Assembly: GCA_021234155.1 (NCBI GenBank)
Contig: JAJEKV010000289.1
Location: 248,001 to 312,000, forward strand
Direction: 5' to 3'
DNA length: 64,000 nt
Source of the DNA: Isoetes taiwanensis
Lineage: Eukaryota; Streptophyta; Lycopodiopsida; Isoetales; Isoetaceae
The translations under genes and the position numbers were made by a program. The notes below the pieces were generated by a model, which was not told the DNA's origin, did no database searches, and worked only from the letters and a program-made list of their open reading frames with translations. The stretch's first letter is position 1, and every line of letters starts with the position of its first letter. Positions 1 through 64,000 of the stretch are shown piece after piece.

Positions 1-627
1 CTAGGAAGGTTAAGGTAAAAATGAGGACCCCTAAAGTACTATTTATAGGTTTGGAAGTTTTAGGATTTCCGCTTGTAATTTTCATGTTATCTAACTATTT
101 AGCACATCATTATTTGTTGGCTTGAAATATTTGGTTCCTTAAGGCAAAATTTATTTCCATTACTCACACAGTGCGCGAGATGCTGGAGCTAAATTTTAGG
201 TAAGGCTCCAGGTGCACTCTATGAGTAGTCACTCTTTCTTAACTTAAATTCATATTTTTTAGACACATTCTTAAAGGTATGGCAGGTTTTCTTAGCTTAA
301 AATTTGATTATAAGCCTCCTTATGCTATCAGATTACTCTAGTTATCTATATTTTTTGGTGAACTATGCTCGACTACTCACACAGTGCGTGAGAGGCTGGA
401 GCTAAAATTTAGGTAAGGCCCCAGGCACACTCTATGAGTAGTCACCTTCTAGTTGCCAAAATTTTCAGGTTTTATCAAAATTTTCAACTTTACTTTTGCT
501 AAGATGAGAAAAAAAATTTCACATTTTTCGAGGCTTATGCTTGGATTTTTATCTCCAAAATGGAAGTTCTAAATTGTTAATACTAACTGGGAGATGGCTA
601 GAATTTGATCTTGGTCCTCCAAAATCA
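1..627. repeat. Noncoding start of window with a duplicated ~72-bp unit
   Basis: I see no coding sequence here. A unit of about 72 bp occurs at 161-232 and again at 374-445 with few differences. Each copy begins near TACTCACACAGTG and ends near CACTCTATGAGTAGTC. These ends are imperfect inverted repeats of each other (14 of 16 bases pair when the second copy is read with its flank), so each unit could fold back. The stretch lies on the internal side of the primer-binding site at 628-641 and may be the untranslated leader of a decayed minus-strand LTR retrotransposon, but nothing in it identifies a retroelement gene. Confidence 0.45.
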
Positions 628-1252
628 TTGCTCTGATACCACTGTGACGTCCCCTGCTCATCTACGATGCTCCCATCATATAAGAACTGGAGTTCATCCC
701 TCTTGCCAACGCACATGCTGACAGAGGCCGTCCACCTATCATCTTGCTAACCGACAAGAACTCGACGGGGAAGAATGGACGTGTCATTCATCCCATCTCC
801 CTCGAGATCGACCTAGCTGCGGAAGCGCATCAAACATGAGCACATACATCAAATAACATAGATGTCCACCTCGAAGGGAGGCTCACCATAACATAGCATC
901 TATAACAACAATATCAGTAACATCAACACAAGGAGGAATCCTACCCAAGGCTTAGACTCAAAGGGATCGACTGATAGCTCGAGTTTTCAGAGGTCAAAGC
1001 AGACAGAGTTCATAACAATGGACTTGGCTGGCATATAGTATGGTCATTGGGTAGTCCCCTCCATCCACTCCTCATGTGCATACTTTGCATAATAGGCTGA
1101 TAAGTCTTGGGGCTTGGCCATAGCCTGTTGGGTGCCTAGCCAAAGGGGCTACTCCTGGGTTGCATCTCCCCAGTCCCAATGAGGCAGGAGGAGATCACTC
1201 TGGGGAAAAACCAATGGGATTTGCTCCAGGGTCTGGGCCATTTAATGTAACA
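628..1252 (-). mobile_element. LTR retrotransposon remnant: primer-binding site plus putative LTR
   Basis: Read on the minus strand, 628-641 contains TGGTATCAGAGCA, the complement of the plant initiator-methionine tRNA 3' end that primes most copia and many gypsy elements. Immediately beyond it a candidate LTR starts TGTGACGTCCCC (plus strand, about 642). It may end at GTAACA near 1252, giving TG...CA-type ends and about 610 bp. I found no second copy in the window, so the other LTR lies outside or is lost. The right boundary is uncertain because tRNA-like repeats begin there. Confidence 0.5.
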
Positions 1253-1750
1253 ATCATAACCGACATGCCCTTAACCAACTGAGCAAAAGTGACATGCCCT
1301 TAACCAACTGAGCAAAACCGTCTAACATTTATGAGTAGTCGCTTCTACCCATTTATGCCAGTGTCTCGGGAACGCCCCACAGGCACATTCAAGGTTTGAA
1401 TACTCGAGCGGTCTACCATGGACCCGTTACAGTCTCTCCCACTAGAACTATACTCGTCCTCGAGCATCCAAGGCTATACCATGTCTATGTCACACCATGT
1501 CACAATGATTAACAAGTCTTTGCAAATTACCCATGCATATAGGCACCCATGGAGACTCGAACTCGAGACCTGCTCTGCTACCAACTGTAACATTCTTAAC
1601 CGACATGCCCTTAACCAAATGAGCAAAACCGTCTGGACGTTTATGAGTAGTCGCTTCTACCCATTTATGCCGGTGTCTCGGGAACGCCCCACAGGCACAT
1701 TCAAGGTTCGAATACTCGAGCGGTCTACCATGGACCCGTTACATTCAAGC
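1245..1750 (-). repeat. Two tRNA-like SINE copies in tandem
   Basis: About 155 bp at 1588-1743 is repeated at 1248-1430, with an internal 30-bp duplication in the first copy. On the minus strand the segment GCTCANTTGGTTAAGGGC (about 1605-1625) matches a tRNA A box. GAGTTCGAGTCTCC (about 1553-1566) matches a tRNA B box at the expected spacing. This is the layout of a tRNA-derived SINE with its RNA polymerase III promoter at the head. The plus-strand open frame 1418-1771 is a by-product of the repeat, not a gene. The tail and target duplication were not resolved. Confidence 0.5.
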
Positions 1751-1783
1751 AGTCGCACACAGATGTTGTAGGTAATAAACCTA

Positions 1784-2530
1784 TTGGGGCCTACTATTCA
1801 AGATCAAAAAGTACATATCCTGTTCGATCCAGGTAGTGAGTTTGATTTCATTTCTGCTCGATTGGTAAAGGAACTAAAATTAACTTCTATTCCTTTATCA
1901 AATGATGTAGAATTGTCTTCTGCTGTCTTGAATAGTTGCCCCTCCGCCTTCTTCATTTATGGTGAAGGATGTTGAATTTCAACTGTAGGGATACGTCTGT
2001 AAACGTTCTTTCATAGTTTTTGACCTTGGAGATATGGATGTTATTCTAGGCATGCCGTGGCATAAGGCTATCAATCCTCTTATAGATTGGAAGGCATAAA
2101 TCGTTACGTTCCTTGGAAGGGGTAAAAGACCTTCAAGTTTATGAAGGATGATATTGGTTTCCCAATTCCAACAGTTTCTATTGTACAGTTCAAACATTTG
2201 GCAATGAAAACTCATTTTGTGTATTTGGTGGTTTTGCGTCCTAAGTCCTAGTGCATCTTCATTAAATGAGCGTCAAACTATCTTTTTGCAATATTATGAT
2301 GATGTTTTTTCAAATGATTTTTTCACAAACTTTGCCACCCCAATATATGGAGGACCGCATGATTGATCTTCTTTCTGGGAAAGAACCTCCTAATCATGCT
2401 CCTTCTCAAAGAATGCATGGCCAACAAGTTTAGATTAAGCGCCAACTTGACGAGTTACTTCAAGCTGGATTGACCTGCCATAGTTCTTCACCCTTTGGTG
2501 CTCCAACCATCATCCAATTAAATTGGGATT
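1784..2530 (+). mobile_element. Ty3/gypsy fragment: protease and start of reverse transcriptase
   Basis: The frame at 1784-1975 carries a retropepsin-like stretch with ILFDPGSE in place of the usual D(S/T)G(S/A) active site. After a frame change near 1975, 2010-2098 reads as the protease C-terminal part with a DVILGMPW motif typical of gypsy proteases. At 2340-2525 the linker and the start of the RT domain follow (QLDELLQAG and SSPFGAP), with an in-frame stop near 2430. The RT palm is missing and homology stops at about 2530. Gag, RNase H and integrase are absent. This is a truncated, inactive remnant. Confidence 0.75.
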
Positions 2531-2840
2531 ATGTCAACTCCAAAATCACGCCAACCTGCTGTTGTCTTCTAGGGGGTTTTTGTTTTTTTTAATCTTTTTT
2601 TTGGACTTAAAAAATAACATAAGGTTGCGATTCACGTGTGACGTTTCATATGCGAATTGAAATATGCAAAAATGAAGAGCAAGTTGCTAACATAGATGAG
2701 ACCAAAATTGCTTGCTCGATAGATGATAATATTAGGTTTGATAATAACAGATTGCATTATTTGCGAGGCAATTCCACACTCGAAATTATCGATACATGGC
2801 ACAAATATCATACAAAAATATCATATATTCCAATAAAATA
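2531..2840. other. AT-rich gap with homopolymer tracts
   Basis: T-rich runs at 2576-2600 are followed by AT-rich sequence. The small frame 2638-2844 has no recognisable motif and sits just beyond the 3' end of the minus-strand methyltransferase/phosphatase gene, so it is probably that gene's 3' flank. No terminal inverted repeat that would mark the end of the 2.8-16.2 kb block was recognised. Confidence 0.4.
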
Positions 2841-3476
2841 TTAAGGGATCAATCCATGTTTTTCCACGTATTTAACAAGGTGTGGTTCCATGTCAGCCGT
2901 TCTATCCAGTTCTGGGTATGAATCTAACACTTCATCCACCGTCATCCCCATAGCCAAATTATGCATAATAGACACAAACTTCACCAGAAAATCATCTGTC
3001 GCAAAGTTTTTTGGATCGTAAGATGGTGGATTCAGGGCCTGCGTTTGATTATAGAAGCATTTGAGAGCACCATCATCCACTATGATTATATCATCCTTAT
3101 TCTCGATACCAAGTTCGTCCATCATGTTACTCAAGTATTTGATGAAGATAGGCTTGCCTGTTGGATCCTTGGGATTAGTGAACTTCACACATTTGTTCTG
3201 ATCCCAAAAGGTCAACCAATGTCTACGCATTTCCCCCAGTGCCTCAAAGTATCCTTGATGTTCCTTAGTTCCATGGATGACCAAATACCAACTCGAAATA
3301 ACCTAAATGCCTCATCTAGCATCTCCTTCAAGTGCGGCCGCGGATAGATCCACTTGGTGTTTGATTCTACTGGTGTCTGATGAAACTGATCTCTAGCCAC
3401 TTTATTTTTTGGAAAAGTCTTGCAAAGGACTCCATTTAGGTCGAACACCACAACCTTCTTAGAAACACAATGCAAG
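2841..3476 (-). pseudogene. HAD/FCP1 (NLI-interacting-factor-like) phosphatase domain, last exon of the ParB/methyltransferase-like gene
   Basis: The exon opens at 3476 after an AG acceptor (3478-3477). VVVFDLNGVL is the HAD motif I, with the second Asp of DxD replaced by Asn as in many plant FCP1-like proteins. GIWSS is motif II, FWDQNKC the family's WDQ signature, and DDIIIVDDG the acidic motif III. A frameshift at a C run (about 3232-3238) separates the two halves. The frame ends at TAA 2843-2841. The phase across the intron 3684-3477 is exact: two bases from the upstream exon plus one here make a Ser codon. I therefore read this as the C-terminus of the upstream gene and not as a separate gene. 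Known members dephosphorylate proteins such as RNA polymerase II tails. Activity of this copy is doubtful. Confidence 0.72.
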
Positions 3477-3532
3477 CTGAAACATCAAACATGTATCTGG
3501 TCCGCAAGATATGATAACACAAACAATACAAA

Positions 3533-3663
3533 CGCGCCAAGCGTGATTTGAGTTAGTCTTAACCAAATCGCGCTCGGCGTGATTTAGTTTGACAACGAAA
3601 AATAATCAAAGCATGCCTGGCGCGATTTTCAAAGGTAATACAAATTAAATCACGTGTGGCACG
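3533..3663. repeat. Palindrome cluster in the last intron
   Basis: Four copies of the 13-bp near-palindrome CACGCYWGGCGTG, all somewhat degenerate, lie at 3533-3545, 3569-3581, 3612-3624 and 3651-3663. All are inside the 208-bp intron between the methyltransferase-like and HAD exons. Confidence 0.75.
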
Positions 3664-3684
3664 ATTTCGTGGGCAAGGCCATAC

Positions 3685-5770
3685 CTATCATCTTCAGTTT
3701 CGCTGCCGTCGTCGGCGTCATTCTCCCCTTCGCCACCCTTAATCTTCGTCTTCTTCTGACTGTTAGAATTGTTATTTTCTATTAGTTCCGCTGCGTCCTT
3801 CACAACTGACATTATTTTACTATTGATTTGGCAAACCTGTGAATCACTAGAGCCGCCTTGGTTGCCTTCAGCTTCGGTTTCCCTGTCAATTAGTCCATTG
3901 TTAACCTGTGAATCTACTATATTGTTGCTTGCATCACCCTGAAGGGAGGCATAGATATTCTCTAAGTTCGCCATGATCACAGTACTTTGAGCAGCCAGTT
4001 TAGTAGCTATTTATTCATTGCTTTTCTTATGAGGCTGCGTATTACTAGTTCCCTCACCAGAACCATCGTCCACTTTCGAATTGGACAAGTCTACGAGACT
4101 TTTGATTGCTGATGATTTCAGGTTGCCATAAGGGCCTTTAGGAGATTTGGCAAGCACATGCATGAGGAATGGTTCAAGAAAGTCTTTGGCCTGCTCATCA
4201 CTCACAAAGCAGTGACATTTTCTAACACCCATAAGAGCCTCTTGGGCAATATAACCTCCAACATGAAGCTCCAAGCAGGTTGTATCAATTGGAGCAAATG
4301 CCTCGACGAGGTAAGCAACCATAGACGGGGGAAATCCATTTTTATTTAAGGGGCCCTTCTCCTTAGTTTGTAGCTCGTACTTGATTTCCCCACTTAGGAG
4401 GGGGTCCCGATCCTCATCCTCTTGACTCATCATCATTACGTGATCCCCGATCCGTATGATAGAATATAGTTCTTAAGTCGGATCATCTAGAAGAAAACAT
4501 TCCCATGCACCGCTATTGTCACCCTTGGCCTTAGCAATATCATATTCCTCGTCTGACAGCATGGCTATCATAATAAAGATCACATGTGCCATCTTCCGTT
4601 CTTTTCGCAGCTCATTATCCTTAACATCATATATTAGGCATCCCTCTCTAATAACTTTGAGGCACTCCAGATCATGAGCAAATGGATAGTGCATGCAGAT
4701 GTGACTCACCGAAGGACAAACGATGACAATAGTGAAGGACCTCTCGGTTGTCAATCCTATACTGGTGGTAAAGAAGGCGATGTAGTCCTTCTGGTTCATG
4801 CCCATATCTCCTCTCCCACCCCTATTGTCCAACACAAAGAGTGATATATTTTTAAGGCAAGAAGTTGATTCTGGCAAGAGACCTTTGTACCCAATGGAGA
4901 CTGAATCTTTGGGGGGCGTCTTCTTCTCGGTAATCTTCTTCACAAGGGCCACTTTTCTTCTCAACTTCGGCCCAATTACCTTAGGGGAAGAGTCTCCTTA
5001 TGTTTTGTATTTTTAGCCTTCCAATTCTTTAGGAAGTCCTTTGGCGAATACAAACTTCTTGATGTCATCATTCTTGACCTTGTATTTGTCCAAACAATCC
5101 AATTTTAGATAATGCCACATCCCCGATAGCCTTTGTAACTTCGGCTCCTACTGGTGACTTCATTGTCATTACATCCTTCACATGGCTGCAGCACTCAACG
5201 AAGGACATTCTATCATTAGTGAAAGCACTCTTCTTGTATAAGACTTCCTTCTTTAAGCAAGCGATCTAAAATCCAAATGGTCTCGGCGTCGTCTAGCCCC
5301 CTGAGTCTTTCTCATCTGTCACATTCAAGTCAAAGATGCTTACATCAACGGGAGGCACCCTACCCATAGTATCTGGCGGACTTCCCTTGTGCATAAGTGT
5401 CCTGAGAATTCATTCCACTTTTGCCATCATTGCGTCCTTACAAAACACAATCTTATCACAGTCTTTAGGGCTGACACGCTAGATGAGCTTTTCGGAAGGA
5501 TCCGCAATGTCATCACCACCTTTTTCTTTGATTTTCTTGCGCTTTTCTTCTTCTCAGTATAATTGTCTGCATGAGAGTCCGCTCTCCAAGCCTTTTTTGA
5601 AAGCCTCCAGACTTTGACCCGCCCTGTGCGGTGGGTAATGGGCAGCCATATTCCACCCATCGTTGTTGGGCGCGGGCGCAGGTTGCTCCACGTATGGACC
5701 GCCAAAAGTAGGGGCATTGAATCGATGATCGAGACAAAGAAACACGCCGCGCGATTTCAATAGAAAAGAT
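3685..5770 (-). pseudogene. DNA-methyltransferase-like middle section of the ParB/methyltransferase/HAD gene
   Basis: Order on the minus strand is typical of beta-class N6-adenine/N4-cytosine DNA methyltransferases. A motif IV-like strand (SLFVLDNRGG, near 4830) is followed by a beta strand TERSFTIVIVCPSVSH (near 4720-4770). Downstream come motif X-like NKNGFPPSMVAYLVEAF and motif I-like CLELHVGGYIAQEAL (4240-4350), then an acidic Asn/Ser-rich linker (3685-4010). Motif IV is expected to read DPPY or NPPY. Here it is DNRG, and motif I lacks the FxGxG pattern, so catalysis is unlikely in this copy. In-frame TAA codons interrupt at 4475-4473 and 4013-4011, with the reading frame resuming unchanged each time. 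Between 5030 and 5580 there are several frameshifts and stops. The 5' part (5580-5760) is Pro/Gly/Asn-rich. The exon ends at a GT donor at 3684. Confidence 0.6.
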
Positions 5771-5781
5771 CAACCTCAAAG

Positions 5782-6020
5782 CACGCCTGACGTGAAAGAA
5801 TTAAATACCAATGCAGTTCACGCCAGGCGTGCTTTCGAATCGGTTGAATTCACGCCAGGCGTGCTTTCGAATCGGTTGAATTCACGCCACGCCAGGCGTG
5901 CTTTAACATTTCACGCTTGGCGTGAATTGGTTTGATTTGAAAGCACGCCTGGCGTGATTTGGTTTCATTTGAAATCATGCCTGGCGTGAATTGGTTTCAT
6001 TTGAATGAACGCCTGGCGTG
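5782..6020. repeat. Densest palindrome cluster (eight copies in one intron)
   Basis: Copies lie at 5782, 5819, 5851, 5888, 5912, 5944, 5976 and 6008 (starts, 13 bp each). Spacing is close to 32 bp (37, 32, 37, 24, 32, 32, 32). Several are the exact CACGCC-A/T-GGCGTG palindrome, and flanks repeat GAATTGGTTTCATTTGAA-like sequence. The regular period suggests partly tandem amplification, while isolated copies elsewhere are dispersed. Confidence 0.85.
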
Positions 6021-6058
6021 AATACTAAAGTGCTAACATCCTAATGCAGTCAATTACC

Positions 6059-6660
6059 TTTTGTATAGAAATGTCTTCCCCATTTCATTCAAAGTTGCAC
6101 TAATCTCAGCCAAATCTGCAGGTGAAGTATTGGCACCCAAGAGACGACACCTCCTATATGCATAGTGATTGTAGAACACGCTTTGGCCTGTTTGTTCTAC
6201 CTGCCTGATGAGGGCCTTTTGTGCCTCAATGAATCTTTGCCGTCGATGATGACGAATTTAATGTTTTCATTTAACATTACCTCCTCGAAGTTCGTCCACG
6301 CAGCAGGCTTGTTCGAGATCATATCCCAAGGTAACACATCCGCTGGCATAGGCATTTGACCTAGATTACTAATCATGCTCTGAACAATCTCCATGGCATG
6401 TGCTGGATCATATCTTCTGCTAACATAAATGGAGCTTGGTGAACAGATGAGGGACTTCACATGGATCGCAAAAGTTTCCTTAAGACCCAATGGATAATGG
6501 TCAGAGTATTTATTCAGCTTGTTCATGGCCTCTAGCTGCGCCACCCTGTCCTGTTCATTCTCAAAAACAGAAGCCTCCATGCCTTCGACAACTGCAGGTT
6601 GAACATCCTTCCCTAGATCTAGGACCCTCTTAGAAGCTTTCAAGTCAAACACAGTTGCAA
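6059..6660 (-). pseudogene. ParB-like segment of the same gene
   Basis: From 6652 downward the frame runs FDLKASKRVLDL, then KYSDHYPLG and FVIIDGKDSL. This resembles the V-x-DG-x-H(R) core of the ParB/sulfiredoxin fold, with Asp in place of the usual His/Arg. One single-base frameshift near 6225-6235 moves the frame. Beyond it CRLLGANTSPADLAEISA and a Leu-Asn-Glu helix continue, as ParB-like domains do. The exon ends at a good GT donor (6058-6057). The following intron (6058 to about 5770) holds eight of the 13-bp palindromes. The upstream boundary is a transposon insertion (6661-10780), not a splice site. ParB-like domains fused to DNA methyltransferases are common in phages. I infer that relationship from motif order only. 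Confidence 0.55.
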
Positions 6661-6893
6661 ATTAAACGGGAGTGTTGCAGCACTCCCGTTTCAAAGATTC
6701 CCTTTAAAAAAACAGCATGCTCTTAAAATTGGCCTTTTTTGGATAAACTTGAGAATTTTAAAAGGTTCAGTTTTTTTTTCCCTCATTTTGGCTCCTCATT
6801 AAGTGGCAAGTTTGTTTTGTGTAAAGAAACATCTTGAAAATGGCAAAATGTAGACATGAATACATAATCTCTAAAAGTGAGATATCAAGAACT

Positions 6894-7082
6894 TCAAAAT
6901 AGAGAAGAAAAAATAATAATTATTTCTTTATATTTTTTTAGTACATCAATTTGGCACCCTCTAATTGGTGCGTATTGAACAATACGCTTGTCAGACGTTG
7001 CAACTGGGTATCTGTCCCAAGTTTCCACATTTAGTTGTTCCATCAAACATGTTCCACGTTCTATTGGCGGAATAAAAAACAA
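6894..7082 (-). other. Short unassigned open frame inside the TIR transposon
   Basis: A 62-codon frame includes the stretch LNVETWDRYPVATSDKR. It is less compositionally biased than its surroundings and could be a captured exon fragment. I recognise no family. It may also be chance. Confidence 0.2.
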
Positions 7083-7136
7083 AAAAAATAATCAAGTAAA
7101 TAAATGAACACTAGGACACATAAAACAAAAAATGTA

Positions 7137-7410
7137 AAAACAAAAGTGTATTCTGGAATACACTTTTACTTTTCTAAAAAACAAACGTGTATTCTAGAAT
7201 ACACTTTGGCTTTTTAGAGAAAGCAAAAGTGTATTCTGGAATACACTTTTGCTTTCATGAGAAAGCAAATGTGTATTCTGGAATACATCTTTGCTTTCTA
7301 AGAAATCAAACGTGTTTTTTAAAACAACGTGTTGCCTATGTATTAAGGTTTAGAGCTAGCTTACTTGTGCGATTCCATGGACATTTCTTACCCTATTCTA
7401 GAATACAAAT
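7137..7410. repeat. Left subterminal palindrome cluster of the TIR transposon
   Basis: Four near-perfect copies of GTGTATTCTGGAATACAC lie at 7146-7163, 7187-7204 (CTAG core), 7229-7246 and 7271-7288, about 41-42 bp apart. Degenerate versions lie near 7309 and 7395. Spacers are AAAGC/CTTT-rich. The arrangement resembles subterminal transposase-binding repeats. Confidence 0.75.
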
Positions 7411-7682
7411 CAAAAGCCATATTTTCAAATTACCTGCACCCCACACCTGTCAAAATGTCATCCTGCATTCTCAAAATGGGTGGAGACTTAATGTGAACTG
7501 AAGAATGTATTGAAGAATGGATGGAGACTTAATGTGAACCTGAGATATTCAAAAGTCTCAGTCATTCTTGATGTATTTCCTTGTCTTTGTGCAAAAAAGA
7601 AGCAGAGATGTTGACGTAGAAAGTCATTAAGCCCATCAAAAGTACTAGTTTATTTCATGCTCCTTTTACAAAAAGGATCATG

Positions 7683-7785
7683 GATATAGAACTGTATGCC
7701 TATGATGATATGCATTGTGAAAGGAAAGATACATGGATATAGAACTGTATGCCTATGGTAATATGCATTGTGAAGGGAAAGATGG
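7683..7785 (+). repeat. Tandem duplication of ~55 bp
   Basis: A segment beginning GGATATAGAACTGTATGCC occurs twice in a row with small changes. It lies in the noncoding interior of the TIR transposon. Confidence 0.7.
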
Positions 7786-8192
7786 GTATGTACGAACATT
7801 CATTAAAAACATGTGGCATGTTTGTACCTCGAATAAGTTATTGTTGGCATATTTGTACCTAGTATTAAGATGTAAACTGTAAAATGAAAGGAAGGAGAAA
7901 AAGCAGATCAAAACATGTTGATATTTCATTGATTTTGCATTCCCTTCAAAGTTGTACATTAACTTTTCAGTTTGGCATACTCATTTTCCACTGGAATGGT
8001 ACTTTTTAATCTCTAAGTTCTGGCCAAAGTGGCTTTCCATTACACAGCTTAGTGGGTTCGCATCTCTCTCCATTAAAACTTTATTTTAAGGACATGTACA
8101 TAAGCCTTTTTGAAAACATATCCATCGTCTTTAGAGCATTGGCCTGATTGTGGCTCCATAGCAGGATTGTCACAGCAAATTATTTCTCAGTT

Positions 8193-8314
8193 TCACCATG
8201 GTAGTCCATGGTAATGACCCAAAGAACAACATGAAAACAATGATGCCTGTTCTCACCATGGTAGTCCATGGTAATGACCCAAAGAACAACATGAAAACAA
8301 TGATGCCTGTTCTC
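8193..8314 (+). repeat. Exact tandem duplication of 60 bp
   Basis: Two head-to-tail copies of a 60-bp unit starting TCTCACCATGGTAGTCC lie in the interior of the TIR transposon. The identity of the copies implies a recent duplication or, less likely, an assembly artefact. Confidence 0.8.
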
Positions 8315-9925
8315 AACCAAGGACACAAAAACAACGAAGACAATAATGCCTACAATGATGCCACATGAAAATAATGATCCCTAGAGCTATGATGCTCTGA
8401 TTGGAGATCAGAGCACCCAAAAACTCAAGTCTTTGATATCCAGAACTGTCTGGCTGTGTCCTCCCATGCCCTGGCCCAAATAACGAAGAGAAAAAGGTGC
8501 AGCAACATCAAAAACCAACAAAACCAGCATCCTGAACCAACATATGTAAATCACGAAAATTATAAAATAGAACAAGCACATTTGTTGCATTTTAGAAGAA
8601 TCCGTCTCCTGCTTCTCTGTAAAAATGAAAGACAAATCCATGTCACATTATGTTCACAAGCTTAAAAAACATTCCCTGCAACAAGAAATAAAATTCTATA
8701 TTTACAAGCTTAGAAGGTTTTACAAGCTATGTGTACTAAGAAGGATGTGAAATACAATGCACAAGTTACATTTCCGTTTGACATGACAATTCTGCAGTTA
8801 CATCTTGCAAAAAAATTGTTGATCTTGCCTAGATTGGATCTTGCAGCAGATTTGCAAGAGAAGTGTAAGAGAATATGAAGATAAAATAGATAGACCAGAA
8901 GTAGATACTCTAGCAATTGTAGAAATTGAGAAGGTGAAATAAAGTAAGAACTGCATAGTTTAGATAGAAAATATAGAACATGTAAGGGGATGAAGGATGA
9001 TGCAAACGAAGACGAGGCAGCAACATGACAACTGATGTCAAACGACAATGCCTGCTTGTTGGTTATGCTTGTTGGTTCTGCAGATAATGGCAAATGATAT
9101 CGAATGAAATGCTTAAATGCAAATAGGTGAGAAAGCAGAGACGCAGTCCATTTCCAGACTTAAGTTTGTAACCATGCCACACAATTAGTTTGATGAAAAT
9201 AACATACAGTTTAAGGGGAAAGATGGTGTCATGACATAAATTATACCTGAAGTGTGGTAGGTGTAGATAAAGGATCCAAAGGAAGATGGAAGCCTTGGAA
9301 GATCACTAAGGATAAGAGATACAGTTGTAATGCCCTCTACGAATCAAATGAACTTTTTGTCCATCTTGAGAAAAAAGCCATGGAATCTTAGACGATCCTA
9401 CAGAAAAAAGCCATGGAATCTTAGTGCAAATCAAACGACAAAGAAACAATTTGTGCTACCTATTTGTGAAAGTGCAATCAACCGACAAAGAATCAAAAGA
9501 CAATGATGTTCAAAGATCACCTGTTTTGAGACTTTGCTTGCAGACTTCCCTTGCAGACCCATTTTGACAAAGACATTCAGAAGACCTTGAAGCAAAGACC
9601 TGTTCAAAGATCACCCATTTTGACAGACCTCCCTTGCAGACAAAGATCACCCGCCAGAGAGGTGCTGCCAGAGCTGGGTATGGCAAAAAATCCGCATCTA
9701 AGGGAGGCGACATGGAGTCGGGAGTCGGGAGTCGACATGGTAAGCAGAAACCTGATGTAAAAAATATTTGTGTTTGTTGTAGCCAGCGCCCTAGCTCATC
9801 ATGTAGGTAAAACCCATACCAAAGCCATGGGCACACTGAAATGGGAGCTCGAGGTTTCTATAGAAAGATCGCCGGAGCAAATTCTGCAGAAAAAACACGT
9901 CTCTATCCCTCTAGAAAAAAAAAAC

Positions 9926-10425
9926 CTATTCTGGAATACAAAACGTATTCCGGAATACATTTCCTTGTTTTTTTTTGAACCACGATCCAGTATCCCACTT
10001 TTTTTTGAACCACGATCTAGTAACCCACTTTTTTCTTTAACCACGATCCAGTATCCTCAATACATTTCCCTCTTTTAAGAAAAATTGAAAGGTTCTCAAA
10101 ATTGAAAGGTTGTTGGTTTGTTTTTCCTTTTTTGCTTATCTTTTCATTATTTAGAACTTTGTTCCTGTATCCCCTCATAAAAACAAAAAAAAATCGCAGC
10201 ATGGTGCCGAAAACCCCGAAAACCCGGAAAACTCGGAAAATTGCAAGATCATTGTTGAGTCTCAAAAACTTGTACAGCAAAAGTGTATTCCGGAATACAC
10301 TTTGGATTTTGAGCAAAACCAAGAGTGTATTCTGGAATACACTTTGACTTTCAAGAAAAGCAAAAATGTATTCCGGAATACACTTCTGTTATCCTCGAAT
10401 AGCAAAAGCGTATTTCGGATTACAA
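9926..10425. repeat. Right subterminal palindrome cluster and 32-bp tandem repeats
   Basis: Copies of the GTGTATTCCGGAATACAC motif lie at about 9926-9960 (two joined copies), 10283-10300, 10325-10342, 10366-10383 and, degenerate, 10408-10425. Between them, 9966-10060 holds three tandem copies of a ~32-bp unit containing TTGAACCACGATCCAGTA. Together with the left cluster this gives the transposon mirrored palindrome zones at both ends. Confidence 0.72.
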
Positions 10426-10785
10426 TTTTGGTACTTTAAAATATTATATCATTAAAAAATTATTCATTGTAATCTAAAAGTATCATTTCTGGAATATAAT
10501 CCGAGCTAACAAAATATTGTGTAGGATATACACTTAAATTAATGGTTTTCTCTAAAAACACACTTCAGGTAAATTCTAACTGTTAGGAAAAGTGTCACTT
10601 TGACGTAGTCAATTTTCTCCTTGCACAAAAAAATGAGTGATTTTGGGGGGGTCAAAATGCAATTTTATGACCAAAATAATTTTTTTACCCCATTTTAGCT
10701 CTTTTTTTGAAAAAAAAAGGGAATCTTTGAGGAATATTCCTTTTGCTCCCGTTTCAATGATTTGCTCCCATTTAATATGCAACCT

Positions 10786-11953
10786 TGTTGTCAGCTAATT
10801 CCCCAGCTTGCTGCAAATAGTGACTTTGTGTCGGTTTAGTGAACATGCCTCTACGCACAGCTGTAACCCCTTGGCAAATAGATATTGGCGTAACTGCTAC
10901 ATTGGTTGGCCAACCATACTTAAAACATGTCTCACCGTTCACATCTGTCCTCATGAACATATCCTTGTATGCAGTAGCTCTACAGTGAGTAAGTCTGAGC
11001 AGATCTTTCTTTTGCTTATGTGTAATCTCCAAGAGCAATTTGCAGTTGGTGTCATCCTCTTCCTCACAAGAGATTAGGATCCCTTGTTTGGTCATCTTGT
11101 CTGCTTCCTTTTTCCTCGAGAAGAGAGTTAAGTCGAGCTTGCCATTTGTCTTGGCAAGGTCAACGTACCACTCGGCACCCTCGTCCATTTCCTCTTCAGG
11201 GCAGGCAGGGTCAGTGGTTGCTATAAGAATCAGCCCTTCATCATCTAAGGTGAGATCATATGGTACTGCATCTGGGTCGTCTACCTTAGGTTTCTTGCCA
11301 GGAATAGAACCCGAATTATTAGGGGTTTTCTTCCTCTTGGGCACTGCAAAAGAAGATGAACATTGGGATTATTGTATTTTCCAGAACAAGAGATCACGCT
11401 TGGCGTGAATTTAAACCTAAATTAGTATAATTCACGCTTGGCGTGTTCGTAGCTCTTACTATATACCATGCTATGCGTGAATTTGAAGCTAAATTAGTAT
11501 GCATCCACATTTTAAGCTACATACCCTTTATGAATCCATATTTCTCACTATTTAACCTCATTGAACACTGCTATCTCTAACTGTCAAACCTCCAGCTCTA
11601 AATAGGTGTGTATCCCTCTGTTAAAAACCACTAAGAACTATATTCTATAAAACAGAGCAAAATTATGTCCTAAAAAGCAGACAATCAGAGCATTAATTGA
11701 AGGTAATAATTTGAATTCATGCAAGATAATAACTCAAATTCATGCAAACCATATTAACTGAAGGCAAGGAAATAACTCAAATTCATGCAATGCATAATAC
11801 TCTTCTTACAATGTGTATTCAGAAGGCAAATTAAATACCTTGAATAGGGGTTTCAACGTCCTCTGAAACTTGAGAAGAGCCGGGTTTTGAGATTCCTCTT
11901 CCACCGCTTCCTCTGCCCCGTCCGCCTCGACCTCGATTCGTTTTAGAAGACAT
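10786..11953 (-). pseudogene. N-terminal part of the ParB/methyltransferase/HAD gene (two exons)
   Basis: The start codon is at 11953-11951. Exon 1 (11953-11839) encodes 38 residues rich in Arg-Gly (TNRGRGGRGRGSGGRG), an RGG-type nucleic-acid-binding region. The donor is G|GTATTT, the intron 11838-11344, and the acceptor TTTTGCAG. Exon 2 begins at 11343 and the split Val codon joins in phase. Exon 2 starts with a basic PKRKK nuclear-localisation-like motif, then an acidic stretch, then a globular region with KYGWPTNVAVTP. It is open to GTTGCA at 10785, where the TIR transposon interrupts it; the natural continuation is at 6655. The TAA at the old end lies within the transposon. The intron holds three palindromes. 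No stop or frameshift is seen in this part. Confidence 0.65.
11395..11479. repeat. Palindrome cluster in intron 1
   Basis: Three copies of the 13-bp motif start at 11395, 11433 and 11467, again about 35 bp apart. They sit in the first intron of the ParB/methyltransferase-like gene, near its 3' splice site. Confidence 0.8.
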
Positions 11954-12345
11954 TTCCGGAGTCGCCTAGTAACAGAGTCGGAAGGTCGCTCGGATATGCA
12001 CTCGAGCTGCTCGAAGAAATAGCTTTTTCTACCTGTACGAGAAATAGTGTTTTCTACCTGCACGAGAGAAATTTGAATTTCAAGAAAACACAAAATGCAG
12101 TTTCGAAATATTCTTGACACATAAAAATAATAATGACGAAGATTCACTTTCAAAAAAAAAAAAGAACCCGTCCGCCGACTTCTTTCATTGAGTTTTTAAA
12201 AACCAATCTACCGTGTTCTTTCATTGATTACATTTATCCCGCCAAAATGTAATTGACCTAAGCTTTCTTGTAACTCGAATTTTTCCCGACCGCCTGCGTT
12301 TCCATAGCACCTGTGATTTCGAGAACTCGAATCGGCTTCTCAAGA

Positions 12346-12677
12346 ATGGCTACAGAATTCTGGTAAGCATCTCATTCCTATAGCTTGTACAATAATTTCC
12401 ATTAAAGGTGTCTGAATAGGCAATTGTCTGCAGTGTCGAAGATGAATGTTTCATGTTAACTACAAATCAGAAAAAGAAAGTAGGATTATGCAATATCGAC
12501 TCCATCGATCCGACTGCAAACTGTCATGGAATTCCGCTCGGGGATAAGTATGTCCGAGTTACAGTGATTAACTGCTGCGCTACGGATGAAGTTTTACCTC
12601 GCAGACACCCCGGTGGGGATACGGTTGGAGAAAGTGTTGGAACATTTGTTGCATGGCCAAGAAACCGCTTAAAAAAG
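12346..12677 (+). CDS. DUF8039-like domain gene fragment (plant transposon-associated)
   Basis: Exon 1 (12346-12362) gives MATEF plus two bases before a GTAAGC donor. Exon 2 (12434-12677) follows a TGCAG acceptor and keeps phase, with 81 codons, to a GTATGT donor. It reads VGLCNIDSIDPTANCHGIPLG, ending with VGTFVAWPRNRL. This pattern (a repeated 'x-G-T...PLG...V-G-D/E-x-x-G-T...WP') matches a domain seen in many plant proteins linked to CACTA-type transposons and Ulp1-like proteases. No later exon is recognisable, and the sequence beyond is repeat-like. It lies head-to-head with the ParB/methyltransferase-like gene (start at 11953), so the two could share the 12.0-12.3 kb promoter region. Family assignment is from memory of the motif. 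Confidence 0.5.
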
Positions 12678-12739
12678 GTATGTAACATGTATTACATTGT
12701 GGAAATATAGAAGTAGACAAAATTTGTTGTATTCATTGG

Positions 12740-13160
12740 AAAAAGTTTACAATTGTATATAATCTAGATAAACTGGATAAACCAGACAAAATCTGTTTGG
12801 GGTCTGGGTTCGGGAACTCCTGCAAGACAGCCCTCTGTGAGGACCCTTGGATCTAACAGGAGAATCCGGGGGGACTATGTCACGCGGGATTTGCAAGAAA
12901 AGAACAAGAAGAAGAAGAAAACGGAACAGAAAAGAACAATGAGAGGAAAATGATATGCTTCTTGATATCAATGATGAACATACATGAGCTCTCGCAATTG
13001 AGAGAAGACTGAAGAGAGACAAGACTCAAAACTCATCTAGCCCTCATATGCTAGCTCTACTCATATATATAGTACAATGGCCTTTGGCCCAATATAGACA
13101 CTCTGACTGATCTCGGTGCCGACTCGAGACCTGATTTGCAGGAATGTTGGCGGTGCCTCT
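12740..13160. other. Possible LTR fragment or 3' flank, no gene
   Basis: The stretch contains a TATATATAG box (13063-13072), a polar A-rich region and an AG-rich tract, with the layout of a copia LTR. No matching second copy exists in the window. Alternatively it is the 3' untranslated region of the minus-strand gene ending near 13199. Confidence 0.25.
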
Positions 13161-13198
13161 TGAAGTGCCTAGAATCACGCGGACGCTGACGCGGGCGG

Positions 13199-13340
13199 TG
13201 ACGGCCCCTCACTTGTCTGAGCGGCGCCTCTTGATAGGCTGCTGCTTGGTCTTCTGCGGGGCCTTGGATGGCTGACCCGTGGTTGACTGCGGATCCTTGA
13301 GCTTGACCTGGTCCGTCGTATGCATGAATAGTCCTGTACC
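13199..13340 (-). CDS. Possible basic C-terminal exon
   Basis: After an acceptor-like CTGGTACAG (near 13340), one minus-strand frame reads through TTGQPSKAPQKTKQQP and ends with KRRRSDK then stop (near 13199). This looks like a C-terminal nuclear-localisation tail. It may belong to the coiled-coil gene upstream, but I could not find a donor in that gene that joins in phase. Confidence 0.3.
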
Positions 13341-13388
13341 AGGAGGCACAGGACTAACAAAATCCCAGACTACTGTTTTAAGCCCAGT

Positions 13389-13982
13389 CTACTGAGTAGC
13401 TGGGCTATCGATACTCCCATTTCCATTCCAGGGCATAGTGAATGGATCAGGTAAAACCCCAGCAAAAACCCCAGGCTCTAGCTCCACCTCCCCCGCCTGC
13501 TCCACCTGCTCCTGCTCCAATGCATCATATACCGCCTGCGGTAGTGGTTCCATTGGTTGAGCCAGTGCATCGTATGCCGCCTGCGGTAGTGGTTCGTGTT
13601 GGGGCATCCGGGCATAGAGGCTAGCCACTAAGAAACGCAGCTCCTCATTTTGAATCTCGAGCTGACGATTGCGAGATTCACTCTCGATCAATGCGTGTAC
13701 TGCTTGATCGAAGTGATCAGATAAGAGGGCCAGCCTCCGTGCGATTGCAAGGGCCTCAGAGCCCAGATTTATCATTGCCCTGCGCTCTGCTGCCATCATC
13801 ATTACTTGATCCAAGTACTGCAGTGGTTGCAAGACTGGTGCTCCAGCCGGACTGGTGCTCGGCTGCGGTTCAACCGGACTAGAGATTGGAGCCGAAACTG
13901 GAGCTGGGCTGTGTGATTGCTGCCCCAAATGTAATTCCAATGAATCTTCATCACCAACCGGGTGATTAATGTAACTTGGCAT
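13389..13982 (-). CDS. Hypothetical coiled-coil protein of the palindrome locus
   Basis: An open frame of about 197 codons starts MPSYINHP. It has a Pro/Ser-rich N-terminal 60 residues, then a helical region (residues ~65-130) with heptad-like leucines (LALLSDHFDQ, IQNEELRFLVASLY). A duplicated ~20-residue unit with PLPQAAYDALAQP and PLPQAVYDALEQE follows. It ends with a short acidic, then Gly/Asn-rich tail. I recognise no family. An AG sits directly before the ATG (13983-13984), so the true start may be in an upstream exon. The 13-bp palindromes begin 35 bp upstream. Strand, spacing and palindromes tie it to the ParB/methyltransferase-like gene. Confidence 0.5.
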   Translation of the reverse strand: MPSYINHPVGDEDSLELHLGQQSHSPAPVSAPISSPVEPQPSTSPAGAPVLQPLQYLDQVMMMAAERRAMINLGSEALAIARRLALLSDHFDQAVHALIESESRNRQLEIQNEELRFLVASLYARMPQHEPLPQAAYDALAQPMEPLPQAVYDALEQEQVEQAGEVELEPGVFAGVLPDPFTMPWNGNGSIDSPATQ

Positions 13983-14016
13983 CTATCAATAGGAAGTGAG
14001 CGGAGTATCAGTATTC

Positions 14017-14356
14017 ACGCCTGGCGTGTTATATTTATTTATTTATAAACTTAGAAACTAAGAGACACGCCTGGCGTGTTTAACTTAAAAGTTGAAACTA
14101 GGGATAAAATTGTTTGCATGCTCAGCGTGTAAACTGCTATATAGGAAAAACTATACACGCTCGGCGTTCATTGAGCAGAGAGGGAGAAAAAAAAAAAAAC
14201 CTGTACAGATAGATAAGTAAATAGATAAAGGTGCCTGGCCTTTATCTATTTACTTATCTATCTGTACAGGTTTTTTTTTTCTCCCTCTCTGCTGAATGAA
14301 CGCCGAGCGTGTATTCATATTCAAGGCTAAGGTTAGCATGGAACACGCTTAGCGTG
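14017..14356. repeat. Palindrome cluster upstream of the coiled-coil gene
   Basis: Six copies of the CACGCYWGGCGTG motif start at 14017, 14066, 14117, 14156, 14299 and 14344. Two of them (14156 and 14299) form the outer ends of a long hairpin. Confidence 0.8.
14153..14314. repeat. 162-bp near-perfect hairpin bounded by the 13-bp motif
   Basis: The two arms, about 75 bp each, pair almost perfectly around a loop of a few bases near 14233. Each arm runs from the palindrome motif through an AG-rich block, an A/T run and a GATAGATAAGTAAATAG-like block. Arms this similar imply recent origin as a foldback element, or active use as a structured RNA. It could yield small RNAs if transcribed. Confidence 0.85.
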
Positions 14357-14469
14357 TTTCAAATGTTATCTTTGAGATTTTTCTAATGCTTTCTACTACA
14401 CTTATTCATAATAGAAACTTGCATGCAATAGCATGATTAATTCATGAAGAGAAACTCAAGAATTTACTC

Positions 14470-14575
14470 GAAACAAAAAGAAGCAGATGAAGTTTATAAA
14501 AAACTATTCTGGTTTTCATAAACATCATCTGCTTCCTCTGCCTCGAGCAAATGCAAAAGCTTGTTTTCTTGAATT
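14470..14575. repeat. Second, miRNA-precursor-like foldback
   Basis: GAAGCAGATGAAGTTTAT (about 14480-14497) pairs with the complement of ATAAACATCATCTGCTTC (about 14519-14536) with one mismatch. The stem is extended outward by CTCGA/TCGAG and CAAGAA/TTCTTG matches. Size and mismatch pattern resemble a plant microRNA precursor, but no expression evidence is available. Confidence 0.5.
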
Positions 14576-14589
14576 AAACATGTCATTGA

Positions 14590-14932
14590 GATGCAGCTTA
14601 AAACTAAATGAAAACTAACCTTGAGTTCTGAGTTCTGATTTTGGATTTAATTCCGAGGCTTTCAGTTTCGCAGACCTTAGTCCTCTGCTTTTGGTTTTAA
14701 TTCTGAGCCTCCGATGTCCTCTGCTACAGATGCTACAGAACAAAAGGCGGAGTCTTTTAGTAAGTTAGGAATTGCCGAAACCAAACATCTAACATTGCTG
14801 AAAATAAATCTACTCACCAAGATTTTAGGAGGGCGGATCCAAACACACGCCAGAAGTTTAAACCGCAAGAAATCGTATGAAGGAAGGAAGAAAATGTAGG
14901 AACTTTGAGAGCGTGAAATGGATTTATATAGG
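14590..14932 (-). CDS. Promoter and short exons of a small gene in the palindrome locus
   Basis: A TATA box (CCTATATAAATCC on the minus strand, 14932-14920) precedes an apparent leader exon that ends CTTG|GTGAGT near 14818. A second exon (about 14725-14600) is open in one frame as a basic, Lys/Arg/Ser-rich peptide (RLRIKTKSRGLRSAKLKASE) and ends CAAG|GTTAGT. No clear ATG was found, so it could be the 5' part of the coiled-coil gene at 13389-13982, or a decayed gene. Its promoter is a duplicate of that at 16064-16141. Confidence 0.35.
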
Positions 14933-14991
14933 CATAATTAGAAATAAGTTAGCGTGAATAATTGATTGCTTGAATTAACACGCCTGGCGTA
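14909..14991 (-). promoter_or_regulatory. Promoter block, copy 1 (TATA box plus palindrome)
   Basis: About 80 bp is shared with 16064-16141. It holds GGATTTATATAGG (plus strand), an AGCGTGAATAATTGATTG block and one 13-bp palindrome about 45 bp upstream of the TATA box. Orientation drives the minus strand. Confidence 0.55.
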
Positions 14992-15573
14992 CGGTCTTCC
15001 CGCCAGACATGACATGTATATGGTATATATGGAGAATATTGCATTTTATGCAATAAATTCTCACGACATTTTATTCCATTTCGAAAAAATAGAATTTAGA
15101 AATTTTATATAGGCTAAATTAAAAATGATTTTAAAGGCAAAATTATCAAGGCTAAAGACTTGTAGGGTTGGGGACTTGTTTTAGGTCGTATAGGAAAATT
15201 TTCTATGGTTACTGTGATGAATCAGAGATTTCTCATGTGGTTGATTTATAGTGTTCCCGAGACTTTGTTGAGACAAATGCAGAGACAAAATTTTAGAGAA
15301 AACAGCTTAGAGACAAAATAATTGGAGAAAACAGTTGGATTTCATTCAAATAATTTTATGTACGTAAAAAAGCTGTTAGAAGAATTTGTTTGAAGAAAAT
15401 TTTATGAAGAAAACTGTTTGATTTCATTCATAAGAGTTATATGTACAGATGCCCGAAGGCTTGTAAGCAGCTGCCCGAAGGCTTTTCACAAAATTACAGA
15501 AAAAAAATGCCCGGAGGCGTGTCCAAAACTTCTGTAAGAAACCAAAAAAAAAAGGGGCCGCCTGGGATCTGCA

Positions 15574-15990
15574 TCATTGATCTTCCACGTCTGCAACAAA
15601 GAAGAAAGAAAGGTGTTAGAAAAGAAAGAAAGGTGCAAAAAAAAAAATATATATATATAAAAGCAGACATGCAAACCTGGTTCATCTCTCAACCATTCTA
15701 AAAATTGGTCGAATTGTCGACCTTCTTCCGAATCTTCTTCCTCCGCCTCCTCCTCCTCCTCCGACTCTTCAGAGATTTCATTCTCTATTTCAGGGTCAAG
15801 CCAACCCTGAAGCAGAGCGGTCATGTATTCTTGAGAGGACAACTCCTCCTCTTCCTCCAACTCCTCCTCTTCCTCCTCTCCATCAGAGGAGGAATCAGAG
15901 GAGAATTAGGAAAGAAAATCTATTTGGGGGGGGGGGATGAGGGGGTTCTTCAACCCCGACATCTCTTTGAGGAGACCTCGGGTTCTTCAT
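15574..15990 (-). pseudogene. Small acidic protein gene of the palindrome locus
   Basis: The start is at 15990 (MKNPRSPQRDVGVEEP), about 85 bp downstream of a TATA box. A run of 11 C (15926-15936 as G) and an in-frame TAA just after it break the frame. Beyond, a Glu/Ser-rich region (SSSDGEEEEEE, then SQEYMTALLQGWLDPEIENE) continues to EWLRDEP. The donor is CCAG|GTTTGC (exon end 15677), the intron 86 bp, the acceptor TTTGTTGCAG, and the final exon (15590-15574) adds four residues and TGA in phase. About 110-120 residues if intact. The composition suggests an acidic nuclear or chaperone-like factor. I recognise no family. Tandem GAG-type codons make it prone to slippage. Confidence 0.45.
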
Positions 15991-16063
15991 GAAGGTCGGC
16001 CGAGGTCAACGCTTCATAGCGGGAAAAAAAAAAAAAAAAATTGGACAGAATGGAGGTCTTGAG

Positions 16064-16141
16064 AGCGTGAACCGGATTTATATAGGGTTAATTAGAAATT
16101 AGCGTGAATAATTGATTGCCTCAAATAACACGCTAGGCGCA
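16064..16141 (-). promoter_or_regulatory. Promoter block, copy 2
   Basis: This is nearly identical to 14909-14991, with the TATA box at 16086-16074 on the minus strand and the palindrome copy at 16129-16141. It sits just upstream of the small acidic gene. A further degenerate palindrome lies at 16197-16209. Confidence 0.55.
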
Positions 16142-16224
16142 TTTAAATTCCCATGACTATATCATCTAGGGTATATTATTATGGATAATAAATTCTCACG
16201 CCTATCGAGTTTATATATGTCTTT

Positions 16225-16270
16225 TTCAGTAATCATATATCCAAATTTTCGATAATTAAAATTTGGATAT
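16225..16270. repeat. AT-rich 15-bp inverted repeat
   Basis: ATATATCCAAATTTT pairs with AAAATTTGGATATAT across an 8-bp loop. It lies near the right limit of palindrome-bearing sequence and might mark the end of the locus, but no partner near 2.6 kb was recognised. Confidence 0.4.
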
Positions 16271-16531
16271 ATTTATATAAATGTCATTTCCTTGTTGTTG
16301 CCACGAAAATTCTTGTTTTAAATGATTTCGTTTACACCCATTGTTATAATTATATTCAACCTATTTCCAAGGAATTTCTTGCTTTTAAAAAAATTTGATT
16401 TACCTCTACATATTCCATAAAAATGTGCATTACTTTTTTTTTATCTTATGGTGTAATAATTTTTTCCTACTCATTGACTAAAAAGGGTGCAATTTGCCTA
16501 GGTCAATGGTGCCTCTCCAACTCAAGATGGT

Positions 16532-19380
16532 GTGCAACATATTGAAAAGAACAATATCAATGAAAAACCAACTCCTAGCAAGAATGTTGAAGAAAAACAA
16601 TTAGTCCTCTATAGTAGGGTGCAATGGAGGAACAAGAAGGTGAGAATCATGCACAAGTGCAACAAGGAAATAGTAGGCCAAGGAGTCATTGTGCTAGCAG
16701 ATCCTGGTCAAGCTGTTAATGATGAAAGGCTAGGGGAAGACAATATTGGTATTGCAATTTCGATGTTGGAAGACAACTGGAAAGGTAAAGGTTTGGGTGA
16801 CAAGGAATGTTTTGGTTGTGTCAAGCAATTGGAGGTTCCTTGCATCATGGCATGGCCTATAAGTAGTGTTCAATTTGTGGAGGATTATATTTTTCCAGAG
16901 CCTGAGGTTGTTGGGGACAATGATTGTCTTGATATTGATCCATTGGCAGTTGGAGAAGTATCAGTTGCCAGATATTATCCTAGCAAAAGAGCCAAGTTGA
17001 TTAGTGACACCAAACGTGAGACAATGGTGAAGGTTAGGGGCTCAGATTGTTGTTGGAGTGCTTGTATGCAATTCTTTACAATAGAACAATTGGTGGAAGC
17101 AAGAGCCACTTTTCAAGAGTACACTGTTGATGAGAGGAGGACCTACATGTACACAATCTTCGAGCATGCACTTCAGGATGAAAGAAACCCAAACAGAAAA
17201 AGATACCCTTTGCTAGGCAAATGGATATGTGCAAAAGCATGGCAGAAAATCCATGCAATTCCAACTTCTTCATGGCATAATTGGCAAAAAAAACAGGCAG
17301 AGGGGAACAGGATTGCTTTACATGGAAATAATGGTTTGTTGAGACCAACAGCTAGGACCTTGGCTGCCAGGGAGATATTTGAAAAATATATTGATTTCAA
17401 TGCAGAGTCTATGTCACACAAAAGCAGAAGGGATGAAAAGGGAAGACAGTTGTTGAGAAAAGGTTGCCATCACATTGTACTCAAAAGAGTATTTTGAAAG
17501 AAGTGAATTCCCTACTTCGAGAATTGGGAATTCTTCCAATATCCCAACCTAGCTTTAGTAGGTTATGGAAGAAGCATTTCAATCATGTCACCATAGCAAC
17601 TTCAAACAACTTTGCAAAGTGCAATTTATGTGCTAAGTTGAAGGAGACTCTTGATAAGACTGTGCAACCTAGTCAAAGCGCTAGGATAAGGGAGCATATG
17701 AAGGACCATATGACTGACCAACTATCATGTAGATCATGTTATTGGATGTGGAGGACTTTATCTGCATTGGAACCCAATAACTATTTATGTATTATACATG
17801 ACAAGATGGACCAGCAAAAGACTTGTCTTCCACAATTCAAGTACATACCAAAGTCATGTGGAAGATCATACCCTTTCTGGATCTCAATGACTGGGGCAAT
17901 CTTGCATGGGCGGGACTCAAACCTACTATGGCCATTTTAGTTTGGAGTTGTGGAGTGATGGTCCAGATTTTTTCATATTGGGAGTATCATGAGGTGTTTG
18001 AGAAACTATGAAAATGGATACAATGGTTACCTCCGAGGACCCTACTGACTAGCCGGGCACACTACATAGAGCATTGTTAGATGGAAACCCTAACAATATT
18101 GAAAAGTTCAGCAAGGCAAGGTTTAGGAAGCATGGGTTTAATGAACATGTTGGAGCTTCAACTTCACGTGCTAGACCTCAAGATCTACCCAAAAGGTTTC
18201 TCTTGCAACTTGATAATTGTGCTGGCCAAAATAAGAACAGGTGGATGTTTTCTTTCCTTTCCTACTTAACAGCTGTGGGGATATTTGAAAGAGTTAATTT
18301 AGGGTTTCTTCTTATGCCCGGGCATACCCATGAGGATGTGGATGCATTATTTGGCCAAAATAGTTGTATACTGAAGCAGCAGACGGTGACCAACTTTCCT
18401 AGGCTAATGGAAATCTTGCATGAATCTACTCCAAACCCTATAGCTTCTCTCATAGAAGAAGTGCTCGATTGGAAGAGCTTTGTGGATGGTTATACATTGG
18501 ATCTTGAAGGTCATTCCAGGCATCTGCAGTTCACTTTTTGGGTGAGAGATGAGATTCCAATCTTCCAATGGAAGATGAGACCTTCAGAGGATGAGTGGAG
18601 AGGAGGGGAGGAAATATGGCGTAGAGATGAGAATGGCAAGCCTATGATACCTCCAGGTCAACCAAAAGCTCTAAAACCTACTGAAGAAGTGAAGCAATTG
18701 GGATTGACTAAGGAAGGAATCCAGGACTATATAAAGCATTGGCAAACCAATCCAGATGACACCAACCGTGCCTTGATGGCTTACTGGAAGAAGGTGATTA
18801 ACCTATTGGGGGAGATAGACACATCCTCATATGAATTGAAAGAAGGGTGGTTGCCTAACACTAGGTGGAAGACCTTAGCAGGTGCTGAGGATGTTGATGA
18901 CACTGTAAGTAGCATTCGCAAGCAATATGCTCCTCCTCCTTCTGACAAACACTATGTTGGTCCTAAGAACAATAGGCCAAAGTTTCTAGGCATGGATGCT
19001 TATGAACCTTCCACTGACTTGGAATGCCACCAATTTGTGGTAGTAAAGCCAGCAGATTTAGATACATATCCAGTGTGGTTGGGGTTCACTATCTCTGATA
19101 TTTACAAAGAAGAAGGTAATATTAACTTCAACTATGTGCGGGTGGAATGGTGGTGTCCAGTGCATCAGTTGACCAACGATCAGATAAAGAAAGGTACTCA
19201 GATTGTTGGACAAAGAGATGGAGGAGAAATCCGAGTGATCCTGATCTTTGGCTAGACTATGAAAGTGTTTTGTACTCATTGACTCCAAACACTATTCCAG
19301 CTAGAAATGCGAGAATTACAATACCTCGGGATGTCAGGAAGAAGGCTATGATATCATTGGGGGTGCTTGAAGAAAGTTGA
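16532..19380 (+). pseudogene. DUF7869-type transposase-like gene, frameshifted
   Basis: Three overlapping reading frames form one protein-like series: 16532-17470, 17464-17940 and 18074-19240, with a C-terminal piece at 19200-19380. The N-terminal part carries LLGKWICAKAWQKIHAIP, a helical DNA-binding-like region of such proteins. The second frame has a zinc-binding-looking CNLCAKLKET. The third holds FLLQLDNCAGQNKNRWMF and GFLLMPGHTHEDVDALFG, the two hallmark motifs (DN...GQNKN and GHT-x-x-D...FG) of an RNase H-like domain found in many eukaryotic repetitive genes. Frameshifts fall near 17465, 17930-18070 and 19200, so the copy is inactive. Function as a transposase is inferred from its repetitive nature and metal-binding-like acidic residues, not demonstrated here. 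Confidence 0.65.
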
Positions 19381-19539
19381 ATACGTTTTTATGATATGGT
19401 GCTATATTGTGAAATATTGACTATTTTGTAAATAACATGATATTACGTTTTCATAATTTTGAGGTGAAATGTGTGAATTTGAATATGCTACTAAAAACAT
19501 GCAATATGAAATTTGTCCCAAAATTAAGACATAATTCCA

Positions 19540-21840
19540 ATTTAATTGAATGATGGTTCTCATGTCTTGTTGGTTAAGAAAAAAGATAATTCCTGGTGCA
19601 TATGTATAGATTATTGCACTTTGAATAAGATAACCATGAAGAATAGGTTTCTTAACCAAGGGCGAATGATTTATTTGATCAACTCTAGGTGCCACAGTTT
19701 TTAGCCATCTTGATCTTAAGTCATTTTCCGTCGGTTAAGGGAGGAGTCTATTACTCTTAATCCTGAGGAAAGTATCTTTTTACAATTGGAAATTGAATAT
19801 TTGGGTCATATTGTTTGTGCTGATGGTCTTAAAGTTGATCCCAGTAAGGTACAAGCAATTGTGGATTGGCAAGTACTTATTTCGGTTGCTGCATTATGTT
19901 CTTTTATAGGAAGTTTGTACAGAATTTTGCTCGTTTAGCTTCAGATCTATATTTGTTGCTACGAAAAGATGTTCCTTTCCAATGGAATCATAATCATCAG
20001 TTCGCTTTCCAAGTTTTAAAGGATGCCATGGTTAATCTTCCTGTTCTGTGTTTGCCAAAGTTTGGTCTACCTTTATGTGTTGATGCAAGTGATATGGCTT
20101 TGGGTGCAGTTTTGATGCAGAATGGTCATCCTATTGCTTATGAAAGTCAAAAGTTTCCTGACACGAAAAGTAGATATAGTGTTTATGATAAAGAATTTTT
20201 GGCTGTTATTCATGCTTTGAAAGTGTGGCGACGCTATCTTTTAGGGTCGACGATTCATATTTTGACTGACCACCAAAGCATTAGGCACATTGTTTCACAA
20301 AAAACATTATCGGAAAGGCAATTGAAATGGGTTGCTTTTATGCAGCAATGTGATTTCTCAGTGGACTATTGTCCCGGTAAAGAGAATGTTGTAGCAGATG
20401 CTTTAAGTCGGCATTATGCAGTTTATTCTCTTTCTATAGCATAATCTAATCATTTGGAGGAAATGAAGCCGTTGTATGCCACTGACCATACTTATAAGGA
20501 TATTTGGCTCAAAGTGGCAATGCATATGGATATAAGATCCTTAATGCGTTCTTATATAAAGGTCCAAAGCTATGCATTGTTCGTGACTATAGATCACTTA
20601 TTCTTATAAAGGTCCATGATGCACCTACTGCGGATCATCGTGGCGTGGGGGCGTTTTGGCAAAGCATGAACCATACTTTATTTGGCATGGATTGCAGAGA
20701 GATGTCTTGGTTCATATTCGTCATTGTGTCACATGCCAATGGATAAAGAAAGCGAACAAGAAACCTCATGGTGTTCCTTTGTCCTTGCCTATTCCAGAAG
20801 CGAAGTGGGAGCAGATCACTATGGATTTCATTGTTGGTCTCCCTGTAAGTTCTCACAAGAATACTGTCATTTGGACAGTTGTTGATTGTTTAACTAAACA
20901 TGCACATTTTATTCCTTGTTCGGATGAGTTAACAGCTTATAGTGCAGCTACGCTCTTTATGAAAGAGATACTTAGGCTACATGGGTTGCCTAAGGTTATT
21001 GTATCCGATCATGATACAAAGTTTACCAGTAAATACTGGAAGGCATTGTTTATGCAATTGGGAATGGAGTTAAGGTTCTCCACTCCTTTTCACCCAGAAA
21101 TTGATGGACAATTCGAGGTAGTAAATAAAGTTATTTGCTCCATTTTTGTCAATGAACATCAAGGTCACTGAAAAGAGTATTTGCTTATTACTGAATTTGT
21201 GTATAATAACAGTTATCAATCTACCATAAAGATGACCCCTTTTCAGCCCGTCTATGATCAGCTTGTACGGGAGCCACTCTTTCGAGTGTGTGAGGATGTT
21301 CCAACTGTTGATGATTTGGTTATTGAGTATAAGGATCTCATAGACTTGCTTCAGGCTCGTATTTGATATGCTCAGGCGTCTTTTGCAAATAACTCATCGA
21401 AGTTGCGGCAATCAATGGTTTTTAAGGAAGGAGATTGAGTATGGATGAGGATCCATAAAGGCCACTTTACGAAAGATGTGCGCAAGAAGGATCTTAATCT
21501 GGCACCCCATTTCCATGGACCATTTCAAGTGATTAAAGTGATCAATGAGAATGCATATCAATTAAGGTTGCCTCAAGGTTGGAAAATGCATGATGTAGTG
21601 AATGTGTCATTTCTAAAGGCTTATCATGTTAAAGAGTTACCGCAACTTGGGAGGTTAAGTGAGCCATAATTGATTGATGAATCCGGAGTTCTAGAGCCGG
21701 AAACAATTTTGGCGGATAAATCCACTAGTGGTTCGACAGTATTTGGTAAAGTTTGCTCACAAACCTTTGGAGGACGCTTCATGGGTACGTGGCAATGTTT
21801 TAGAAGCTTATTCGGATACTCTTTGGGAATATAAAGAGCA
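19540..21840 (+). mobile_element. Ty3/gypsy chromovirus fragment (RT to chromodomain)
   Basis: 19548-19680 gives the RT start ([20 protein letters not shown]). 19740-19865 gives a later RT piece with YLGHIV. 19866-20444 gives the RT thumb and RNase H (CVDASDMALGAVL, then LTDHQSIRHI and ADALSRH). 20656-21171 is the integrase zinc finger and catalytic core (HCVTCQ; MDFIVGL; VSDHDTKF; GQFEVVNK supplies the Glu). 21445-21669 is the integrase C-terminal domain with the conserved VVNVSFLKAYH. 21680-21830 reads as a chromodomain (QYLVKFAHKPLEDASWV), which defines chromoviruses. Several deletions, frameshifts and stops (for example at 21169 and 21364) disable it. Gag, protease and LTRs were not found. 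21840-22260 is likely its 3' flank. Confidence 0.88.
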
Positions 21841-22369
21841 AAGGAAGCCGACAGACAAGAAGATGTCCAAAGACAAGCTTCTACTAACCGGCCTAAGCGA
21901 GGGACAAGGAAGGATTATGCTCGGATGGCTAAAGGTATTTAGATACCCTTTTGCAGTAGAGGACTGCTGCAATGTCAGGAGGGAGGGAATGATATATGCC
22001 AAGGACGTGGCAAAAGGCCTTGGGCCATGTGGGCCTTTGGACCTTTGGGCCTTTGTCCAAAGGAGGGTTTGGTCCAAAGGAGGACCAAAGGGGCGTGCAT
22101 GCTATATAGTTGCTCAGGGGAGAGCTCAGGGGCAGCTGTGTCTTGGCTGAGGGCTCGTGGTTGGGTGGTGAGATAGCGTGCTACGTCAAGAGTCCGTTTT
22201 ATAGGTGCCTTCATCGGGTGTGGCCCCGAAAGATGGCCTGACTTGGGCGCTCATTGGGTCAGGTGGGGCCAAAGTTGCCCTCATAGAAACAAATCATGAA
22301 ACAAGTTGAGGAATGGGCTGAGCAGAGCAAGAAAGTGCAAGAAAGAAGATGATGCAAGCCTGCATAAAT

Positions 22370-22454
<85 letters not shown>
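22370..22454 (+). repeat. (GATA)n microsatellite
   Basis: About 21 perfect GATA units. The minus-strand frame across it is a translation of the repeat (YLSI repeats), not a gene. Confidence 0.97.
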
Positions 22455-22455
<1 letters not shown>

Positions 22456-23718
22456 ACGAACTAAGATGGTTCAATGCAAACATAGTTAATTAAAAGAACT
22501 AAGACAACAAACATATATGCAGGACCTCAATATCTTTCAAACATTTTTCCCATTGGGCATAAGGAGGATAGGAATTTGTGTCTTTCAAGCACCTCCAATA
22601 ACATACGAAACAACTGATTATCAACACCTCTCATGTGATCTGCAATAATCCGATAACTTTATTACACCAATCATTGTACTCACTGAACCTTTTAAGCAAG
22701 AATGTAACAGTGCAAGAACTAATGGAAATCTCTATTTGCATGCCTAGGATTGGGATATAGGGGGAGCTTTGCTATGGGCGACACCAATGGAACGATCTTT
22801 TATGAAAGGTGTTTTCCTTCCACAGATTTATGAACTTTCACTTCTGGATGCATGCATCCATATGAACTGTCCTCACCAGTTTATGGGGCTTTACAATGAG
22901 AAGTCCTCTCATATTCATATGAGCCGTCGTTTAAGCTTCCTTGTCAAATATGCACCTTTTATTTTGGTATATAACTAGCATATTCAATTATCACCCCCTT
23001 CAGCCCTAACTAAGGTTTGCCCTTCGGGCAACCAAAAAACCAGGTCTACCTCTGGGCAAGCCACGGTGGAAATTTTAGGCCTTTTTTCCACGGTAGTCTT
23101 ATCTCTAAAAGTCACATATTTTATCCAATGGTGTTTGGCCACCTATCGTCTTAAAAGTAAATCACTTTTCCACTATAAAAATAAGACATGTCTTATTTAG
23201 GTTCGGAATAGGTTTGGATACTAAATGGAGTCTTATTTTATTCCTGTCATATTTTATGACTACCATCCAGCATCCAGCACTGAAAAAGTAAGTTTATTTT
23301 TAGCCCTGGAGTCACAAATAGTGTCGTATATTGTATATGACAGCCATATATATTTTGCGACTAGTGTGGAAAAAGGACTCTGAAGGCAGGGATGTGCCCC
23401 AATCTAAGGGCCCATAATCTATGCCCTAAATCAGACTGAACAGAAATAGAACATGCATTAAACTGCTTGGCAGGGTGATGTACTGATTTAACAAATTGTG
23501 TCTCGATCGCATAATTGCATGCATTAAAACGTGGGGGTCTGCCTTCCATCGATTTGTAAGCATTGCCAGATACCACCATGGCCTTGACCTAGTTTTTCTT
23601 TCGCACTTTTTGCTCAATTTGCTGATGCTGCGGACTGATTTTTTCGAATTGGTATTTCGTTACTCGAGAACGCCATATAATTGATTAAACACAGTATGTA
23701 GCATGAAATATATATCAG
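22455..23718. other. Upstream flank of the UGT80 gene; no exon identified
   Basis: This stretch should contain the missing 5' exon(s) of the sterol glucosyltransferase gene, or the intron that leads to them. Short frames at 22769-22978 and 23361-23684 carry no recognisable motif. 22990-23100 is GC-richer and repeat-like. I cannot place the promoter or start codon. Confidence 0.4.
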
Positions 23719-26700
23719 ATCCCTTTGGCTGCCGGAGCACCCTTACATGAGGATAATAATTGGGCTCCTTTTGACCACAGTATGCATGTCCCAGGTATCA
23801 TTGCTAGGATTCTCTTATATGATCAATTGTAAGTTCTGTAGTTTAGAATAAGGAAGATTGATTACTATAATTTTGGCAATGTCTGAACAGGAGATGTATT
23901 AGTTCGTTCCCATACTGCACCAAGCATATCCTGTCTAGATGTTCACAACGTCACGTTAGAAGAAGACATGAAACGCCTGAAGCAGTCTACTATTGACGGG
24001 GACAGGAAAACTGGAAATGGGACTCTGCACATAGCACCAAAGATTTCAAATAGAAAGAAGGTTCTGTGTTGTCGCGTTATTTGATTCTCGTTTGTCCCTG
24101 TACCCCTTCCTCAGTCCATGATAAATTCACTTCTATATTATATGCCAATGATCATATACTAAGGAGTGGTTTTCCTTAAAACAGAGGAAAATACTACATC
24201 AATTAGGAAATGTTGCAAATGGTATTGTGCGACTTGATGAACTCAAAAGTGCGGCTGTATCAGGACTCTTGGAAATTGATGAACAAGACAAGGAGCTTAA
24301 TATTTATGATAAAGATTATGTAGAAAGGGATATAACTCCCCTACAGATTGCCATGCTTATTGTGGGCACTCGAGGTGATGTCCAGCCCTTTGTGGCGATA
24401 GGGAAGCGGTTGCAGGTGTGTAATTGGGATTCCTACTGTCTTACTACCTAGACTGTCATAGACTTGTTAATTGTGTTCCAAAATTTAGGGCAAAATATAT
24501 ATTTATACAATGATACGTAACATAATGGTGCTAATGATGATCAAAGAATTGTTGCATTATGAGTTGTCTTCTATTTTGGACTGAAATTGGAACCTTAGAT
24601 GCGCAACGAAATCAGTTAAGCTCTGGAATTTGCGGGGTATCAAAAGATGCAACAATGGCAGGCCATATAATTTAAGCTCATTGCAGCAATTGCACATGAA
24701 AGTTTGGAAAACATGGGAGAGTAAATGACATTGCAACTCATTGGGGTATCAAAAGATGCAACAATGACAGGCCATATAATTTAAGCTCATTGCAGCGATT
24801 GCACATGAAAGTTTGGAAAATATGGGAGAGTAAATGACATTGCAACTCATTTATGGAGTATGGAGCTTAGAAAGTGTTCTATGCTTTGTTTGAGATGCCC
24901 ATGCTAGTTCATTTGTATATATTTATCAGTCAATACTCTTTGCATTATATGATTTGTTTTTGTAAGCAACGTTAACGACCCTTTGGCTATTCATTGAATG
25001 TTTGAAAGATCTGTTTTGCAAAGCTCCAATTCACCTAGGAAATAAGTAGCAATTTTCAATAAGCTCGTTGGTCCAATAGAGTTGAAGGATTCCCCAATGA
25101 TAGACATTTTCCCTTTGGAAGTGTAATAAGAAATTAATAAAGCCAGTTGCGAGTACATTGGTTGATAATCATGCCATGCTCAGAAAAGTTCTCAGGATAG
25201 GCAACGTTGTTTTCTTTGTCTGAATTTGAGTTCAATTTACCGTTTGTTGGTAATACAAATGATTGTAGTAAAAGTTGCCTCCACCTATAATGGGGTTACT
25301 TCAAAATAGCTTATGGTCTTTCAGGAACATGGGCATCGTGTGAGACTTGCAACACATGAGAACTTTCAAGAGTTTGTCTTGAAAGCTGGTCTAGATTTCT
25401 TCCCACTTGGTGGGGACCCAAAAGTTTTAGCAGGCTGTAAGTTATCTGGAGGTAACAAGTGCTTAATATGCTGGATTAACCATTTCCTTTCTGAAAGACA
25501 GTTTTGCAGATATGGTAAAAAACAAGGGGTTTCTCCCCTCAGGTCCATCAGAAATCAAAGTTACGCGAGATCAGATCAAGGCTATCATAAATTCTTTATA
25601 TCCAGCATGCACTGAGCCTAATATGCGAACTTCAGAACCGTTTACAGCACAAGCTATAATATCAAATCCCCCAGCATATGGTAAGCATGTCCAGCTTTCG
25701 CATGGTTTCATTTTCTGCTTTGTCATCCAGGGAGCCCACAACCACCATCCCCCCTTCAAAAGGAAGTGAACAAATGCCTTTTCTAGCTGCTAGTGAAGAA
25801 TCTGAATTGTCTTCGCTTTCAACGTCTTAATTTTAAGTTCTGGATTACATGTCTCTAGGTGTCATTTCACTCACTCCTAGCTATCTATGGACAAAATTCC
25901 ATTAATTGGTCCATGGACCCAGGGTCTTTTTTAACTGTTCATAAAGGCCGGTCTTCCTTGTAGAGCTTTAGGTAAAAATGGGCCTTTTTATGATGGTTAT
26001 CTTGTGAAGTATTCTTTCTATTTTCTCCATTTGTTCAAAATTAAAGAACTGCCAGCTAATTTTTGTCAGTTTGCAGGGCATGTACATGTTGCAGAGGCTC
26101 TAAATGTTCCAATTCACATTTTCTTTACAATGCCCTGGACGTAAGTTGTTGACATTCAATAGATAAATGTCTTAGAAACGTTTTCATTTCTGGGCATAAG
26201 TGATAGCCACAAGTTAACTATAGTAAAATGCACAAAGATAAATGTGTGATTTTCTACTAATATGTTTGGTTTATCCAGGCCTACCAGCCAATTTCCACAT
26301 CCCTTATCACGAGTCAAAACTCCTGCTGCTTATCGTGTGAGTCCTGATTACGTTGATTTTAAGGATAAGTTTTTGTCACTTATGTGCATTCTGTTCTGTT
26401 TACATCTCTTGCAGTTGTCTTACCAAGTAGTAGATTCTATAATCTGGTGGGGAACAAGGGGTTTGATAAATGATTTCAGAACGAAGAAATTAGAACTCCA
26501 GCCTATCTCGTACTTTAGCAGAGTACATGGGTCGATATCACACCTTCCAACTTGTTATATGTGGAGTCCCCATCTTGTTCCAAAACCTAATGGTACATTA
26601 ATATTGCAGTTGAATTTTTAACATAATAGGGCAAAGCACCAAAATGTCCATAAGTATGAAGTGCTTTCCCTTTGTACATGGTATTAGAAGCATCTCCACG

Positions 26701-28643
26701 TTTTGCCTGTCATCTGCAGAGTCCCTCTAATTACCAAGTCAGAATAATATTTGCTTCAGGTCATAGTCCTAATGCAATAGGTTTGATGATTGAACTGGCT
26801 AAACCTTCTATGTTCAGTCATCTTGCTTTGAATATTGTTTGAGACAAGAACATCTTCTTCGCATGAGGATGTTTCGTCTTTGTGAAAGTAGTATTATAGA
26901 TCGGCAACCATTAACATTACTAGGTATTATGGATGCCCACCATTCCCTTTTGTATTACAGAATGATTTGACAGATTAGCCTAAACGGTTTTGGAGCTGGC
27001 AGTTATGCCTTTGTTTGGGTGGTTGTCATCAAGGGCATGAAGAAATATCCACCTCACTTCTGCACCCCAAATGAAGTATATTATTTGCCAAATCAATAGG
27101 ATCATGGTTTGGTTTCATTATCATGAAAAATAATAACATATTGTTCCATTCCAGGCCCTAGACTGACTCCATGTAGCATTTTCAGCAACTGTGCTTGCTT
27201 ACAATCGCATGTCTAATTAAGCTGGGTGTTGTAGTTGGGTCTCCATGTATTTATATGGTTATAATATTTTTTGACGATAAGCCTTTATATTTCATATACT
27301 TGACATGACCACCGCATGCACTTGATTGCAGATTGGGGTCCCCGTGTCGATGTGGTGGGCTATTGCTTCCTTGATCTTGCAAAGGACTATAAACCTCCTG
27401 AGCCTCTGGTAAAATGGCTGGAAGCTGGAGAAAAACCCATCTACATTGGATTTGGGAGTCTTGTAAGTTATTTTCATAAAGTAACATTCTACTTATTGAG
27501 AGAAGTCATGTTAGATTTTGTTTCGTCTTTCCTGTATTTTTCTAGCTGTATTTTTATTTTGAGGATTGGAACCTGTAATTCACCACAAGAGCTTAGCGAT
27601 TGCTCTATTACATGCAGCCTGTGCCAGATTCAGAGGTAGTGTTTGATACTATATTGAAATCGCTGCAAGAAACCAACCAGCGTGTAATAATAGACAGAGG
27701 CTGGAGTGGTTTTGGAAATGGTAAGAGGTACTGGCAAAAACCACAGGTGTTTTAAATAACATGTGAGTCCGATGTTTCTAATCTGATTCTCTTATTGCCT
27801 TTCAGTGCCGGACCATCCCAAAAATGTGTATTTGATAGAAAATTGTCCTCATGATTGGTTATTCCTGCAATGCGCTGCTGTGGTAGTTCCACTGCAACTA
27901 TTTGCTAAGGCTTTCTTTCCTATGCTTGTTGCCCATTTTAAGGCTTCTCTTTCAGGTACATCATGGTGGCGCTGGGACAACGGCAGCTGGGCTTAAAGCA
28001 GCTGTAATGCTTCTGACTTCATTTCATTTTGAAGTGTTATGTCATTAAAAAAATTATTATTTAACAGATTCCTGTATTTATTAGACCAATTTATACTCAT
28101 TTTTTCATATTAAAGTTGATAATTATGCCTATATTGCTGCAGTGCCCAACCACTGTGGTTCCCTTTTTTGGGGACCAACTATTTTGGGGGGAAAGAATAC
28201 ATGAACGGGGTCTTGGTCCTGCCCCATTTCCAATAAATGAATTTTCTCAGGAGAAACTGGTCGCTGCTATCAACTTCATGCTGCACCCAGATGTATGTTT
28301 AGGAAGTCTCATTGTTAAGTTTCATCATGCTTTAACATTGTTTGGACTTGTGTAGGTGAAATTGCGGGCTCTTGAAATTGCAAAGCTCATCAATGAAGAG
28401 GATGGGGTAGGGAATGCGGTAAAGGCATTTCAGAAACATTTGCCAAGAGCCATGCCTCAACTGCCACATCCACCTTCACCAAGTGTTTTTGACCTGCTCT
28501 TTGGTTATGTAAGGTTATCGCTTATGGTTGTGATGGACATGTTGAAGGGGCATTTGAGTTACTTGGGTGAACTGTGGAGCAATATAATTGCAGTCATCTC
28601 CTTGGATGGAGAGGACGGCAGAGTCATGCAGAGTCATAGTTGA
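23719..28643 (+). CDS. UGT80: Sterol 3-beta-glucosyltransferase (UGT80 family), thirteen traceable exons
   Basis: Transfers glucose from UDP-glucose to the 3-OH of membrane sterols, giving steryl glucosides. Exons, all with AG/GT borders and consistent phase: 23719-23794, 23891-24060, 24185-24415, 25325-25436, 25510-25680, 26077-26140, 26279-26336, 26415-26592, 27332-27462, 27618-27720, 27806-27882, 27956-28003, 28143-28292, and a last exon from 28356 (open to 28643; 14 blocks counting it). Key motifs: IVGTRGDVQPFVAIG, HGHRVRLATHENF, FPLGGDPKVLAGYMVKNKG, MPWTPTSQFPHPLSRV, YIGFGSL, IIDRGWSGF and the sugar-nucleotide box VHHGGAGTTAAGL-CPTTVVPFFGDQ. No stop or frameshift is seen. The initiating exon(s) upstream of 23719 were not found. 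The C-terminus after FDLLFGY is uncertain, since a GTAAGG donor there (about 28509) may lead to another exon. Introns are mostly short except 24416-25324 and 26593-27331. Confidence 0.93.
24641..24855 (+). repeat. Tandem duplication of ~110 bp in a UGT80 intron
   Basis: A unit containing GGGGTATCAAAAGATGCAAC, then a block ending GAGTAAATGACATTGCAACTC, is present twice (about 24630-24740 and 24741-24855) with few changes. It lies inside the third traceable intron and does not affect exons. Confidence 0.75.
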
Positions 28644-31270
28644 CTACTCTGAAAACTGCACTTATGACAATATCTATTCTGCAATTGTCAAGAGCGTACA
28701 AGACAGGGTAGAGTTACAGACACGAGAGACAGATGCTGCTCTGTTGATAGCCATGTGGTCTAGTGTGGACGATTTGCACATTTTACGTACTTGCTGCCTA
28801 TTTAGAAACATCTTATATGCAGATTAGCGAGAGACCAATGCAACAGTTAACAGGATACATACCCCTTTACTTGTGTTTTCAGATAAAGAAGTCAGATAAA
28901 GAAGTCTTTACAAAGACATGAAATCCAGACCACGATACCAAGTTATTTCATCATTGTAGATGCCATTCAACAGAAGCATTATAGCAGAACTGCTGGTGTT
29001 CGATGTTGGTTTCCTCGTTCACTACGATTTTTAAATGATGGTCCGCAATGAGAGACAAGTACTGATTTGGTTCTCCAACTGCAGATGTCAACCTGTGACC
29101 TGAGCTTCGCTTTTCTACATAGAAGCCCTTTACAGCATCACATCTACTTGACAGGGGGTTACTTATCTGGATATACATTTCTCCTGCAACGATTGATTGC
29201 GTGGTCAAAGTATCAGTGAAAAAATAATCAAGATCATCAGATATTGTTTATCGAAGTTGGACATACACAAACAAGCTACTGCTCGCTTGGTATGCATGTT
29301 TGGTATGCATGTTGTCCTTATTATGGGCTGGATCTTAAAGTTAAAATCCTGTGTTTTGAGAACAAGATAAGCTAGTGCTGGAGGTTGTTTGTTCCATTGG
29401 AATTTTTTATTGCACACAGATTGGTTTAAGATTATTTGAATGTTAAAAAAAGGTGATCTGGAAATGCTCTTCTTATTGTTATCTATTAGTTTGAACCTTA
29501 GATGCATTGGCTTGTTTTAGTTTGTTATGTAATTGGAAGAAATGAACCTAAAAAATTGTAAAATGTCATGAAAGATCCGTCTGTATTGGATGAATTCCGC
29601 AAATGTGTTAGTCGATTCCGATATTTCTCTCCGTGAAAGCTTTGCATGAGCCTTTCAAATAAACTTTTCAAAAAGGTTACTTCTCATTGTAAAAGACTTG
29701 AATGGGCATCTGTCAAATGCTAACAACGCGTAGAGAAGAACCCCGCAAGGATAAACAAAAGGAAAAGGAAGAAAAAAACTAAGAACTAAAATGGTAGGTG
29801 AAAAAACTAAGATGCCAAGCAGGGACGGTATGGCCATGCGATTTTTTATTATAACGGCCTTTCCATCTTCTTGAGATCATGCGTGTGTACTAATTAAAAA
29901 TCTTTAGCAGGGAAAATAACTAAGCATCACATTATAAGCAAGCATCACATTTGACTTGCAGCAACATACAAATATTCACCTACACAAGAGCATATTTATT
30001 CCTAAATTCAGTGTCCAAATGTAGCATTCAATATATAGCACAATAACAGGGGGTCCAGGGGGATTAAACAGGGGTCCAGGGGGATTTGATATGGATGTAT
30101 AAATTACCATCCTTCAGACCATAGACTATACTCCCAAGATAGATATAGTTTATTATTACAAGAAATTTATCGCGGCGGCCAAGGCCGCCGCGAACATTTC
30201 TCTTTACCAACTTGGTATTAGTTCTAAACCCACTACTATGGAGGGCATTTTAAGGTGAGGTGAAGTTTCTCAATTCAAACTATAGCAAAAAGGGATGTAG
30301 TTGAAAAAACCAATCTTTACATCATCTCTCTGTTAGGGTAACAGCATAAAAGTGTCCACTAGGCTTGATCCATTACCAAACCATAGTGTAAACAATTTGC
30401 TTTTCAAATGTAATTTCTTAACCGACATTCATTTATTCACACCATATGGAGAATGGGCAAGCCATAATCTCAATGCAAATAGTTGTCGCCAAAGTTCAAG
30501 CTTGGATATGTGCATATATATTTCTTATAACTAGCAAGGTGATGCGTTTTCCTTTTATTTTGCTACAATTAGATGACCGTTTTCCTTTTATTATGACCGT
30601 GGAGCTCAGAGAACGAAAAATACACTGGACATGACGGTCATGTCATCCTTAATTATATAGGTCTCATAAGGCCAAGTTCTAAATTATACCTCAAGCAACC
30701 CTAATCCATGTTGCTACGACTAATACCAAGGCATTGTACTAAAATAAAGCCCCGCACTTGATTTAAAGTCTCAACAAAGAGTACAAAACATGTAATACTT
30801 ACTACTTTCTGCTTTCGGGCTTCATAAAGGACCTCAGCCTAATTGTCCAATTGTGCCGATATTGCAAGATCAATAATGCCATGGCTGATGTCAACATTTA
30901 AGGCTTTTGACATGTTTTGTATTTTATAAGTGTTTCCCAAAAGAATCACATTACAGATATCTTTTGCAAGACAACACCAACGGCTTGCAGAGTTCTTGGC
31001 TCTTAACGTCCTGTCCCTCAGCATTTAGCCGTAGGATTAAATCCCAGCCGTCTATTCTAAGAAGTTATATCCAGTAACAATTTGGGCTAAAACTGTTATG
31101 ACCATAACAAGAATGTTATGTCCATAACATCCTCTGCTGCACTGTTTTTTTGGGCACTCTACTGTGGACCGTGGTTGATCCCTCACAAAAGGCCGCCATA
31201 GCCAGGCCTCCGGCCTCCATAGCCAAGCCTCCATGGACGGAATAAAGACATCTCCAATCTGTTTGACGAT
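28644..31270. other. Intergenic stretch without recognisable genes
   Basis: 28644-28830 may still be the 3' end of the UGT80 transcript. Beyond it I see only short frames without motifs. Small features are a two-copy repeat of GGGGTCCAGGGGGATT at 30049-30083 and a GC-rich palindrome at about 30169-30191 (CGCGGCGGCC/GGCCGCCGCG). 31190-31245 has repeated GCC/TCC blocks. Confidence 0.5.
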
Positions 31271-31274
31271 TTAA

Positions 31275-31593
31275 AGCGGGAATGACCGGAGCCAGATCAT
31301 GTCGCTGCCGGTGTCAAGAATGAGAAGGGATTTTTGGGGCGAATCATCTGGATTTTTGGGGCCCTAAGTCTGGATTTGTAGCTTGGCGAATCATCTAGCT
31401 TGGACGCCATAGCCGGCCGGAGAAGCTTTGCCCGGGCATGGCTTCTTTGCCTGGCCTGGATCAAGCGATCTGAGAAAGAGGGCGGAGACTCTAGGATTGA
31501 ATCCCTGTGTATGAGCTCCAGCCTTAATCTGTCGGAATCTTGCCCCTTTGCACAACGGAATGCCAAGAGAAAAACAAGAACTTGCAGAACCAT
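31275..31593 (-). pseudogene. 5' fragment of a nepenthesin-type aspartic protease gene
   Basis: The likely start is at 31593: MVLQVLVFLLAFRCAKGQ is a signal peptide. It is followed by LRLELIHRDSILESPP, the N-terminal propeptide motif of plant A1 aspartic proteases (usually 'L-x-H-R-D-S-P'). The frame shifts near 31330. Thereafter SLLILDTGSDMIWLR supplies the first catalytic DTGS motif, and homology stops at about 31275. Only the secretion signal, part of the propeptide and the first active-site loop remain; the normal protein exceeds 400 residues. The piece is therefore a truncated or captured fragment. The longer open frame extending to 31752 upstream of the signal peptide is probably untranslated leader. 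Confidence 0.65.
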
Positions 31594-32240
31594 TTCGTCA
31601 GAACTTGAAAAACAAGAACTTGCTACACAGCTTAGTAGCAGCCCATTTCGTCTGGCATGCGAGGACCTGGAGGTGGCTTGAGCCCATTTCGGCTGTTGCC
31701 TGCTGCATGCTGCCTGCTGCAGAGTCTCCAGAAATGGGTGCTGATCCTTCAAATCCTGTTGTTCTGTGAGTTTTTTTTTTTGTTTCCAAACCGGGCAGAC
31801 TCGATGCCGAATACGATGCCAAGCTTGACTATGGCGGCCACTCTGCTAAATGCCTCGGCCCAGGACGTTAAAGGCCGATGCGTCCTCCCTCGGCGTTATG
31901 GGGCGGAAAAATGGCCTCGTGGCCATGTGGGTTACGAAATTCTACCGGCATCTTGCCGTGACGGCTCGAATTCGTGGCCACATGGCCACTCAGCCATTTT
32001 TATGGCCCATAACTCCTCGGGAGAGGACGTTATCTACCCCTTCTCCCTGCATTAAAGAATCATAAATAAGAAAAGCCAATGCATTGTGTTCTAGGTTTAA
32101 GTGAGCGTTTGTCCTTAACTTTTTAAGAAAGCGAGAGTTTTCACCTGTTACAACCAATTAGGATAGGAATATCTCCTGTAATACAATTTTCTGGAATTTG
32201 CTTCCATACCACAGAGAACACAAAAAAAGAAGTTTTGCTC
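31594..32240. other. GC-richer spacer between two gene fragments
   Basis: Plus-strand frames (31657-32055) have no recognisable motif. Several GGCC/ATGG blocks (GGCCATGTGG, CCACATGGCC) form small inverted repeats near 31920 and 31975. I see nothing further. Confidence 0.35.
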
Positions 32241-32254
32241 TGTTTTTTCAAGCA

Positions 32255-32597
32255 AGACTAACACCGACATTGGCTCCTCGCATCCTGCATGAAATCTGCA
32301 TCAAAAATCGGTAACTGGGTCGTTTCATTTTGATTCAAAAAATCATCCACTACTTTGGACCAATCCATTCCCATTTCTTCTTCTTCGTCTGGACCCAAAA
32401 GCGCATTTTCGAGCTCTTGAAGTTTCGTAGCGAGGCTTGATTCTTCATATTCAAGCTCTGAATCATTGCATCAGAGGCCTGATCAACAAATCGTGCTGGA
32501 TAGTTTGAAAACCACACATTTTGGGCATAGAACTGGTTAGAGATCCGGTGGAAGGAAGGATTATTGGCCATAGCCGAAAACCCATTGAAGCTCATGT
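32255..32597 (-). pseudogene. N-terminal fragment of a GRAS (PAT1/SCL-like) transcription-regulator gene
   Basis: Frame 1 starts at 32597 with MSFNGFSAMANNPSFHRIS. After a one-base shift near 32460, a second frame reads EYEESSLATKLQELENALLG, then an acidic DEEEEMGMDWSKVVDDFL segment, to a stop near 32255. A helix of the form 'KLQELE-x-ALLGPD' precedes the GRAS domain in PAT1-branch proteins. The GRAS domain itself (about 370 residues) is absent. 32600-33250 upstream resembles 5' untranslated sequence. With the neighbouring protease piece on the same strand, this looks like accumulated or captured 5' gene ends. Confidence 0.5.
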
Positions 32598-33527
32598 CGC
32601 TTATTTAAACAATTCTCCGATTGAGAGGCGGAAGCAGAGGGGGCGAAATAATAAATTAAATCAGATTGTACAGCAGATTCTTGAGGAGATAAAAGAGAAA
32701 TAGGAGATCCCTGATGAAATTTTAGCTTCATGCAAGCATCTGATCCAAATACCTGTTGTACTGAACGCTCATGTTCTAATTCTTTCCTGATCTTCCCGTT
32801 TTGCAGCCGAATCAAGCAAAACCCACATCCCAAAACTCGGATTTTTGAAGCGATTTGATCAGATTTTTGCACACCCACACCACATCCCCAAACCAGGTAT
32901 TTTCTGTAGCTTAGAGTGTGGATTATCTAGCTAGAAGCTAGGAACTGAATGATTGATGCTGCAGCGGCACGAGTTTTTTTTAGCGAGCTCTCGGTTTGGT
33001 TTGAAGCTTCGCTCTGGCCGCAAAATGCCGTGAGTCGCCGGTGAAGTTTTTTCCCACCAGCCATAGCTCCAGTTCTTAAGCGCGATTGTCCTTCCGATTT
33101 GGTTGGATGGAAATCGGCGAAGGATTTTTGTTATGGAGCAGAGGAACAAACAGCGAATTCCAGCTTTTTCTCTTCCCAAATGCCTGTTTCTTTTGCGTGC
33201 TGCAGCGGCGAAGCCGCTGCGCCCAATATCTGTTTCTATGTTTAAGTAATTTTCTTCTCCAATTTTATGCACACCCTATTCTTCCCCAATTCTGCCCCCG
33301 TACTGCAGCGGCGAAATACCCCTCCGAGAGAAGAATGCTAAGCTCCAAGTAAACTTTACATTTGGCATAGAAGAACAGGGATGCTGATTTCGCTGACGTA
33401 GGATGGGTGGTCGGAACAGCCTCGTATGGCTCTGGCAAGCTATAAGGGCATGGAATGGAAGAAAGAGAAATCCACTTGGCTCTTAAACCCAGGCCTTTAA
33501 GGCGAGAAATATGATCAGACCTGCATC
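32598..33527. other. Leader-like and repeat-bearing stretch before the copia element
   Basis: The element CTGCAGCGGC(G/A) recurs near 32960, 33202 and 33303. Otherwise there is no coding signal. The segment ends at CTTCT (33528-33532), one copy of the copia target duplication. Confidence 0.4.
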
Positions 33528-33532
33528 CTTCT

Positions 33533-33875
33533 TGTTCGATTCTTAGCAGTACTCTGGCTTGTTGCCACAGCCGCACTCTTCTGCTGTATGTACAGCCGAG
33601 AGCCCAAGCTCTATCCCTTCAAGCATAAACAAGACTCCACCTAAAGCCACCTGCAATTCAGCCACTTCACCTTCAATCCAATCACTGGATTGTTCCACCC
33701 AGGATGCACCGCTTCCTTGCTTCTCTCCACCTTCTTCTGCTTCCGTGAGTCTCCTCTTATACTATCTGCCATGCCCGCATGCAACTATTCCGCATGCCAT
33801 GCCCGCATGCATGGTTTCCCATTTGTTGCTTCATGCTGCTTCTACATGACATGTGTAAAGGCTATATATGCAACA
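33533..33875 (-). repeat. Copia A 3' LTR
   Basis: 343 bp. From about 33600 onward it is essentially identical to the 5' LTR. Its first ~65 bp differ at many positions. Confidence 0.92.
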
Positions 33876-33928
33876 TACTCCCCCTTAGCCTTTACACTCC
33901 ACAACTCAGGCACGGGTTTTAGCATCTA

Positions 33929-35316
33929 TCAACTTAGGTTCGGGGATAGAGCCTTAGTGAGCATGTCCGCTCTTTGCAATTTTGTGGGGATATAAGTCAC
34001 ATCGATCTCCCCTTTTTCGACTTCATCCCGTATGAAGTGATGGTGTATTTCAATGTGTTTGGTACGAGAATGATGAACTGGATTTTTAGTCATTGCCACT
34101 CCGCTCTTGTTATCACGGTATAGCTTGGTAGCACTTTCGGCAACAAACATCCCAACTCCTTGAGCATTCTGCGTAACCAAATTATTTCGGAGGCGCTTTG
34201 TGATATTTGCTACATATTCTCTTCAAGGCTAGATTTGGCTACACATTTCTGCTTCTTACACCCCAAGATATAGCGGCATTACCTAATTTGCACACATAAC
34301 CGAAGTTGACTTCTGTCATCCGGATCTCCTCCCCCCGTGCATCGGATAACCTGTTAAACCATTTTCTTCACTCTTGGTGAAGTGAATACCATCATGCAAA
34401 GTACCCTTCAAATATCTCAAAACCCTTTTGGCCGCTATCCAATGCTCTCGTCCTGGATTGTTGCAAAAACGACTGAGCAAGTTAACTGCATAAGAGATAT
34501 CTGGCCTTGTGCTGTTGGCAATATGTAAAAGCGAGCCTATCAATGCACGATACGGCACCTTTTCCATTTCCCTTTGTTCAGCCAAGTTTCTCGGGCACAT
34601 CTTACTGCTAATTTTTGTACCTGGTACAAGGGGTGTTTTTGATATATTGCAATTTGCCATTCCGTATCGGACCAAAGCCTTTTTGATATTCTGCTCTTGC
34701 GTCAAAGCAAGCTCCCCCTTTTTCCTATTCCTTCTGACCTCCATACCTAACAGTTTCTTGAGCTCACCTAGTTACATTATTCGAATCGTCTCTTCAGTAA
34801 CACTTTGCATCTCTCTAGGTATGATTTGTCATTACTGACTATGACACAATCATCAACATAAAGTGCCATAATCAAGCACTTGTCCCCTTCTTTCCACATG
34901 TATAGATTGCCTTCCGTTTTCAACTTTCTAAACCCAATTGAAAGCAAAACTTATTCATGCAAACATACCATTGCCTAGATGCTTGTCTCAAGCCGTATAT
35001 CGCTTTTTTCAGTCTGCACACCATATTCTTCCCCGCTCATATCCTTGGGGCTGCTCCATATAGATCTCTTCTTCTAGTTCTCCATTTAAGAAAGCCGTCT
35101 TCACGTCCATATGCTCTATCTCCATATCATTCGAACGAGCGCCAATGCTATCAGGGTTCTTAGACTAGTCACCTTGACTATGGGTGAAAAAGTATCTGTA
35201 TAGTCTACTCCTTCTTCCTGAGTGTATCCTTTTGCTACTAGCCGAGCTTTATACCTTTCTACTGATCCATCAGCATTTCTCTTTATTTTAAAGAGCCACT
35301 CTATCGCCAACCACAT
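33929..35316 (-). pseudogene. Copia A: reverse transcriptase and RNase H
   Basis: 35116-35316 has [20 protein letters not shown] (RT fingers). 34316-34744 is the RT thumb/connection (PYRALIGSLLHIANSTRPDI), and 33929-34180 the RNase H end (DNKSGVAMTKNPVHHSRTKH, then THI-like ADMLTKAL). The palm with the YVDD region falls near 34830-34860. Multiple frameshifts separate these pieces. Confidence 0.8.
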
Positions 35317-36209
35317 TTTTGCTCCCTCGGACGTGACACCAATTCATATGTTCCAGTTTCTTCAAATGATTTCAACTCACTCTCCATAGCCTCCTTCCAT
35401 TTGAGGGAATCAGCTCCCATCACAGCTTGTTCTACTGTCTTGGGCTCCACCACACAAGATATTATCTTCGGTTTTGGAACTCGCTTTGTCCTGCCATAAG
35501 CATCTGCATCAAAAGGAAGTTCTGCCTTAAGCCGTTCCACCTCTGTACGACGTGTGGTTGTTCTACTTTCAATGTCTTCTTGCCTTCCTTCATGCACTTC
35601 TTCTTGCACATCTGGCACACTATCAGCTCCAAGAGCCTCATGCACCTCCTCGTGCTCTGCCTCCGGTGTATGTGGTGCACTGTTGACCTCTATGGTCTCA
35701 TGCACCCCATCCGGCTCATCATCTGAGTCATCACTTATTACTACATCTGGTTCCGCTACTGTCTCCTTGATCTTCTCCGCATCCTTCTCTAGATCGTCTT
35801 CGTCTATTGGTATCCATTCCGCTGCTTCCTGCACTGTCAAAGATTTCCTATCCTTATAAAGTATTCTTTCATCAAATTCAACATCCCTGCTAACATAAAC
35901 TTTATGGGTCACAGGTTCATATAGCCTATAGCCATTTGCCTCCTCATCATACCCTACTAGAAAAGTGAGGATACTTCGATCATCTAACTTCCTCCGCAGC
36001 TCCTCTGGCACGAGCATGTACGCTAAACATCCGTAGACCCTTAATCGATCGACGGACTGCCTTCTTCCAGACCACTTCTCCTCAGGAACTGCTCCCTTCA
36101 ATGCAGCTATGGGCAACCTGTTCTGCACATAGCAGGCTGCAGCTACTGCTTCTCCCCATAAAAAGTTAGGCAATCCTGCATGTTTCAACATGCATCTAGC
36201 CGCATCCAT
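35301..36209 (-). pseudogene. Copia A: integrase C-terminal region to reverse-transcriptase start
   Basis: A frame of 302 codons begins inside the integrase core. The catalytic Glu lies just upstream (ERKNRTIMDAARCML). It continues through the integrase tail (VYGCLAYMLVPEELRRKL, then FLVGYDEEANGYRLY), a hydrophilic acidic linker with repeated EVHE units, and the RT entry (VEQAVMGADSLKWKEAMESE). A shift near 35305 separates it from the RT core. Confidence 0.82.
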
Positions 36210-36229
36210 TATGGTGCGGTTCTTACGTT

Positions 36230-37055
36230 CTGCTACCGGATTCTGGCAGGGTGTATATCGACATGTATCCGTCTTCTAATACCCGCACATGACGACGAAC
36301 TTTGTGAATTCACTTTCGACGTATTCTCCTCCGAGATCTGACCTCAACGATTTTACACGTTTGGATGTTTCTCGCTCTACCTCTGCGACATAAAGCCGAA
36401 AAGCATCATATACTTGATCTTTTGTGCGAAGATAATAACATTTGGTGCGTCTGCTACAATCATCTATAAAAGTGGCAAAATATGATTTTCCCCCAAGGCT
36501 CTGTGTTTGCATAGGTCCACACACGTCAGAATGCACTAATTCAAGCAACTCAGTTGCTCGCCGTCCTTTATTTTTAAAGGGAAGTCTAGCTTGCTTTCCA
36601 AGCATACATGCCTCACACACGCCATGATCTTCATCATTACATATCAACCCATCTAACAACTTATGTTTTACGTGCAATTTTAATCTTTGTTATAATTGAC
36701 ATGCCCCATTCTAAGATGCCATGTATGCGGATCATCCATATGAGAAACTTTATTGATAACCCTGCATCCAATTCAAACGACTTTTCCGTTCCTTTGTGCC
36801 TCAAAGGTTTTCACACCATCTTTTATGAACTTGCACCCGGTCTTATGAAATCTTAATTCATAACCATCATCTACTAAATGCGCTTTCTGAAAACCAGATT
36901 GAACAACATACAGGGACATATAATGCTCTCGGCACATTAAGAATAGTTTTACCTTCCCTTGTCAATTCTAGATTCCCGTGCCCATGTACACCCCGAAGAA
37001 CTCCATTTCCCATCTTGACTACATGCTTTTCATTGGTTTTAACATGACGCGGCAT
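36230..37055 (-). pseudogene. Copia A: protease remnant, GAG-pre-integrase and integrase N-terminal part
   Basis: 36867-37055 contains KMGNGVLRGVHGHGNLEL and LNVPRALYVP, the stretch after the copia protease. 36276-36677 gives the integrase zinc-binding His and Cys pairs (HVKHKLLDG...CEACMLGKQARLPF), the first catalytic Asp (ELVHSDVCGPM) and the second (LRSDLGGEYV). Frame breaks lie near 36680-36860 and a stop at about 36275. Confidence 0.8.
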
Positions 37056-37353
37056 TCTTGGTGAGCTTACCCTTTGAAACTTCGCTCGAGTCGATGGTCA
37101 ATACATGAGTTCTCCTCTCGCACATTTGCAATTGCTCCAATCATTCCCGGGTTCTCTTTCTCAATTTCAAGTTTTCTATTGAATTCAACCATCGCGTCCA
37201 TAAGCGGCGGCTCGCCTAGTCTCCCTTACACACATTAACAAGCTACTCACGTATGCTTGCCATGTCCTCCTTGAAACCGGGTAACAAAAACAATCCTCCG
37301 GTCTTTGGACAATGCGTGAAGATGACCGAAGTGTTCTTGTGCTCTGATACCAC

Positions 37354-37697
37354 TGTTCGATTCTTAGCGATTAAGACGGCTTGTTGCCACGGCCGCGACT
37401 CTTCTGCAGATGTACGGTAGAGAGCCCAAGCTCTATCCCTTCAAGCATAAACAAGACTCCACCTAAAGCCACCTGCAATTCAGCCACTTCACCTTCAATC
37501 CAATCACTGGATTGTTCCACCCAGGATGCACCGCTTCCTTGCTTCTCTCCACCTTCTTCTGCTTCCGTGAGTCTCCTCTTATACTATCTGCCATGCCCGC
37601 ATGCAACTATTCCGCATGCCATGCCCGCATGCATGGTTTCCCATTTGTTGCTTCATGCTGCTTCTACATGACATGTGTAAAGGCTATATATGCAACA
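37354..37697 (-). repeat. Copia A 5' LTR
   Basis: 344 bp, next to the primer-binding site on its minus-strand 3' side. Confidence 0.92.
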
Positions 37698-37843
37698 CTT
37701 CTTGGGATATGCCGGAGTTGGAGAGCAAGAAATCCTAGCTTTTATTCCCTTTTTTTTTAAGTTTTAGTTATTTTTTTAACACACGTGTCGTGCTCAGGTT
37801 TTTTCCTGAGACGGAAATATTCCATCAAAGAACAAATGAATCT

Positions 37844-37960
37844 GCTTTATATATGTTTAGAAAAAGAAAAAAAACTAGCAAAAAGCACACCAGAAGGTTG
37901 TGCTTTATATATGTTTGGAAAAAGAAAAAAAACTAGCAAAAAGCACACCAGAAGGTTGTG
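37844..37960 (+). repeat. Two tandem ~58-bp units
   Basis: The unit starts CTTTATATATGTTTAGAAA and ends AGAAGGTTGTG. The copies differ by one base or so. Confidence 0.85.
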
Positions 37961-39065
37961 GTAATGATTAGATTATATTTGTTGAGTATTTAGATGGTTG
38001 CTCAAGGGCTACTTTGTTTTTGTTAATTTTTTTTTTACTCCAACTTAGACACAATACGTTGTTTGTCTTGCAATACTCTTTTGGTTTGCAATTCCTTTCA
38101 CTTGGTGAGGTTGTAAGCTTTTAAGTACCAAGATCATTTTAAGTAAAAACATCATTCTAAAGTCTTGCCTTAGTGATTAAAATGCATAGATTGGTTATTG
38201 CCACTTCACATTTAAAATTCAAGGTCGAATCTAGTACTAAAGTTAATTTGATGCACATTTTGAACTCAAGAAAGTGAGGCCAATTTATGATACAATAAAG
38301 GGCCCATGAAGTGACTGCTAGGTTAAAAGTTAGAAAGAGACGTCAAAGTACATAGCAACTAGAATGCTATGAGCAATCCGTACTTCCAAATGCTGTCACA
38401 TTTGTTTGTAGATTGTGGCAACATACTAGCTCTTGACATAGGTAGGCAAATACATGCTGAAACCTCCGAAAAAGATAACATATATGCCAAATGTGATGCA
38501 CTTCAACTGTCATGCCATCGAATTGAAAAGTGTGCTAACTTGGACTTGGAGAGGAAATAGCATAAATCCTAAAGGCAAAATGGATGTATGTTGTTTTCAG
38601 GATATGTAAGAACAGGATAACACATCCAAAAGTTAGATAACACATCCAAAATGTATGCCTAAGCTAGGCCTAGGCAATCAAACAAAGCTATGGTAGAGAC
38701 AAGGAATGGAAGTCCATCATCATCTAAAGAACCTGAATAACATTTTCATAAAGAATAGATGGCAAGGAAGACCATTTGTCTTGAGTCCAATATCAAGAGA
38801 TATCTTCCCAGTTGCACCAACAAGATAATACTTGAAGAACGAGTGACATTTTGCTGTAGAGGAAAATTTCAGACCTGCAAACAAATAACACTGAAATATT
38901 ATGCTCAACTTAAACACAAGCAAAAAAAACCAGACGACGCAAACTCGAAATTTAAGATGAAGGGCGTTATATAACAATAAATTTTCCTGCACCTTATGGC
39001 TCCTTAGTATTCACTAGAAACACATTTAGTTTAATTCTTAATGAGAAATTATAGTTTCCCATCCA
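37961..39065. other. AT-rich stretch without genes
   Basis: Only short frames without motifs occur (38369-38560, 38720-38992). Confidence 0.4.
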
Positions 39066-39067
39066 TG

Positions 39068-39265
39068 CACTGTATTTTCTAGCAGTATGGCTGCTTTGGT
39101 TCTGCTATCACCAACAACATTGGCCTTGTTAATTTACTAACATTATTGTGATTCAGCAGTATATTGCCTAGCTTCAGGTCATAATGAAAAATGGCTTCTG
39201 GTCTTGAATTATGAAGGAAATGTAGTGTTGTTGCTATTTCAGCCGCATCGTTGGAAAGCTTATCG
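39068..39265 (-). pseudogene. Protein-kinase fragment (catalytic loop)
   Basis: The minus-strand frame reads AAEIATTLHFLHNSRPE, then IFHYDLKLGNILLNHNNVSK. This is the helix before the catalytic loop and the loop itself of a plant receptor-like or U-box kinase. The HRD motif reads HYD. The Asp and the downstream Asn are kept. The activation segment DFG is lost (TRPML) and a stop follows. About 65 residues of a ~270-residue domain remain. Confidence 0.6.
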
Positions 39266-39348
39266 AACGAGCTTTCCGTCGGTGTATGATTTGTATGGTG
39301 TTTCCTCTGTTTTAGCCGCCGGAATCCACCTGACAGTCCCGGCCCTCT

Positions 39349-40420
39349 ATGGCCACCTCTGACAGCATGCATGCGTTGAAGAAAAGAGCCCGCAATTTGG
39401 ACACCTCGTCCCCATCAGAGCAGGTATCTCAGGCTGAGGCAATCAGGGTTGTACAGGAACAGGCCGATTCCCTCCAGGCTAAGCTGGCAAGCTTGGAGGC
39501 ATCACGGGACCATCTGCCAGTGGCTGCGCTCAAGAAGCAGCTTCTCCAACAGAAGGAGCAAATTTCCCTTGTGGAAGTTCGGCTTGGGGATTATGATTGC
39601 AGGGGAGCCCAAAAGGTTGATGACCAGATAAGAGGGGAGATACAAGCAACAACGCAGCTAGTCACGGAGATGGGGCACCGCTTGGATAAGGTCCACCAGC
39701 AGTGGATGGAAGACATGGCGCAAGCACGGGCTGACATGAAGGGGTTGCTCCAGCAGATGCTAAGGAAAAGGATGTGGAAGCGGTGCGGGGCAGGCTCCAA
39801 TTCCTTGATGAAGCAAAGGCAGACAGGCAGGAGATGTCAGGAAGATGCTCACATATAGAGAACCATATGGCCCACTTTACGGCCAAGAGATGCGGGGACC
39901 TCCGAATGGAGGTGCAACAGTCCCGAGTGCACCACGGTCGTCGCACCAGCACCCCCATACCGAGGCCGAGGTGGCTCGGGGAATCAAAGGGTACTGCCGT
40001 GAGGAGCAAGACATCCGTGCACGCCGCCTCAACCTTATTGTGCGGGGATTGCCGGAGGAGCAAGGCGAGGATTTGCCATGTAAGCTTACCACCCTGGTAC
40101 TTGCAAAGCTCCAATTACAGTATTTGGTTGTCAAGAGTCCAATTAGGATCGGAGGACCGAGCATGAGACCTCGGCTAGTTAAGTTTGCAGTCTTGGATTG
40201 GGAGGCAAAATCTTTGTTGTTGCAACGCACCAGTCGCTTGAAAGGTACGTCCATATACCTGGATGTGGATCTCACGCCACTGCAACAACGGGAAAGAAGC
40301 CAAGAGTTGGTCAAGATAAGAGAGAGATTCGACAATTTTGGAGGGGCTGCTGGTTTGGTTAATGGCAAGATGAAGGTATATGTGCCTCCCGTCGAACTGG
40401 TTCGAGAGGCAAAGACCTAA
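39349..40420 (+). pseudogene. LINE 1 ORF1 (coiled coil plus RRM-like nucleic-acid binding)
   Basis: The start at 39349 (MATSDSMHALKKRARN) leads into a long heptad-rich coiled coil (QADSLQAKLASLEASRDHL). A frameshift near 39770 is compensated by a second frame (EAVRGRLQFLDEAKADRQ), then a third from about 39950. The third contains RRLNLIVRGLPEEQGEDLP, the RRM entry of L1-type ORF1 proteins, and RLKGTSIYLDVDLTPLQQRE. ORF1 proteins form trimers that coat the LINE RNA. The stop is at about 40420. Confidence 0.75.
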
Positions 40421-40614
40421 AAACAAATGCAGGGCGCAAGGGCAAATAAGGGGCATCAGGCCAGGCAGGCCAGGGAGAGGGCGGATTGAGGCCTTCCACA
40501 ACTGCAGCACATCCATCAGGGTCCCGTGAGCAGGCTGCTCGAGTTATTCCAACTACAGCAGCGTCCTCAGGCACTCAGATGGATCCACGTACCGCGTCAA
40601 GATAGGGAAAGTGT

Positions 40615-41240
40615 CTTCGCATTGTTTCCTGGAATTGTAGGGGCTTCCCGTGGCAGAAGGGCAGTGGCTTGAATGGGATCGCGACAGACATGGACATCGT
40701 CTTCCTGCAGGAGACATGGGAGTATGAAGGGCATCGATTGCCAGACATTCGAGGATATCAGCATTTCTCACTTGCTAATGGCGCCATGGCGACGCGCGTA
40801 TGCGGTGGAGTGGCTTGCTACTTTAGGGATGCCTTAGCATGCAAGATCACACTTCAGAAGTCCGATGTGTTTAACCGCTACATGTGGGTAATGGTATTAG
40901 AGCCCGGTCATGTCCCATTGTTTCTTGCTAGCTCGCTACATTCCCCATGTGGGCTCTAAGTTCTACCGGTACATGATGCGGAATACGGATGTCCGAGATG
41001 CCGTGATAGGGAAGCAGATGATGACATAGACCGCTATAATCAGCGAGGGACAGTGTTTTTGCTTGGAGATTTCAATGCTCGTCTGGCCAGATTGCGGTCG
41101 GTGACCTTCCAAGGTGGCGATAATGCTGATCCGCTTTGGTTTGAGGCGGCCGCTATTCGAATACGGCACTCCCGGGATATGGTGGCTAGACCATTTGGTG
41201 CAGCTGGTCCAGCTCTGCCGAGTTTTTGACATGGTAATTT
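40615..41240 (+). pseudogene. LINE 1 ORF2 apurinic-type endonuclease domain
   Basis: LRIVSWNCRGFPWQKG (Asn of the WN motif) is followed by IVFLQETWE, which supplies the catalytic Glu. After a stop at 40959, VFLLGDFNARL (near 41055) supplies the GDFN motif. The domain nicks the target DNA to prime reverse transcription. Stops and shifts follow near 40960 and 41230. Confidence 0.8.
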
Positions 41241-41589
41241 GTAATGGTATGCGGCGATGGCCACACTTTCGGGGGTGTTTCTTGCAGGAGTGATAGGCGG
41301 GATGGGGAGCTAGTGTGTTGGATTACCTTCTCGCTCCGGTAGCAAAGACTTGACATGGTTACACACTTCTCCATTGGCACAAGCTATGGGGGATGAGGAG
41401 GCTTTGTCGGATCACTACCCGCTTTATGTCACGCTGAATTGGGAGCACTCAATAGTGGAGACACCGCAAAGGGGGGGAGGGTTACCATACATCCCACGCT
41501 ATCGAGCGGGGGACAGTATGAATGCGGTTGGTGCGGGAATTACTGGGGTTTGATAGCTTCTACACACCGCAAGGCGGTGTGCATGGCTG

Positions 41590-42816
41590 GTGAGGGCGCC
41601 GCTTTGTACCGCCGAGGCTTCCTTTGTAGATGAAGGGCCCTCCAGGAGGAGGGACACAGCGCATTTTCCCGAGAACCCGTGGTTTGATGCTGATTGCAAG
41701 GCTCTAAAGAGCCAGCTGCGCTTGGTCATAGATCCACAGTTGCGGCCACAGGCCCTGCAAGACTATAAGCTCTTCCTAAAAGCCAAGAAGGGAAGATACA
41801 TGGCAGAAACCCAGGAGCGCCTGTTTGACATGCTCATGGCAGAGCCAAAAGCTTTTTGGCGTAAGGTGTTATATAAGAAGCGCCAGGTGGCTGGTAATGT
41901 AAGTGTGGAGCAATGGATGCACGGGCTGCGGGAGTTATATGACCCGCCAGAGCTAATGCCGTGGTCCCGGATCAGGTAGGAGAGGTCTTTGCAGCTCTCA
42001 CGCGGGGAGGATGTTGCCAGGTCTCGGGCATCCGGGCTTAATGGCAAGGCAAAGGATTTACAGGGGCTGCAGGCCGAGCTGTTGAAATGGGGTGGCCCAT
42101 CTGTGGTAGGGCCCCTGACGGTGATCATTAACCAGGCTCTGAGCGAGGGGCTCCCCCAGGAGTGGATGGTTAGTAAGGTTGTTCCATTAAAGCCGGGTAA
42201 TATCTGGATGAGCCGTAATTCTGGGATGATTATGGTAAGCTCATTTGTTTGCAAAGCTCCTGGCAGGGGTGGTGGAGAAGAAACTTACTAAGTGGGCGAG
42301 GAGGAGGGGTGCGGGCAATTGGCGAGGCGGGGGCTTCAGCCCACTCACTCCACGACCGACCATATCTTCACTTTGAGAGTGTTGATGGAGGCAAGCCGGA
42401 ATGAGCGACAGGACTTGTATTGCTGCTTTGTAGATTTTAAGACTGCATATGATACCGTCCCCAGAGACATACTGTGGCAGAGATTGCAAGAATTGCGAGT
42501 TCCACAGGAGTTGCAGAATGTAGTGCACCAGCTTTATGATGGGATTTATGCTGCACTGCCTTATGAAGATCGGCGGGTAGCTAGTACTATGGGAGTTAAG
42601 CAGGGCTGCCCGTTGTCTCCAACGCTTTTTGGGTTGTACATTGATAGCTTGGAGACGTGGATGCAGCACCATGGGGGAGCCGGGGTGCAATTATCTGATG
42701 CGACCTCTGTGAGCCAGTTACTATATGCGGATGATGTAGCTTTGCTAGCTCACACGGCCAGCCGTATGCAGAAGCATTTGGATGCCCCGATTGGGTTACG
42801 TGGGGCAACGGAATGA
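41590..42816 (+). pseudogene. LINE 1 ORF2 reverse transcriptase
   Basis: 41590-41979 is the linker before RT (ENPWFDADCKALKSQLRL). 41989-42290 has LQGLQAELLKWGGP. 42292-42816 holds LYCCFVDFKTAYDTVPRDIL (motif A), STMGVKQGCPLSPTLFGLYI (motif B) and QLLYADDVALLAHTA (motif C, YADD, near 42724-42740). The catalytic Asps are kept, but frames are broken before and after. Confidence 0.87.
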
Positions 42817-42959
42817 CAATAAACTTGCACAAAACTAAGCTTTCGCGATCCCGTCCTCGCAACACCCTATCCCAAGTTCTATTACAGGGGACAGGAAGTG
42901 GAGATGGTGCGAAGCTTCAAGTATCTGGGAATTGATTTCACTACTAACATCTTTGTGGG

Positions 42960-43902
42960 ATGAGTGTGTGGAGAGGAGAGCCGCAGGCTGGAAGGCTTTA
43001 TATGCATTGCAAAACGCGTGTTGCGGATAGATCTCGCGGATCGGGCGAGGAGAGCACACCGTTTAGGGGGCTTTGGTTGAGCCGGTCTGCTATATGGGGT
43101 GGAGGTTTGGGGCCAAAGCCAGTTAGCAAAAATACGTGGGATAGGTTGGAAAGGGTGCAGAAAGCTTTCTTGACATATAGCTTGGGAGTGAAGGACACCG
43201 TACCATATCAGATTTTGTTGTATGAGACGGGGTTCTCGCCTTTACAAAGATTCTCGCTATGCGGAAGGCATCTTACTTGCTTCCATAAGGTGGATGGGAT
43301 GGATGAGCATCGCTATTCCCCACAAAGCCTCGTTGTTAACGGGGCCCCAGCCGGTTGAAGAGGGTATGGCACGAAAGTAATCGTAAGGGATGGTTTAGGA
43401 GGTGGTCTATGGATTACCAGCGGATGGTGGCACCGGCGCATTCTCGATGAGAATGGGCAATTGGATGCGGGCTATGCTGCCACTCTGTGGGATGCCTCAG
43501 CCCAAGACAGAGCACTATCACGCTCAGATTAACCTTGAGCATGGACCCCATCGGTACTTGAAAGCACACATCTCTATGAAGAAACGGAGAGCTATTGCCG
43601 CCATAAGGACGGGTTCCCATTACCTCAGAATTGAGACAGGTCGCTGGGGGGTGAATGGCGGGCACAGGATCCCCAGGGAGGAGAGGATATGTCAGTGTTG
43701 TGAGATGCACGTGATAGAGGATGAGCACCATGCCCTCCAGCGGTGCCCAGCATATGCCCATGTCCGAGCAGTGCACACTGATCTTAGATGCTCTGACACA
43801 CCGCTACATCAGTTACTCGCATCACCTATGGTAGCGCGACTGGGAGCTTACATCCTGCAGATTTCGGCCGTCAGACTTGCTCTTCTGGGGCATGGTATTT
43901 GA
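42960..43902 (+). pseudogene. LINE 1 ORF2 C-terminal region with Cys/His motif
   Basis: 43402-43902 has RRAIAAIRTGSHYLRIETGR and ICQCCEMHVIEDEHHALQRC, a C-x2-C...H-x3-5-C knuckle typical of the end of LINE ORF2. The same segment is found at 48097-48489 on the minus strand. Confidence 0.75.
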
Positions 43903-44091
43903 GAGCCTACTGTTAGGGTTTTTCCTCCCAAGTGGGGGTTTTTTCATCCCGGTAGTAGGGTTCTACTGTACAGTTACATTGTTTGTTTTTGGTGTTGGGG
44001 TTTTTGGCTTTTTTGCCTGTTCTGTGCCGTCTCATAGGCCTCTGGCCTCCGTGGACGTTAAAATAAACTTCCTTCCTTCCTTCCTTCCTTC

Positions 44092-44792
44092 TAATCTTCC
44101 ATTCTCCATATATTCATAGACAAGGCACCCTTTTTCTACACAAGCTCCCAAAAGACATACAATATGTGGATGATGTGTATGACCTAAAATTTTGACCTGG
44201 TACATAGCAATCTGTCAATACATAACATTCATGAACTACGTGAAGGTCTCAGGGATTAGAAAAAATTGTCTTCACACATTGGCTACAATTAGAAAAAATG
44301 AATCAGGAACAAGCAAAAGAAGAAAGAAAAAACTAATGTTCAATCTTACCTGATAAATTGCCCTCTTCAAATTGTCTGCAAGACATCCATCAAAACCAGC
44401 CTACAAGCCTTTCCTACTCCTTCCTTGTAAGAACGAAAAAGGTACTTATCTCTTGTTTCCCTTCTTCTAGGTAACAAACAAATGCAGGAAGGGCCATGAT
44501 TAGCTGTGACCAAGAAGCTCCTTATTTTTTAAAAGCAAATACCAAAGCTTTCCTTAAACTTATCCACAACAACGATCAAACATGGCCCAAAAAAAAAAAA
44601 GGGGGTTGCAAAGACACCATGTCTCAAAAAGTCTTCAGTAATCCCTAGAATGTGGTTACATGCATGAATAGAAGATGTTAGGTTGAAGACAATTGGGCCT
44701 GTGCACAAAAGAAAAAATGCCCCGCTCAAGAAAACAATCTAGAAACACTCAATGAGATCGAATCCAAAATGTAACAAATAAGAAGACTAAGG
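44092..44792. other. Gap without genes
   Basis: AT-rich, with no recognisable motif on either strand. Confidence 0.4.
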
Positions 44793-44894
<102 letters not shown>

Positions 44895-45085
44895 TAGTTT
44901 TAACGTCACGCCACTAGGCAACATCCAACTGGACATGTGACCACACACCACACTACATTGCTTGGATGGGCCCTGCCCCCAACCACCTTACATTGCGTCT
45001 GTTGGGATTTGACCCCAACAGTACCGAGTGCGATTCTGGGCGGTCTCGAGACCACTAGACACAAAAAGAGGCTTTCTCGGTTTGA
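44895..45085 (-). mobile_element. tRNA-derived SINE with a LINE-like 3' end
   Basis: On the minus strand an A-box-like TGTGTCTAGTGGTCTC (45063-45048) and a B box GGGTCAAATCCC (45016-45005) stand at tRNA spacing, and the head could fold like a tRNA. The body (about 110 bp) ends GTGACGTTAAAACTA and passes into CTAT repeats. The LINE in this window ends GTGGACGTTAAAAT before its own repeat tail. SINEs that copy a LINE's 3' end are mobilised by that LINE's enzyme, so this pair is a plausible partner set. Confidence 0.65.
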
Positions 45086-46115
45086 AATAGTTTGATGCTG
45101 AAAAATGATTAGAATGCTGGCAGAAAGCACAAATTTGATGCAAAGAAAAGTTCGAGGAGCAAATTTGCTATGTAGGTGATCTTTTCCATCTCAATGACTA
45201 TTTTTAGATGATTTTCTAATTTTAATGGCCGTAGATCTACAAAAATCAATATCTAACAATAAAAGTTAATGCCACATCAATTTTGGCTTATGTGGAGGTG
45301 ATACGTGGATAGGCTAGAATTGCAAGAAAGGCTTTAGGCTTGGTTGGGCTGGTGTGCTAAACAAACAAATATAGATTTAATAGATAAAATAAATACATTA
45401 ATTTGCTGGTTGCATTGATTAAAACATTTTTATTAGGATATCAAATTATTTTGGTAGAGGTTCGAGTCTCTGTATCTCAAATTCTAAAATGTCAGGCAAA
45501 CTCATATAGAGATCAGTCCCAGCATTTTATATTCCAAAACTTTAAGAGAACTTGTATTTCATATTTCAAAATCATAGGCGCCCCCAATTATGAGTGACTA
45601 TAATCGAAACAAGAGGCACCCAAGAGCCCCAACATATGATTTGGGCCATAGGGTAGACAGATTCGTCGATTGAGGTAGTCCAGGATGCACCTAGTTTAAA
45701 ATATTTATTGTCTACATTTGGATTTTCCAGTCTGGAGAAAAACTTTTTCAGTTTTTTTCTTGTTTCCCCGCCTGAAAAAAATCGATTTCCAAAAGCAGTT
45801 TTATCTGCCCGTCATGTCTTCCCAATCAAAACAGCATCAACACTGTGTTTTATTTAACTTCAAATGTACCTTTTGAGCTCTATATGCAAATGCTTCTCAT
45901 ATGAGTCATTTGGCATTGATTTGGACAAGCTGCAGTCAGCCTAAGCACAAGGGAATCTGGACCAAAAGCCGTGCCTGAGCACACTAACTTTTTAGGTGTA
46001 TAGTCTTCACCAACCTTGGTCAAATCTATATGTACATTGACAGCTAGACCATGCTTCTACAATGGAACAACTAACATCAATGTCTCTTTAATCCTGTCAG
46101 TAATACGCCTGCTGC
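45086..46115. other. Gap without genes
   Basis: AT-rich sequence with short frames lacking motifs. Confidence 0.4.
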
Positions 46116-46200
46116 TCTCTCTTTGTTTGGGTCCCATAGGCCAATTGGTCTCCGTGGATGCTAAAAATCTATTCTTATTCTTATTCTTATTCTATTTTTC
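46116..46200 (+). mobile_element. Extreme 3' tail of a LINE of the same family
   Basis: GGTCCCATAGGCCAATTGG, then TCTCCGTGGATGCTAAAAAT, matches the end of LINE 1 and is followed by (TTCTTA)n. Only about 55 bp of element is present, a strongly 5'-truncated insertion. Confidence 0.7.
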
Positions 46201-47400
46201 TTTGATTGGGATTTGTTTGATGTACTAGGAGCAGATGGCATGCAAAGAATAGATGTTAATAGATAGCATGCAGTAGGGCAAGACAGAGATAGTAAATCAA
46301 TCATTTCCATATCATTTGTTCTTAGTATTCTAGATCCCTTTGCTCTTTACATTACCATGTCATTTTGCTATTGTTATAGTTTGAATTTTTCACTTGGAAG
46401 TGTTTGAATTGTTTTTTTTTTTTTTTAATTGTGCAACTATTGGCATATGCAGACTGTGAACAGTGTCCATTTCACATGAATTGTTAAAAAATCCTTGGAT
46501 TGTGGGAACTGGATTTCTATGCTGCTATACTTTAAGGAGCAACATATGTTATCATAGGGCATTGCACAGTATATCTTTCTCTCAGATTTATTTGCTCACA
46601 ATTCTGTAAAAGCAAGCATTAGGAAGTGTTCGAAGTGTTCTTCTAAATTGTGCAACTGCTGGCATATGCAGCATATGAATAAATTCAAATATGATAGAAC
46701 AAACTCAGACATTATAGAACTTGAACAACTGGAATTTTTGAACAGTTAGAATAATCTTGAGCAACTTATGAACGAACTCAGAAAAACAGTTTGATGTTAA
46801 ACCTTTGCATCTGATACATTATTACAGAATCGCGTTTTTCAAAAGCTTTGATTCTTTTAAGTATTTTGTATAGGAGAGTCTTTTGTATATCTGTGTAATT
46901 GTTATAGAATTCACTTCTAAGAATCTGTGATCACCTGCATCAATATGGAAAGGAGATGCTTAGGGTCTGGATCTCAACTTGCACAGCCAATGACAGCAAA
47001 GACTGTGTTGAAGGAACTGATCTATCTAGAACAGAGTCGTTAACTCAGAAAGAAACAATTGAAGCTTTGCCATCCAGAATCATATCAGGTGGCGTCAGGT
47101 TATTAATTGCATTTGCCATATTTATTTCACAGTAAAAATGACACAAAGTTAATCGTCTTATATGTTCCTTCCATGCTTCTGACAATGCGAAAGCCTGAAT
47201 CTTATCATGAGTGCATATACAACAAACATTATCTCGGTTAGATTGTGGACATCGGAATGATGCTCCATTCTATGCAAAATAGATGATGCGCATCTCTTTG
47301 TGCTCCATTCTCTGCATAATAGATGATCGTTGTCTCTTTATACTTGCTTCTTTGCTGTAAGGACGTTGTATCTATTTCGTGTGTTGCTTTAACAAGGTAA
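46201..47400. other. AT-rich gap without genes
   Basis: A T run (46413-46426) and two loosely similar segments around TGTGCAACTRYTGGCATATGCAG (46430 and 46645, given here as consensus) occur. No coding signal. Confidence 0.4.
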
Positions 47401-47463
47401 ATGCCTAAATGCCATTAGATGTATATTCTGAAGCATCTGTACTTCATACTCCATCAAATATTA

Positions 47464-47880
47464 GCTTCCAGTATCTAACAATGGCATTGGTTAAAACTTG
47501 AAAAAAATTGCTACAAATCTCTCTTTTAAAACGTGTGTGTGCACAAAACAAAGTGTTAAACATCTAGACTTTGTATTCAGCTTAACATTGGCCTCCAGTA
47601 TCTAAATGTTGTTAGATGTACACTCTGAAGCATATTTATTGTATTTAGCTTAATATTGGCTTCCAGTATCTAACAATAGCAAGGTCAAGGTCTAGAAAAA
47701 AATTGTTGCAAATCCCTCTTTTACAAATGTGTACATTTGCAAGACAAAGTGTTAGGCATCTATACTCTGTATTTGGCGTAACACTGGCTTCCAATATCTG
47801 ATAATAGCATGGTTAAAATCTGAGAAAGGTAACAACAACCCTCTTTTTACAAATGTGTACGTCTGCAAGACAGTGGGCCA
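47464..47880 (+). repeat. Short tandem array, ~127-bp unit
   Basis: Units start with GCTTCCAGTATCTAACAAT at 47464, 47591 (shortened, 68 bp), 47659 and 47786 (interrupted at about 47880). Related sequence (ACAAATGTATGTTTGTGAGAC) reappears at 48540 beyond the LINE fragment, so the LINE inserted into this array. Confidence 0.7.
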
Positions 47881-47923
47881 TACCACTACCTAGAGTGGAA
47901 CTACACAAAATTGTAGGAATAGA

Positions 47924-48530
47924 ATAGAATAGAATAGAATAGTTTTTTTAACGTCCACGGAGACCAATAGGTCATGGGACCCATACAATGAGCTAGTATT
48001 ATTATTACTACTAGGATTAAAAAACCCCTGGCTCGAAAGGTTTTCAAGGGAAAAACCTTTGCAGTAATGATGATACTAGACAAGCGGAGATAATGACTAC
48101 TGAGGGCTCAGTAATTGTAGACGTTTATCTAGAACCTCAAGTATGTATAATGCCAAGTCATGCACAGATGGTGCTCTGAGAAGTTGTGGAAGCGTGGAAT
48201 GGAATGCTAAGGTAAAAAAATGATTCCCGACTATCTCAAAAGCAGGGCAACTCAGAAGAGTATGGCTTTCATCTTCAATAACCTGTAACTGGCAACAGGC
48301 ACATAGTCTCGCTTCTCGCGGCAATTGCGGCCGCTCCCATCTACCTGTCTCAGTCCGTAGCCTGTGGGACTCGGTGCGAATTGATGCAATAGCTACAAGC
48401 TTGTTCCCGGACAATGAAGCAAGCAAATAAGCTTGGGGCCCTGGTGCCAAGGTGGGATTTATGTGTGCATGATAATGACCAGTTTTCACTTGGGAATAGA
48501 GCTAGATAAGTGTTATGCCACCAGCTTTCT
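47924..48530 (-). mobile_element. LINE fragment 2, 3' part
   Basis: The minus-strand frame 48489-48097 carries NKLVAIASIRTESHRLRTET and CACCQLQVIEDESHTLLSC, homologous to the LINE 1 C-terminal Cys/His region. The 3' end reads TGGTCTCCGTGGACGTTAAA, then A's and (TATTC)n at about 47924-47945. The upstream part is missing. Confidence 0.8.
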
Positions 48531-48647
48531 AAAAAAAGAGTGACAAATGTATGTTTGTGAGACAATGCCATTATTTAGATTGCTTGACATCTAACAATTG
48601 TTTTGAAGTACGTGCCATTATCTATCAGAAGGCTATTCTCGAATAAT

Positions 48648-48850
48648 AGTGGTTCAATGCGGAGGGAAGCCTTCTTGCAATGCTTTATTGAATAATGCCG
48701 TGAGGACATGCACCAGTGGAGGCCCAGCCCATTTCAGAAGTTCTGCCTGTATGCCATCTAAATCTGCTGCGTTCCCATTAGCTAGACGTTGTAGGCCCAT
48801 GATGACATCCCCCTCTGTGATGACCAGAGCCATGCCTATCTGTGGAGGGA
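48648..48850 (-). mobile_element. LINE fragment 2, RT entry piece
   Basis: On the minus strand GLQRLANGNAADLDGIQAEL, then LLKWAGPP and ALFNKALQEGFPP, match the region just before RT motif A of LINE 1. About 110 bp of array-like sequence separates it from the 3' fragment, so the copy is rearranged. Confidence 0.75.
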
Positions 48851-48859
48851 CTGGTGTCT

Positions 48860-49400
48860 ATTGGCAATTAGATTATTCCATTATTGAAGTGATAAAAAGC
48901 TACTGAAGATGCAAACTAAAACTAGTAGCGAATTCCTTCAACCATTAACTCTATAGAAGAGAGCATGAGTGGAGTTAACAACTGGAAAACATGAATAATG
49001 GATTATCCAGGAAAGTTTTCCTGCGATCCCTTTTGTATGTACAGATTAGCAATATGGGTACTAGTTTGTCATGGAGACGAGTAACAGTAGCCAAATTCTT
49101 GGTCAATCTGAATGGAGGATCAGTTATCTGTCATTCTCAAATATTGTTCGATTGTACACACAGATCCAATAAACAGCTATAGTACTTGTAACTCAATTCT
49201 GTCATGTTCTAATATTCTCAACATTAAATATTATTTAGCTGTATTTCAGAGTCAACTACACACAATTCACATGTTGCATACAGTACACCACAATCACTAT
49301 ACAACACAAGAACCACCACATGCACCACCACACTAAGCACCATAACGAAGAAAATATGAATAAGAAAACATGTTCTTCTCTTACATTTCTCTCCAATCTT
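48860..49400. other. Gap without genes
   Basis: AT- and CA-rich sequence with no motif. Confidence 0.4.
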
Positions 49401-49429
49401 CTAGTTCTAACATCCTTTATGTTAGGAGA

Positions 49430-49765
49430 CACTCTGGTGTTCTTAATCCAAAATTTTTGAATCTTTTCTATCTGTTCATCTGAATTGTATCGAATCTTTT
49501 AGCTCTCTTATAAGAAACCCATTTCCCACCATTGTAATCGATCTCTGCCCTCTTTTTCTTTGTTTTTTACAGGTTTCTTGGGTGAACACCTAATACCTTT
49601 CCAAGATCTCTCTGGCTGATTTTGTCACTTGTTTCAGAATCTGCACGACGTGGTACAGACATTGCAAGACAACTATTTTTGGCTACTAGGCAGTCATTGC
49701 TAGGAGAGAGTTTCACAGTTTTATCCCTCAAAAACTCAAGTAAAATTTCTTTCTTCATGCTATCC
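49430..49765 (-). pseudogene. Possible fragment of a TE gene with a short helix-turn-helix-like motif
   Basis: The frame 49758-49567 ends SQRDLGKVLGVHPRNL and, after a stop, continues RAEIDYNGGKWVSYKRAKR. A similar 'L-A-x-x-L-G-V-H-x-R-N' segment occurs upstream of the DUF7869-type domain in some repetitive plant genes. Weak evidence. Confidence 0.25.
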
Positions 49766-50289
49766 TAAATTCTTTTGGTCTGTTTATGGAAAGACATTAG
49801 CAAATTAAGGACAATACAGTGTTTAGTGCTTGCACTTCTTGATGAACTAGATCCTTCTGCCAATTCTGCAAGCTCCAATCTTTCCTCTCTTCTTCTTTTC
49901 CTCTGGCGTCTTTTCTTCAGCATTGGTTCTTCTTCGTTTTCTTCTGTCTTAAATGTCAGTTTGTGGACAGATTACCTCGTTGACATCCATACCCACAATG
50001 GATTGGAGCTTGCAGTAGGGAGCTAAATAACAGGACGTAGGCAAAGAACGGGAAGGGGCCGAAGAATACGAATTTGAATTTTAGTTTTGAAATTAAAATT
50101 TACCCCACAAATTGGGACTCCATTCTTAAATAACGGCAGTTGAGCAGTGCCATAATTATAGTTTCATACCACAAAAGTGGCAGATGCACGACCACATTTT
50201 GGGGGGACAGGGGGGACAGTCGAATTGGGACACCACCACGTGCTTTCACCCTTATAGATGGAGAATGGATCCATCGCTCAGAACCCACA

Positions 50290-52640
50290 TCAGTTGAATG
50301 AAATCATTTTTAGTCGTTTAAAGATTTCTTTAAAAAGAAACGATATAAATTTTTAGGATTGTTTGAGGAGCTGATTCTTTCAAAAAAGGTGTCTAAAGTA
50401 TTTGCAACAAAAAGGGAGCAATTTGGGAAACCATTATCTAATGAAGATATGCGTAAGGCTATCTTCTCTGGCCAAAAATAAAAGCCCAGGTATGGATGGT
50501 ATTCTAGCAGAATTTTTCCAGGAATATTGGAAATGGACACAATCTTTTGTATATAGCACTTATCAAGACTTTTTACGAGCGAACAAGCTTGACATCATAC
50601 TAAACATTGGATGTATCATTCTAATTCCAAAGGTGAAGGAACCGAAGACTATAGGTGATTGAAGTCTTATTACCTTGTTGTCAGCCTTCTACAAAAACAT
50701 AACAAAAGGATATGCGGAGAAACTAAAGCCCGTTTTGATGGAACATTTATCTAAAGTTCAGTCGGGATTTATACCAAATAGAAGTATTCTCAATAATATT
50801 GCAGCTGCTTTTGAAGGCATGTATTGGCAAGAAAGACACGTCATTAAATTCTATATTTAAAGCTTGATTTTAGAAATGCATTTGACAATGTGAGTTTGTC
50901 CTTTTTGAAAAAGATGTTGCTTGCCTTCGGTTGTGGACAGAAATTCACCAACATTGTTGCGAAGTTGAAGTAGTTGCATGCATCTATGTTAGTTTTTACA
51001 AATACTTCTATTTTTGACATAAGCAAGGGCATTAGGCAAGGATGCTCTTGGGCATATTGTTGGAAAAGGACTATCTCAATTGCTATTCGCAGCAATGGAA
51101 GATAGTGTTATAACAAGGCTGCAGATGATAGATGGCCCACAACAAATTTGTAACCAATATGCGGACGATACATTCTTATTCTTGAAAGTCTCAGAAGATA
51201 ATCTTTTGAATGTTAAACAGTTATTGAATGCTTCTTCTATAGCATCAGACTCTTTTCTCAACTGGAGCAAATGTGCAGCCATTTGACCACTAGATGAGCC
51301 TCTTTCGGCTCATGTTTCTTGGACTATAATGCTCGTTGAGTCTTCTTTGAAATTATTGAGTGTTCCAATCAGAGTGTGCACCTCATCTTCGACTATATGG
51401 GATGAGATCTTGCTTAGTTCAGATAAACATTTGAGATGGTGGAAGGTTAATAAGGTCTCCATGGCGGGAAGAAGCTAAGTCAATGTTAAGCAGTACTCAC
51501 ATTTATGTTGTATCGATGCTGCTGGCTCCCCAATCCAAGTTAGTAGAGTTATTAAAGCTTGTGCAAAATTTTGTATGGGGCAGAAATGAGGAGGGATCAG
51601 ATGTCAAAGTTGCCTGAAGAATATTACAGAGATCGAAATCTTATTGGATGCTTGACTTTAAGTTGCACAGTATGATCTTAGTTTGCAAGTTCACATGGAA
51701 AATTCTTCAGCAAAACTCGAAGTCCACGGGCCCTGAGCTTCTACAACAATCATTAATCCATTCCATGCCATGGGGAAGCTTTTCCATAAAGCAGATTTGC
51801 CATGGGCCCTCTATTATAAATTGAGCCCTTACGTAGGAGCATCGCCATTTCTTAGAGGATTGTTAAAAGCATGCAAGAAAGTTCTATGCGTTTGGATATC
51901 AGAAATTGTACTTTAGTGCTTAAGCCTTTGTGGTGGTTGCAAGTAAAAACCAACAGAGGTAGCGCACCGCCTTTTTTGGGAGTGAATTAAAAGAATTCAA
52001 AATAGATGGACTATGGCAGGTATCTCGTGCATTGGGAATTACTATTGATGTGGAGTACAACGCTCTTGGGATTATTTTCAAAGCATGTTCAACTTAAAAA
52101 TGGGGAATAAACGAGTTTGGGAAATGGTACTGTATAATATACTGCTTTTTGCATATCCACAGGTTAAGTGCTTTCCTCTTACCTCATGAAAATCTTGATA
52201 AAACACATTTTGTTTCAAAGCCATACAAGGTATTGCATGTGAATGAAATGATAAATGTTCCTTTCCAATGGGAGCGAGCATTAGAAGATAACCAAGTCAC
52301 TTAAGTATGGAAATGGGTCTAGATGAGCCACTTCTTATCAAAGGTATCCACATTGCTCGGGGCATTCAATATCAATGTATTAGTGAGCAAGTTCAACCGT
52401 GATGTCTCACCAAATTGTCCAATGTGCGGTTAGGAAGAAGAGACATTTGAACATTGGTTCATGCACTATCAAGAACTGCATCTAGTGTGGGACAAATTGA
52501 GGGAAGTGTTAAACTTTTCTTTCAGAAAAGGAGCTTTTGTTAGGTTTGTATCCATCATTTTTGGCAAGTTGGAAAGAAAGTTGCTCTGAACTTATGCAAA
52601 GGATGGCTTCTATGTTAATGAAAAAATAATACTATGTTTG
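50290..52640 (+). mobile_element. L1-type LINE remnant (RT and zf-RVT)
   Basis: 50402-50662 has KNKSPGMDGILAEFFQEYW, the RT entry of plant L1 elements. 50675-50860 has VQSGFIPNRSILNNIAAAFE. 51080-51286 has QICNQYADDTFLFLKVSED (YADD). Near 52330-52500 a C-terminal zinc-binding region (CPMCG...FEHWFMH) completes the order. Stops and shifts are frequent. Endonuclease and ORF1 are absent. It belongs to a different LINE family from LINE 1. Confidence 0.82.
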
Positions 52641-53416
52641 TTACACAAGATCTTTGATTTAGTGAATCATAGACTAACTAGACAATGGCAATGAACTTCA
52701 TAAACACATCAAGCAACTTCAAATAATCAATATAATTCATATGACCATTGAAGATGTCCTGTTCACAAGATATTAACCAATATCTTGTATCACATATCCC
52801 TTTTCTTCGAGAGCCCAAGCCTCCTGCACATAGGAGCTTCACAACAACACTCTGATCTATGTTAGTTTTCTTCTTATGTTTTTATAGAGCCAAATCTGAC
52901 TGCCTAGGTCCAGACTCGGACGCCGCCTAGCCGCTTATCTGAGTTGCCATATTCGAACATATTTTGGCTCGAAACCATTACCCGTATTCGACTTCTTTTT
53001 ATAAGTTTTAGAATAAATAATATTAATGGTTAGACAATGCATATCATGACCATTAACCTATTCTTATTTCAACATGCATACTATGCAATATAACTTCAAC
53101 CCATGTCCTCATTTAGCATGATTAATTTCATCATTCCCCTTTCATGCTAAATTCCATGAGGATCTTGAGAACATTGAACCTGTAAGTGACCAAGGAAAGA
53201 TAGAATCCTTTAACTTGACTCTTTGCTCGGTTCATTACTGATAACCTTGAGAACATTATAGCTGTAAATGTATAAAGGATGATAAAATCCTTTATCTTAA
53301 CTTTCTGCACATTGAACCTGTCATTGAACAATCCTTTTGCTTAACTTCCTGCACAGTTCATACAGCAGAATATATATTTTCTAGTCATCATTATATACTT
53401 GGAAGATAAAATCCAC
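52641..53416. other. 3' flank or LTR of a minus-strand copia remnant
   Basis: 53100-53400 contains three loosely repeated ~75-bp blocks around AAAATCCTTTATCTTAACTT. It lies just beyond the copia RNase H end and may be LTR sequence. LTR ends were not found. Confidence 0.35.
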
Positions 53417-53800
53417 TTAACTGCTAGATGACAACTTTCCATTCCCAATATCAAAACTCACCCTTTTCTTTTGTAATCCTTCCATAATTCCCAAATCTTG
53501 TTTGAACTTAGTAAGCTTGACTTCTGATAGGCTTTTGGTTAGGATGTCCACAGTTTGCTCGTTGGTATTTACATACTCAACTGCTATGATACCTTTAGCC
53601 ACCAGATCTCTAATGAAGTGAACATGTAGTTCTATATGCTTAGTCCTTTGATGCAATACTGGGTTCCTTGTAATGGCAATGCAACTCATGCTGTCTGAAA
53701 AAAGTACAGTTGGTCCAACCTGACATATTTTTAATTCATCCAATAGGCGTCTTACCCATGCTATTTCTTTAGCAGCCAGTGAAGTGGAGTTGTATTCAAA
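53417..53800 (-). mobile_element. Copia remnant C: RNase H end
   Basis: The minus-strand frame gives SLAAKEIAWVRRLLDELKIC, FSDSMSCIAITRNPVLHQRT and VDILTKSLSEVKLTKFKQDL, the copia RNase H C-terminus. Upstream the homology stops abruptly at the MITE (53797). Confidence 0.82.
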
Positions 53801-54228
53801 AAAAATTTTAGTTAACACACAACTAACATTATTAACACAAACCATTAAATTAAAATCCCCCTTAAACCCCCTTTGGTTTGGGTGCATATTCAAACGGGGG
53901 GTTACTTCGGGCAACGAGAGCCTTCGGATGGGCATATTTGCCCTTTATTCCAAGATCTGGACCGTATATAGCGATCCTCGTTTGTGGGGTATGCATGTAC
54001 AAGTTTTTGTATACTGTATTTTAAGGTTTGCAAAATACTATAAGATTTGAGACAATGTACTTAATGGTGTTCATTTTGTACATGTATTGTAAATTTTTTG
54101 AGGCTCTCGCTGCCCTACATAACCCCCCATTTGAATATGCACCCAAACCAAAGGGGGTTTAAGGGGTGTGTCAAATGAAATGGTTTGTGTTAATAATGTT
54201 AGTTGTGTGTTAACTAAAATTTTTTTTG
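53797..54228. mobile_element. MITE with ~130-bp terminal inverted repeats
   Basis: Left arm 53797-53933 and right arm 54101-54228 are inverted copies. They share AAAAAAAATTTTAGTTAAC, an AACAAACCATT block and CCCCTTTGGTTTGGGTGCAT. The 170-bp centre has no coding capacity. It abuts the copia fragment on the left and GGCCCCTTCGGGGCC on the right. No clear target duplication. Confidence 0.82.
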
Positions 54229-54589
54229 GCCCCTTCGGGGCCTTAAGGATGGTGTAGAGGTGTAGATATAGACAATTTAAGTAATTGTAATGACCTTACT
54301 AGAAATAAAGGGCATGTTTCTGCCATCACTAGTCTCATTGTTCAAATTTAGGTCGGGCAGAATATGCAAAGCTAGAACCATATGGAGGTAGTAGGAAAAA
54401 GATATTGCAAATACTTACAGTAAAATTTCTCTAAAGAGAAGTAATAGAATTGTAAGTAATCACCATAAATGAGATGATAGAATTACAGAATAGACCCTCT
54501 AATCCAGCATTTCCATGCGTGATAGTTGCTGGATTATAATATAATATGGCTCTGCCCTATTATTCATGAGTGACTTGCTAAGCCCGTCT

Positions 54590-55250
54590 CCTTCAGAAGA
54601 AGATACAACAGAGATTTTTGCCTGCAAACTGCCCATGTATTAATATCAAAGCACCTTCTCTATCTGCTCCAAGTTCATGCACTTGATTGTAATAGTCATC
54701 AACAACATAATCCACAACATCTCCTCTAAACGCAACCTCTCGCCATGTATCTGCCAGAATGTTGTAGGAAAGTATGCTGTGAGGATAAGAATCATAGTGT
54801 CCCCTTATTGTGACAAAATGAACCACCCCATTATGCACTGTTTTGGTACCATTCTGCAAATTTCCTTCACAAATCATCCCACCATCACTACATTTGCTGT
54901 TTGTGCCGCTGCGCCTGGACCAGCTTTCTACATCAGAATCATACACATGTGCCACAAAAGTGGTATCTGGGCAGTCACAATCTAGAGGCTTGCATTCACA
55001 GTGCTCCTTTGGAAGCTCCCAATAAGAAATCACAACTACTTTATACCTAAGCCTCTTGCTGCATGATCTGCCTGCATGATCTGCCGGAGGAGCTTTTAGG
55101 GTTCTTATCTACATGCAATGCAACTATACAAGCACTGAAATCAAGCCTGCAAGATGGAGCTTTGGGTAAGAATATAGACGAACCGGTAAGGGGATTCAGA
55201 ACTGCCAGTTGCCGATTCGCAGAAACCCGCCTCAACATAATTTTTGAGCA
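54590..55250 (-). pseudogene. F-box-associated (kelch-like) gene fragment
   Basis: 55235-55047 reads [20 protein letters not shown], then [16 protein letters not shown]. After a one-base shift near 55045, YKVVVISYWELPKEHCECK and SYNILADTWREVAFRG continue to 54593. 'NP-T-G...LP', 'YKVVVI' and 'Y-x-x-x-x-x-W' are typical of the substrate-binding region of plant F-box proteins, which recruit targets to SCF ubiquitin ligases. The F-box and the first repeats are missing, replaced upstream by the cyclophilin copy. Confidence 0.6.
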
Positions 55251-55266
55251 AATGAACAAAATATGT

Positions 55267-55937
55267 TTACAGGGGAAGCTCTCACTGTCAGCAATTCTAA
55301 CAGTACTTTTGGGAGCTCCACTCTGAGTGCCTTCAGCTTCGACCTTAAAAACAACATACATTCCAGTGATAACTTTCCCAAACACAACATGTCTACCATC
55401 AAGCCAGCCAGTCTTAACAGTAGTGATGAAGAACTGAGATCCATTAGTATTAGGTCCTGCATTTGCCATAGACAAGACACCAGGGCTACTGTGCTTAAGC
55501 TTAAAGTTTTCATCTGCAAACTTGGCCCCATAGATAGATTCTCCTCCCCTTCCATTTCCATGGGTAAAATCCCCTCCTTGGATCATAAAACTAGGGATAA
55601 TACGATGAAAAATGCTGCCTTTAAAATGCAAAGCCTTACCACTGGATCCCATTCCTTTCTCACCGGTACACAGAGCTCGGAAATTGTCCACAGTTTTAGG
55701 AACTGCATTACCATAGAGCCCCGTAACCACGCGACCTGCTGCCTTCCCATTGATTTCCACATCAAAATAAACCTTGTGAGTAATTTCTTCCAGATTCTTG
55801 TCCTGTTTCTTTGCCGCTGTTACAAAATCTGTCAACAGAGCCAAAGTTAGGATCGCTATTGCCTTCAGAGCTCTGCCCAGAAAACTAGAGTTCTTCACCG
55901 AGCTGAATACTTCATCTCTTGGCACATATGGGTCCAC
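55267..55937 (-). pseudogene. Intronless ER-type cyclophilin (CYP20-1-like) retrocopy, stop codon lost
   Basis: The frame starts at 55937. A hydrophobic signal ([20 protein letters not shown]) precedes a complete cyclophilin domain: [64 protein letters not shown] and [13 protein letters not shown]. Catalytic Arg (FHRIIP), Phe and the Trp site are kept, so peptidyl-prolyl isomerase residues look intact. Plant genes of this type have introns and this copy has none, so it is a retrocopy. One G is missing just before the expected ELPL-stop (about 55280). The frame therefore runs on into the F-box fragment, giving a 296-codon fused frame. Confidence 0.8.
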
Positions 55938-55959
55938 AATAATGAGCGCTCTTCGGAGT

Positions 55960-56479
55960 TGTTAGAAAAATGAGGTCATTGCATAAGAGTGTGTCATGTG
56001 ATATTCGAGCATATAAGGGGATTAGTGACCACATTTTGGCTCCCCTAGGCTAATGAGGATTCATACAACTATTCATGAGAAGCAGTGGCAGTGAATGCAA
56101 GAAAGAAAAGCTCTGAAATTGAAAAGTGGCGGGCAGGTACTACCCTGAGGTTGCTACGCCCGCCAGAAATCGCTTGGTACCCCCTGCCCGCCACTTAGGG
56201 TTTTGGGTTGACTGGTCAACGGTCAAAGTCAACGACAGCTGGAACTTAAGGACAGCAGGGCATCCTATTATCTAGGCAAGTTGGAAAACTTTTTATATGA
56301 AGGGCATGCACGATTTGACAAGTGGATATGTCCAGATTGGCAAGAAAATATTCATATATATAGGGATGATGGGGATAGATGGATGTATCTGTTGCAGATG
56401 AAGTGATAGGTGCGGGTTGGAAGAGGCAGAAGCTTATCTTTGTATACTTGAGTTCATATCCTAAGCTTTGATTCTAACA
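55960..56479 (+). repeat. Copia B 5' LTR
   Basis: It contains a GC-rich inverted repeat (AGTGGCGGGCAGGTAC at about 56117 with GTACCCCCTGCCCGCCACT at about 56178), a candidate regulatory hairpin, and a TATATATAGGG box at about 56355 that could be the promoter. Confidence 0.92.
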
Positions 56480-56507
56480 TTTGGTATCAGAGCACAGGTT
56501 GGGAGAT

Positions 56508-57710
56508 ATGTCTAGCCGTTTTGGAGCTGGATTGTTGGCTTGATTGAAGTTTACAAAGGAGGGCCTGGTTTCCAGATCTGGAAGGATGCTGTGAAACATG
56601 TGTTGGAAGTAGAAGACTTGTGGGATCTTGTGGATCCTACTGCAGGTGTTGCAACCACAGTTGCAAGTTCCAGTGTTGTTAATGCCTCTGCTGCAAAGGG
56701 GACGGGGAAGGAGATCTTTGCCAAGAGTGAAGAAGTTACCTCTGGAGAAAGCAGTGGAGCTAGGGGTCGATCTAGTTTGGCCAAAGTGAAAGAGGCACAA
56801 GGGATCATTGCTTCAAAGGTTAGTCCTACAATTAGGCTAAAATTGAGAAACAAGAGTCCTAGGGAGATGTGGATGTTTATGCTAAAACATTATGAAGAGA
56901 AAACCTCATCACAAATAGATTTATTGGATAAAGAGCTCAGAAATCTTAAGTTACATGATGAGGATGATGTTTCAGACTTTTTAACAAGTTTGATAATATA
57001 GTGGCTGATCTTAGTGGGGCTGGAGTAGATCTCACTGAGAGATATCAGGTTTTAGCAATTGCTAGAGCAATTGTAGATAATGATCAGCTGAGTTTATTCA
57101 TAAGAAACATTGCTAAGAACAGGGAAGAAATAAAAAAACAATTATTAGAACAGAGGTGGAGCAAAAAAGGGTTGTAAAAGGAGTTGAAGAGGAAACTGAA
57201 ATTTTGTATGCTGGTAAAAGACAAGATAAAATCATATGTTATTTCTGTCATGAACCTGGTCATGTCAAAAGTAATTGTCCCAAGCTCAAGAAAAAAGAGT
57301 TTTACTGCTACACATGTGGTGGTCAAGGCCACTTGGCATCTAAGTGTCCTACTCCAAAGGAACTTGGAAGAGGTAGAGGCAGCTCTAGCGGGAGAGGTAG
57401 AGGTGCATCAAGAGGTCGAGGGAAGGCAGGAAATCACTTTGGTGCTTTTATTGCACAAGAACATGAAGAAGGAGAAAAGATTGTTGATGAAGATGAGGTA
57501 AACTTGCTGAATTCGATTGTTGAAAATAAGAACAATACTAACAAGTTATCTCATGCTCTTGTAGTTGATAGTGGAGCTGAAAGATCAAGAGTCCACTCTG
57601 CTCATTTGCTTAAAAAATTTGGAACAAGGAGAAGCCAAAAGTGTGCAAGTAGGAAATGGAGCCTTGCAAAAGATTGAAGGAAGGGGATTATTGCAGGCTA
57701 TGGGATTTGC
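56508..57710 (+). pseudogene. Copia B gag and protease start
   Basis: From MSSRFGAG (56508) a frameshift near 56540 leads to a frame with FQIWKDAVKHVLEVEDLW and KSPREMWMFMLKHYEEKT (gag capsid-like). After a shift near 56998, 57156-57677 contains two CCHC zinc knuckles (CYFCHEPGHVKSNC and CYTCGGQGHLASKC), an RG-rich tail, and the protease active site (ALVVDSGAERS). It shifts again near 57600. Confidence 0.85.
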
Positions 57711-57734
57711 AAGGAAATATAGTGAACATTAAAA

Positions 57735-59522
57735 ATGTTTTGTGTGTACCTGGAATTATCAAAAATCTTATATCATAGCCGATTAGTTGATTTGGGTTAC
57801 AGAGTAGTGTTTGATGATGTTGGTTGTAACATATGGTTGAATAATGAAATTAAGTTTCATGCTAAGCGAGTTGGTAAACTATTTCAGTTTGAGCATGTCG
57901 ATGATTTACCTTGTCAAATGTTGATGCTGTCAGAATTTGAGATGTGGCACAATAGATTAGCACACACTCATGCAAACAATCTCAAGTTATTAGCAAAGAA
58001 AGGATTCATCAAATATGAAAATGAGGAAAAAGGGCATATATGTGAAGGATGCATGCTAGGCAAAATTAATAGATTGCCTTTCCTCAAAGCAAAGAAAAGA
58101 AGTAAGGAAATACTGGAATTGGTTCATACTGACTTGTGTGGACCTTTGAATGTCAGAGGTAGGACAAGCAAAAGGTATTTTATCACATTCATTGATGATT
58201 ATACCAGAAAATGTAAATGTTACTTGCTAGCCAACAAATCTCAAGCTTTGATAGCCTTCAAACAGTTTGTTGCTGAATCAGAAAGGCAAACAGGTAAGAA
58301 ATTAAAGTGCATAAGATCTGATAGAGGGGGAGAGTATCTTTCAGCTAAGTTTAAGAGTTTTTGTATTGCAAATGGCATCAGGAGACAATTAACATGTAGA
58401 TACAGTCCCCAACAAAATGGAATAGCAGAAAGAAGAAATAGAACGCTTATGAATGCAGTCAGGTCAATGATTAAGAACAGTGGATTACCAAATTATTTAT
58501 GGGAAGAAGCTTTATTGACAGCCAATACCATACAAAATAAGCTGCCTTCATCAAGCTTGCAAGGGAATATTCCTGATTTAATGTGGTATGGAGAAGGTTC
58601 AGAAATTGATTATGAAAAATTTAAAGTTTATGGCTGCCTGGCTTATGTTCATAAACCAGATGAACTCAGGAAAAAGCTTGATGCCAAAGCTGAGATTGGT
58701 TTTCTTGTAGGCTATGATAGCCACTCGAAAGGCTATAGAATTTTTATTCCAGAAAATAAAAATATTGTGATTAGTAGGGATGTGATATTCTGTGAAGATG
58801 TTTTGTACAAACATAGACATCAAGTTCAAAAGGAATTGCCTACTCCTCAAGCTTCACAGATGACAAATAATCAAATTGATTATGAAGAGGAGGAGGAGGA
58901 TAAAATAGATGGATTAGCTGCAGATCAAATACCTCAAACTCAGAGATCTGAAGCTGAAACAGAAGTTCTTGAAGCAGATAAAGCACCAGAGAAGAAGACT
59001 CGAAAGAGGAGAACAGAAGCACAAAGACTGCAAGATGAAATTAAATTTGACAAAGAAGTCTATGGAAGAAATCCTTTAGGTGGGAGCAGAAGATTGGAAC
59101 CGCTGCAACCAAATCAAGCAGAGGATGAAATTGAACAGATTATGGCAATAATTGAAGATATTGAAATACCCAGAACAGTTGAGCAGGCCTTAGAAAGTGT
59201 TAATGCAGAAGAATGGAAAAAGGCTATGCATGATGAGTTAAGCTCTTTTGCAGATACTCATACTTATGATGTTGTTGAGCAACCTGCTGGACAAAACATA
59301 GTTGGCAGTAAATGGATTTTTAAAATCAAAACCAATGCAGATGGTTCACAAAAATATAAAGCACGTTTAGTGGCTCAGGGGTTTACTCAAAAACAGGGAC
59401 AAGATTATGATGAAACTTATTCACCCATAGTAAAGCTCACTAGCCTAAGGGTATTATTAAGTTTGGCCAATGCTCTTGACTATGAAATCCATCACATGGA
59501 TGTGAAAAAAAATGTTTTTTAA
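57735..59522 (+). pseudogene. Copia B integrase and RT N-terminal half (595 codons)
   Basis: It starts in the protease/GAG-pre-integrase region (MWHNRLAHTHANNLKLL; CEGCMLGKINRLPF). The integrase core follows with LVHTDLCGPL (Asp), IRSDRGGEYL (Asp) and PQQNGIAERRNRTL (Glu), then the integrase tail (VGYDSHSKGYRIFIPE), an acidic linker and the RT start (GSKWIFKIKTNADGSQKYKA). It is open until an A-run slip near 59510 (KKNVF, where the family has a Lys-Thr-Ala-Phe-type sequence). Confidence 0.9.
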
Positions 59523-60720
59523 ATGCTATACTAGAGGAAGACATCTTCATGAAACAGGCTCCTGGTTTTGAGAAAGGAAACAATTTGGTTTGGAAATTGA
59601 ATAGGGCAGTATATGGTTTGAAGCAAGCTCCAAGAGAATGGTATCTTTGCATAGACACTTTTTAAGAGAGCAAGGGTTTGAAAAATTTCAAAATGATGGT
59701 AACTTATATAGATACAAAATAGAAGATAAATTTTGTATTATAGCCTTGTATGTAGATGACTGCATCATGGTTGCTAATTCCACTCAAGTTCTGGAAGTTT
59801 GCAAAAATATTCTACAGCACAGATTCAAGATGACAGACTTAGGGCCCTTGCAAAAATTTTCGGGGAATTGAGGTGATTAGAGACAGGGAAAAACAGATTC
59901 TTTGAAACTAAAACAAAAAGGGCATATAGAAAATATGCTTAAAAGGTTCAATATGCAACAAGCTTGTACTGTCAAAACTCCAATTGTACCAGGCCATCAT
60001 TTAACTGTAAGTTCTGAGGTTGATGCAGATGAACTGGAGTACATGACACAGGTCCCATATCGTGCTCTAGTAGGGTGTTTACTGTACTTGAGCAACAGTA
60101 CTAGGCCGGACATAACCTATCTTTGTCAATATCACGGCGTAAGATGCAAAGCAATCCGAGAAGGTTCTTGGTTGGCTGCAAAAAGAGTATTAAAATATCC
60201 GAAAGGAACTCAAGATTATGGGATAACTTTCAATGATAATAATCTAGAAATGTATGCCTATTCGGATCGTGATAGGCAGGTGATCAAACGAAAGGAAGTC
60301 TACTATGAGGTTATGTGATTTTTCTTGGAGGAGGCACAATAAGTTGGAGAACCAAGAAAGCGATGATGCTATAGCCTTATCTTCAGCGAAGAAGCTGAAT
60401 ATGCAGCCTCATCTCTTTTGTCCAGAGAAATAGTTTGGCTCAGAAGACTTCTAGAAGAGTTGGATATCAAACAGATAAATCCTACAACTATCTAATCTGA
60501 TAGCCAAAGTTGCATTGCAATAGTCAAAAATCCAGTTGAACATGAGAGAACTAAACATATTGAGTTAAGCTTGCATTACATCAGAGATCAAGCAGCAAAG
60601 GGCAATATCCAAATGATGTATATCAGAACTGACAAACAAATAGCAGATGTTTTCACAAAAGGGCTTCCAGAAAGTAAGTTTACAGTTTTTCAAAAGCAGT
60701 TAAAGGTTAATTGCTTATGC
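59523..60720 (+). pseudogene. Copia B RT C-terminal half and RNase H
   Basis: 59638-59871 has the catalytic FCIIALYVDDCIMVAN. 59902-60318 is the connection (VPYRALVGCLLYLSNSTRPD). 60380-60700 reads the RNase H end (LSREIVWLRRLLEELDIKQI and ADVFTKGLPESKF). Small shifts and one stop (near 60495) lie between. Confidence 0.88.
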
Positions 60721-60733
60721 AATGAAGGAGGAG

Positions 60734-61253
60734 TGTTAGAAAAATGAGGTCATTGCATAAGAGTGTGTCATGTGATATTCGAGCACATAAGGGGATTAGT
60801 GACCACATTTTGGCTTCCCTAGGCTAATGAGGATTCATACAAGCATTCATGAGAAGCAGTGGCAGTGAATGCAAGAAAGAAAAGCTCTGAAATTGAAAAG
60901 TGGCGGGCAGGTACTACCCTGAGGTTGCTACGCCCGCCAGAAATCGCTTGGTACCCCCTGCCCGCCACTTAGGGTTTTGGGTTGACTGGTCAACGGTCAA
61001 AGTCAACGACAGCTGGAACTTAAGGACAGCAGGGCATCCTATTATCTAGGCAAGTTGGAAAACTTTCTATATGAAGGGCATGCACGATTTGACAAGTGGA
61101 TATGTCCAGATTGGCAAGAAAATATTCATATATATAGGGATGATGGGGATAGATGGATGTATCTGTTGCAGATGAAGTGATAGGTGCGGGTTGGAAGAGG
61201 CAGAAGCTTATCTTTGTATACTTGAGTTCATATCCTAAGCTTTGATTCTAACA
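60734..61253 (+). repeat. Copia B 3' LTR
   Basis: Near-identical copy of 55960-56479, including the GC-rich hairpin and TATA-like box. It provides transcript termination. Confidence 0.92.
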
Positions 61254-62116
61254 GGAGTAAGGATTTAGCACGAAATCGGGAGCTACAGGAGCTTCGGGCG
61301 GCCGTTGCCCAGCAAGGCAAGGGCCTCCATGCCGAGGCACATGAGCAACTCCGCCATTGCACGCGGGAGATGGCAAGACATGACAACGTCCTGCAAGAGC
61401 TGAGCTCCAGACTCCGGAGAACAGAAACCACAGCAAAGAACACACCAACCCCGCGAACCCACCAACCTACAGGACGTCAACCTGTAACACATGCTGCGGA
61501 CACATCAGATCACGCCGGGCCGCCACCACCCCGGCGCCGGCCACAGCCTATGCCTCACCCACCTCAACCAACACCTGGTGCGGCCCCCGCCGAACTCCAG
61601 GAACAGAGACGCAGGAGCCGCAATGTGGTAGTGCGAGGCCTGACGGAGGAGTCGGGAGAACATCTCACTTCCCGACTCCAGACACAGATCTTGGACCGGA
61701 TGATGTTCCCAGCACCTGTGACCATTGGAAAGGTGAGTCGTCATGGAATTCAGCGCCCTACTCGCCCCCGGGTGGTCATCTTCACAGTTGAGAGCGTGCC
61801 AGAGCGGGTGGGCATCCTGCGTCAGGGCCGGAAGTTGAAGGGGACGGCTCTGTACGTTGACCGGGACTTGACCCCAGCACAGCAAGAGACCCGAAGGCGT
61901 GAGCTGGCCAAAGTCGAGGACCGCCTTGGACATAAAGGGCAGCGGGGCTGGTCCGGGAAGGATGCGGAATTGTGCAGCCAAACGGGGATCACGAGCACTC
62001 AGGCCCCTCGAGTCCCCTCTGAGGGGGCCCCAGCGGCACAGGCATCCACATCTTCCGCTCCCCCTGGGACCACCACTACCACCGGACCTGAAGTGGCGAT
62101 GCATGCCACTAAATAG
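61254..62116 (+). CDS. LINE 3 ORF1, largest intact part
   Basis: Open from the copia junction to TAG at 62116. It has a coiled coil (LQELRAAVAQQGKGLHAEAH), a Pro-rich linker, then the RRM-like region RSRNVVVRGLTEESGEHL and a C-terminal domain (GRKLKGTALYVDRDLTPAQQ). The longest uninterrupted LINE ORF in the window. Its true N-terminus lies left of the copia element at 55942. Confidence 0.8.
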
Positions 62117-62130
62117 GGATCGTGCCTCAG

Positions 62131-63060
62131 CGTGGTATCCTGGAATTGCCGTGGCTTTCCATGGCAGAAGGGGGACAGTCTCAATTCCATCGGTCGCCAT
62201 GGGCATGGACCTTATCTTCCTCATGGAAACATGGGAACATGTTGGTCATAGGCTACCTGATTTGCCGGGATACCAGCTACTCGCGTCTTCAATGAGTGCA
62301 CCGAAACGAGGACACGGAGGAATTGGCATGCGTGTTACTACCAGACAAAACTTTGGCCCAATCGGTCTCCCCCGCGTAAGGCAAGGTGACGGGCAATAAC
62401 AGACACTGTGGGTAACGAAAAGCAGAATAGCGATGGCAGCCCTCTCTTTTTGCTTGCTACTTCCCACATACCGAGAGCAACTTTTACCACACACACTTGG
62501 ATGTGGACGTGCGTGAGCCCTATGTCGATCTATATGATGACATACGCCAGCATGCAACAATTGGGCAAGGTCATGTTGCTTGGAGATTTCAATGCGCCAA
62601 GACAAAGGGAAAGCAGATCCCAAAATTCGCACCTCTAGTCGAGGATGTGTTGCAAATGGACCCCCGCAGAGATGGTTTGGCCAAGGGCGCCGATGACGGC
62701 CAGTGACACGGTATGGCCGGCAACTACCACAAGGTTGGGCAAGATCTTTGACCCGGTCATTTGCAATGGCTGGCACATTGGCCGCGCCCTCTAGCCGCTT
62801 CACTTGTAGACGGGGAGAACCGGGGCGGCACCAGGTGGTGGATTACGTGCTAGCGGCAGACGAGCAATGCCTACACTTGATCACTCGGCGGTTGCATGGG
62901 ACGGTGGCGGGACGAGGAAGTAGACTCGACCATCAGCCCCCGTTCTTGCAGATAGATTGGCGTGCCAACCGAGCACCCATTGCCCCAACACCCCATGTAC
63001 CACGGTTGCGGCCGGACTATGATCATGCGGCCGGTCTATGCGAGGATGCTTGAGCATGAG
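62131..63060 (+). pseudogene. LINE 3 endonuclease region
   Basis: VVSWNCRGFPWQKGDSL is followed after a shift by MDLIFLMETWEHVGHRLPD (catalytic Glu) and, near 62565, VMLLGDFNAPR. Several frameshifts. 62700-63060 covers the domain end (HQVVDYVLAADEQCLHLI). Confidence 0.75.
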
Positions 63061-64000
63061 TCTGCCGGGAGGCCGCAACTCCCCACACTTCAACGCCAGA
63101 GCGGCCCGGTGAACCAGCTCCTTCGAGGGTAGGGGGCAGATGCTTTGGGAGAGGCCGCTCGACGATCCACATGGGCTGCAACCACCTTCCCCGCAATCAC
63201 CGGTTCGATGACGAATGTCCGGGAGCTTAAACGATGGCTCATGCCAAGTCTTTGGACCCCACCATTCGCCAGCAGCCGTCCGTCAATACCGCTCCTTCCT
63301 CAAGACCAAGAAAGCCGGGTACCGCTGGAGCTTCACCAACAGATGTTTGGTCTTCTAGACCGCCACCCTAGGGCCTTTCGGAGAAAGGTCTTGAGTAAGC
63401 CTGCCTGACCCATAGGAAATATTACCCGAAACAATGGGTGAGATACTTGCAAAGAGTTGTATGACCCAATGGGAAGCCGGGCACCAGTACCTCCATGTGG
63501 GCCTAGCCTTTGGTCATTCTTGAAGGGATGTCATAATGGGCCTGCAACGCCGCTAACGGGAAGGCAGCAGATTTGGATGGTATGCGTGCGAGCTTCTCAA
63601 GGGGGCGGCCCCCAATGGTGCCGGTTCTCAAAGCACTCTTCAACGGGGCATTGCAAGAAGGCTTCCCCCTTTGGACTACGGTAGAGTTGTGCCCATATAC
63701 AAAGCAGGGGACCCCACATCCCGACCAACTATCGCATTACCATTATGGTGATTCTGTCTTTGCCAAGTTGCTTGCCGGGATTCTTGGGTGGCGATTGACA
63801 CTTTGGGCGGAGGATGGAGAAGTGCGGGGCTCTCACGCAGCAGTGCAAGCTTCCGCCCCGGCATTCTACTATTGACCATATCTTCACTCTGCGAACACTC
63901 ATAGAGGATAGCCGGAATCGACGCCTTTAGAACCTGTACTGTTGCTTTGTGGATTTCGCAAAGGCTTTTGACACAGTGCCTCGGGATAAGTTGTGGGACA
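63061..64000 (+). pseudogene. LINE 3 linker and reverse-transcriptase start
   Basis: 63340-63410 has GLLDRHPRAFRRKVLSKPA-like sequence, 63560-63700 the RT entry (ADLDGMRAS, ALFNGALQEGFPL), and 63875-64000 RT motif A. The window ends before the YADD motif. Confidence 0.72.

Follow-up and report, generated by a model that had tools for sequence, protein, structure and literature searches.

What is the role of a 13-bp dyad, CACGCCWGGCGTG, that recurs within the introns, putative promoters and intergenic gaps of a single locus? A sequence-only reading of the window, i.e., the whole 64-kb stretch analysed here, described about 24 copies of this near-palindrome confined to 3533-16209, and compared them with the sites bound by anti-silencing proteins of VANDAL transposons or with ParB centromere sites. 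Here we describe the arrays, the transposon that houses them and their recurrence across the genome, and weigh the functions that such sites could serve.

Arrays of a 13-bp dyad in noncoding DNA

A symmetric weight matrix, trained on 15 of the window's motif sites, identifies 24 sites that score 10 bits or more (a cut-off picked post hoc from 16 thresholds), all 24 inside 3533-16209, against a chance level of 1.55 per 64 kb in 20 first-order Markov sequences. Both the number and the confinement are thus confirmed, as is the absence from the rest of the window, where no word in the other 47 kb reaches 10 bits and the highest-scoring words outside the transposon described below reach 9.5 bits (57858) and 8.9 bits (40457). 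Searching for CACGCYWGGCGTG with up to two mismatches gave 38 strand matches at 22 places, every one within the same range, while shuffled controls averaged 1.56 matches with a maximum of 5. A motif-free screen for perfect palindromes that recur (lengths 12, 13, 14, 16 and 18 bp, at least four G/C) retrieved, at 13 bp or longer with at least 8 matches, only the dyad family and a second one, located in a nested insertion. Three other words, with 8 to 11 matches at the 12-bp length, are scattered through the window.

The predicted gene models, which were built from sequence alone without transcripts, place all 24 sites outside exons, in agreement with the initial description, and no site lies in the two nested insertions. 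The sites form six separate clusters, three in the introns of a gene termed G1 and three in the transposase intron (Table 1). The proposed period of 32-35 bp applies to 5819-6020, where the spacing is mostly 32 bp, and not to other places, where it is 34-51 bp and larger.

The word might also be an ordinary minisatellite, without function and spread passively by local tandem duplication and by hitch-hiking with transposon copies. G1 intron 2 does contain 32-bp tandem arrays (5817-5889 and 5912-6023), and sites 14156 and 14299 lie on the arms of one 160-bp palindrome, an inverted duplication upstream of the open frame G3. Passive spread is nevertheless quite improbable given the six separate clusters, which have the 13-bp core in common and differ in their flanks: paired sites from different clusters in the window agree at 79% in the core and 31% in the flanks, as against 30% for random pairs.

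Table 1. Features of the locus, in window coordinates.
Feature	Position	Strand	Basis or remark
Whole DNA transposon	2505..19558		inverted repeat, aligned ends, same ends in other copies
Left target duplication CTCC	2501..2504		right partner 19559-19562 is CTCA, 3/4 match
Left terminal inverted repeat AACCATCATCCAATTAAATTGGGATTATGTC	2505..2535	+	29/31 positions match right end
Right terminal inverted repeat	19528..19558	-	end alignment and other copies
G1 exon 1, RGG-rich start	11839..11951	-	translation and splice signals
G1 exon 2, first part	10790..11345	-	interrupted by nested insertion; continuous in other copies
G1 exon 2, second part	6057..6647	-	stretch read as ParB-like (unsupported); frame break
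G1 exon 3	3683..5735	-	several stops; start uncertain
G1 exon 4, NIF-phosphatase-like and DUF433-like end	2841..3483	-	frame break
Motif array, G1 intron 1	11395..11479		3 sites; weight matrix and gene models
Motif array, G1 intron 2	5782..6020		8 sites in two inverted halves; period mostly 32 bp
Motif array, G1 intron 3	3533..3624		3 sites; weight matrix and gene models
Transposase exon 1	12346..12362	+	splice join; gene start 12346
Transposase exon 2, N-terminal part	12434..12677	+	similarity to P0003
Transposase intron, 3.8 kb	12678..16501	+	contains minus-strand units, 10 motif sites, solo LTR
Transposase exon 3, DUF7869 core and C-terminal part	16502..19379	+	PF25273, E 1.6e-31; three frame breaks
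G3, 197-aa open frame	13389..13982	-	within transposase intron; found in other copies
Motif cluster upstream of G3	14016..14356		6 sites; weight matrix
Putative promoter 1	14905..15011	-	full motif at 14979, second site (weak) at 14999
Putative promoter 2	16059..16209	-	sites 16129 and 16197, half-sites 16102 and 16065

The two putative minus-strand promoters have in common a stretch of about 85 nt in which a full site and half-sites surround a TATA box; in promoter 1 the half-sites, TTCACGC, are at 14952 and 14911. This arrangement, together with the capacity of introns to harbour enhancers, would suit enhancer or promoter elements for a host transcription factor, captured and multiplied to drive the transposon's genes. 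That reading is rather unlikely, as no motif site occurs in the 394 bp that separate the divergent G1 and transposase genes, the remainder of the window has no site above the cut-off, and the genomic distribution and the altered arrays of relatives (both below) also speak against it.

The host transposon and its genes

The "one 13-kb block" of the sequence-only reading is accurate as the range of the sites, while the block itself is part of a 17-kb DNA transposon, of about 12.3 kb without its two nested insertions, which interrupts a Ty3/gypsy element in its reverse-transcriptase region. Its ends are AACC...GGTT, and its left terminal inverted repeat was also found in copies C2, C96, C68 and L022. 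Exact 4-bp target duplications flank three other copies (C2, C96 and C4: CTCC, TTAT and GATG), and a 3-bp duplication, guessed from the window alone, was dropped on that evidence. The nested 4.1-kb element bears arrays of palindromes that lie some hundreds of bases inside its ends.

In a Pfam scan of two transposase pieces, one matched only PF25273 (DUF7869) and the other nothing. The 11 proteins matched by the transposase all possess PF25273, one of them being named, from Branchiostoma lanceolatum; Pfam names no function for this family, and a literature search for DUF7869 returned no paper with that term. Similarity by tblastn extends across exon 3 (16616-19359) with changing frames. The core has a predicted RNase H-like fold and keeps acidic residues of a putative DDE-type catalytic triad, with D169 and E208 invariant and D31 and D34 near-invariant (P0009 numbering, 12 aligned rows), which together suggest a DDE-type transposase. 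Exons 1 and 2 resemble the region of residues 1-82 of P0003 (E 8e-11, two-sequence comparison; tblastn match 12480-12701, E 4.7e-6), and in a relative a Tudor/PWWP-like fold is predicted for this N-terminal part. A gap like the 3.8-kb intron is present in other copies. A separate CACTA-like gene at 12.4 kb was considered and rejected, because relatives carry that stretch at the N-terminus of the same transposase protein.

Beside the transposase gene, on the minus strand, lies G1, a damaged orphan gene with no homologues in two limited word-based searches. Its fourth exon matches PF03031 (E 6.9e-13) and, under the cut-off, PF04255 (E 2.9e-4). The comparison with ParB sites finds no support, since the G1 stretch in question has no ParB match in Pfam and no sequence match in PDB, both searched to E 10. 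An impression by eye that G1 might be a methyltransferase was likewise dropped, as no match was found.

Transposition itself offers another role, with the sites bound by the transposase in the manner of the subterminal repeats of many DNA transposons. The predicted DDE-type fold, a half-site AATCACGCC at 2544 close to the left end, and the near-terminal arrays of the nested element would accord with it; the closest sites of at least 10 bits, however, are 1.0 kb (left) and 3.3 kb (right) from the ends, and the sites occupy introns and putative promoters, leaving this role decidedly improbable.

Recurrence among copies and relatives

A count over all 1.66 Gb of the genome gives 2,469 and 2,411 motif matches on the two strands (a perfect dyad being counted on both), compared with 12 and 8 for the reversed pattern. 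The motif is therefore common genome-wide, yet 23 of 25 places, grouped by hand from the first 100 of the 4,880 matches (contigs C2 to C96), are copies or relatives of the transposon, a restriction that argues against a host factor. At L029 and L030 the motif is present without the transposon.

In copies that were found via the motif, and so form a biased sample, sites are retained in G1 intron 1 (1-7 sites, 10/10 copies) and intron 2 (3-11 sites, 9/9 copies), whereas intron 3 has them in only three of six and lacks them in the other three. The expectation that homologous loci keep the motif is thus borne out for introns 1 and 2, in which the number of sites varies while their place is kept. 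Across 13 genome regions (173 kb), none of 153 motif sites falls in the 51,521 bp of exon-homologous DNA, defined by DNA match to the window's exons, a definition that overlooks much exonic DNA in the diverged regions C4, C34 and C79.

Among diverged relatives, likewise collected through the motif, L024 and L028 have sites within homologous introns, and in L027 and L031 sites are found on that side of transposase exon 2 which faces the intron. The flanks in these four match the window transposon at most in short stretches beside its other motif copies, a recurrence with non-aligning flanks that argues further against passive spread. G1 intron 2 of L024 has no full site and instead carries CACGCC half-sites arrayed with AATTGGC boxes, and that of L028 is a mixed array of six full sites plus boxes of this kind; homologous introns with such differing composition are a point that speaks against host enhancers.

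In close copies the motif is conserved no more than adjacent noncoding DNA (0.957 versus 0.957 in 9 copies; 0.852 versus 0.940 in 7 copies), as a passively spread word would be, with CpG retention slightly higher in the motif (0.84 versus 0.72; 0.78 versus 0.71). Pooled dN/dS, computed without assigning a coding frame to individual exons and read in all three, spans 0.51-1.23; most values are 0.5-0.7, whether the frame is coding or not, and selection tests on close copies, by dN/dS and motif conservation, gave nothing clear. A viral source was also sought: a paired-motif scan returned one unrelated viral contig with a repeat that is coding by eye, and in a transposase scan of viral contigs none of 92 pattern matches was confirmed.

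Comparison with VANDAL and En/Spm

VANDAL elements are MULEs with a MULE-type transposase and a target duplication of about 9-10 bp, while En/Spm elements have CACTA ends and a 3-bp target duplication. The present transposon, with its DUF7869 transposase and 4-bp duplication, is accordingly not a VANDAL, and its AACC...GGTT ends, duplication length, transposase core and motif sites away from the subterminal regions equally separate it from En/Spm, to which the N-terminal transposase exons show a Transposase_23 (TNP1/EN/SPM) similarity just under the cut-off (E 4e-4).

What does stand in the VANDAL comparison is the layout. The Arabidopsis transposon VANDAL21 has in VANC21 an anti-silencing protein with sequence specificity (PMC5735166, PMC10398659). 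VANC21 is reported at a short motif in introns and in noncoding DNA between genes and at the ends, with tandem repeats that are gained and lost between copies (PMC5735166). The present family resembles it in short-motif arrays in introns and upstream regions, with none in the predicted exons, in repeat gain and loss between copies and in altered arrays of related families. It differs in its 13-bp palindrome, compared with the 9-base YAGTATTAY. The scanned pieces of the damaged G1 and of G3 give no Pfam match to DUF1985 or DUF287, the domains of VANC proteins. For En/Spm, the portion of PMC10398659 that deals with TnpA describes activation of Spm with accompanying demethylation, and by analogy the mode proposed here is that a protein of the transposon acts on repeated sites.

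On balance we lean towards the motif being the target site of a VANC-like protein encoded by this transposon family. Several results weigh against this reading: G1 is without relatives in the two limited searches, close copies conserve the motif no better than its surroundings and retain its CpGs only slightly better, dN/dS is similar in coding and non-coding frames, intron 3 of three copies and the G1-transposase spacer are devoid of sites, and L029 and L030 carry the motif without the transposon. The dyad would be bound, probably by a dimer, at sites arrayed in the G1 introns, the 3.8-kb transposase intron and the two putative minus-strand promoters, and the bound protein would most likely preserve open chromatin on the transposon or the activity of its promoters, in the manner of VANC on VANDAL elements and TnpA on Spm. 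Candidate binders are G1, G3 and the transposase's N-terminal part, and the arrays would grow and shrink through local duplication and drift between subfamilies. More tentatively, it is possible that a new superfamily (DUF7869 DDE transposase, Tudor/PWWP-like and BAH-like end domains, AACC...GGTT ends, 4-bp duplication) evolved its own sequence-specific anti-silencing independently of VANDAL, with intronic target arrays drifting together with the binding protein between subfamilies; its probability is lowered because only L024 has a clearly different intron-2 array, that of L028 being mixed.

If the arrays do bind an element-encoded anti-silencing protein, the VANDAL strategy would have arisen at least twice in unrelated transposons, which would raise the question of why introns are the preferred place for target arrays and would add a sequence-specific tool for altering chromatin state. 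The transposase may itself bear chromatin-reading domains. With homologous introns that carry the same or altered arrays beside diverging G1 copies, the family provides a natural test series.

Distribution of the motif within the window

When up to two mismatches are allowed, the 13-bp dyad CACGCYWGGCGTG is matched 38 times, counted over both strands, at 22 places of the window (64 kb). Every match lies inside 3533-16209, and the mean in shuffled sequence is 1.56 strand matches. A symmetric weight matrix, trained on 15 of the motif sites, scores 24 sites at 10 bits or more (a cut-off picked post hoc, after sixteen thresholds had been viewed); the expectation from first-order Markov sequence is 1.55. 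All 24 fall within the same block, in agreement with the sequence-only reading, which had described about 24 copies in one 13-kb block and none elsewhere in the window. When recurrent perfect palindromes were listed de novo, with no motif given, only two families were 13 bp or longer with at least eight matches: the motif's own and one belonging to a nested insertion.

The sites occupy introns of G1, the damaged minus-strand orphan gene of the element, and the large intron of its DUF7869 transposase. The 7,700 bp of predicted exons in the window contain none, upholding the earlier claim that exons are free of copies; the 394 bp separating G1 from the transposase are likewise empty. The fairer counting unit is six clusters rather than 24 sites, and the chance of all six being noncoding under random placement is about 0.003. 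Two putative minus-strand promoters have in common a block of ~85 nt in which a TATA box and TTCACGC half-sites accompany a full site.

Between clusters, identity is 79% for the 13-bp core, a value inflated by site selection, and 31% for the 40 flanking bases, a value unaffected by it, with random pairs at 30%; clusters thus have no more in common than chance would give, apart from the word itself and a weak adjoining A/T preference. Flank identity within clusters is 44%, and G1 intron 2 consists in part of 32-bp tandem arrays; local duplication has thus taken place inside clusters. A near-perfect 160-bp DNA palindrome, with one motif copy per arm, could form a hairpin that gives rise to small RNA.

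Features of the window and of related or matching stretches
Feature	Position	Strand	Remarks
DUF7869 element	2505-19558		delimited by a 31-bp inverted repeat, 29/31 identical
G1 intron 1		minus	3 motif sites
G1 intron 2		minus	8 motif sites
G1 intron 3		minus	3 motif sites
Transposase intron, 3.8 kb			10 motif sites, two putative minus-strand promoters included
Nested 4.1-kb element	6648-10789		later insertion
Solo LTR in transposase intron	12794-13359		later insertion, duplication AAATC
Transposase exons 1-2	12346-12677		N-terminal part, putative Tudor/PWWP-like end
DNA palindrome	14153-14314
Open frame	55047-55961	minus	resembles cyclophilin-type peptidyl-prolyl isomerase (by eye only)
G1 intron 2 of relative L024	L024:923-1416
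G1 intron 2 of relative L028	L028:1098-1661
Site CACGCCTAGCGTG	L029:1488
Site CACGCTAGGCGTG	L030:1568

The transposon and its copies

Two parts of a single Ty3/gypsy reverse transcriptase, read by eye, face each other across the element, and other copies begin or end on the same bases as the window copy. Three copies covered at both ends (11.6, 12.4 and 15.6 kb) have exact 4-bp flanking duplications, CTCC, TTAT and GATG; the window element is flanked by CTCC and CTCA. Other copies run uninterrupted through the places of both later insertions. The nested element has no clear genes and carries its own 18-bp palindrome, GTGTATTCYRGAATACAC, with eight matches, four on the left and three on the right lying in mutually inverted arrays of 42-bp period. 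Among the genome stretches taken at motif matches, similar sequence recurs elsewhere in L011, and sequence like the solo LTR in L012, L013 and L020.

In close copies the motif word has no extra conservation, and its CpG retention is only slightly higher. As dN/dS does not clearly separate coding from other frames, the copies look mostly decaying, like that of the window.

Occurrence across the genome and in diverged relatives

Across the 1.66-Gb genome, in which the window is part of contig C834, exact matches to the motif pattern number 2,469 on the forward and 2,411 on the reverse strand; for the reversed pattern the figures are 12 and 8. The first 100 matches listed were grouped into 25 places, all examined as stretches of 3-30 kb. 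Similarity in DNA, protein or ends identifies 23 of these as copies or relatives of the element (L032 and L034 by terminal repeat alone, ~0.5 kb from the site). The remaining two among the matches listed, L029 and L030, are neither, with no element similarity within 3 kb of their sites; the L029 site falls in a different repeat, common to L009, L011, L019 and L025.

In thirteen genome regions totalling 173 kb, 153 sites score 10 bits or more, and none of these lies within the 51,521 bp of matches homologous to exons. Among the matches listed, G1 intron 1 has 1-7 sites in 10/10 copies, intron 2 has 3-11 in 9/9, and intron 3 has sites in three of six and none in the other half. Because copies were found via the motif, each was bound to hold at least one site somewhere, not one per intron.

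The placement recurs in diverged relatives. In L024 (transposase DNA 71% identical) four sites lie within the homologous transposase intron, and in L028, whose first G1 exons share 53% protein identity, six lie within G1 intron 2. L027 and L031 have sites on the 3' side of transposase exon 2; the stretch read stops short of the intron's other end. With the word masked, the flanks in these four give at most short matches adjoining other motif copies of the window element. In G1 intron 2 of L024 no site reaches 10 bits, but there are five CACGCC half-sites and eight AATTGGC boxes (shuffles, 0.25 and 0.06); that of L028 has nine and four alongside full sites, and that of the window 14 and none. 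The pattern in these two motif-found relatives would be expected of target arrays that drift between subfamilies.

Comparison with known systems

Passages of one study describe a 9-base motif of the Arabidopsis VANDAL protein VANC21 that is located in introns, between genes and in noncoding terminal DNA, and target tandem repeats that vary between copies (PMC5735166); VANC6 motifs are also treated there, as retold in part of PMC10398659, where Spm TnpA and MURA are said likewise to reduce methylation of their own elements. The earlier likening to VANDAL targets fits the anatomy of the arrays, which is the same in kind; the transposon belongs to another family. No paper using the term DUF7869 was found in the literature searched.

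The motif system in this DUF7869 transposon is real, specific and family-wide. Its simplest explanation is as putative targets of a regulator that the element encodes and that acts on the element's own silencing, a mechanism that we infer. Pfam shows no Tudor/PWWP-like or BAH-like ends for the DUF7869 transposase; the regions in question are residues 1-93 and 936-1046 of the transposase P0002. DUF7869 transposases may carry such ends and, if so, a transposase would be equipped with chromatin readers.
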